From a virus: DNA of 31,499 nt. This document shows, in pieces, positions 1 to 31,499 of the stretch. The stretch spans positions 1 through 31,499 of IMG/VR virus record IMGVR_UViG_3300049477_000226. The stretch is one strand, 5' to 3'. A program made the translations under genes and the position numbers. Position 1 is the stretch's first letter. Every line of letters starts with the position of its first letter. The notes beneath the pieces are model-generated. The model worked only from the letters and a program-made list of their open reading frames with translations, was not told where the DNA came from and ran no database searches.

Positions 1-142
1 GGTCAATGCGGTCGTCTTCGGAGTAAGCGCCAAGCTGGGTGCACTTCCGGCGAACGTGCTTGCCGCTGAAGCGGTCGGTGTAAAACAGGCACCATTCGCC
101 GCGCCAGCGCAGCAAACGGGGCGGCTTGATGTGGCCGGCCAT
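1..142 (-). CDS. int: Phage integrase (tyrosine recombinase), N-terminal part, cut by window edge
   Basis: The minus-strand frame opens with ATG at 142 and runs off the left edge, giving about 47 residues. The visible part has an aromatic core (WCLFYTDRFSGKH) and a basic stretch (VRRKCTQLG). This resembles the N-terminal arm-binding domain of phage tyrosine integrases, which begins with a reading such as W-x-x-x-Y-T-D. The catalytic R-H-R-Y residues lie outside the window, so the assignment rests on this short motif and on position: the gene starts about 175 bases from a tRNA-derived attachment core, where phage integrases usually sit. Other frames of this stretch are longer but have unnatural Arg- and His-rich composition. 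An unrelated small DNA-binding protein cannot be excluded. Confidence 0.6.
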   Translation of the reverse strand, partial: MAGHIKPPRLLRWRGEWCLFYTDRFSGKHVRRKCTQLGAYSEDDRID

Positions 143-164
143 GCTCAATCTTCCAGGTGCAAAA

Positions 165-194
165 CTTGTACATCCTGAGTACATGGGTACAAGC
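165..194. repeat. Left-arm inverted repeat, candidate integrase arm site
   Basis: CTTGTAC (165-171) and GTACAAG (187-193) form a perfect 7-base inverted repeat with a 15-base spacer, about 125-150 bases left of the tRNA core. The same GTACA word recurs as two direct copies right of the core. Short repeats on both arms of a core are typical arm-type integrase sites. This role is inferred from layout only. Confidence 0.4.
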
Positions 195-317
195 CAAAAC
201 GCAGGAATGAGGGATAAAGCGGGCAGGCACTTCGAACACCCTCGAAGCCCCAAGCCAAAGGCAACCGAAGGCAAAACGCCCAAGCGGCGCGGCTGCACGG
301 AAACATGCCCGTTCGTC

Positions 318-362
318 TTTGGGACGTAGATGCCGCAGGTTCAAATCCTGTCACCCCGACCA
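318..362 (+). other. Attachment-site core: 3' part of tRNA-Pro(UGG)
   Basis: Read on the plus strand, these 45 bases match the end of a tRNA. They give a 7-base anticodon loop TTTGGGA (318-324, anticodon TGG at 320-322), the 3' anticodon strand CGTAG, a short variable region, a T-arm (GCAGG, TTCAAAT, CCTGT), the 3' acceptor strand CACCCCG, discriminator A and an encoded CCA. The matching 5' parts are absent: no CGGGGTG acceptor strand, no D-arm, and the bases before 318 do not pair with CGTAG. It is therefore not a functional tRNA but the 3' half that integrating phages carry or duplicate. The break near the anticodon loop marks the likely crossover end. Whether this is attP or attR is discussed in the findings. 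Confidence 0.8.
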
Positions 363-366
363 GCTT

Positions 367-402
367 GAAAGCCGCTTCCAGACATCAACGGATGCGGCTT
401 TC
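367..402 (+). terminator. Hairpin just after the tRNA 3' end
   Basis: GAAAGCCGC (367-375) pairs with GCGGCTTTC (394-402), a perfect 9-base stem around an 18-base loop, starting five bases after the CCA. The 3' arm itself supplies TTTC, and a TTT follows at 408-410. Position and shape fit a tRNA transcription terminator that was captured with the tRNA end. It could instead stop transcripts arriving from the minus-strand gene at 456-1058. The loop is long and the T-run weak, so function is uncertain. Confidence 0.45.
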
Positions 403-434
403 TGGCATTTGGTGGGGGCTCTCAATGGAATCCT

Positions 435-454
435 GTACACGCTTGGGTACACGC
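435..454. repeat. Right-arm direct repeat GTACACGC x2, candidate integrase arm sites
   Basis: GTACACGC occurs at 435-442 and again at 447-454, a 12-base period of about one helical turn. It shares GTACA with the left-arm repeat. It lies about 75-90 bases right of the tRNA core. Arm-type integrase binding is an inference. The second copy ends just before the stop of the gene at 456-1058. Confidence 0.4.
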
Positions 455-455
455 A

Positions 456-1058
456 TCAGGAGCTTTTCAGGGCGGCGCGCAGCTCCTGCCCCGCGAGATA
501 GAGACGCTTGTGGTCGATCACTTTGCTGCTGGGTTCGCGCGTCAGTGTGGCCCAGGGGATCAGATCCGTGAGCTTGCGTACTGTTTCGGGTCTTGCCCTT
601 GCTGTGCCATCGTGGGCCAGGTCGCGCAGGAAGTCGGCCACGGCCGCAGGCACGGTCACGGGTTTGCCGTCGACGGTAAGGATCTGGCGCACGCCTCGAG
701 GGCCACGCGGGGGAATCACAATGCGTGGCTGCGTCACTTGCGTCACCAGCGTCACGGATTCCGGCGCCGTGACGTCGAGCTGCCGGTGGTGGGTCCAGAC
801 TGCTGCGGCGATGCGCTGCACGCTCAGACGGTCAAGGGCCACACAGAGGGCCGCCTTGATCACAGGCCCATGACCGTTGCGCGCGTGGTAGTCGCTCCAG
901 TCGGCAATCCAGCTTGCGACGTGAGGTTCAAGGTCCAGAGGTCGAGCGGCCTGGGTGGCAATAAGCGTGATGGCCTTGAGTGCGGCGATCTCGGCAACAA
1001 ACGAGGCTTCCAGACCGGCCAGATGGCGGGCCTGCTCTGCGGGACTTATTGCGTGCAT
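456..1058 (-). CDS. Unrecognised protein between attachment core and accessory cassette
   Basis: This 200-residue frame starts at ATG 1058 and reads toward the att core and integrase. I do not recognise a family. The N-terminal 110 residues look helical and Ala/Leu-rich. The middle has a Pro/Gly/Arg patch (IPPRGPRGVRQI). The C-terminus is basic and helical and ends in KSS. There are no membrane segments, no paired cysteines and no catalytic motif I can name. No strong Shine-Dalgarno precedes the ATG, so the start is uncertain. A competing plus-strand frame over the same bases has Cys/His/Arg-rich composition typical of a shadow. Position near integrase suggests a lysogeny or accessory role, which is only a guess. 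Confidence 0.6.
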   Translation of the reverse strand: MHAISPAEQARHLAGLEASFVAEIAALKAITLIATQAARPLDLEPHVASWIADWSDYHARNGHGPVIKAALCVALDRLSVQRIAAAVWTHHRQLDVTAPESVTLVTQVTQPRIVIPPRGPRGVRQILTVDGKPVTVPAAVADFLRDLAHDGTARARPETVRKLTDLIPWATLTREPSSKVIDHKRLYLAGQELRAALKSS

Positions 1059-1139
1059 GGGTATGGCTCAGGTGCCCACGCCGGTCGTGCATCTGCCCGT
1101 AGGTGTTCGGCGTGGGAGTCAGCCAGCCAGTGTATCGGG

Positions 1140-1171
1140 CCACGCGACACAGCCTGGGGTGAATCGCGTGG
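1140..1171. promoter_or_regulatory. Inverted repeat in divergent intergenic region, candidate operator
   Basis: CCACGCGA (1140-1147) and TCGCGTGG (1164-1171) form a perfect 8-base inverted repeat with a 16-base spacer, so half-sites repeat every 24 bases, about two helical turns. It sits in the gap between the minus-strand gene starting at 1058 and the plus-strand cassette starting at 1287. A dimeric repressor acting on both directions would fit. No binding protein can be named. Confidence 0.35.
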
Positions 1172-1237
1172 TAGGCAGCGTCCTCAATTTCGCCTGAGCG
1201 GGTGTGCCAACATGCAGCCGCGCGCCCTGTCGTGACC

Positions 1238-1266
1238 TTGCAACTGTTGATAACATTGTTTACAAG
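1238..1266 (+). promoter_or_regulatory. Candidate promoter for the plus-strand accessory cassette
   Basis: TTGCAA (1238-1243) is followed after exactly 17 bases by TACAAG (1261-1266), four of six matches to each of the -35 and -10 consensus boxes. The stretch is clearly more AT-rich than its surroundings. Transcription would start near 1273, just upstream of the GAGGA ribosome site of the gene at 1287. The match is modest. Confidence 0.4.
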
Positions 1267-1286
1267 TGGCGCAAACGAGGACGCCG

Positions 1287-1544
1287 ATGGCAGATCAAGT
1301 AATCAAAGTGATGTGGCAAGGGAAGGAAGTCGAGGCAGAAATTGTACCTATCGGTGAAATGAAGGAAACCGTTCAGACTTACATTCTGAAGGACGGTTCG
1401 GTACTGAACGTGAGATTGGTGGTCATGCAGGTTGCACGTCTGAAACATGAGCACAACGAACAGGGCGACCCAGTTTACGTGATGAAAACACAAACCGCGG
1501 CTTCGGCAGTTGTCCCTGAGAACCTAAAAAAGAAGAAGTCATGA
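1287..1544 (+). CDS. Small basic-tailed protein, first gene of accessory cassette
   Basis: This is an 85-residue protein of unknown family. I chose ATG 1287 over the upstream GTG at 1266 because GAGGA sits five bases before it. The first 55 residues alternate charged and hydrophobic positions, suggesting a small beta-rich domain (VIKVMWQGKEVEAEIV and YILKDGSVLNVRLVV). The end is Lys-rich (KKKKS). There is no signal peptide. Its stop overlaps the next start in an ATGA, so the two are translationally coupled. Its place upstream of a PemK/MazF-like gene makes an antitoxin or partner role possible, but it does not look like a known AbrB, ribbon-helix-helix or Phd antitoxin. Confidence 0.7.
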   Translation: MADQVIKVMWQGKEVEAEIVPIGEMKETVQTYILKDGSVLNVRLVVMQVARLKHEHNEQGDPVYVMKTQTAASAVVPENLKKKKS

Positions 1545-1873
1545 TTGTCGAATGGGCTGTTACGGCGACGGTGATTTGCGCAACGACGCTAGGTGGCTGG
1601 CAGGCGTGCGATGGGGAGTTTGTGTCAACGCAGAAAGAAACGACCGCTGTGATTCGCCGCGTCGAATCTACCCGATTGATGAGTTCGTGTGCCGAATTGC
1701 CGGGTACGAACGAGTCGTTCACCGCCAGCACCTTGGTGACGTCTGGCCAAGACGATGAAGCGCAAGCCCGCTGGGTCCAGGAGAATGATGAGCGGTTCAA
1801 GATCTTTGAAGCGCTAGAGTCTGCTCCAGAAGAGGCACGAAAGCGCTTTGTCAGTCGGCGCAGGCCTGCCTAA
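1541..1873 (+). CDS. Small protein with hydrophobic N-terminus, second gene of cassette
   Basis: This 110-residue protein starts at ATG 1541 inside the stop of the preceding gene. The first 20-25 residues are hydrophobic (EWAVTATVICATTLGGW) and could be a signal or a single membrane segment, although no basic residues precede them. A cysteine at about residue 23 follows without a clear lipobox. The C-terminal third is charged and helical (QARWVQENDERFKIFEAL). No family is recognised. It lies between the cassette's first gene and a PemK/MazF-like gene 17 bases downstream, so it probably works with or is regulated alongside them. The start is fixed by the overlap. Confidence 0.6.
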   Translation: MIVEWAVTATVICATTLGGWQACDGEFVSTQKETTAVIRRVESTRLMSSCAELPGTNESFTASTLVTSGQDDEAQARWVQENDERFKIFEALESAPEEARKRFVSRRRPA

Positions 1874-1890
1874 TCGAGTCGGACTCCGAC

Positions 1891-2229
1891 ATGCTTTCAC
1901 TTACCAGAGGCGACGTTTATTGGATGAACGTCCCGTACATCCTGCCCCCGAGCGAGGAAACGAAATCGGAGTGTCGCCCGGTGATAATTTTGGCGCACAA
2001 TGGCACCGACATCATTGCCGGCATGATCACGACCCAAGACTACACAGATCGTGGCGCGATCAAGATTACCCCAGAAGACTACCTAATGGGCGGGACCACG
2101 AAGATACATTTTTTCCGTCCAGAACGGCTGCATTGCGACCACGTAGAATGGCTGGAAGAGCACATTGGCAGAGTGAGGAATCCGAAACTTCAAGAGTGCT
2201 TCGGTGCGCTTCACAAGCTGTTTTCCTGA
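1891..2229 (+). CDS. PemK/MazF-like protein, possible toxin
   Basis: This is a 112-residue protein. It begins with RGDVYWMNVPY, continues with CRPVIIL near residue 30 and IIAGMITTQDY near residue 42, and ends in an RV-x-x-x-KLQE-x-x-x-ALHKLF helix. This is the order seen in PemK/MazF (PF02452): an RGD-V start, an RPV-I strand, a variable T-T-containing strand and a terminal KL-x-x-AL helix. Members are usually about 110 residues and are mostly mRNA-cutting toxins. The insert after residue 13 is unusual. No standard antitoxin lies next to it; the two upstream cassette genes are the only candidates. It could therefore be a PemK-fold protein without toxin activity. Confidence 0.65.
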   Translation: MLSLTRGDVYWMNVPYILPPSEETKSECRPVIILAHNGTDIIAGMITTQDYTDRGAIKITPEDYLMGGTTKIHFFRPERLHCDHVEWLEEHIGRVRNPKLQECFGALHKLFS

Positions 2230-2384
2230 TCTTTCCGCCGTTCCCGTCCGCCACATTCATCGATCGCTGTGATCCCCGCCCGATGGTGGGCCAGCGCCCC
2301 ATAAACAGCAGCGCCCCAACTCTACGGTTAGAGCGTCACTGTGGCGCACGCAACAAGTCGGGGGAAATGCTGCGTCTCCCGCGC
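2230..2384. other. Intergenic gap between converging transcription units
   Basis: This 155-base gap separates the end of the plus-strand cassette from the end of the leftward late operon. A converging gap would be expected to hold a terminator. I see only short imperfect GC inverted repeats and no stem followed by a T-run, and no credible gene. Confidence 0.5.
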
Positions 2385-3107
2385 CTACGTCGTGATTTGG
2401 AAGGATGTCATGTCTACAGCCGCGCCACCTAGCGCCTGCGATGCAAAGTGACTGAAGCCCGAGTACCCACCCAGCACAAGCCGCCCCGCGTCAGTATCGT
2501 CGATGGTCGCCACGGTCGAACCGTTAATTTTGACCACCACCCTGATCCTGTCTGCCATGGTTGTAGCGGTCACCACCACGTCAGCCGGCGTCGTCGCGTC
2601 AAGGCCAGTGCAAGTGAAAGCAGCGCCGACAGCCGCATAGGCCCCGTTGTCGGAGCGATAGAGCTGACCAGCCGCGCCCACGCCGGCCGGAATGAGATCG
2701 AGACGATAGCCCTTGTCGCCCGCACCAAGCCCTGATCCGTCGTAGTCGGTTTGGTCCTTTGTCGTGTGCCGAAACAGCAGAGACGCCAGGTTGAGCCCGT
2801 CCACCATGCCAAAGAGCAGGCCGCCAATGGTGTAGGTGTTTGTCGCATCGTTCTCCACGATGGCAGCGCCGTAGGCCGTGAATCGGCCCGATAGGGCGCC
2901 GCTGAAGCGCCGACACACGGCCTTGCCAGCAACCGTGGTGTTCACGTCGCTGGTGCCGGTGCGGGTTTTTTGCGTCCAGAGTGTTGCGTCCAGACTCGGA
3001 TCGGACGCGGTTCCGCTGAACGTGTCCGAGAAGACAACGACCGCGCCGCCGCTCCCGTTGGCGCTGCGCGCGAAGCCAAAACCTGGTCCGAATCGAAAAA
3101 ATGCCAT
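2385..3107 (-). CDS. Tail-end lectin-like (LamG-type) protein, last gene of late operon
   Basis: This is about 240 residues from ATG 3107, chosen because AAGGGG lies six bases upstream; the longer frame adds seven unlikely residues. The chain is rich in Gly, Ala, Thr and Asp with alternating hydrophobics. It has the look of a concanavalin/LamG-type beta sandwich: a DTF-x-G start near residue 30, an LW-x-Q element, an RLDLIPAGVG strand, a VVVKINGSTVATIDDTDAG strand and an SGF-x-H-F end. Such folds occur in virion surface proteins that bind sugars. It is the last structural gene, next to other adhesin-like genes, so a role in host recognition is plausible. The family is inferred from pattern only. 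Confidence 0.6.
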   Translation of the reverse strand: MAFFRFGPGFGFARSANGSGGAVVVFSDTFSGTASDPSLDATLWTQKTRTGTSDVNTTVAGKAVCRRFSGALSGRFTAYGAAIVENDATNTYTIGGLLFGMVDGLNLASLLFRHTTKDQTDYDGSGLGAGDKGYRLDLIPAGVGAAGQLYRSDNGAYAAVGAAFTCTGLDATTPADVVVTATTMADRIRVVVKINGSTVATIDDTDAGRLVLGGYSGFSHFASQALGGAAVDMTSFQITT

Positions 3108-3148
3108 GTGTTCCCCTTGACGTGTCAAGTCCGCCAGTATCAGCCACC

Positions 3149-4354
3149 CTATAAATCCGCGTCCGCCGAGAAATGGATTGCAATCAGGTCGCCTACAGCC
3201 GTTGCCGCCACACCCGTTGAGTTGGTGTAGAAGTTTCGCGCCGTGCCGCTCGTTATCGTGGTCGCGCCCATGTCAGCCGCGCCGGTGATGTTGCGTGCAA
3301 GCGCGTTTGCCGCCGCTGGGTTGAACACCGTTACCGTTGGCGTTGCGCGCATCGGCACAACGTAGTCAACCAGGATGAATCCAGAGTTGGCCACAGCGCC
3401 AGCCTTGCCAGCCACGCCGCGTCGCTCGCCCGTTCCAGCACCCGCATTGGTCACGGGGACCGTGCCGGGAAGAAATGATTTCTGATAGAAGCGTTGCATG
3501 CGCAACCATTCGTCGGCGCTATTCGGCGGGCTCCATGCCTGTACAGCTTCGTCCAGCGTCAGCGAGATTTCCGCCGCAGAGAAACCAGCCGCCACGGCCA
3601 CCTGGTTGTTGCTCCAGATGAACACCACGAGATTCTTGCAGTTCGTCGGCACGGTAAACACGCCGCCGAATTGCTGCCAGCTTGTCGTGAGGGTCGCACG
3701 GTAAGCGTTTGTCTGCGACGTTACATTGTCACCCGTCTTGCCGCTCGTGGGCGCGATGTAGGCGAGGTTCGTCCCAAGCGTCGGGTCAACGCCGTTCGCG
3801 CCCGCCGCCGTGGTGAACAGCGACGCGCCTAACGGAATCGTGTCGAGTGTTCCGGCACTCGTTAGCTGAACCAGCGCGATGTTGTAATCGGCTCCAACCG
3901 TGGCCTTCATCTTGAGTTGCAGTCGCACGTTACGCCCGCGAAGCTGGCAGGCGTCTGAGCCTTCAATCGCCTGTGTGAAGCCATGTTTGCCCAGCGCGGT
4001 CGTTTTCAGGTGCGTGGCGTAGTAGCGGGAAATCAGGCCCGATTCCACGGCACCGCTCGAATCAACCTGCGTCACGCTCTGGCCGTTGTTCTCTGCCCAC
4101 TGTGCCCAGCCATCGAGCGTGAACTGCCGCCCCATGATGGTTGTATAGGTCGTGGCCGCCGCCGTTTGGCGTTGACGGAACTCAAAGCCTGCGTTGCGCA
4201 GCCAATTGAACTGAGAATCGCCGGACAACACGTTGATGATGCCTCGGTCGTCCTTGGTCATCGGCTTGCGAGTGGTCGTGTCTTCGTAGGCAATCAACTT
4301 GTCAGTTGCGGGAGTGCTCGGTTCCGCAGACTTACTAAATGTCAGGTAGCTCAT
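3149..4354 (-). CDS. Tail fibre / receptor-binding-like protein with carbohydrate-binding-type domain
   Basis: This is a 401-residue protein that starts two bases after the stop of the long fibre gene upstream. The N-terminal 35 residues look like a virion anchor. At about residue 48 the motif NWLRNAGFEFRQRQT appears, followed by a DGWAQW element. This resembles the NGGFEFWQRG...ADRW signature in many phage tail proteins with a carbohydrate-binding-module-like jelly-roll. The C-terminal 130 residues (near PTVTVFNPAAANA) form a repetitive Ala/Thr/Gly-rich tip typical of trimeric fibre ends. No enzyme motif is visible, so binding is more likely than cleavage. It is probably part of the adsorption apparatus. 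Confidence 0.65.
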   Translation of the reverse strand: MSYLTFSKSAEPSTPATDKLIAYEDTTTRKPMTKDDRGIINVLSGDSQFNWLRNAGFEFRQRQTAAATTYTTIMGRQFTLDGWAQWAENNGQSVTQVDSSGAVESGLISRYYATHLKTTALGKHGFTQAIEGSDACQLRGRNVRLQLKMKATVGADYNIALVQLTSAGTLDTIPLGASLFTTAAGANGVDPTLGTNLAYIAPTSGKTGDNVTSQTNAYRATLTTSWQQFGGVFTVPTNCKNLVVFIWSNNQVAVAAGFSAAEISLTLDEAVQAWSPPNSADEWLRMQRFYQKSFLPGTVPVTNAGAGTGERRGVAGKAGAVANSGFILVDYVVPMRATPTVTVFNPAAANALARNITGAADMGATTITSGTARNFYTNSTGVAATAVGDLIAIHFSADADL

Positions 4355-4356
4355 GG

Positions 4357-7266
4357 TTATCCAATCTCCAAGTCGGCACCAGCGCCGATCTCCAATGTGA
4401 GGCCTGCGCCGACTTCGATGTAGCGCGCAATGTACGCCGCATATCCGGCCGTGACCGTGAAGTTTGCGGCGAGGACGTGCTGATTCAGCGCCAGCGCCGA
4501 ACTACCGCCAGCCGCAACCCAGCCGCCATCCTTGCGCCCATAGGTAGTGCCGTCGCTCGGCGCGTCCGTGAACGTCGCCACGGCGGGCATGTCGATTCGC
4601 ATCACGTCAACGTAAGTTTCAGCCGCGCCCAGGTAGATCGTGCAATTCGCGCCTGAGTTGAAGAATATTTCCAGGTAATCCGTGGTCCCGTTCATATCCA
4701 CGGTCGAATCAACCACGCTGCCCGAGCGACCGCCGCCAGCCTCGCCGCTCGCGCCACGGGCATACTCGCTGCCGTTTTTGTGGATGATGATCACGGGGTT
4801 GTCGGTAGCCAGAACTGCGTTCGACCGCGACCGCGCGGAAATCTGGTACTTGCCAGCTTCCAACGGCGTGTAGCGGTAATTCGTGGTCGAGTCAAACCAG
4901 CTTTCCGTGTCGAACGTTTCCGCGTTGAACTGGATTTTAGCGGGGCTGCCCGTGGTGTAGGCCTGGTCTGCGCCTGACAGGTAGGCACGCGCAGCGCCGA
5001 TTACTCCGCCGCCTGCGCCGCCACCGCCCGCCGTGTCAAACATGCACCAGCGCGATAGTGTGGTGTCATAGTAGATCGTCGCGCCCGAATGGTCCTCTAG
5101 CGTGTAATCGCCAGATTCCGGGCAATAAAACCGATTCGCTGCCGTGCTGGTCGCGTCATGGCTGATCGTGACTGCCGCGCCGCTGTGGTTCACAAGCCAT
5201 ATCACACGCTTGCGGGCGGGCACAGGCGCATCAATGCCCGTCAACGTGGTTCCGCTGGTGATCCTGACGACGGTCGCAAGCGGGGCGCTGACGTTGTTGC
5301 CGGCCGCGACGTTCGTTGAATTGTTCAGCGTGATTTCGTTTTCCGGCGTCAGATGATGATAGATGCGCAGGGCCGCACCGCTGGCGTTTAGCGTTTGCTC
5401 CGCGCCCGTTGAATCGGTTGGCACGATTTCATAGTCAGGGTCAGTTGTCAGACCCGCGCCCGCATAGGTCAGCTTGTGCAGCGCGCCGCTGGCTGGCTTA
5501 TTCGTCGTCGGGTACAGGTGGCCAAGGCCAAACACCGTCTCAACGATCTTCGCGGTGCTCACGGTTTTGTAATTCAGCAGCACGAAGCTGGCCGAGGGAG
5601 TGTAAGCCGCCGGCAATCGCTCGCCATGCCGCGACTTGTAGGCCATGTGCGCTTCGAGCGCCCCAGGCATGATGACCTCAGACGTTTTGCCGTAGCCGCG
5701 CTCACCATACCAGCGACCATCGGGCCCAGCGCGCATCGATGGGGCAACGTCAAATTGGGTAGGCCAGCGCAGCGCGCCCGTCGTCAGCACAGGCGCCGTG
5801 CCCAAATATTGCGGCAGCATGACGTGGTGCGGCCCGCGCGGGGTCGTCAGGAAATCATATTCGTCAAAGCCGAATGCGCCGCGCCAGCTCTCGGTAGTGC
5901 CATCAGGGAATCCCGTGCCGGTCGGTGGGTCAATCGCGTTGGGTCGAACCGCGCCACGCCAGCCTGGAAACTCTTCCTCGTGCGGGCCTGTCAATGTCGG
6001 GTGTACGCCCGTGATCGGCAGCGTCAACGCAGCGCGCGTAGCCGCCTCGCGGCCCCTCGCAATAGCGAAGTTTGAACTTGCCCCGCCATCGCCGCTCCCG
6101 CCACCACCCGAACCGCCCCCGCCAGTTTCAGGACCCTTGCCATAACCAATGGGCAAAGGGCTCGGATGCGGCAACGCGGGGTAGTTTTGCTTGTCGGCCG
6201 TGGTCAGCCATTTCTTAGTGCCAGGGACTTTTATGCCGCACCCGTTGAAGTGAAACGCTTTGAAATCTTCGCGGAGTTCAACGGGGCGGAAGTAGGTGCC
6301 CATCGTGCCGGGGTGGTACGGGTTTGGGTTGAAGTCCAACGGGCTAAACAGCGTTCCCGTCAAAGCAGTTTCAAACCAGACGCCCGCAAGATTCTTCCCG
6401 CTCGGCAGGCCAAACAGCGCGCGGCTAAGGTCAATGCCCGCTGAGTAGACTGGCTTGCCGCCCACTGTTGACGCCAGCCTGTGATTCGCGGCCACTGTAT
6501 CGACGGCGGGGCAGAGCGGCCCGTTGACCTCATCGGACGCGCATGCTTCTGAGTTTTCAAAATGCAGAGGCCCATAGGACGGCGTGCCGTCGCCATTGCG
6601 CGTGAAATTTAGGATCGGCGCGTAGTGTGTCGCAGGCCCAGTGACCGGCCCGGACTGGTATTGAGGCAACACCGTGCCGCCTGGAATGCCTGGGGGCAAT
6701 GCGCTGCAAAACGCTCGCGGGAACGGTGTCAGATAAAGCGCATAATGCAGTTTTCCATGAACGTTGCCGTCGAGCTCGCCCTTGGCATTGACGTCGAAGA
6801 CCTCCGCGCTTTGGACGGGCGGGGTCAGGCCGCGATGATGCGCAACAAGCGGGCTGGACAGGAGCACCACGGGTTCGCCGTTCGCATGGCCAGTGGTGTT
6901 GATCAACACGCCCTTGCCACTGCCAAGCACCTTGGCCTTGACGGTCAGAAAGTCCTTGTCCTCGTCGACAGCGGTTTCAAGCGGGCGCCATCCAGTAGGC
7001 GTGGCAACAACAGGGACGGCAAATGTCCAACTGCCGGCTGAACCGCGCGGCGCCATCCGCGCGGGGTCAGACATCAGAATCAGCCCGTTGGCGGGGTCTG
7101 AAGGCGTCGATATTTCAAAGTTGGCGCGGCCCGTGTTAGCTGGTCCAAACACGATCGCTGCGCCGCCCATGGCCTCGCCGCGCCGCTTCTTGTCCAGCGA
7201 CTTGTCGGCTACCAGCCCGAAAAACCCGGACTTGGCAGGCGTCATCAGATCAAATGGCGTGCTCAT
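4357..7266 (-). CDS. Large tail fibre / tail-tip protein with Gly-Ser linker and C1q-like domain
   Basis: This 969-residue protein is the longest in the window. Residues 1-378 form a mixed domain of unknown type. At about 380-397 a Gly-Ser linker (GGGGSGGGGSGDGG) separates it from a second unknown domain at about 400-740. At about 753-890 lies a beta-rich domain whose order (YTPLEAGKYQI, NPVIIIHKNGSEYARG, DYLEIFFNSG, TIYLGAAETYVDVMRI) resembles the C1q/TNF-like jelly-roll found at fibre ends. A phage-fibre motif follows (TFTDAPSDGTTYGRKDGGWV), then a short tail with repeated EIGAGADLEIG. It overlaps the previous gene by four bases. It is probably the main fibre joining tail tip to receptor binding. 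The C1q-like call is by eye. Confidence 0.65.
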   Translation of the reverse strand: MSTPFDLMTPAKSGFFGLVADKSLDKKRRGEAMGGAAIVFGPANTGRANFEISTPSDPANGLILMSDPARMAPRGSAGSWTFAVPVVATPTGWRPLETAVDEDKDFLTVKAKVLGSGKGVLINTTGHANGEPVVLLSSPLVAHHRGLTPPVQSAEVFDVNAKGELDGNVHGKLHYALYLTPFPRAFCSALPPGIPGGTVLPQYQSGPVTGPATHYAPILNFTRNGDGTPSYGPLHFENSEACASDEVNGPLCPAVDTVAANHRLASTVGGKPVYSAGIDLSRALFGLPSGKNLAGVWFETALTGTLFSPLDFNPNPYHPGTMGTYFRPVELREDFKAFHFNGCGIKVPGTKKWLTTADKQNYPALPHPSPLPIGYGKGPETGGGGSGGGGSGDGGASSNFAIARGREAATRAALTLPITGVHPTLTGPHEEEFPGWRGAVRPNAIDPPTGTGFPDGTTESWRGAFGFDEYDFLTTPRGPHHVMLPQYLGTAPVLTTGALRWPTQFDVAPSMRAGPDGRWYGERGYGKTSEVIMPGALEAHMAYKSRHGERLPAAYTPSASFVLLNYKTVSTAKIVETVFGLGHLYPTTNKPASGALHKLTYAGAGLTTDPDYEIVPTDSTGAEQTLNASGAALRIYHHLTPENEITLNNSTNVAAGNNVSAPLATVVRITSGTTLTGIDAPVPARKRVIWLVNHSGAAVTISHDATSTAANRFYCPESGDYTLEDHSGATIYYDTTLSRWCMFDTAGGGGAGGGVIGAARAYLSGADQAYTTGSPAKIQFNAETFDTESWFDSTTNYRYTPLEAGKYQISARSRSNAVLATDNPVIIIHKNGSEYARGASGEAGGGRSGSVVDSTVDMNGTTDYLEIFFNSGANCTIYLGAAETYVDVMRIDMPAVATFTDAPSDGTTYGRKDGGWVAAGGSSALALNQHVLAANFTVTAGYAAYIARYIEVGAGLTLEIGAGADLEIG

Positions 7267-9236
7267 TGCAGCGCCTCCGCTTTGCGCGCAGGGGTGCGCG
7301 TGTAGACAGGCGCTGGGTAAAGTCGCGCACCGGGTAGCACGGTGATGTGCGTGTCGATGGAGAACGCCGCGCGCTGGCCCACGAGAATCGCCACTTCGTG
7401 GATGTCGCCGGCGACGTGGAAGCCGCCCACGGCAAGCACGTCGAGGCCGCCATGCCGCATGATGCCTGCACGGCCCTGCGTCAAGGCATCGCGCGTTTCG
7501 CGCTGCATCCTGATAGCCTCGTCCGCCAGCGCCGGGCTATTCAGCAACGCGCCAGGAAACGTCCCATCGTAGCCGAAGTTCGCGGTCATAGATTCGCAGC
7601 GCAGGGTCAAACTATCCACCTCGCCATTGCCGAACAGAAGCTTCTCGACCTTGTGGGTGCGTTGGTATTGCCGCGCCTGCGAACCAGGAAGCCCGAGAAA
7701 GAGCGCGTGCCAGTAGACTACCAGCGTGAAGTTGTTGCGGAACTTCACCGAAGAATCGATGGCGAGCTTGGCCTTTCCCCTGATTACGTTCTTGATGTCC
7801 CCGTAGTGTTTGCCCTTGCCGTCCAGCAGGCCAGGGTAGTAGGCCCGTTTATTAAAACGGGGCGCACCTTCGACGAGCTGAAACACTAGATCGCCCCTGT
7901 CGATCCATCGCGCAGAGAAGGGCGCAGGGCGGGCTTGCGAGTAGGCTACGTTCTCGCTGAACACTGCGTTCAACGGATGGTCACCAGCACGGCGCTGAGG
8001 GTAGCGCAGATCAACAACGTAATCGCAAAACACGGCACCATCAGGCCGGTTCGTTCCGTCCTCCTGGAGCCGCCCTATCTCGGGGTGCGCGTACCGTGAG
8101 CGCACGTCGTCAATCGCGGTGGTGCTGACACGCACGCGGAACGTGCGCCGCCAGTGCTCTCTAAGCAGCGCCTCGGCAATGCGCAGCTTGCCCAGCTGCT
8201 TTGGCGTTATCGTGGCGCTTTCCGTGTTGTAGAGGGTCGGCGCCATGAAGTGATTCTTCAGCACCAGTAGACTGACCACGCCTGCGAACGTCAGGCGCAG
8301 GTTGAGAAGCGGAATCAGATCGTAGGCTGCATAGCCGCCCACGTCGCCGATCGGCACAAACCCATCAATGGAATCAGGGTCGTCGGCGTCCCAACGCGGG
8401 GCGACGTTATCAAGCTGCGGGGTCAATGGATCGCCAGGACTCGCCGTAGCCGTGCCGGACACTTCCGTGAATGTCCAGCGCCTTTCCACGCGCTTCTCGA
8501 ACTCCACAATCAGCTTCTTGGGCTTCTGCCAGTGAACGTCAGCCTCGCGCACTTGTCCGCCGATGTGGACGTAACCCTTGAGGTCTTTGCTTTGCTCGCG
8601 CACGCGGTCGGTGATCATGAGCTTGCCGTCGAGCGTTGGCACCATGTCGCAGCGAATCGGCTCAAGCATCAGCGGGCCGAACTCGGGCAGACTGGCCCCG
8701 AAGAAGCCGCCGGCTTCGGAGTTGCCCAGGTTGTCGGGCAGTGTGACGCTGCGCAGATGCTGGGGCAGCTTGGGGTCGATGGTCACCTGAAAGCCGAGCT
8801 GTTGCAGCGCATCCTCGGCGGCTTCAAGGCACGTCCATGCGCGCGAGGCTGCATAGAGCGAGTCTTTCCGGTACTTGCTGCCATAGCTGATGATGTTGTA
8901 TTGCGCCGTGAGCTTGTTGTGGCGCTTGTGCCAGCGCTGGTCGGCAAACGTGTACTCGACCCAGCCCCATTCCAGCGCGCGGCGCGCGAGGATGTACCAC
9001 TCTTTGCACTCGATGCTGGTGGCCTGCGTGACGTTCTGAGCGGCGCATTCAAACTTGAGCGTGACGGCGTTTTGCTTTTGTTGTAGTTCGCTATCGCAGC
9101 GCCAGCCCTCTCGCACCTTGAGCGTGAACGTGTGGTAGCCATAGCCGCGGGCGAGGCGCACGTCGATCACCTGTCCGGGCACAAACTCTCCGGGGGTGCC
9201 GTCAATCCAGAAGCGGCTGGGCGTGAGCGTTGCCAT
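7263..9236 (-). CDS. Tail-tip / baseplate protein
   Basis: This 657-residue protein starts inside the stop of the preceding gene (TAATG). I do not recognise a defined family. It has no signal peptide, membrane segment or clear enzyme motif. The N-terminal 150 residues are rich in aromatic and basic residues (GYGYHTFTLKVREGW, LEWGWVEYTFADQRW), and a region near residues 240-265 is highly charged (KKLIVEFEKRVERRW). Length, position after the tape-measure candidate and before the fibres, and translational coupling to both neighbours support a baseplate hub or tail-associated structural protein. It could anchor the 969-residue fibre encoded immediately downstream. Confidence 0.55.
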   Translation of the reverse strand: MATLTPSRFWIDGTPGEFVPGQVIDVRLARGYGYHTFTLKVREGWRCDSELQQKQNAVTLKFECAAQNVTQATSIECKEWYILARRALEWGWVEYTFADQRWHKRHNKLTAQYNIISYGSKYRKDSLYAASRAWTCLEAAEDALQQLGFQVTIDPKLPQHLRSVTLPDNLGNSEAGGFFGASLPEFGPLMLEPIRCDMVPTLDGKLMITDRVREQSKDLKGYVHIGGQVREADVHWQKPKKLIVEFEKRVERRWTFTEVSGTATASPGDPLTPQLDNVAPRWDADDPDSIDGFVPIGDVGGYAAYDLIPLLNLRLTFAGVVSLLVLKNHFMAPTLYNTESATITPKQLGKLRIAEALLREHWRRTFRVRVSTTAIDDVRSRYAHPEIGRLQEDGTNRPDGAVFCDYVVDLRYPQRRAGDHPLNAVFSENVAYSQARPAPFSARWIDRGDLVFQLVEGAPRFNKRAYYPGLLDGKGKHYGDIKNVIRGKAKLAIDSSVKFRNNFTLVVYWHALFLGLPGSQARQYQRTHKVEKLLFGNGEVDSLTLRCESMTANFGYDGTFPGALLNSPALADEAIRMQRETRDALTQGRAGIMRHGGLDVLAVGGFHVAGDIHEVAILVGQRAAFSIDTHITVLPGARLYPAPVYTRTPARKAEALQ

Positions 9237-10819
9237 TACGGGCCGACGACCTCCACGCCCGCACCGCCGGCGTAATTGCGGCGCTCAAAGCCCGCAGTGT
9301 AAGTCTGCGAATAGACGCCAGCCGCGAAGAGTGTGTCCACGCGCTCGGCGCTTGCCATCTTCTTGACGCGCTTCCAGGTGCCGCCGCCGGTGCTGGGCGG
9401 CGTGACATAGCTTGCGAGATCCACCTTGCCGACGCCGATACGCGAGACGCCGATCACGCAGGTTTTTGGCGTGAAGCCGGGCGGACGCTGATCGTAGTCA
9501 AAGCCCTCCACCTCGCGGATGCCAATCGAGTCGTCGGATTCGTCGACGCTTTCTGTGATGTTGCCCGCGAGCACGGTCAGGTTGCGGGCCTGGTACTTGA
9601 CTTCAAAGGCGATCACGCCCGCGCCGTCGTCGCTTTCGTGCTTCAGGTCGAGCATGCGCAGGGCGGTGAGGCCGGTTTTGGCTTTGACGAGCGTGAGTAT
9701 GTCGCCTTGCGCGCTGGCGGTCCACACGGCGAAAAGCGTGCGGCCCTCGCTCGCGAGCACCGTTTTGGAGCAGCTGAGCGAGCCCTTTGCCGTGAGCCAC
9801 AGCGGCTTGTTGCCGAACCTGGGGTTCCACTTCTCGGGCTCACTCTGCGCGATGCTGAGGTTGGCGACCTGCGCGCTTGCGGTGTTGGCCATGTCCTGCA
9901 TTGGGCCGCTTTGCAACAGCACCGTGTACTGGTTGCCGTTTTCGTCGCTGGTTTCGGGAATCTCGGTTATCAACGAAAGGCCCGTGGTGGCATTGCGCGT
10001 GCCGTCGTTGTCAGTACCGAGATAGTCCGTGAGCAGCGTGGCCTTGGCCGACGTGTAGTTGGTTTCGCCGCTCGTGAGTGTACCGATGTAGCACGTGCCC
10101 GTGGCCGTGGCGCTGTAGGTTGAATCCGTCGTGATCGTTTTCGCGCCCACGTTGATGGCGGTGATCAGGTGCACGCCGAGGTAAGCCGTGCCCGCGGTGA
10201 CCTTCAGGCGCTGGCCCACGGCGTAGGCCACGGGGGCCGTGGTGACGTGGAACACGGCCTTGCCGCCGGAGTCGGCCACGCTGTCGATTGTGTAAGGACC
10301 GTTGGCGTCGTCGTCAAAAGTGTCCACGAACGTGGCCAGCAGCGAGCGCGTTTCGAAGCGCGCGGCGTTGATCGTGCGCGTGTATTTCAAAGAGCCCAGC
10401 AAGCCCTGGAAGTAGGCCGGGTTGGAGCCTGCAGCACCCGTTGAGAGTGCCGGAGTCATGCCCGCGACGACGTAAAGTCTGAGCACTTGCCGATTCGCCG
10501 TTTGCTCGTAGCCGCTGGCCACGCCCACGGTGCAATGCACTTCGGTGTGCTTGCCGTCGTTGGGGGAAACGTCGGCCCAGCTTGAGCCGACCGTATCGTC
10601 GAGCGAGAACACCACGCGGCAGTTGCGCTTGGTGAAGGCCTCGTAAGTCGTGAGCAATCTCTGCTGGAGCGTGTCAGCGTCAGCGGCTTCGACGATAAAG
10701 TCGCACACCAGCACGCGCTGGCCTTCGCCGCTTGGGTCATCGCCGAAGCTGCCGGTGATCGCGCGCCAGGTCGTGTTATCTAGCTGCGTGCCATCGACGG
10801 TGATCTGCATTTTAGCCAT
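9236..10819 (-). CDS. Distal tail / tail-tip structural protein
   Basis: This is a 527-residue protein that follows the tape-measure candidate after two bases and is coupled to the next gene by TAATG. The opening AKMQITVDGTQLDNTTWRAI and an early VLVCDFIVEAADADTLQQRL region suggest a compact beta domain. The middle (about residues 165-260) looks like an inserted Thr/Gly-rich beta domain. The C-terminal third is again beta-rich and charged. No catalytic or membrane motif is visible. In siphovirus gene order this is the place of the distal tail protein that starts the tip. At 527 residues it is larger than minimal Dit proteins, which fits an inserted domain. Function is inferred from order and size. 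Confidence 0.5.
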   Translation of the reverse strand: MAKMQITVDGTQLDNTTWRAITGSFGDDPSGEGQRVLVCDFIVEAADADTLQQRLLTTYEAFTKRNCRVVFSLDDTVGSSWADVSPNDGKHTEVHCTVGVASGYEQTANRQVLRLYVVAGMTPALSTGAAGSNPAYFQGLLGSLKYTRTINAARFETRSLLATFVDTFDDDANGPYTIDSVADSGGKAVFHVTTAPVAYAVGQRLKVTAGTAYLGVHLITAINVGAKTITTDSTYSATATGTCYIGTLTSGETNYTSAKATLLTDYLGTDNDGTRNATTGLSLITEIPETSDENGNQYTVLLQSGPMQDMANTASAQVANLSIAQSEPEKWNPRFGNKPLWLTAKGSLSCSKTVLASEGRTLFAVWTASAQGDILTLVKAKTGLTALRMLDLKHESDDGAGVIAFEVKYQARNLTVLAGNITESVDESDDSIGIREVEGFDYDQRPPGFTPKTCVIGVSRIGVGKVDLASYVTPPSTGGGTWKRVKKMASAERVDTLFAAGVYSQTYTAGFERRNYAGGAGVEVVGP

Positions 10820-10821
10820 GG

Positions 10822-12000
10822 TTATTCCCCCGCATCCTGCACGCCATTGACGCGACGCACGTGGCCTTCCGTGGCGGCCCTGTCGAATTCCGGCTTGAGT
10901 TCCTCGATCACCATCTTCTTGAACTCGTCGCGCGTGCCGGGGAAGCCGAGGCCGTGAAGCTGCTCGCTGACTTTGCGCGCGTGTTCTTCGAGCGTGCTCT
11001 GGGCCGTTTCGAGGGCTGCGTCAAGTGCGCGCGTGTTCTGATCCCACGCAGATTGTCGGCGCTGCTGGCTGGTGGGCTCGCCTTTGAGCCTGGCAATGGC
11101 GTTGCTGACGATTTCATGTGCGCCTGCCGCCGTTTGCTGGGCCTTGCTTTCATCCCATGCGTAGCCAAGTGCGGACGTGATCTTGTTGACGACCCAGCCC
11201 ACAGACGACGGGACCACGTTTGAATTTCCGCTGAGGATGCGCAGGATTTCAAGGTCGGCGCCAATGCCGATATCGGCGCCCGCCAGCCCCAATCCCTGCG
11301 CCTTTTTCACCAGGCCGGAAACGCCTTGCCCGACTTTTTCAAACATCACGGCGCGGGGGTCGCGCCCCGCCTTGGCGGCTTCGGCCACGATGCCGCTTTC
11401 GAAGTCCCAGAGTGCGCTGGCGGCTTTGACAGCGCCCACGGCTGCCAGCGTTGCGCCGGCCACGGGGCCGAGCAGCTTGCTAAACGTGGCGCCAAGCCCG
11501 ATGCCCTGGGCGTTGAGCTGCAACGGGCCTAGATCGACGCCGCCGCGCTGGATCTGGAATTCGGTCAGCTTGCGTGCGATGCGGCCTGTCACTTTGGACT
11601 CGGCTAAATCGGCTGCGGCATCGACTGCGCCCGCATGCTTGAGCGTGCGCGGGCGAGTGGGGCCCGTCGCTGCGCGTTGCGCGGCCGCCTGGATGGCGCT
11701 TTGGGCTGCGCCGTTTGATATCGCGCTCTTGCCGCCAAGGCCCGCTGCGTGTGTGGCTTCGGCGCTGGGTTTGAACGCGATATTGCTACGCAGTTCTTCG
11801 GCTTTGCCGCCGCCGACTCTGGCTCCGGGCATGGCGGGCAGGCGCGGACTTGTCGCACCACGGCCGCCGGGCGGGGGCAGCCCTGCCAGCGCGCCGCGCG
11901 CTTCAGCGGCCTTGAAGATCACGCGCTCAAGGTCGGCCAGCACCTTGGCGAAGTTGGCGCCGAGCGGGATGTTTGCGCCGGATGTGGGTGCGCCCGCCAT
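10822..12000 (-). CDS. Short tail tape-measure protein (candidate)
   Basis: This 392-residue protein is Ala/Gly-rich and helical. A hydrophobic stretch (LLGPVAGATLAAVGAVKAASALW, about residues 180-202) lies in the middle, and long charged helices rich in Gln, Glu, Lys and Arg fill the C-terminal third. This composition and the membrane-like stretch are typical of tape-measure proteins, which set tail length and may help DNA cross the membrane. If about 1.5 angstrom per residue applies, the tail would be only about 60 nm, at the short end. No paired chaperone frame precedes it. It starts in a TAATG overlap with the gene upstream. An internal scaffold or ejection protein is the main alternative. 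Confidence 0.5.
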   Translation of the reverse strand: MAGAPTSGANIPLGANFAKVLADLERVIFKAAEARGALAGLPPPGGRGATSPRLPAMPGARVGGGKAEELRSNIAFKPSAEATHAAGLGGKSAISNGAAQSAIQAAAQRAATGPTRPRTLKHAGAVDAAADLAESKVTGRIARKLTEFQIQRGGVDLGPLQLNAQGIGLGATFSKLLGPVAGATLAAVGAVKAASALWDFESGIVAEAAKAGRDPRAVMFEKVGQGVSGLVKKAQGLGLAGADIGIGADLEILRILSGNSNVVPSSVGWVVNKITSALGYAWDESKAQQTAAGAHEIVSNAIARLKGEPTSQQRRQSAWDQNTRALDAALETAQSTLEEHARKVSEQLHGLGFPGTRDEFKKMVIEELKPEFDRAATEGHVRRVNGVQDAGE

Positions 12001-12482
12001 TACGTTCTCGTGTATGAGTAGCGGAAGTTGAAGGTTTTCCAGACGAGCATCACGCCTGTGCTTGGGTCCACAAAGCCGCCCGTGGCGCTGGCAAACTCAC
12101 CCGGCATGGGTGTCACAGCTATGGCGTTTGTCGTGTCGCGTATCAGGCCCGCGTTGGTGCCGTCGCCGTTGAGCACCACTTCGCAGAGCTCGATCAGGTC
12201 GGTTTCGGCCTGCTCGCCGATGACGTCGCGCTCGACCTGCACGATCACGGTGACTTGGAACTGGCCCTCTTCGAGCTTGTTGTTGGCGACCTGGTAGCCG
12301 CCGCCGCCGTGGCTGACGAGTGCTGTGGGGAAACGAGGCTCATGCAACAGCCTGCGCACGTCAAGGCCGGGCGTTTTCCAGACGCGCGCGAACATGGATT
12401 CTGCGCCTGCGCCAAAGTCGAACGTGAGCGCGACCAGCTTGGCGATCTCGGCATCGAGAAATGTATTCAGGGGCGCGGTCAT
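12000..12482 (-). CDS. Tail terminator / tail-completion-like protein
   Basis: This is a 160-residue protein between the likely tube protein and the tape-measure candidate, overlapping the former by four bases and the latter by one. It begins with a short helix (LNTFLDAEIAKLVALTF). It then has an extended strand region with GYQVANNKLEEGQFQVTVIVQVERD and ends in an aromatic strand (MLVWKTFNFRYSYTRT). Length, alpha-beta pattern and position match the tail terminators that cap the tube or connect it to the head. I cannot tie it to a named family by motif, so the function rests on order and size. Confidence 0.45.
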   Translation of the reverse strand: MTAPLNTFLDAEIAKLVALTFDFGAGAESMFARVWKTPGLDVRRLLHEPRFPTALVSHGGGGYQVANNKLEEGQFQVTVIVQVERDVIGEQAETDLIELCEVVLNGDGTNAGLIRDTTNAIAVTPMPGEFASATGGFVDPSTGVMLVWKTFNFRYSYTRT

Positions 12483-13069
12483 GTCAGGCTCGGGAAAGCG
12501 TTAGAGACCGTGGGGTCGCCTTCGTAGACCGCCACGCCGTTGGTTTCATCGTAGAGCGCGAGAATCGTCAGCACCGTGGCCTCGAAGTGGCGGCCCTTGT
12601 CGTTGTACTGGCGCGGGCCTACGTCGATGCACCAGGCGTAAGGGATGAACAGGTGCGGCAGGGAGTTATCCACGGTGCCCGCCTGCACCACGGGGCGGAT
12701 CTGCAAGCGCGTGGTGTAGCTGTTGGCCTTGGCTCGGTAGCCCAGCTTCATCTGCGGGCCCTTGAGCAGCAGGCCTGAGCCCACGGAGTTCTGCCACTGC
12801 GGGCGGCTTGCGAGCTTGAGCACGTCGCTGGAACGCTGGCCGAGCACCACTTCGATGGCTACGTTCTCGCCCAGGAATACGGAATCAACCCAGTGCGTGC
12901 CCGAGGTCTGCTTGACGAGGTTTTCGGTGTCGCGATGAAAGCCCACGGCTGCATGGCTGAGCACGTGGCCCAGATCTGTGCCGCCCGTTGAATAATTGCT
13001 CGACCCGCTGATGGCGTGGTCGATGAGCTTGTAGCGGACTACGGTGGGCTTGTCGGTGGTCAGGGCCAT
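12479..13069 (-). CDS. Probable major tail tube protein
   Basis: This is a 196-residue protein, coupled upstream by TAATG and downstream by ATGA. The sequence is beta-rich (VVRYKLIDHAI, IEVVLGQRSSDVLKL, ATVLTILALYDETNGVAVYEGD) with many exposed Asn, Thr and Gly, as in tail tube subunits with their central beta barrel. Its place between a gpG-like virion-morphogenesis gene and the tail-completion gene fits, and the size is usual for tube proteins. There are no cysteines, membrane segments or catalytic motifs. No sheath-size neighbour is seen, which argues for a non-contractile tail. The assignment is by context, since tube proteins are poorly conserved. Confidence 0.45.
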   Translation of the reverse strand: MALTTDKPTVVRYKLIDHAISGSSNYSTGGTDLGHVLSHAAVGFHRDTENLVKQTSGTHWVDSVFLGENVAIEVVLGQRSSDVLKLASRPQWQNSVGSGLLLKGPQMKLGYRAKANSYTTRLQIRPVVQAGTVDNSLPHLFIPYAWCIDVGPRQYNDKGRHFEATVLTILALYDETNGVAVYEGDPTVSNAFPSLT

Positions 13070-13692
13070 TACGCACCCCCGAGCTGGCCGGCTGCGCCGC
13101 CTGGTCCGTTGAGCGCGAAATCAGCCCAGCGCACGATGCGCTCGCGAGCTTTGTCAGCGTCCGGCTGCGTGACCACGAGAAAGGGGCGGGCTGGGATGGT
13201 CATGACGCCCTTCCATTCTTCGAAGTGGCGCCACGAGCCTGCCTGTTTGCGGCCCTTCTTGAAACGCTCGACACCATCCTTGCCCGCGACCCACTTGCCG
13301 CGCGCGCGAACGTCATTCTGCGCGAAAGCCTTGCGTGTGACGTTGCCCGTGAATCCGAACTGGTGCACCTTGGCGTAGGGCACGTTGCTGCCAATCATGA
13401 CGACATAATCGGGGCCGGGTGTGGCCTGGCTGGCGTGCACGCTGTTGCGCAGGATGCCCTTGTCAACTAGCACTTTGCTGCGGCCCTTGCGGGCGCGGTT
13501 GCGCGCGTACTTGGGCGACCATGGGGCCCATTGTTCGCCGCCTCGGTCGCCGTGGCCACCGACGAGAAACGCACTTTTGAGCGTGCCGACTTGCGCGAGC
13601 GCGACCGCGTTCACGATCTGCTCGGGGTTGGCAAGGGCGTTCTCAAGCCCCTCACCCTGCTGGAATTTGCCGATGGTGAATTCAAAGGCCAC
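13069..13692 (-). CDS. Phage virion morphogenesis protein (Mu gpG / HK97 gp10-like)
   Basis: This is a 207-residue protein. It has the family order GGEQWAPWSPKYARNR near residue 50, KVLVDKGILRNSVHA near residue 73, VVMIGSNVPYAKVHQFGF near residue 96, and IPARPFLVV near residue 165. In the virion-morphogenesis family (PF05069, Mu gpG; related to HK97 gp10), these correspond to the W-x-PL motif, the L-x-x-SG-L-x-x-S region, the YA-x-x-HQFG turn and the PARPFLG end. The family joins the tail to the head. It lies between the connector-like gene and the likely tube gene. This is one of the surer calls in the tail module. Confidence 0.8.
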   Translation of the reverse strand: MAFEFTIGKFQQGEGLENALANPEQIVNAVALAQVGTLKSAFLVGGHGDRGGEQWAPWSPKYARNRARKGRSKVLVDKGILRNSVHASQATPGPDYVVMIGSNVPYAKVHQFGFTGNVTRKAFAQNDVRARGKWVAGKDGVERFKKGRKQAGSWRHFEEWKGVMTIPARPFLVVTQPDADKARERIVRWADFALNGPGGAAGQLGGA

Positions 13693-13694
13693 GG

Positions 13695-14141
13695 CTATCC
13701 CTCCCTGTCGTCGTCGCCGAGATCGAGGGTGGTTGCCGGGAGGCGCGTGTCGAGGTCGCTTACGTCGTTCGAGTAGTAGCGCACATTGTCCGTGGATTCA
13801 TCCTGTCGGCGCGTGCGCGCGGCTGCGAGTTCGGCCATCACGTCGCCTATGTAGCCTGCCCCCTCGGGCGTGAGCGTGCCGGGGTAAACCTGCCGGATGC
13901 GCAGCAAAAGCAGGCGCGTGGCCATGTCGCAGGCTTCGACGTGGTCGTTGTTGCCGCTGTCGTAGGTCGAGATCACGCCCACGTAGGTCTGCACCTTGGC
14001 CGCGACCATCTCGCACATCTTCGTGAGGCGCGCGGCGTTCAGGGTGTTCGTGCTCGAACGCTGGCGCGACAGGTCAATGAGCGTCTTGTCGGCGATCATG
14101 ACCTGGATTTCGGTGTCGATTTGCGCTGCCAGCGTGGCCAC
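13695..14141 (-). CDS. Head-tail adaptor candidate (gp6/DUF1320-like)
   Basis: This 148-residue protein is mostly helical in its first 115 residues (LTKMCEMVAAKVQTYVG, VEACDMATRLLLLRIRQ) with an acidic Asp-rich tail (LDLGDDDREG). Helical proteins of this size between the capsid genes and gpG-like genes are usually head-tail adaptors, and Mu gp36 (DUF1320) has a similar run with a conserved DIA-R-LL-like helix. The match is one of shape and position only. It starts three bases after the end of the gene upstream and ends just before the gpG-like gene, in the same late operon. Confidence 0.5.
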   Translation of the reverse strand: MATLAAQIDTEIQVMIADKTLIDLSRQRSSTNTLNAARLTKMCEMVAAKVQTYVGVISTYDSGNNDHVEACDMATRLLLLRIRQVYPGTLTPEGAGYIGDVMAELAAARTRRQDESTDNVRYYSNDVSDLDTRLPATTLDLGDDDREG

Positions 14142-14144
14142 GGT

Positions 14145-14444
14145 TTAGCCCTCGGGTTTTGCTTCGGCCTCGATCACGGGCGCTTCTTCGGGGCAGACCA
14201 AGTATTTGGCCTTGAGCGCGTTGAGTTCTTCGGTCACGCCCTCAAGTTGCTCGCGCGCCTGCGTCATGGCCGTAAGCGCTTCACTGTGCTCTGTGATCAG
14301 GCCGCTGACAGCGCCACCCACACGGTCAAAGGCGTTGCGCATGGCCGCAATCTCGCGCGTGCTGGACGTGTGCTTGGCGCCCTCGATGAAGGCGTCGAGG
14401 GTTTGCCAATCCTGCTGCAACTGCGCCTGGCGTTTCTCGTCCAT
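14145..14444 (-). CDS. Small coiled-coil protein
   Basis: This is a 99-residue protein with heptad-like spacing of hydrophobics from about residue 5 to 80 (QLQQDWQTLDAFIEGA, LTAMTQAREQLEGVTEELN), pointing to a helical bundle or coiled coil. The Pro/Glu-rich tail contains one cysteine. No family is recognised. It sits between a lectin-like virion protein and the head-tail adaptor candidate, so it could be a minor virion protein, an assembly helper or a chaperone. It does not resemble the G/GT tail chaperones and lies far from the tape-measure gene. Confidence 0.6.
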   Translation of the reverse strand: MDEKRQAQLQQDWQTLDAFIEGAKHTSSTREIAAMRNAFDRVGGAVSGLITEHSEALTAMTQAREQLEGVTEELNALKAKYLVCPEEAPVIEAEAKPEG

Positions 14445-14456
14445 GGTTCGCTTTCG

Positions 14457-15767
14457 TTAGTTGTCGGGCCAGTCAGTGGCCGCCGTGTCGGATTCGAAGC
14501 CGCGCTTGAACATGCGGTTGAGCAGTTCCATGCTGTCGCCCGTGGTGCCGCCCGTGACGGCGTTCGTGTATGTGTCGTGCTTGGCCGCCGGCGTCACGCC
14601 GCCGCTTACGCCAATGGCCTGGCCGCCGTCGCAGACGTTCAGCATCTGCAAACAGACTTCGTCAACAATGACTTTGCCCGAGCTGCCGTAGGTGGCCATT
14701 TCAAGCTCAACGCGCAGGGTGCTCATGTCGGCGTTGGCCGGTAGCACAAAGGAGCCGAAGGCCTGCTTGACAGCGCTCGTGGTCAGCGTGCTCACGTCTT
14801 TGCTGAGCGTCAGGTGCGTGGTGGAATCGTCCTTGATCTTGATCGTGAGCGTGCCCGTGGGTGTGCTGGTTTTCTTGCCGATGTAATCCAGGCCGTAAAT
14901 GCAGAGCTGGTGCATGCGCGCACCGATGTACTGGTACATGACCGTGTCTTCTTCGGTCTTCACGCTCTGCGCGCCGATGCATTCGTCTGTCGTATCGAGC
15001 GCCCAGCCCGCATTGCTGACGGTCCATTCGTCGGTGAGTGTGGCGTTCTCGAAATCGCCGTCAGTGATCACGTTGCCCGAGGCTTCGTCGCCGCACACAG
15101 AATTGAAAGGCTGGTTGGTGGAGATCACCGCCTGCTCGGATGACAGGCCCTGAGCGGCCCTGCCGTACTCCTGTTTGTAGGTGTTGCCGTCGCCCGAGCC
15201 GCCCTCGAGAAAGGCGTAATCGCCTGGCGCGGCGCCGCGCACTTCGAATTCCTCGTTACCCTCGGTGGGCGCTTCGGGGTAGGGCTTGGTACAGACGACC
15301 GTTTTGGTTTCGACGTGGCCCACATCGCCGCCGTAGGCCGGGTCGATGTTGTGCACGAGCACCTGCGCGCTGCCCACGTTGGCGCCGCCTGCGGTGAACG
15401 TGCTAGGTTTGGTGAAGCCGCGCTCCTCGAATTCGTCGGAGTTGTCGATCAGCCACTTCTGGAAGTAGGCCAGGCTGACTTCGAGATCGGCGATGTTGGG
15501 CGAGCTGGCGAAACGGCCCAGCACTTTGCCCAGCGGGCCTGCGAACTTCTCGAGAATCGCTTTCATCACGCCGTTGCGCGCGTCGCGCACGGCCTTGATG
15601 GCGGCCAAAAGTTCGATGTTCTCTTCTTCATGGTCGCCCGTCACGCACTGGGTTTCCAGCGCGGACAAAAGGGTGTCCATGCCGCCGGCGTCGGTGACTT
15701 CATCGGCGTAAACGTCTTCGAGCGCCTGAATCAGCGCGAGCACTTCTGCCTGGGAACGTGCGGCCAT
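14457..15767 (-). CDS. Lectin-like virion protein within head genes
   Basis: This is a 436-residue protein. The first 125 residues are helical, a likely virion-binding part. At about residue 240 the element NVITDGDFENATLTDEWTV appears, followed by YQYIGARMHQLCIYGLDY, LTIKIKDDSTTHLTL and GKVIVDEVCLQML. This is the usual order of a carbohydrate-binding-module jelly-roll (N-x-x-x-DG-x-FE ... W ... Y-x-L-x-F ... I-x-I-D-x-V). The closing strand with D-x-V-x-L fits especially well. Unlike the fibre genes it lies among capsid genes, after a membrane-protein cassette. It may be a head fibre or a decoration that binds cell-surface sugars. The jelly-roll call is by eye. Confidence 0.6.
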   Translation of the reverse strand: MAARSQAEVLALIQALEDVYADEVTDAGGMDTLLSALETQCVTGDHEEENIELLAAIKAVRDARNGVMKAILEKFAGPLGKVLGRFASSPNIADLEVSLAYFQKWLIDNSDEFEERGFTKPSTFTAGGANVGSAQVLVHNIDPAYGGDVGHVETKTVVCTKPYPEAPTEGNEEFEVRGAAPGDYAFLEGGSGDGNTYKQEYGRAAQGLSSEQAVISTNQPFNSVCGDEASGNVITDGDFENATLTDEWTVSNAGWALDTTDECIGAQSVKTEEDTVMYQYIGARMHQLCIYGLDYIGKKTSTPTGTLTIKIKDDSTTHLTLSKDVSTLTTSAVKQAFGSFVLPANADMSTLRVELEMATYGSSGKVIVDEVCLQMLNVCDGGQAIGVSGGVTPAAKHDTYTNAVTGGTTGDSMELLNRMFKRGFESDTAATDWPDN

Positions 15768-15770
15768 CTG

Positions 15771-16061
15771 CTACCCTCCGTTGCGCGCGGGCCTTATCTG
15801 GACCCGACTGCCTCGCAATTCCGCGATGGCGACTTCGTGCTTGGCGAGCTTTTCACTGTGGCGGCGCGAGCGCTCGGCGTGGTCGCGGTCGTTTTGTTTC
15901 AGCTCTTCAAAGTTCTCCGCGCCTGATGTGAGCTGCTGACCCATGACAGCCAGGCGCACATCGAACTTGGCCAGCATGCCGCGCACGGTCCAGACGGTGC
16001 CGACCAGCGTGCCAAGCGCGCCCATGACCGACACCGCAAGCATGATTGCCGATTCGCTCAT
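15771..16061 (-). CDS. Small membrane protein with coiled-coil tail (i-spanin- or holin-like)
   Basis: This is a 96-residue protein. One hydrophobic helix lies at about residues 4-28 (AIMLAVSVMGALGTLVGTVW). A charged helical tail follows with repeated His, Arg, Glu and Lys and heptad-like spacing (FEELKQNDRDHAERSRRHSE). This topology is seen in Rz-type i-spanins and in some accessory holins. It overlaps the lipoprotein gene upstream by four bases, and a second lipoprotein gene lies before that. Spanin pairs combine an i-spanin with an o-spanin lipoprotein, so this is a candidate pair. No endolysin lies nearby, which is unusual. Confidence 0.6.
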   Translation of the reverse strand: MSESAIMLAVSVMGALGTLVGTVWTVRGMLAKFDVRLAVMGQQLTSGAENFEELKQNDRDHAERSRRHSEKLAKHEVAIAELRGSRVQIRPARNGG

Positions 16062-16558
16062 GCGGTCACTTTGGCGATGAAGGCCTTGGTTTCGGGGCTG
16101 TGTTCCACGGGGTTGTTCTCATCAGCCAACGCTGCCTTCAAGGCTCCCTTAGCCTCAGGCACCGCTTCGATGGATTTGATTACCTCAATGCCCGCGTCGG
16201 CTTCTTTGCGCGCCGCCCTGGCCTCGAGGTTCCGCTTGCGCGCCCATGCTGCTACGGCCATGCCGCCTGCGCCTAAGATGCCGCCCGCGATATCACCCCA
16301 CGGGCTGGGCAGGATCGACTTGGCAAACGTGGCACCCTGAGACACCATGCCGCCGTCTTCGGCGTACTCGGTTACAGGCTGGCGAGGCTTGCCGCTTGGG
16401 CTTGTAGCCTCCGTGGTTTCACGGCCCGCTTCGTCAAAATAGAGCAGGGCACCCGCATCATTCTTGGCGTGCACGGTTCCAGCCAGCATCCCGCACGAGG
16501 CGAGAAACAGGCTAGCGCCGAACAGGATGATCAGCAGAAGTGTCAGGCTTGTTTTCAT
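16058..16558 (-). CDS. Lipoprotein with C-terminal membrane segment
   Basis: This is a 166-residue protein. It starts with a lipoprotein signal: MKTS, a hydrophobic run and the lipobox LASC with Cys22 as the acylation site. A soluble linker follows, then a second hydrophobic region (WGDIAGGILGAGGMAVAAW, about residues 88-106), then a charged helical tail. In Gram-negative hosts a lipid anchor plus a second membrane segment could tether envelope layers. It overlaps the gene upstream by 47 bases and the membrane gene downstream by four. An o-spanin, a superinfection-exclusion lipoprotein or a virion-associated protein are the options. Confidence 0.65.
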   Translation of the reverse strand: MKTSLTLLLIILFGASLFLASCGMLAGTVHAKNDAGALLYFDEAGRETTEATSPSGKPRQPVTEYAEDGGMVSQGATFAKSILPSPWGDIAGGILGAGGMAVAAWARKRNLEARAARKEADAGIEVIKSIEAVPEAKGALKAALADENNPVEHSPETKAFIAKVTA

Positions 16559-16853
16559 CTTCGTAGCTCCACGTTTTGACGTCGCTTATGACCGTGCCGC
16601 TTTCCAGCCGGATCTCGAAGTGCATCAGCCTGATTGGCCGTCCACGCTCGCGCACATCGGCACGCCCAGCAGTTGCACAGCCAGCGAGCATGGCCACCAG
16701 CAGGACCGCACCAGCAATCACCGCGTACATCACCGCGAACCAGAGCGCGCGCCTGGCGAGGCTGCGACCCTTTGTCTCGCGCGGCTCGCGCAAGACAGGC
16801 CACTCGCCTGAGTCCTCTGGGCTGCCGATGTAATGACTGTCTGGCATAGTCAA
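16512..16853 (-). CDS. Membrane protein with internal lipobox-like motif
   Basis: This is a 113-residue protein. I prefer the TTG start at 16853 because GAGG lies eight bases upstream; the ATG at 16847 would be 14 bases away. About 35 charged residues precede a hydrophobic segment at about 37-57 (LWFAVMYAVIAGAVLLVAMLAGC). It ends in LAGC at residues 56-59, which matches a lipobox but stands unusually far from the N-terminus. The remaining 54 residues are polar. It is therefore either a type II membrane protein or a lipoprotein with a long cytoplasmic leader. It overlaps the lipoprotein gene downstream by 47 bases in another frame. No family is recognised. Confidence 0.55.
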   Translation of the reverse strand: MTMPDSHYIGSPEDSGEWPVLREPRETKGRSLARRALWFAVMYAVIAGAVLLVAMLAGCATAGRADVRERGRPIRLMHFEIRLESGTVISDVKTWSYEDENKPDTSADHPVRR

Positions 16854-16893
16854 ATCACGTGCCTCAAAGCGTTCCGGTCAATCTCGTGCTGCA

Positions 16894-17082
16894 TCACAGG
16901 CTCAGCTCGACAGCCGCCTCGCACTTCACGCACTTGCTTTGTGCGTACTTCCCGAGCGCGCTTGCGTCGTACAGCGTGAACTCGGCTTCGTGGTTCCATC
17001 TTCCGCACGATGGGCACTCCCACTGGAACATCCGTGCCACCCTCACGACCGGCACCACCTTGGACTGACGGTCGCTCGGCAT
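16894..17082 (-). CDS. Small zinc-ribbon protein
   Basis: This is a 62-residue protein from ATG 17082, two bases after the stop of the gene upstream. It has two CxxC pairs: CPSC in a tryptophan-rich context (FQWECPSCGRWNH) and CVKC near the end (SKCVKCEAAVEL). This is the layout of a zinc ribbon. Such mini-proteins may bind nucleic acids or act as structural knobs, and none of these roles is directly supported. The longer frame in the track adds a start that would overlap the upstream gene more deeply, which is why I chose the shorter one. Confidence 0.65.
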   Translation of the reverse strand: MPSDRQSKVVPVVRVARMFQWECPSCGRWNHEAEFTLYDASALGKYAQSKCVKCEAAVELSL

Positions 17083-17084
17083 GG

Positions 17085-17444
17085 CTAGTCGTCCGTGCCG
17101 TACCACGTCACCGTGACCACGGCCAGGTTGCCGCTTACGGCCTTGATGGCGACTTTGCTCTTGCCCTCAACAGGCAAGGGCTGGCTGTAGCCGCCGGCTG
17201 CGATGCCCATGGCGTTGAAGCCTGCGCCCGCGATGTCGAGCGCAGCCTCGGTCGTGGTGGCGCAAAACGCCGCCACGCTCGAAAAGAACACGCAGTAGGT
17301 CGCGCCCGCAGGCACGGTGAACTCCGCGCCTACGCTGCCATCAGCTTCGCTGCCCTCGCTCCAGCATTCGCGCGGGTGCAAAGGCGTGCCGCCCTTGGAC
17401 ATCGTGAGTCGTGTATCGTTGCTTTCCACGGCGACGCCCTCCAT
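17085..17444 (-). CDS. Small beta-rich protein downstream of major capsid
   Basis: This is a 119-residue protein with beta-rich composition (EFTVPAGATYCVFFSSVAAF, KVAIKAVSGNLAVVTVTWYG). It has four cysteines, none in a CxxC arrangement. The size, beta pattern and place directly behind the capsid gene are what is often seen for head decoration or stabilising proteins. No family is recognised. Its start is separated from the capsid stop by a GC-rich hairpin, so expression may differ from capsid. Confidence 0.55.
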   Translation of the reverse strand: MEGVAVESNDTRLTMSKGGTPLHPRECWSEGSEADGSVGAEFTVPAGATYCVFFSSVAAFCATTTEAALDIAGAGFNAMGIAAGGYSQPLPVEGKSKVAIKAVSGNLAVVTVTWYGTDD

Positions 17445-17456
17445 GTGGCCCTGAGA

Positions 17457-17479
17457 GGGGCAGGCACGGCGCCTGCCCC
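17457..17479 (-). terminator. GC-rich hairpin downstream of major capsid gene
   Basis: GGGGCAGGC (17457-17465) pairs perfectly with GCCTGCCCC (17471-17479), a 9-base stem with a 5-base loop, between the capsid stop and the next gene. In the direction of transcription it is followed by CTCTCAGGG, not a T-run. It is therefore more likely a partial terminator or an RNA-protecting stem than a full stop. Such stems after capsid genes can lower downstream expression. Confidence 0.5.
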
Positions 17480-17495
17480 TTCATTACGCTCAGGA

Positions 17496-18431
17496 CTAAG
17501 CGTCCTTGAGCTTGACCACGTGCAGGGGTGAGCCCCAGCCCACTTCGCCTGCGTAGCGGGCCTGGAACAGCTCTTCGTTCTGCATGATGACGCTGAAGGC
17601 GGCGTCCTGGCCTTGCGCGCCGATGGTGCTGAGCATGTTCGGCGCTTCCTGCTCGGCGTACACCATGGGCTTGCGCGAGCCGCCGAGCACGAACAGGTAC
17701 ATGTGGTCGGCGTTGGCGAGCTCGGCGTTGGGGCGCAGCTCCAGCATCTGGTCGATGCGGGCCTTGTCGTTGAGCAGTTGCGGGTTGACCGCATCCATCA
17801 CAAAGCTCGTGATGGCGGGGTTGTACATCAGGGCAAAGCGCATGTTCTTGGGGTTGCCGTGGTACAGGTAGCCGTGCGCCGCCAGCATCGTGGCGAAGGC
17901 TTCGTGGCCCTTCCACACGGCGCTGAGCACTTCGGCTGCGCTGTCGGTCCATGCGCCCGACTTCAAGTTGTCAAACGTGACCGTGGTGCCGGGGATGCCG
18001 TTGGTCGCGCTATGCTGCGCGGTGGTGCCCACGCCGCCTACGGATTCGCCCGTTTCGAGCAGGTCGGTCATGCGCTCGGCGCGGTCAGCCACAACGATCT
18101 CGGCGAGCGAGCGCAGCACGCGGCTGACTTCGCCCTTGGCCACGGCATCGCTGCGCGAGAGCAGGTTGCGGTCGATGCCGACCGTTTTGCGGCGCAGCTT
18201 CGTGGTCACCGTGTAAGCCGCGCTGTCGAGGCCGTCCACTTGGGCTGTTCCGGCGGCGTCCTGCATTTTGCCGGGGGCGGTCAGGCTGGTGATCTTGGCG
18301 AAGCCTTCGGGGGCGCTGTAAACATCATACAGGCCCTCGAACGGGTCGTTCTTGCTGACCTCGTTGTAGAGGTTCACGAACTCCGCGCGGGCTTCGCGCA
18401 GGTTTGCGTGGATGGTGCTTGCGGTAGGCAT
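17496..18431 (-). CDS. Major capsid protein (Mu gpT-like, HK97 fold)
   Basis: This is a 311-residue protein with a good ribosome site (GGAGG about nine bases upstream). Its C-terminal third contains RKPMVYAEQEAPNMLSTIG, AFSVIMQNEELFQARYAGEVGWG. This matches the Mu gpT order (RP-x-I-x-Q-E-x-x-P ... V-x-A-R-x-x-x-GYG-x-W), where the last stretch ends the P-domain. The size matches gpT, about 305 residues, without a long N-terminal delta domain; the scaffold is a separate gene product upstream. Its place after protease/scaffold and decoration genes is the standard order. It forms the icosahedral shell. Confidence 0.75.
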   Translation of the reverse strand: MPTASTIHANLREARAEFVNLYNEVSKNDPFEGLYDVYSAPEGFAKITSLTAPGKMQDAAGTAQVDGLDSAAYTVTTKLRRKTVGIDRNLLSRSDAVAKGEVSRVLRSLAEIVVADRAERMTDLLETGESVGGVGTTAQHSATNGIPGTTVTFDNLKSGAWTDSAAEVLSAVWKGHEAFATMLAAHGYLYHGNPKNMRFALMYNPAITSFVMDAVNPQLLNDKARIDQMLELRPNAELANADHMYLFVLGGSRKPMVYAEQEAPNMLSTIGAQGQDAAFSVIMQNEELFQARYAGEVGWGSPLHVVKLKDA

Positions 18432-18460
18432 TGGAGAGGCCCTCCTTGGGCCGGGTGACA

Positions 18461-18479
18461 GGGCGGTTAGACGCCGCCC
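18461..18479 (-). other. Short hairpin between decoration and capsid genes
   Basis: GGGCGG (18461-18466) pairs with CCGCCC (18474-18479) around a 7-base loop in the leader of the capsid gene. No T-run follows. The capsid Shine-Dalgarno lies about 20 bases downstream, so the stem could affect capsid mRNA stability. Function is speculative. Confidence 0.3.
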
Positions 18480-18488
18480 CTGCTGGGG

Positions 18489-19076
18489 TTAGTTCATCGC
18501 GTTGACGAGCGCGATCAGGGCGTTGACCTTGGCGATGATCGAGGCCAGGTCGTCTTTGGTGCCGGCTGTCGTGTCATCGCAGGTGTTTGTGGCCGTGCCG
18601 GTCGTGCTGTCGGTCAGCGCTGTGATGTCGGCGGCGATCAGGCCCTTGTAGGCGTTGGCGTGCGGGAAGAGCTGCACCCAGACCTTCGTGGCGCTGGTGA
18701 TCTTCACGATGCGGCCGATGGGCGTCACGTTGGTGACGTTGCCGATGACGTCGCAGGCATCGTCGCCATCCATGTAGACCATGTCGCCGACGTTGGCCTG
18801 AGCCTGCGAGCCCGCGGTGTGCGTGAGCTCGATCAAGGCGCCGCCGATGTCGACTTCGACGGAAACGTCGCCGTCAGCACCCGCAGAGTTGCTGACTTCA
18901 TCGACGGCCACGCCCAGCAGCAGCAGGCCCGATGCGTCTGCGCCGATGCGCACGTAGCCGTCAACATCGAGGCCGACGAGCGCGCCGCGGTAAATGACGT
19001 CGGCAGCGTCCACCGGGAATTTGAGCGTCATGCCGCTCGGGATGTAGTTCGCGTTACGGTTGGCAGAAAGTGCCAT
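18489..19076 (-). CDS. Head decoration / capsid-cement protein (DUF2190-like)
   Basis: This is a 195-residue protein with a strong ribosome site (AAGGAGG about nine bases upstream). It begins NRNANYIPSGMTLKFPVDAAD and continues with YRGALVGLDVDGYVRIGADASGLLLLGVAVDEV. This resembles the DUF2190 capsid-cement family: a short N-terminus, then small beta domains carrying a V-x-x-G-x-x-V-x-x-D and G-VA-x-E pattern. The middle (VSVEVDIGGALIELTH) continues the beta barrel, and the C-terminus is helical (LASIIAKVNALIALV), possibly a trimerising extension. Cement proteins stabilise the expanded capsid, and the place right before the capsid gene is typical. Confidence 0.65.
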   Translation of the reverse strand: MALSANRNANYIPSGMTLKFPVDAADVIYRGALVGLDVDGYVRIGADASGLLLLGVAVDEVSNSAGADGDVSVEVDIGGALIELTHTAGSQAQANVGDMVYMDGDDACDVIGNVTNVTPIGRIVKITSATKVWVQLFPHANAYKGLIAADITALTDSTTGTATNTCDDTTAGTKDDLASIIAKVNALIALVNAMN

Positions 19077-19139
19077 GGTGTATGCCCTCCTTGGGGCGGT
19101 TGGTGTCAGGCTTTGCTTGCGCGCGCCTGCGGGTGGTTG

Positions 19140-19682
19140 CTAGTTCAGTTCCTCGGGATTGATGAAGTTCTTGTTCAGCCGCACGTACTCATCCTCCGAG
19201 CAGTGCGAAATCTTCTTGGCCTTGAACTCTGCGCGCAGGAACGCTTCGGGCGTGGTCTTCAGCTTCTTGCCGTCGCCCTGGGCGGGGTCGGGTTCGCCGG
19301 CGGGGTCGTCCGTGGAGAGCTTGGCGGTTTTCATGGCCGCGAGCTTCACCTTGCGGGCTTCGCTTGTGCTGAGCGCGCACAGAGCTTTGCGGGCCTGGGC
19401 GTCGGTCAGCGTTCCGTTGGCGGCGCGGTACTCGCGCACCATGCCGTCGAGCTCGCGCTCGCCCTCGACTTCGGCGAGTTTGGCTTCGGCTTCTTCGGCG
19501 CGTTTCTTCAGCTTGGCGACCTCGGCGTCTTCGCCAGCCTTGGGCTCTTTCGGCTCAGGCTTGTGGGCCGTGAGCGCGGCCTTGATGGCTTCGTCGCGTT
19601 CCTTCTTGTCGTCGGCACGGGCTTTGGTGAGCACGTCCGCGACGATCTGGCCGATGGCGGCCTCCTGCTCTTTCGTGAACAT
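19140..19682 (-). CDS. Nested in-frame scaffold protein (internal start)
   Basis: The ATG at 19682 lies in frame inside the protease-scaffold gene, exactly where the protease-like part ends and the coiled-coil part begins (MFTKEQEAAIGQIV). It has its own ribosome site: AGAGGA five bases upstream. Translation from here would give a 180-residue scaffold sharing its C-terminus with the long form. This is the classic nested arrangement of lambda C/Nu3 and of Mu I/Z. The product is inferred and not seen directly. It may be absent if the ribosome site is unused. Confidence 0.5.
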   Translation of the reverse strand: MFTKEQEAAIGQIVADVLTKARADDKKERDEAIKAALTAHKPEPKEPKAGEDAEVAKLKKRAEEAEAKLAEVEGERELDGMVREYRAANGTLTDAQARKALCALSTSEARKVKLAAMKTAKLSTDDPAGEPDPAQGDGKKLKTTPEAFLRAEFKAKKISHCSEDEYVRLNKNFINPEELN

Positions 19683-20252
19683 CGTCGTCCTCTTGTCGTT
19701 GCGGGCGGCGGTCAAGGCCACCAGCTCAGGTTCAGGGGCGTGGAGTGCTGCGCCTGCGGCCTGCCCCAGATTGGCCGCCTGCTTGTCTTTGAGGCTCACG
19801 CCTTCGACCCGGAATTCGGGGATTTCTTCGCTGAAGTGGCCCTCGGCGCCCTCGATGAGCGACAGGCCCCAGATGAAGTCGCGGGTGTAATCGCTCTCCA
19901 TCGAGATGTTCGCGCGTTCGCCTCGCAGCGTGGCGCGTATCTCGTCGGGGTTCGTGACGACCACGTCGGCGCGGTAGTACGGTGCGGCAAACGTGGAGTT
20001 TTCGAGGTAGCCGGTGTGGCCGGCCTCGAGGAAGCCGTTATGGCGCTTGAGCAGGTAGCCTTCGCGCTTGCCCTTGGCCTTGCGCTGCTTTGCCGTGGCT
20101 TCAGCGCGGGCGTAGAAGGCTGCGTCCATGTCGCCGGGCAGCGCGAAATCGGGGCGCTCATCGGCGGTCACGAAGCTGCCCATGAGCACGCCGGGCACGA
20201 CCAGCTCGGTCGTTCCGTTTTCACCTTCGCGCCAATGGGCTTTGTAGGGCAT
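19140..20252 (-). CDS. Prohead protease-scaffold fusion (Mu gpI-like)
   Basis: This is a 370-residue protein from ATG 20252, which has GAGGAA six bases upstream and lies eight bases after the preceding stop; the longer frame would overlap that gene. The first 150 residues contain compact blocks as in capsid-maturation proteases (VVPGVLMGSFVTAD, YLENSTFAAPYYRADVVVT, ISMESDY). The rest is highly charged, Lys/Glu/Ala-rich and coiled-coil (VAKLKKRAEEAEAKLAEVEGE), the look of a scaffold. Phage Mu gpI has the same protease-plus-scaffold design. I cannot identify the catalytic residues with certainty. A second in-frame start inside it is described separately. Confidence 0.65.
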   Translation of the reverse strand: MPYKAHWREGENGTTELVVPGVLMGSFVTADERPDFALPGDMDAAFYARAEATAKQRKAKGKREGYLLKRHNGFLEAGHTGYLENSTFAAPYYRADVVVTNPDEIRATLRGERANISMESDYTRDFIWGLSLIEGAEGHFSEEIPEFRVEGVSLKDKQAANLGQAAGAALHAPEPELVALTAARNDKRTTMFTKEQEAAIGQIVADVLTKARADDKKERDEAIKAALTAHKPEPKEPKAGEDAEVAKLKKRAEEAEAKLAEVEGERELDGMVREYRAANGTLTDAQARKALCALSTSEARKVKLAAMKTAKLSTDDPAGEPDPAQGDGKKLKTTPEAFLRAEFKAKKISHCSEDEYVRLNKNFINPEELN

Positions 20253-20260
20253 CGCTTCCT

Positions 20261-20518
20261 CTAAACTTTGGGCGTCAACTTCTCGGCGCTTTTCCAGTCC
20301 CACACGTGCACGCCGCCTTTTTCATCGCGGCCCGCCACGCGGTTGCCGATCAGGCTCATTTCCTGGATCTCGACTGTGTGCGTGACCGTGGCTGCGTTGC
20401 TTTTGTCGGCGGCGAGTTTGTTGCCGTCGGTCGTGACGACTTCGAGCTCGCGCTTGCCTTTGGCGGTGCGGCGCACGATTTCGATGACTTCAACCTTGTC
20501 GCCGATCTTGATGTTCAT
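20261..20518 (-). CDS. Small beta-rich protein between portal and protease genes
   Basis: This is an 85-residue protein, ATG overlapping the portal-MuF stop in an ATGA. It is beta-rich with a KIGDKVEVIEIV start and a VEIQEMSLIGNRVAG middle, ending in WDWKSAEKLTP. This suggests a small SH3/OB-like barrel. No family is recognised. Coupling to portal on one side and protease/scaffold on the other suggests a role in head assembly. Confidence 0.55.
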   Translation of the reverse strand: MNIKIGDKVEVIEIVRRTAKGKRELEVVTTDGNKLAADKSNAATVTHTVEIQEMSLIGNRVAGRDEKGGVHVWDWKSAEKLTPKV

Positions 20519-22896
20519 GCTCCGTACTCCCCAAAGGGCTGGAAGAACGCCAGTGCACCTGGCTCGGCGCTGCGGATGGCGTTCACACGCTGGTCAAGCT
20601 CGCCCACACTCACGGCCTCGCCTTCATCTTTGGCGATCGGCACCGTAGTGCAGCGGCAGTTGTGGTCGTAGGGCGGCTGGGGTGCGTCGATGGGCAGCAC
20701 CGTGCCGTGCAGGGCCGCGTGGCTCGGGCGCACGGCGTCATCGCCTGCGGTTTCGTAGCGCAGGCCCGCGATGAAGGGGGCTGCCTGCTTGGCCTGCTGC
20801 TGCTGACCCGCGTTGTAGGAACGGTTCACGTTGTTGCGGAACACCGTCTCGGCGTAGGCCTCGCCTGCATCGGGCACGTTGGTCTTGAACCACTTGCCGA
20901 ACTCGCTGATGCCGCCTTCGCCTTCGCGCAGGAAGATATCCAGCTTGATTTTGACTTCCGCCAGCAAGCCTTCCTCGATCACGTGCGCGGCCGCGAACTG
21001 GTGGCGCGCGTAAGCCTGGGCGACTTGCTGCGCTGCCGTGGCTGCGCCGGCTTCACCCACGATGGGGGCGAGGGTGCGTGTGCTGAAATCGGCGATCGCT
21101 TCGTTGAAGGGCAGCTTCACGCTTGTTTCAAACACGAGCGTGGGGCTTTGCGAGCCCGCGTCGAGACGGATGCCCTTTGTCTTGAGTGAACGCGCCATGC
21201 GCGCGCGGCCTGCGATGTCGCCGAGCGCTTTGACTTTCGCGATTTCGTTGGCGAGGGTGACGGGGAAGGCCGGGTGCGTGCCTTCGCTCCAGCCGCTTGC
21301 GACGGCCTGCTCGTACTTGGTGAACTCGGGGGCGAGGCGCTCTTGGCTCAGTGCCACGAGCTGCGCTGATTCCGTGAGCTGGCGCGGCTTCTTGGCGAGC
21401 TTCGCGCGGGCTGCCACACGCTTGGGGGCTGGCTTGTTGTCGCGTTCTTCATCTTCGCCCACAAGTCCATCGCCATCGCGCATCGCCGATTCCTCATCGG
21501 GCGTCATGCCGAACGGGCTGGGCTGTACGGCGGGTTCGAGTGTGTCTTCGAGGCCGTCAGGGCGCGGGGCCTGGCGCTGCTCGTAATACCACTCGGTATC
21601 GAGCACGTCGTCTTTGCGCATCTGCGCCAGCACGTCGGGGCTGATGCGGCTGGCCTCGGACGGTGGTTCAAGCGTGAGCCAGGGCTGGCGCTCGCCGGGC
21701 TTGAGCTTGGGCACGGGCACGCCCATGCGCTCGTTTTCGGCGATGATGAAGGGGTTGGCGTCGTCGGTGAGCGTTTCGCCCAGATCCGCGCACACGCAGG
21801 CCACGGCCAGCGCTTCTTCGCCGATGTGTCCTGCGGTGTTGCCGCGCTCGGTGTCGGCTACGTTGGAGCTGAGCACGTTATCGAGCACGAGCTTGTGGGC
21901 TTCGAACGCGAGATGCTCGCGGCGTTCGCGGCTCATCTGGTGGCCCGCGATATTGGGCTTGAGCGCCTCGACAAGCGCCTCGGGCGGCAGGTTGACCACG
22001 CCCATGCGGCCCTGCATCGTCGCGAGTTTTTCCGCGTCGCTTGAGCGAATGCTCGATATCTGGTCGGCGCGCGCGTTGCCGTTGGACTTGCGCAGCAAGA
22101 GTGTGCCGATGGCCTGGCGGTCGTGGATCAGTTCCCAGTTCTTTTCGGCGCGCTGGTCCGCGATCGCGATATTCAACAAGGCCCATGCAAGCTCGGTGTC
22201 GCCCTCGGGGTTACTGCCGCCGCCGGGGCGGTAGGCCACGAAGCGATTGCGCGGCATCGGCTGGGTCTTGCGCTGCTCTTCGGTGACGCTGCGCGAGGTG
22301 GCGTACTCGGTTTCTTTGACAATCTGGCCGTCTGCCGTGGGGCTGAGCACGCCGCCAGCCTTGGCCTTGAGACGGCCGCAGCGGCGGAAATCGAATGCCG
22401 CAATGTCGCCCGCCCACACACTCTTGAGCAGCGAATAGCGCAGGCCCTCAGCGCCGTGCGCCCAGGCCAGCCAGCGCAGGATGCTCGCCACACCCTTGGA
22501 GTTGTCCCAGCACTTCTGCAAGAAGGGCACAAGCTCGCTGCCCTCGTCACCATTGACCACCACGCGGCGCGAGCCCACCTGCTTGGCGAGCTTGTTGATG
22601 GGCTGCAACGTGGCGGGCGTGGTGCGGATGATTCTGTAGGCGTCGGCGTTGAGGTCGTCGGGCACAGCGTCGTGCCACTCGGGTGCGCCGCCAGCGAGGT
22701 AGTTGTCGCGCACCGGCAATTCGGGGGCGAGCTCGCTTTGTGTCGGTTTGCGCTTCGGCTCCGTCACGGGCGGCTTGCTGTCTGGCGCTTGCACATCTTC
22801 TGCGGCGAGGCGGGAATTGCCCCAGGGCAGGGCGTTGCGCACGCCAAGCGTGATGCGTTGGATCAACGAGGGTTTGGGAGCAAGCGCTGCATCCAT
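20515..22896 (-). CDS. Portal protein fused to MuF-type head-morphogenesis domain
   Basis: This is a 793-residue protein. I start it at ATG 22896 (MDAALAPKPSLIQ); a TTG at 22953 would add 19 residues, and neither start has a strong ribosome site. The first 420 residues have the features of Mu gp29-like portals (DUF935): an early LNADAYRIIRTTPAT region, FRYGRLK-like basic patches, ELAWALLNIAIADQRAEKNWELIHD and ERREHLAFEAHKLVLDNVL. From about residue 640 the chain becomes MuF/SPP1-gp7-like: AETVFRNNVNRSYNAG, then VRPSHAALHG and PPYDHNCRC, the typical Cys/His ending. In Mu these are two genes (29 and 30); here they are one chain. The portal forms the DNA entry ring, and MuF acts inside the head. 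Confidence 0.7.
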   Translation of the reverse strand: MDAALAPKPSLIQRITLGVRNALPWGNSRLAAEDVQAPDSKPPVTEPKRKPTQSELAPELPVRDNYLAGGAPEWHDAVPDDLNADAYRIIRTTPATLQPINKLAKQVGSRRVVVNGDEGSELVPFLQKCWDNSKGVASILRWLAWAHGAEGLRYSLLKSVWAGDIAAFDFRRCGRLKAKAGGVLSPTADGQIVKETEYATSRSVTEEQRKTQPMPRNRFVAYRPGGGSNPEGDTELAWALLNIAIADQRAEKNWELIHDRQAIGTLLLRKSNGNARADQISSIRSSDAEKLATMQGRMGVVNLPPEALVEALKPNIAGHQMSRERREHLAFEAHKLVLDNVLSSNVADTERGNTAGHIGEEALAVACVCADLGETLTDDANPFIIAENERMGVPVPKLKPGERQPWLTLEPPSEASRISPDVLAQMRKDDVLDTEWYYEQRQAPRPDGLEDTLEPAVQPSPFGMTPDEESAMRDGDGLVGEDEERDNKPAPKRVAARAKLAKKPRQLTESAQLVALSQERLAPEFTKYEQAVASGWSEGTHPAFPVTLANEIAKVKALGDIAGRARMARSLKTKGIRLDAGSQSPTLVFETSVKLPFNEAIADFSTRTLAPIVGEAGAATAAQQVAQAYARHQFAAAHVIEEGLLAEVKIKLDIFLREGEGGISEFGKWFKTNVPDAGEAYAETVFRNNVNRSYNAGQQQQAKQAAPFIAGLRYETAGDDAVRPSHAALHGTVLPIDAPQPPYDHNCRCTTVPIAKDEGEAVSVGELDQRVNAIRSAEPGALAFFQPFGEYGA

Positions 22897-22945
22897 GCGC
22901 ACACAAGTAGCGCAAAGTTTTTCGGTTGACAAACAACGAACCCTT

Positions 22946-22974
22946 TTGCGCAAGTACGTTAGAGGCCGTATGAT
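22946..22974 (+). promoter_or_regulatory. Candidate promoter for the plus-strand helix-turn-helix cassette
   Basis: TATGAT (22969-22974), five of six to the -10 consensus, lies 17 bases after TTGCGC (22946-22951), a poor -35 with only the TTG matching. Transcription would start near 22981, followed by TAGGAG about eight bases before ATG 23004. The region is the only stretch within the head module where genes diverge. Confidence 0.4.
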
Positions 22975-23003
22975 GCCGTTCCAAGGACTTAGGAGCCGCT
23001 TCG

Positions 23004-23240
23004 ATGGCCGACAGAACCTTGGAACTCGACGCTGATCTCGCCAAGCTTTACGGCTTCATGCTCACGACCACCGAGGTGGCCACGGTGCTGCACGTGGACC
23101 GCAAGACCGTGCGCAAGCTTGCCAGCGACGGCCAGCTCAAGGCCTCGCACGTAGGGGCTGCACGCGCGAAACTCCGCTTCGTTCGAAAAGAAGTTGCCCG
23201 CTTCGTGGCCCGCTGCGAAGATGACGGCGACGATGAATAA
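23004..23240 (+). CDS. Helix-turn-helix (excisionase/MerR-like) protein within head operon
   Basis: This is a 78-residue protein with a good ribosome site (AGGAG eight bases upstream). Residues about 20-62 match the compact DNA-binding fold of excisionases and MerR-like HTH_17 proteins: LTTTEVATVLHVDRKTVRKLASDGQLKASHVG, then RFVRKEVARFV. The pattern is ...EVA..L.V...TV.KL...G.L.A...G...RF....V..F. It probably binds DNA as a transcription regulator or directionality factor. It reads opposite to the whole late operon, between terminase and portal, and has its own promoter. The acidic tail (CEDDGDDE) is short. A regulatory role at the head genes is likely but unproven. Confidence 0.75.
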   Translation: MADRTLELDADLAKLYGFMLTTTEVATVLHVDRKTVRKLASDGQLKASHVGAARAKLRFVRKEVARFVARCEDDGDDE

Positions 23241-23388
23241 CCGCTTGCCGCTTGTTCCTGATTCAAACCCGAACCTGGCGCGCGAGGTTGCGCTTGCCCG
23301 CGTGCGTGAGGCTCAGTGCAAACGCGAGCTGGCCGCACTCAAACGCGTGCGCGTGGTCGTGAAACCCGCGCAGCCGCCCAAGCCTTGA
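23233..23388 (+). CDS. Small basic protein following the helix-turn-helix gene
   Basis: This is a 51-residue protein. It starts at ATG 23233, overlapping the stop of the helix-turn-helix gene by eight bases (ATGAATAA), so it is translated from the same message. It is basic and helical (LAREVALARVREAQCKRELAALKRVRVVVKPA), with a proline-rich end. One long amphipathic helix is likely. No family is recognised. It ends 12 bases before the stop of the opposing terminase gene. It may be a partner of the regulator. Confidence 0.5.
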   Translation: MNNRLPLVPDSNPNLAREVALARVREAQCKRELAALKRVRVVVKPAQPPKP

Positions 23389-23399
23389 CCCGTCAATAG

Positions 23400-24896
23400 C
23401 TACCAGTTGAGGCCCGCGAGATTGTCGCGCAGGCCTTGCCAGGCGTCGCCGCCTTCGTTGGCGAGCGTGAGTGCGAGCGCATCGGCGAAGTCGGGGCTTT
23501 TCACGCCGCGCCGCCTGAGTGAATCCTTGCTTTCTATGGCGAGTTTGCCGGTGCTCGTGACCAGGTAGCGCGGCAGGCTCAGTTGCTGCGCCAGCTCCGT
23601 TGCATCGGGCGGCAGGCTGATGCAGTCTTCGAGCTTGTGCGCACCTGTGTGCTGGGCATTCTCGTGGGTTTTCCTGAAGCGCTCTCGCAGCTTCCACCAA
23701 ATTTCGGCTTTCAGGTTCGCGAACTTCTCTTCGCTGGTGCGGCCGTCGGGCCACACGTTGCCCGATGCGGGCTCCCCTACGTTGATGCCGATGGCGGGTG
23801 CGTTGGTATGCTTGAGGGTGCTGGCCACGCCTGCGCCGATGCCCACGCTGTCAAAGTAGAACTGGCTTGCGCCCGAGGCGTTCAAGAGCAAGAGCGCGCG
23901 CTGCGCAGTCGCCGTGGTGTCGCCGTCGCCCCAGGCGTTCATGTTTTCGACCACGGGGCCAAAGCGGCACAGGAACACGCTCTTGTCGCGGCCTCCGCCC
24001 ACATCCAGCGCAGCCACGCCCTGCTTGCCGCGCGGGGCTCTGTAGCCGATGGCGGACTGCACCCACGCGCCGGGGATCACGATGTCCTCTAAACTCGCCG
24101 TGTAATCGATGTCGATTTCCTGCGCCACGATAATCGGGTCGAGTGTGGCTTTCTGCTTGGCGTACCAGGCCTCGCCTTTGCGCGGGTCGTCGCGCCAGTG
24201 GAACGTGAACACGGGCACGACTCCGCCGTGGCGCTTGCGGTAGAACGGGTTGCCCGTGCCGTTTGGAGTGCTCACGTCGATCTTGCAATCCGTGTTCTGG
24301 CTCAACGCAGCCTCGATGCGCTCGGGCCTTTCGTAGAACGCGCTCTCGTCTTTGAAATAGATCGAGTTGCGGCCGCCGCGCCCGATCTGGTCGCCCGCTT
24401 CGCCTGTGATCGTGGCGCCATTGTGCGGGTTCACGATCTTTAGATAGCCTGCGTGCTCGTCGAGTTTGAAGCCTTGCGGCAGCATGTGCGGCGGCAGGTT
24501 GCGCAGCAAAATTCGCAGCTTCTCGAAGATGCTGTCAGGGTCGCCCAGGCGGTCCACGAGCAATTCTTTGCGCGAGCCGAAGCCGACTTTCGCGCCTTCA
24601 CGATACAGCCAAAGCCAGGCGGCGAAGCCGACGCACAGCCACGTAACGCCCATGTCGCGGGTCTTTTCCACGAGGCCGTCTTCGTGGCCGTCGAATCGGG
24701 CCTGCAACCAGCGGATGAATTGGTCCTGGCGCGCGAAGAGCCTGAACGGAATCAGCGCCGGCGAGCGGCGCGGGTCGTAGGTTTTGCAGAACTCGTTTAT
24801 AAAAAACGCCGGGTCGCGGCGCGCGAGCTCGGCCTTGACGTCACGTCTGGTTATTTGTGGCAGCGTCGTCAACGAGCAGGCTCCGCAACACGTCAA
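23400..24896 (-). CDS. terL: Terminase large subunit
   Basis: This 498-residue protein is the packaging motor: ATPase plus nuclease. The Walker A-type loop is KTRDMGVTW (78-86), with the lysine at the front, as in lambda gpA and Mu gp28-like terminases, and not GKT. Walker B with catalytic glutamate is SIYFKDES (Asp183, Glu184), followed by the coupling motif DVSTPNGTGNPF near 207. The RNase H-like nuclease shows Asp298 (ALDVGGG), Asp349 (FYFDSVG) and Asp469/Asp472 (SPDFADAL). The length is usual. Its ATG at 24896 overlaps the small-subunit gene by 56 bases; an alternative TTG lies eight codons in. The gene ends face to face with a plus-strand cassette. Confidence 0.88.
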   Translation of the reverse strand: MTCCGACSLTTLPQITRRDVKAELARRDPAFFINEFCKTYDPRRSPALIPFRLFARQDQFIRWLQARFDGHEDGLVEKTRDMGVTWLCVGFAAWLWLYREGAKVGFGSRKELLVDRLGDPDSIFEKLRILLRNLPPHMLPQGFKLDEHAGYLKIVNPHNGATITGEAGDQIGRGGRNSIYFKDESAFYERPERIEAALSQNTDCKIDVSTPNGTGNPFYRKRHGGVVPVFTFHWRDDPRKGEAWYAKQKATLDPIIVAQEIDIDYTASLEDIVIPGAWVQSAIGYRAPRGKQGVAALDVGGGRDKSVFLCRFGPVVENMNAWGDGDTTATAQRALLLLNASGASQFYFDSVGIGAGVASTLKHTNAPAIGINVGEPASGNVWPDGRTSEEKFANLKAEIWWKLRERFRKTHENAQHTGAHKLEDCISLPPDATELAQQLSLPRYLVTSTGKLAIESKDSLRRRGVKSPDFADALALTLANEGGDAWQGLRDNLAGLNW

Positions 24897-25302
24897 TGGG
24901 CACGCCGCTCAAGTCTACTTTGCTTTCGGTCTGGATTGGCGCACCGTCCGGCCCGCTGTGCTCGTTGCGCGTGAGCTCGCCGTACTTGCGCGGCTTGAGT
25001 TTGGCAGCCACCCACTTGCGGGCGTCCACACGCAGGCGCCCGAGCTGCGGGTCCGCTGCCGCGTCGGCTATATCGATGATCTCTTCGGCCAGGGCGTCAG
25101 CCTGGTCCTCGCGCGCGCGCGCGTACTGGGCACGAAATTCCGGCTTGTCGCGCAGCCAACGCCTGACTGTTTCGTGACTTGGGAAACAGTTGCGGCGGCA
25201 GATTGATTTCAGGGAGTAGCCGTTGGCGAGAAGTCGACACAGCCTATCGGCCAGCCTTCGGCTGAACACGCTCGGGCGGCCCTGTTTGCGGCGCTGCCTC
25301 AT
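24841..25302 (-). CDS. terS: Terminase small subunit
   Basis: This is a 153-residue protein and the first gene of the late operon. A basic N-terminus (RQRRKQGRP) precedes a helix-turn-helix at about residues 25-52 (LLANGYSLKSICRRN, SHETVRRWLRDKPEF). A helical oligomerisation region follows (QYARAREDQADALAEEIIDIAD) and the VDARKWVAAKLKPRKYGE motif typical of this terminase family. It recognises the packaging site and loads the large subunit. The C-terminal 19 codons overlap terL in another frame, so their expression is coupled. GAGGT lies 11 bases upstream of the ATG. A promoter-like TTGACA lies about 60 bases upstream. Confidence 0.82.
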   Translation of the reverse strand: MRQRRKQGRPSVFSRRLADRLCRLLANGYSLKSICRRNCFPSHETVRRWLRDKPEFRAQYARAREDQADALAEEIIDIADAAADPQLGRLRVDARKWVAAKLKPRKYGELTRNEHSGPDGAPIQTESKVDLSGVPIDVLRSLLVDDAATNNQT

Positions 25303-25336
25303 TCGATCAGTTTACCTCGGCGCTCGGCCATGTCTC

Positions 25337-25374
25337 AAGTGTCCTTCACTGGTGCTGACCTGTCAACACGTCAG
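25337..25374 (-). promoter_or_regulatory. Candidate late promoter with overlapping inverted repeat
   Basis: On the minus strand TTGACA (25366 to 25361) is a perfect -35 box. Seventeen bases later GACACT is a poor -10 (three of six). CTGAC (25355-25359) and GTCAG (25370-25374) form an inverted repeat around the -35, possibly a regulator site. Transcription would start about 28 bases before terS. A phage activator would explain a weak -10. It is a candidate only. Confidence 0.3.
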
Positions 25375-25679
25375 GCCTCCACCATCACGCGAAGCATCAG
25401 CTTGCCCGCGTCACCGCCGCACTTGCGGCCTTGCCCTTCTGATTCGTACCAGTACTTCCCCGGCCCGCTTGCAAATGCGGTCAGGGGTTTCCTGGTGCCG
25501 TCTGGCATTACCAGCTCGCTCATTTCATCGTCAATCAGCAGGCCGGTGAATGTCAGAACCGGACGCACGGGCACTACGGTTTCCTGTGCGCGCTTGTCGC
25601 CCTCGCTGCGTTCGCAGAGGGTGCATTTCCTGCGGCCCTTGCGCGCTTGGCGTTCGTTGCAGATCCGGCAAATAGTCAT
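25371..25679 (-). CDS. Small protein with N-terminal zinc-ribbon-like cysteines
   Basis: This is a 102-residue protein from ATG 25679, which overlaps the preceding stop as ATGA; the longer frame with 13 more residues is less likely. The N-terminus has CRIC and CTLC pairs (MTICRICNERQ, RKCTLCER), a zinc-finger layout. A beta-rich tail follows (PVLTFTGLLIDDEMSELVMPDG). I do not recognise a family. It ends just upstream of the late-promoter candidate and is coupled to a second zinc-ribbon gene, so the two may act together on nucleic acid or in transcription switching. Confidence 0.6.
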   Translation of the reverse strand: MTICRICNERQARKGRRKCTLCERSEGDKRAQETVVPVRPVLTFTGLLIDDEMSELVMPDGTRKPLTAFASGPGKYWYESEGQGRKCGGDAGKLMLRVMVEA

Positions 25680-25855
25680 TTTGCACCTGTGGTTTTGAAC
25701 TCTAATGGGAAGGCACATTCAGGGCAGACGGCCTCGCGCCACGGTGGCAGTTTGAACCCGCATTCGTAGCAGCGCTTAGGGCGCGGTTTGGCTAACTTGG
25801 CTTTCCTGGCCTCTTCGCGGATGCATTCGAGCTTCCTGCGGCGCTTGGTTGGCAT
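25676..25855 (-). CDS. Small zinc-ribbon protein
   Basis: This is a 59-residue protein from ATG 25855. It begins very basic (PTKRRRKLECIREEARKAK) and then has CYEC and CPEC pairs (KRCYECGFKLPP, AVCPECAFPL), a complete zinc-ribbon pattern. Proteins like this often bind nucleic acid. The stop overlaps the start of the next gene. ATG 25855 removes a seven-residue extension in the longer frame. Downstream lies another CxxC protein. Confidence 0.65.
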   Translation of the reverse strand: MPTKRRRKLECIREEARKAKLAKPRPKRCYECGFKLPPWREAVCPECAFPLEFKTTGAK

Positions 25856-25927
25856 GGCTCCCCTCTCCGTTTGCACTCACTACCCGCCCCACGGGTCCAG
25901 CGCAGGGCGGGCGGTGATGGCAGGCTG

Positions 25928-26467
25928 CTACGCCACATCCTTTTTCTTCCGCCGTTTGATCGCTTCAGCGTCAAACGTCAGCGTCCCGTTGACCATTTCT
26001 CCAGGGCCAAAGGCCTTCTCAAGTTCCTCACCAACCTTCTTCACGAAATCGTCTTGCGGCTTGGCCTCGCCCTTCTTGAACTCCAAAGCCTTCTGCGCGG
26101 GCTTGAACATGAGCACAAGCGCGTTGGCATCTGTGATCGCAGCCAGTTCCACGCCAGTGAACCGCCGGTCAATCGTGAACGTGATTGACGCGCTGGCTTG
26201 CGTGCCTTCCTCCTCCGTGGTCTGCCAGGCGTCCGTGCGTTGAAGCTCGCCCTTGCCATCGTACAGCACCTTGGAATCGGCCACGATTATGAGCCGGCCA
26301 GGTTCCTTCTCAAAGCTCATGCGCTTAGCCGCGCGTTGCTCGCCGTCCTTCTCGCCACCTTGCAGCGTGACTATCGGCGGCAATTGGCCCGTCGCGTCAT
26401 CCACGAATTTGATTGAATCGGATTTCTCCGCACGCGAATGCGATTTGTATTTGACCAGTGCTTTCAT
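25928..26467 (-). CDS. Unrecognised phage protein in early operon
   Basis: This is a 179-residue protein with AAGG upstream of ATG 26467. The chain is charged and beta-rich (RLIIVADSKVLYDGKGELQRT, SASITFTIDRRFTGVELAAITDANALVLMF) with a basic helical tail (EAIKRRKKKDVA). No family is recognised and no enzyme motif is seen. Its neighbours are a conserved unknown, a RusA-type resolvase and two zinc-ribbon proteins. It may be a single-strand-binding or recombination accessory, which is only a position-based guess. Confidence 0.6.
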   Translation of the reverse strand: MKALVKYKSHSRAEKSDSIKFVDDATGQLPPIVTLQGGEKDGEQRAAKRMSFEKEPGRLIIVADSKVLYDGKGELQRTDAWQTTEEEGTQASASITFTIDRRFTGVELAAITDANALVLMFKPAQKALEFKKGEAKPQDDFVKKVGEELEKAFGPGEMVNGTLTFDAEAIKRRKKKDVA

Positions 26468-26479
26468 TTTTTGCCTTGG

Positions 26480-26920
26480 TTATGGAATGTAAAGTGTCGC
26501 GATGATTGCCTGATAGTCGCAGTCAGCCAGCCCAACAATCGCCGTGCCGTCGGACTCGCCTTGATTGGCCACCCAAAGCGGCGTGTCGGCGTGCATTCTG
26601 AAATCGCCGCCCTTGTAGCCCTCGTAGACCTTGCCTATAGCGCCCTCAAGCCACGTCAGCACCGTGGCCACATCGGGCGTTTTGTTTTCGTATGACCGTG
26701 CCCGCCAACCAAGCGACAACTGCTCGTAATAACCACGATAGCTTTGGGGCTCCCGTGGCTCGCACCCGCAGAAATCAAACACAACATCCTGATCCTGTGG
26801 CCGCGATTTTAGTAGCGCAATCAGTTCACCGAGCGTGCATTGGCCGCGCGCCATATTTTCAGCGCGGGTGATAATCCTGGACGCTTCCAGTGCGGCCTTT
26901 ATGGGTTCTTCTGTGTTCAT
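26480..26920 (-). CDS. Conserved phage protein of unknown function
   Basis: This is a 146-residue protein with a clear ribosome site (AGGGGA about five bases before ATG 26920). It contains TLGELIALLKSRPQDQDVVFDF, SYRGYYEQLSLG, VYEGYKGGDFRMHADTPLWVANQGES and IVGL. I have seen this set, LGELI ... YRGYY ... GYKGGDF-x-M ... TPLWVA, recurring in phages of several bacterial groups, without an assigned function. The Tyr- and Asp-rich blocks suggest a binding site. It lies between RusA and an unrecognised protein, in the replication and recombination region. Confidence 0.7.
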   Translation of the reverse strand: MNTEEPIKAALEASRIITRAENMARGQCTLGELIALLKSRPQDQDVVFDFCGCEPREPQSYRGYYEQLSLGWRARSYENKTPDVATVLTWLEGAIGKVYEGYKGGDFRMHADTPLWVANQGESDGTAIVGLADCDYQAIIATLYIP

Positions 26921-26956
26921 GCTTCCCCTAAAATTGCGAGAACCTGCCTCGCGGAA

Positions 26957-27427
26957 TTATTCCTCGAATATGAGTAGCGCCACAATGGCGTACTCTCTGT
27001 CGGCGTTCGTTTTCTCAGCGACCACGCGCCTGATTCTGCAATCATCAATCCCAGCGCCTTCGCAGACGGCATCCTCAAGCAGCTTGATCCTGTTGCTGGC
27101 GTCAAAGCGGCGCACAGGGCCATTTTTGTAGTGGAGCGGCACAAACAACCTGATCGAAAGCTGAAACCACACGGGCATTTTATACGTCGCCAGGTGCTCA
27201 AACATTTCGCGTACTTGTTTCTTGTACGCCCTGCCCTCAGCGCTCAGAACGCGCCTGCCCCGCACGGTCGCGTATGCATGATTGACGCTCGGCGGCATTG
27301 TGACCTCAACGCTCCAACCGCCGAACGGTAGACCACCCACACGCGCGGCCTCCTTGATCCTGACCGCGCACGCAGCATCGCCTGCTTTGCGGAACTCGGA
27401 CGCTGTGATTGCGATGGGCTTGCTCAA
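26957..27427 (-). CDS. rusA: RusA-type Holliday-junction resolvase
   Basis: This is a 156-residue protein. I place its start at TTG 27427, which overlaps the preceding stop as TTGA with AGCGGAGA about nine bases upstream; the longer ATG-type frame has no support. The RusA core is clear: VTMPPSVNHAYATVRGRRVLS near residue 42, RLFVPLHYKNG, then RRFDASNRIKLLEDAVCEGAGIDDCRIRRV, with the metal-binding aspartates (FDASN, LEDA and GIDD) in their usual places. RusA cuts four-way junctions made in replication or recombination. Compared with minimal RusA it has about 35 extra N-terminal residues (ITASEFRKAGD). Confidence 0.8.
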   Translation of the reverse strand: MSKPIAITASEFRKAGDAACAVRIKEAARVGGLPFGGWSVEVTMPPSVNHAYATVRGRRVLSAEGRAYKKQVREMFEHLATYKMPVWFQLSIRLFVPLHYKNGPVRRFDASNRIKLLEDAVCEGAGIDDCRIRRVVAEKTNADREYAIVALLIFEE

Positions 27428-27636
27428 GAAATTATCTCCGCTGTGATGCCCTCGCCCACGAGCGGGAAACAAATGTATATGTGGCCCAACCAAAGTGACG
27501 GGCCAGACCCGCACGGGCCGTTGCCAATCTGGTTGGCTACCCCCTCAAAGGTCGAGCCTGTCACGTCAACGATCCTCACGCGCGACTCGTACAATTTCAC
27601 CGTGCGCAGAAATTTTACCGCTTCGTCGCGTGTCAT
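27424..27636 (-). CDS. Small unknown phage protein
   Basis: This is a 70-residue protein from ATG 27636, where GAGAGG lies six or seven bases upstream; the longer frame would add 27 residues over a 21-codon ORF. It opens with a short helix (TRDEAVKFLRTVKLY) and continues with strands (RVRIVDVTGSTFEGVANQI, PSLWLGHIYICFPL). The family is unknown. It overlaps RusA by four bases and may be co-translated. Confidence 0.6.
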   Translation of the reverse strand: MTRDEAVKFLRTVKLYESRVRIVDVTGSTFEGVANQIGNGPCGSGPSLWLGHIYICFPLVGEGITAEIIS

Positions 27637-27638
27637 TT

Positions 27639-27704
27639 TTACCCTCTCAGAAGTTTCAACGCGGCCTTGATCGCGGGGTTGAGCGTCGCCTGGTCTTGGG
27701 TCAT
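27639..27704 (-). CDS. Tiny ORF between helicase loader and small protein
   Basis: This is a 21-codon frame (MTQDQATLNPAIKAALKLLRG). Its ATG overlaps the helicase-loader stop as ATGA, and it ends two bases before the next ATG at 27636. It would encode one short amphipathic helix. It fills what would otherwise be a gap in a tightly coupled operon. It could be a real microprotein or just a way to carry ribosomes to the next gene. Confidence 0.35.
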   Translation of the reverse strand: MTQDQATLNPAIKAALKLLRG

Positions 27705-28420
27705 GTGCATATGGCACCCTGTTTGAGCCGGTAGTCCTGCATGCCTGCGAAATCCACGTAGCGCAGCGCTGACAGCCTCGATGCCCAGGCGTCGTCTGCG
27801 TAATGCGTCAGCAGCCCCTTGAAGTCGCGATTGCTCGTAACAAGTGCGAAGACGCAATTCTCAAGCGCACAATCCAGCAGGTCGAACAGCAACGCGCGGG
27901 CATCAGGCCGATCAGGGCGAAACGGCTCACGCCCAAGATCGTCGATGATCATCACGCGGCAGGCCTTGATTTCGTCCAGCATCTCACTGGCGTGCCGCTT
28001 GCCCTTGACCTGGTAGGCGTCTGCCGCTTCCCGCCACACCTCGGCGGCTTTGAACCTCACCACGCGGCCCCAGCCGTCCCAGCCTGCTCGCTTGGCCAGG
28101 TTGTCAACGATGGCGGTCTTGCCCGTGCCTGCCGGGCCCGCCAGCAGAACGCCACGTTCGCCCGTAGTCTTGGCATCGACGGCGGTTTGCAGCCGCTTGG
28201 CCTGTTCGCGGTCGAAGGGGTTTGCCAGGGCCTGCTCGCGGTCAGCCAGGTACTTGCGCTGCCGCATCTCAAGCTCTGCCTGTTCGCGGTCTTGACGATG
28301 CCGGATTGCGTCCAGCAGCGCCTGACTTGGCACCGCGTGAACCTTGGTGGCCGGCTTCGCTGGCCGTGTGGCCAGGTCAGCAGCGGCCCTTGCTCGCAGT
28401 TGTTCAAGCTCTTGGTGCAT
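27701..28420 (-). CDS. DnaC/IstB-like helicase loader (AAA+ ATPase)
   Basis: This is a 239-residue protein. It has Walker A GPAGTGKT (95-102), Walker B VMIIDDLG (156-163), a sensor TSN (195-197) and an arginine-finger candidate SRL near 215. This is the standard order in phage DnaC-like loaders. The N-terminal 70 residues are helical and charged, as in the helicase-binding domain. It loads the host or phage replicative helicase. It overlaps the replication-protein gene by 17 bases, so the pair forms an initiator-loader unit like lambda O-P. Confidence 0.82.
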   Translation of the reverse strand: MHQELEQLRARAAADLATRPAKPATKVHAVPSQALLDAIRHRQDREQAELEMRQRKYLADREQALANPFDREQAKRLQTAVDAKTTGERGVLLAGPAGTGKTAIVDNLAKRAGWDGWGRVVRFKAAEVWREAADAYQVKGKRHASEMLDEIKACRVMIIDDLGREPFRPDRPDARALLFDLLDCALENCVFALVTSNRDFKGLLTHYADDAWASRLSALRYVDFAGMQDYRLKQGAICT

Positions 28421-29264
28421 AGTATCCCTCGGGTCGCTTGAATGGCTGGCTCACAGGCTCTGGCTGCGCGCCACGGTCAAACGTGCGGCAGGCTTCGCTG
28501 TCAAACTCAGGGCCAAAACGTGTCATCCAGTTGAACGGCTTCCAAACCCATCGGCGCTCGGACTTAGGCGCGGCCATCACGGCTTTGGCCAAGTCATCGC
28601 GCGCCGCCAGGCATTTCGCCCGCTGGTCGGCCGTGTAACTCGCCCACAGGTGCTCTGCCTCAGTCTCGAAGCCTTTGTTAGGGCATTCGGGATAGCCGGC
28701 CAGGAACGCCGCTCTGAAGTTCGGGACCGGCGCAGGCGCAATTTCTTCGCGCGCACGCGGTAGTTGCATTTGCTTTAAGTCTTCTCTTCTCTTCTCTTCT
28801 CTGTCGTCACGCGTTACGTCACGCGTTACGTCACGCGTAACGGGGTTGTGACGCTCACGGTACCGTCTTTGGCGATCCGCCCCGCGTGTGTCGGCTGGAG
28901 AGTTGAACTCTGCGAAGTTGGGAAGTGTCACGCCTTTCGGATCATTGGACTCACGCGCCCAGCCCACTTCGGCCATTGCAGCGCCGAAGCCGGGAATCTG
29001 AGCAATCGCATCCAAGCCCCCCAGGGATAGACCCTTCAAAACCCCGTCACGAGCCACCTCATTCGCAGACCCCCACACGCGGATCAAACCGCTTACGACG
29101 ACAGCGCAAGCAACCTGCACAGTTACGACTTCTAAAAACGCCCCGCCAAAACCCGTGGTCAACGGATGCAACAGGCCCCGTTGCCGGCCAAGGTGCTCCG
29201 CCATCGCAACCACCTTCGGATTGCTCAGGAGCCCGACCCGCAATCTGATCCACTCGTTAGCCAT
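28404..29264 (-). CDS. Phage replication protein (DnaD/DnaT-like)
   Basis: This is a 286-residue protein from ATG 29264, with GGAG eight bases upstream; the longer frame begins with an unlikely Arg-rich leader. It opens WIRLRVGLLSNPKVVAMA, the start of a common phage replication-protein family with a winged-helix N-terminus. A basic charged linker (about 130-165: RQRRYRERHN, then three VTRD repeats, then REEKRRED) divides it from a C-terminal domain carrying FRAAFLAGYPECPNKGF and WVWKPFNWM. It probably binds the origin and hands over to the helicase loader encoded next. The coding repeat is also a possible origin (see separate entry). Confidence 0.72.
   Translation of the reverse strand: MANEWIRLRVGLLSNPKVVAMAEHLGRQRGLLHPLTTGFGGAFLEVVTVQVACAVVVSGLIRVWGSANEVARDGVLKGLSLGGLDAIAQIPGFGAAMAEVGWARESNDPKGVTLPNFAEFNSPADTRGADRQRRYRERHNPVTRDVTRDVTRDDREEKRREDLKQMQLPRAREEIAPAPVPNFRAAFLAGYPECPNKGFETEAEHLWASYTADQRAKCLAARDDLAKAVMAAPKSERRWVWKPFNWMTRFGPEFDSEACRTFDRGAQPEPVSQPFKRPEGYYAPRA
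28781..28800. repeat. Purine-pyrimidine tract: CTTCT x4
   Basis: Four tandem CTTCT units lie inside the replication gene, just beyond the 12-base repeats. The other strand is GA-rich. Such tracts next to iterons can be melting or protein-binding parts of an origin. It also encodes the EEKRRED stretch, so coding bias is an alternative. Confidence 0.4.
28806..28841. repeat. Three 12-base direct repeats, candidate phage origin iterons
   Basis: GTCACGCGTTAC occurs at 28806-28817 and 28818-28829, and as GTCACGCGTAAC at 28830-28841. Each unit centres on the palindrome ACGCGT. They lie in the middle of the replication-protein gene, where lambda has its iterons in gene O. A pyrimidine tract follows. 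They also spell three VTRD tetrapeptides in a basic linker, so protein-level repetition is the rival explanation. Confidence 0.45.
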
Positions 29265-29320
29265 CGTTACAACTCCATTCGCGCGGGAACCTGCGCCCGC
29301 GCCCGCATTACCTCGCACAC

Positions 29321-30202
29321 TCAGACGCCACACACTCCCGCGCACTCGTTGTCCCAGAGCCGATGCTGCGGGTCGTCGGTTTCCGCCATGTCGAGATCGC
29401 GCAGACGTTTGCCCCAACGATTGAGGAACAATGGGTTCTTGAATCCGAATGCCCCACCGCGCTCGTGTGCGGCCTCAAGCGCCTCGTCGATTCTGAGCGC
29501 CTTCGCCCAATCTTCCGGCACCGCTTTGATCGCGCGCCATTCGTCCATGGAATGGAACGGGCAATAGACGCAGGCAGAGCGAGCGGCCTTGATGCCAAGC
29601 GACCCGAGGTAGTTGATACAGTCTTCGCGGTGCCACCGCATTTCGTAGAGCGGATTGAAGAAAGTTGCCCACTGAGCTTTCGGAATCTTCCCGACTTTCA
29701 GGCGGTGCTTTTCTTCAAAGCTGATTCCCAGCCAGCATTGCAGGGCGCTTCCGTCGTATGGCTTGCCCTTGTGGATGCCGAAGTAGTGGCGTGCGTAGCT
29801 CGTCAGCGGCGTGACTTTGAAGAATGGGGTGCAGTGGCGTTTTACGGATATGGCTTCGTCGAACTTGGCTTCGTCGAACTTGGCTTCGTCGAACACGAAA
29901 AACGGCAGTTGCTCTGCGCGCTTGAACCCCAACATGGCCGCACGTTCGATGTGTGCCCCCAGATCGCCCACAGGAGTGCGGACCACGCGGAACGTCGCGC
30001 CGCTGGCGGTTATCCTGTCGCGCATCATTTCAAGGTGCGGGTACAGAGCCTTGGGCTCGTCGCCCGTGTCCGCGAAAATGTAAAGTTCAGGCACAACACC
30101 GCCAGTGACTTTCAAAAGGCGCTCGTCGCGGCTGATCGCCAACATCGCAATCGCCGTGGACTGAACACCAGCTCCGAAGCTCATGTAGGCCCGTGTGCCC
30201 AT
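29321..30202 (-). CDS. PAPS-reductase-like (adenine nucleotide alpha-hydrolase) protein
   Basis: This is a 293-residue protein. The N-terminal SFGAGVQSTAIAML (about 8-21) is the PP-loop form used by phage PAPS-reductase-like and DndC-like proteins. It is followed by YIFADTGDEPKALYPHLEMM, with the typical D-TG-E. The C-terminal half has the family's Cys motif SACVYCPFHSMDEW near 216. Phage members lack a clear sulfur pathway role; DndC relatives modify DNA. Near residue 105 the sequence FDEAKFDEAKFDEA results from a 15-base tandem repeat (29851-29895). The start overlaps the upstream stop (TAATG). The enzyme's substrate is unknown. Confidence 0.75.
   Translation of the reverse strand: MGTRAYMSFGAGVQSTAIAMLAISRDERLLKVTGGVVPELYIFADTGDEPKALYPHLEMMRDRITASGATFRVVRTPVGDLGAHIERAAMLGFKRAEQLPFFVFDEAKFDEAKFDEAISVKRHCTPFFKVTPLTSYARHYFGIHKGKPYDGSALQCWLGISFEEKHRLKVGKIPKAQWATFFNPLYEMRWHREDCINYLGSLGIKAARSACVYCPFHSMDEWRAIKAVPEDWAKALRIDEALEAAHERGGAFGFKNPLFLNRWGKRLRDLDMAETDDPQHRLWDNECAGVCGV
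29851..29895. repeat. 15-base tandem repeat x3 inside the PAPS-reductase-like gene
   Basis: TGGCTTCGTCGAACT is repeated at 29851-29865 and 29866-29880, with a nearly identical third unit at 29881-29895 (last base differs). It encodes the repeated FDEAK. Expansion by slippage keeps the frame because the unit is a multiple of three. No binding role is evident. Confidence 0.7.
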
Positions 30203-30354
30203 TATTCATCCTCCAGCTCGGCCAGATCGGCAACGCTGGCGATTTCGCGGGCGACCTGGTGATCAACGCAGTCTTTGCATTCAGAGTTTGGGCCGAAACT
30301 TCCACACGTCGGGCAGGGGCCGCGCGACGGTTCTGGTGGTTTGCTATCCGGCAT
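30202..30354 (-). CDS. 50-residue Cys-rich (zinc-knuckle-like) protein
   Basis: This 50-residue protein starts at ATG 30354. It overlaps the DUF5131-like gene's end by 11 bases, and its stop overlaps the next start (TAATG). CPTC (near residue 14) and CKDC (near 27) make a zinc-ribbon pattern, followed by an acidic helix (REIASVADLAELEDE). It is missing from larger predictions because of its size. It lies between DUF5131-like and PAPS-reductase-like genes, so it may be a small partner of either. Confidence 0.6.
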   Translation of the reverse strand: MPDSKPPEPSRGPCPTCGSFGPNSECKDCVDHQVAREIASVADLAELEDE

Positions 30355-31318
30355 GGGCGGGCTCCTGTTTGGGGAACTCGCGGGCTCTCAAATCTTCGGG
30401 CCACTCTGACGGGTCGCCGCCCTTACGGTCGTGAAGCCCTACGCGGTTCACACCATCGACAAACCATTTCGTCCCGGCCGGCCATGCTTCGGCCGGCTTG
30501 CACCTAACATCGGCCCCAAGCTGTTTGACAAAGCATGGCACGCCCGCGCTCTTGCATTGCTCAACAATTGAGCGAACCCACGCAATGTCGCATGGCCGCG
30601 CGCCGGGGCCGCTTTCACCGCCGACGATTACCCAATCTGGAATAGGCGGGCAGCGCCAATGAGGCGGGTCTCCGCATTCATGGTCGAAAGCAAAATCTAG
30701 TTTCTCGACCAAGGGTTCCGCACTCACGAAGCGCACAGCAGCCGGGCACTTGAGCAAAATGGGAATCAGCGCATCGGCGTCAGGTTGATGCGCGGCGCTG
30801 ACGCCTAGCCATACGTTCTTGAGGGGCCAGTCGGCGCTGATTTCGTTGATACGCCCCTCCGGCATTCCGTACTTGCCAGTAAACGGAAGGTAATAATCCG
30901 GCTCACCGATGTTCTGGTCTGCCCACTCATAAAACTCCAGCGCTCGCGCGGGCCGCTTTGTCAGCACTTGGAACGTGTGTTGCGGGCAAGCCGCCATGAC
31001 GCCGAACACCGCCGCGATGAACTCGAATGGAACGTCCTCGTGAAACAGGTCGCTCATTGAATTGACAAACACCATGCGGGGTTTTTTCCAGCGCAAAGGT
31101 TCGGCCAGAGTTTCAGGGCGGGTCACCGCCTTGCCGTTGAACTTGCCGCCGGGCTCGGTCGCGCTTGGAAGGGTCAAGATGCTCGCGTAATCCTTCTGTC
31201 CCATCGCGGCCAGCCGCTTGCTCATTGTTTCGGCGTAGCAATGACGACACCCTTCAGCGACGTGGCGGCAGCCTATGACGGGGTTCCACGTTGAATCGGT
31301 CCACTCGATGTTGGTCAT
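30344..31318 (-). CDS. Phage Gp37/Gp68 (DUF5131) family protein
   Basis: This 324-residue protein opens NIEWTDSTWNPVIGCRHVAEGCRHCYAE, the signature of the Gp37/Gp68 family (PF07505). The cysteines (Cys17, Cys24, Cys27 or so; spacing CX6CX2C) resemble an iron-sulfur triplet of radical-SAM enzymes, whose usual spacing is CX3CX2C. Further blocks are VFVNSMSDLFHEDVP, FQVLTKRPARALEF, NVWLGVSA, RFVSAEPLVE and WVIVGGESGPGARP, all typical of the family. No function is established. It has GGAGG about ten bases upstream of ATG 31318 and lies in one run with a PAPS-reductase-like gene, which suggests a nucleotide or nucleic-acid modification. Confidence 0.85.
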   Translation of the reverse strand: MTNIEWTDSTWNPVIGCRHVAEGCRHCYAETMSKRLAAMGQKDYASILTLPSATEPGGKFNGKAVTRPETLAEPLRWKKPRMVFVNSMSDLFHEDVPFEFIAAVFGVMAACPQHTFQVLTKRPARALEFYEWADQNIGEPDYYLPFTGKYGMPEGRINEISADWPLKNVWLGVSAAHQPDADALIPILLKCPAAVRFVSAEPLVEKLDFAFDHECGDPPHWRCPPIPDWVIVGGESGPGARPCDIAWVRSIVEQCKSAGVPCFVKQLGADVRCKPAEAWPAGTKWFVDGVNRVGLHDRKGGDPSEWPEDLRAREFPKQEPAHAG

Positions 31319-31320
31319 GG

Positions 31321-31499
31321 CTACGCGACCTCCACGAGCTTGGCCGCGCCGCCAGTGACCTCAACGCGATACCAGGTGTCGGCCTTGATCCCGTCCTCGC
31401 CGACGTAGCCAACGATGATGCGGGGCCGCGTGCCGTCGAACCACGCAAGCGCGAACGCGCCATCGGGGCCGCTCTTCGCCTGACCATTCACGCCAGCGA
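31321..31499 (-). CDS. C-terminal part of an unrecognised protein, cut by window edge
   Basis: The last 58 or so codons of a minus-strand gene enter from the right edge and stop at TAG 31321-31323, two bases before the DUF5131-like start. The visible part is beta-rich (FALAWFDGTRPRIIVGYVGED, TWYRVEVTGGAAKLVEVA). No family is recognised from this fragment. It belongs to the same early operon. Its end carries the ribosome site (GGAGG) for the next gene. Confidence 0.55.
   Translation of the reverse strand, partial: AGVNGQAKSGPDGAFALAWFDGTRPRIIVGYVGEDGIKADTWYRVEVTGGAAKLVEVA

Follow-up and report, generated by a model that had tools for sequence, protein, structure and literature searches.

Positions 143–455 of the window, which is the entire IMG/VR contig IMGVR_UViG_3300049477_000226 (1–31,499), probably constitute the entire attP of a tailed, temperate phage that most likely infects a member of the planctomycete order to which the MAG SJ383 belongs; the probability that we assign to this reading is roughly 0.78. 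The predicted attP is composed of a P arm (143–317), a core of 45–49 bp with the sequence of the tRNA-Pro(UGG) 3′ half, and a P′ arm (363–455). An earlier note on this DNA had likewise suggested an intact attP instead of the end of a prophage, and that proposal is supported by the positions of four arm sites, which match those at the attR and attL sites of integrated relatives.

The core (318–362, + strand; TTTGGGACG...CCCCGACCA) extends from the anticodon loop to the CCA end of tRNA-Pro(UGG). ARAGORN detected no complete tRNA in the window, and this result and the sequence itself agree with the earlier description of 318–362 as the 3′ part of a tRNA-Pro that lacks its 5′ half. The exact 45-mer occurs only once among 84,980 species genomes, namely in the Planctomycetota MAG SJ383, where the site is a complete tRNA-Pro(UGG); the bacterial gene ending in the core that the note had suggested looking for is thus present in this genome. 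Identity between the window and SJ383 covers 318–366 (49/49), reaching the end of the tRNA, as in an attP that targets a tRNA gene, and continuing 4 bp past the CCA; it stops on both sides, and the two sequences are dissimilar beyond 366. The 3′ strand of the anticodon stem in the window, CGTAG, is complementary to the CTACG of SJ383; in G004 and G012, both of this order, the stem consists of CCACG and CGTGG. Since the core equals the 3′ half of the SJ383 gene and the stem strands pair, integration is predicted from the sequence to restore a tRNA, in line with the complete tRNAs found at the attL sites of relatives. Among viral contigs, the search for the core turned up only L002, a phage that is unrelated and has an entire tRNA-Pro gene. 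Whole tRNA-Pro genes are often found in phages, as in L002, and the fragment might accordingly be the decayed remnant of a tRNA gene that the phage encoded or captured, without any function in integration; however, it begins exactly at the anticodon loop, like the cores of integrated relatives, and the integrase and the P and P′ arms lie at conserved distances from it, so that this origin is extremely improbable.

To the left of the core, the gene that starts at position 142 (2–142, − strand) and is cut by the contig end encodes a tyrosine-family integrase, as judged from its homologues. The fragment comprises the N-terminal 47 codons and ends before the catalytic residues appear; from M1 onward it shows 40–52% identity to ORFs of about 421–439 aa that carry PF00589, and the domain evidence is that of these homologues. 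The homology derives from genome searches, and the 47-aa fragment alone gave nothing useful against Pfam, PHROGs, NCBIfam, or PDB. The alignment of PF00589-bearing homologues from M1 onward shows that the integrase start placed left of the core by the earlier note is real. Among 294 Planctomycetota genomes, the best matches to the fragment were found in the 17-genome order of SJ383, and its relatives reside mainly there. A match in L043 was discarded, as it covers 11 residues, and no phage relatives of the integrase family or of the protein encoded at 456–1058 were confirmed in IMG/VR. Terminase similarity had hinted at a betaproteobacterial host, but this was dropped, because the core, the integrase, and an accessory protein all point to one planctomycete order. 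This uncultured order is therefore the most likely host group, and the assignment is given as probable because the integrase and accessory protein searches covered Planctomycetota rather than other phyla, whereas the core search covered the 84,980 species genomes.

Elements of the same integrase family that reside in tRNA genes serve as an independent, natural source of attL and attR sites with which the window can be compared. The relatives show a consistent pattern, in which the tRNA 3′ half adjoining the integrase is truncated and the intact gene is found at another place. G003 has its truncated integrase-side core at 583169 and a complete tRNA-Gly(CCC) at 614535, 31.4 kb away on the same contig; in G007 and G012, a tRNA-Lys or tRNA-Arg core without a 5′ half precedes the integrase and the complete tRNA is on a different contig. 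In the window, GTAC sites are found in the P arm, between the integrase start and the core, at 168, 179, and 187 (150, 139, and 131 bp before the core), and in the P′ arm at 435 and 447 (+72 and +84 after the core). A P pair at about −150/−139 is present on the integrase side (attR) in G003, G010, G007, G012, and G013, and a P′ pair at about +72/+84 past the CCA on the restored-tRNA side in G003, G007, G012, G013, and G011; in the first four of the latter, these offsets belong to attL sites. When about 31,200 window positions were scanned as pseudo-cores, all four forward-strand sites were recovered only at the real core ±1; the reverse strand gave two matches, which appear to reuse the same four GTAC sites through near-symmetry. 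The densest cluster of GTACA within the contig is likewise the core region, and both arms have TGGGTACA[A/C]GC in common. The P repeats (GTACATC, GTACATG, and GTACAAG) differ from those of P′ (GTACACG), a divergence greater than in G003 or G010. Because the four GTAC sites lie at the attR and attL offsets of the relatives, it is well supported that both flanks of the core, which differ from SJ383 on either side, are element DNA and that the putative attP is complete with its P and P′ arms.

The same positions bear on an alternative raised by the earlier note, in which the core would be the attR of a single prophage on its left and the DNA from 363 onward would be that of the host. In favor of this, a hairpin comes after the core, a position often taken by host terminators, and the identity to SJ383 extends four bases past the CCA. 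Nevertheless, the offsets of the P′ pair are exactly +72/+84, phage tail genes lie beyond it, SJ383 has no similarity beyond 366, and related loci in G017 have this P′ arm, or part of the 456–1058 gene, beside restored tRNAs. Neither host DNA nor a tRNA 5′ half, one of which should occupy one side of a single prophage end, was found, and both arms are element-like. Host DNA from 363 onward is in effect ruled out by the match of the four arm-site positions, and hardly any likelihood is left to this arrangement.

The terminator-like hairpin just past the core (367–402, + strand) is real, with a folding energy of −24.8 kcal/mol (z −2.9), but its use as a sign of host DNA does not hold, since hairpins are also present in the P′ arms of relatives; folding of these arms revealed one by the core in eight, and SJ383 has no hairpin of comparable strength at the equivalent place. 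These comparisons support assigning the hairpin to the P′ side and point to its being element-borne. After a complete tRNA-Pro(UGG) in G017 (L167, G017:C10:35646) come GCCTGAAAGCCGC, where the window has GCTTGAAAGCCGC, and GTAC sites at +72/+84; the 13 bp after this tRNA resemble window positions 363–375, and homology to the sister genome G016 breaks off at the tRNA end. A second tRNA-Pro core was sought in G017 and not found, and this P′ arm is therefore read as the scar of a lost element. Beyond the P′ arm of the window lies a gene for a 200-aa protein of unknown function (456–1058, − strand), the 3′ end of which faces the arm. Matches to this protein among 392 Planctomycetota genomes were found mainly in G012 and G017, the two best both being in the order of SJ383, and behind a tRNA-Val in G017 come, in the same order as in the window, a hairpin, a GTAC site, and the final codons of a homologue of this gene. 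The scar past the complete tRNA-Val (L103:9500–9781, G017:C42) lies directly beside an amine-oxidase-like gene.

The remainder of the contig is that of a tailed phage. The accessory genes (456–2229) include two small ORFs with no convincing family match (1266–1544 and 1541–1873, + strand) that precede a MazF/PemK-like toxin gene (1891–2229, + strand; PF02452, E 2.4e-5; phrog_1936); no antitoxin was identified in this region (1266–2229). The late operon of tail and structural genes (2385–24896, − strand) ends at 2385, so that it does end to the right of the core after an accessory cassette, as described previously. It contains the large terminase (23400–24896, − strand) and a single 812-aa protein in which portal and Mu-F-like head morphogenesis domains are apparently fused (20515–22953, − strand). 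An Sf6-like small terminase (24841–25302, − strand; PF20901, phrog_1482) comes next, and the right contig end is occupied by early and replication genes (26957–31318, − strand), encoding RusA, a DnaC-like ATPase, a replication initiator, and a DUF5131 protein. The initiator gene contains repeats of CACGCGTTACGT at 28806–28842, which are possible iterons of a phage origin, and the gene at 29321–30202 contains an in-frame 15-bp repeat, cttcgtcgaacttgg, at 29855–29897. Positions 1–6000 showed no DNA similarity to known phages, and neither a close relative of the whole phage nor a chromosome carrying it was found.

The earlier note had explained the intact attP by either a free or circular genome or tandem prophages. 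The source record is a whole contig of 31,499 bp, linear in IMG/VR and without a circular mark; its ends show neither an overlap nor a direct terminal repeat and have no 12-mer in common, so that the ends lend no support to a circular genome. A second core at the other contig end, which would have told against an attP, was looked for and is absent, the core being present once within the 31.5 kb. With respect to tandem prophages, attP-like junctions do exist in chromosomes of this order. The core of the window might likewise join two elements in tandem at one tRNA-Pro, the integrase on the left coming from one of them (a different phage, a second copy, or an island) and everything from the P′ arm through the accessory to the tail genes from the other. 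Tandem arrays in this order are demonstrated by G010, in which three tRNA-Gly(CCC) cores (G010:C2:460109, 493179, and 519766) are spaced 33.1 and 26.6 kb apart and form attP-like junctions inside the chromosome. The layout of the window has an exact chromosomal analogue in G013, where a core lacking the 5′ half lies between P sites at 152/141 and P′ sites at 71/83, and further cores that lack the 5′ half and have a P′ pair are found in G005, G010, and G011 (attP-like junction loci: L128, G013:C74:713; L120, G005; L140, G011); the non-identical P and P′ repeats of the window are compatible with such a junction as well. On the other hand, both window arms contain TGGGTACA[A/C]GC and fit one integrase family, the genomes searched showed no tandem at tRNA-Pro(UGG), and a second element would be needed. 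No further core copy, as at a tandem junction, was found within the 31.5 kb, a length that is possibly too short to include one. Because the layout of an attP and that of a tandem junction are identical, the contig alone does not separate them; non-integrated phage DNA is favored because a single element suffices and no tandem is seen at this tRNA, and a tandem origin is regarded as unlikely.

Under the favored reading of a complete attP, the integrase encoded from position 142 would bind the GTAC arm sites and recombine the core with the host tRNA gene. The host 5′ half and the phage core would then form a restored tRNA-Pro on the accessory and tail side, where the phage hairpin at 367–402 may serve as its terminator, and the displaced host 3′ half would come to lie beside the P arm and the integrase start. 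The P-arm sites are located 20–50 bp upstream of the integrase start, which makes autorepression by the integrase probable, as with IntS of KplE1. The simplest meaning of an intact attP without host DNA would be that the contig derives from non-integrated phage DNA.

The integrase family is not confined to the phage. The G003 island (L130–L131, G003:C2:582500–616000), which is 31.4 kb long and is inserted in tRNA-Gly, has the same integrase family and carries type III restriction-modification and DrmD-like genes. It is thus rather likely that one integrase family of this uncultured planctomycete order is common to a tailed phage and to defence islands, retaining a fixed arm spacing (−150/−139 and +72/+84) and a hairpin of its own while the core has been switched among tRNA genes (Pro, Gly, Lys, and Arg, and probably Val), i.e., one att architecture with many targets and tandem arrays. 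An environmental phage contig gains a probable host order in the Planctomycetota, and a full predicted attP with its integrase start is now given for these bacteria; a literature search on temperate phages of Planctomycetota found little. The use of the same integration system by a phage and a defence island bears on how such islands spread and stack. Although the mechanism itself is ordinary, the machinery shared by a virus and the defence islands of one order is the wider point.

In the arrangement of tail genes, accessory region, attP, and integrase, and in having a core flanked by two arms, the window resembles lambda, and the comparison with circular lambda drawn in the earlier note is sound as to gene order but not as to integrase orientation. 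The lambda integrase ends toward attP and the lambda core is not in a tRNA, whereas in the window the 5′ end of the integrase gene, not its 3′ end, faces the core. The integrases of Magia and IFTN9 run against the late genes, unlike that of the window, which starts at attP. Closer parallels are provided by the mycobacteriophages Boilgate (tRNA-Lys) and Omega (tRNA-Leu), which have attP tRNA cores of 43–44 bp that cover the tRNA 3′ half and restore a functional tRNA at attL; in Boilgate, arm-type sites also surround the core, and attP is intergenic and upstream of the integrase gene (PMC10865867). The attP of the window belongs to this general kind, although the host phylum, the integrase, and the arm sequences are different and binding and recombination in the window are predicted from sequence. 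In the intS/attL region of KplE1, the integrase promoter region similarly overlaps an attachment arm, and arm sites close upstream of the integrase start go with autorepression, which is thus predicted for the window; the KplE1 integrase adjoins the argW tRNA at attL, whereas that of the window adjoins the displaced 3′ half (PMC2951348). Finally, the tRNA-borne genomic islands cataloged by Islander have ends marked by a regenerated tRNA and a displaced fragment and occur in tandem arrays, as in the system described here; the window differs in that it is a phage, with genes for terminase, portal, and tail, and shows an un-integrated configuration (PMC4383910).
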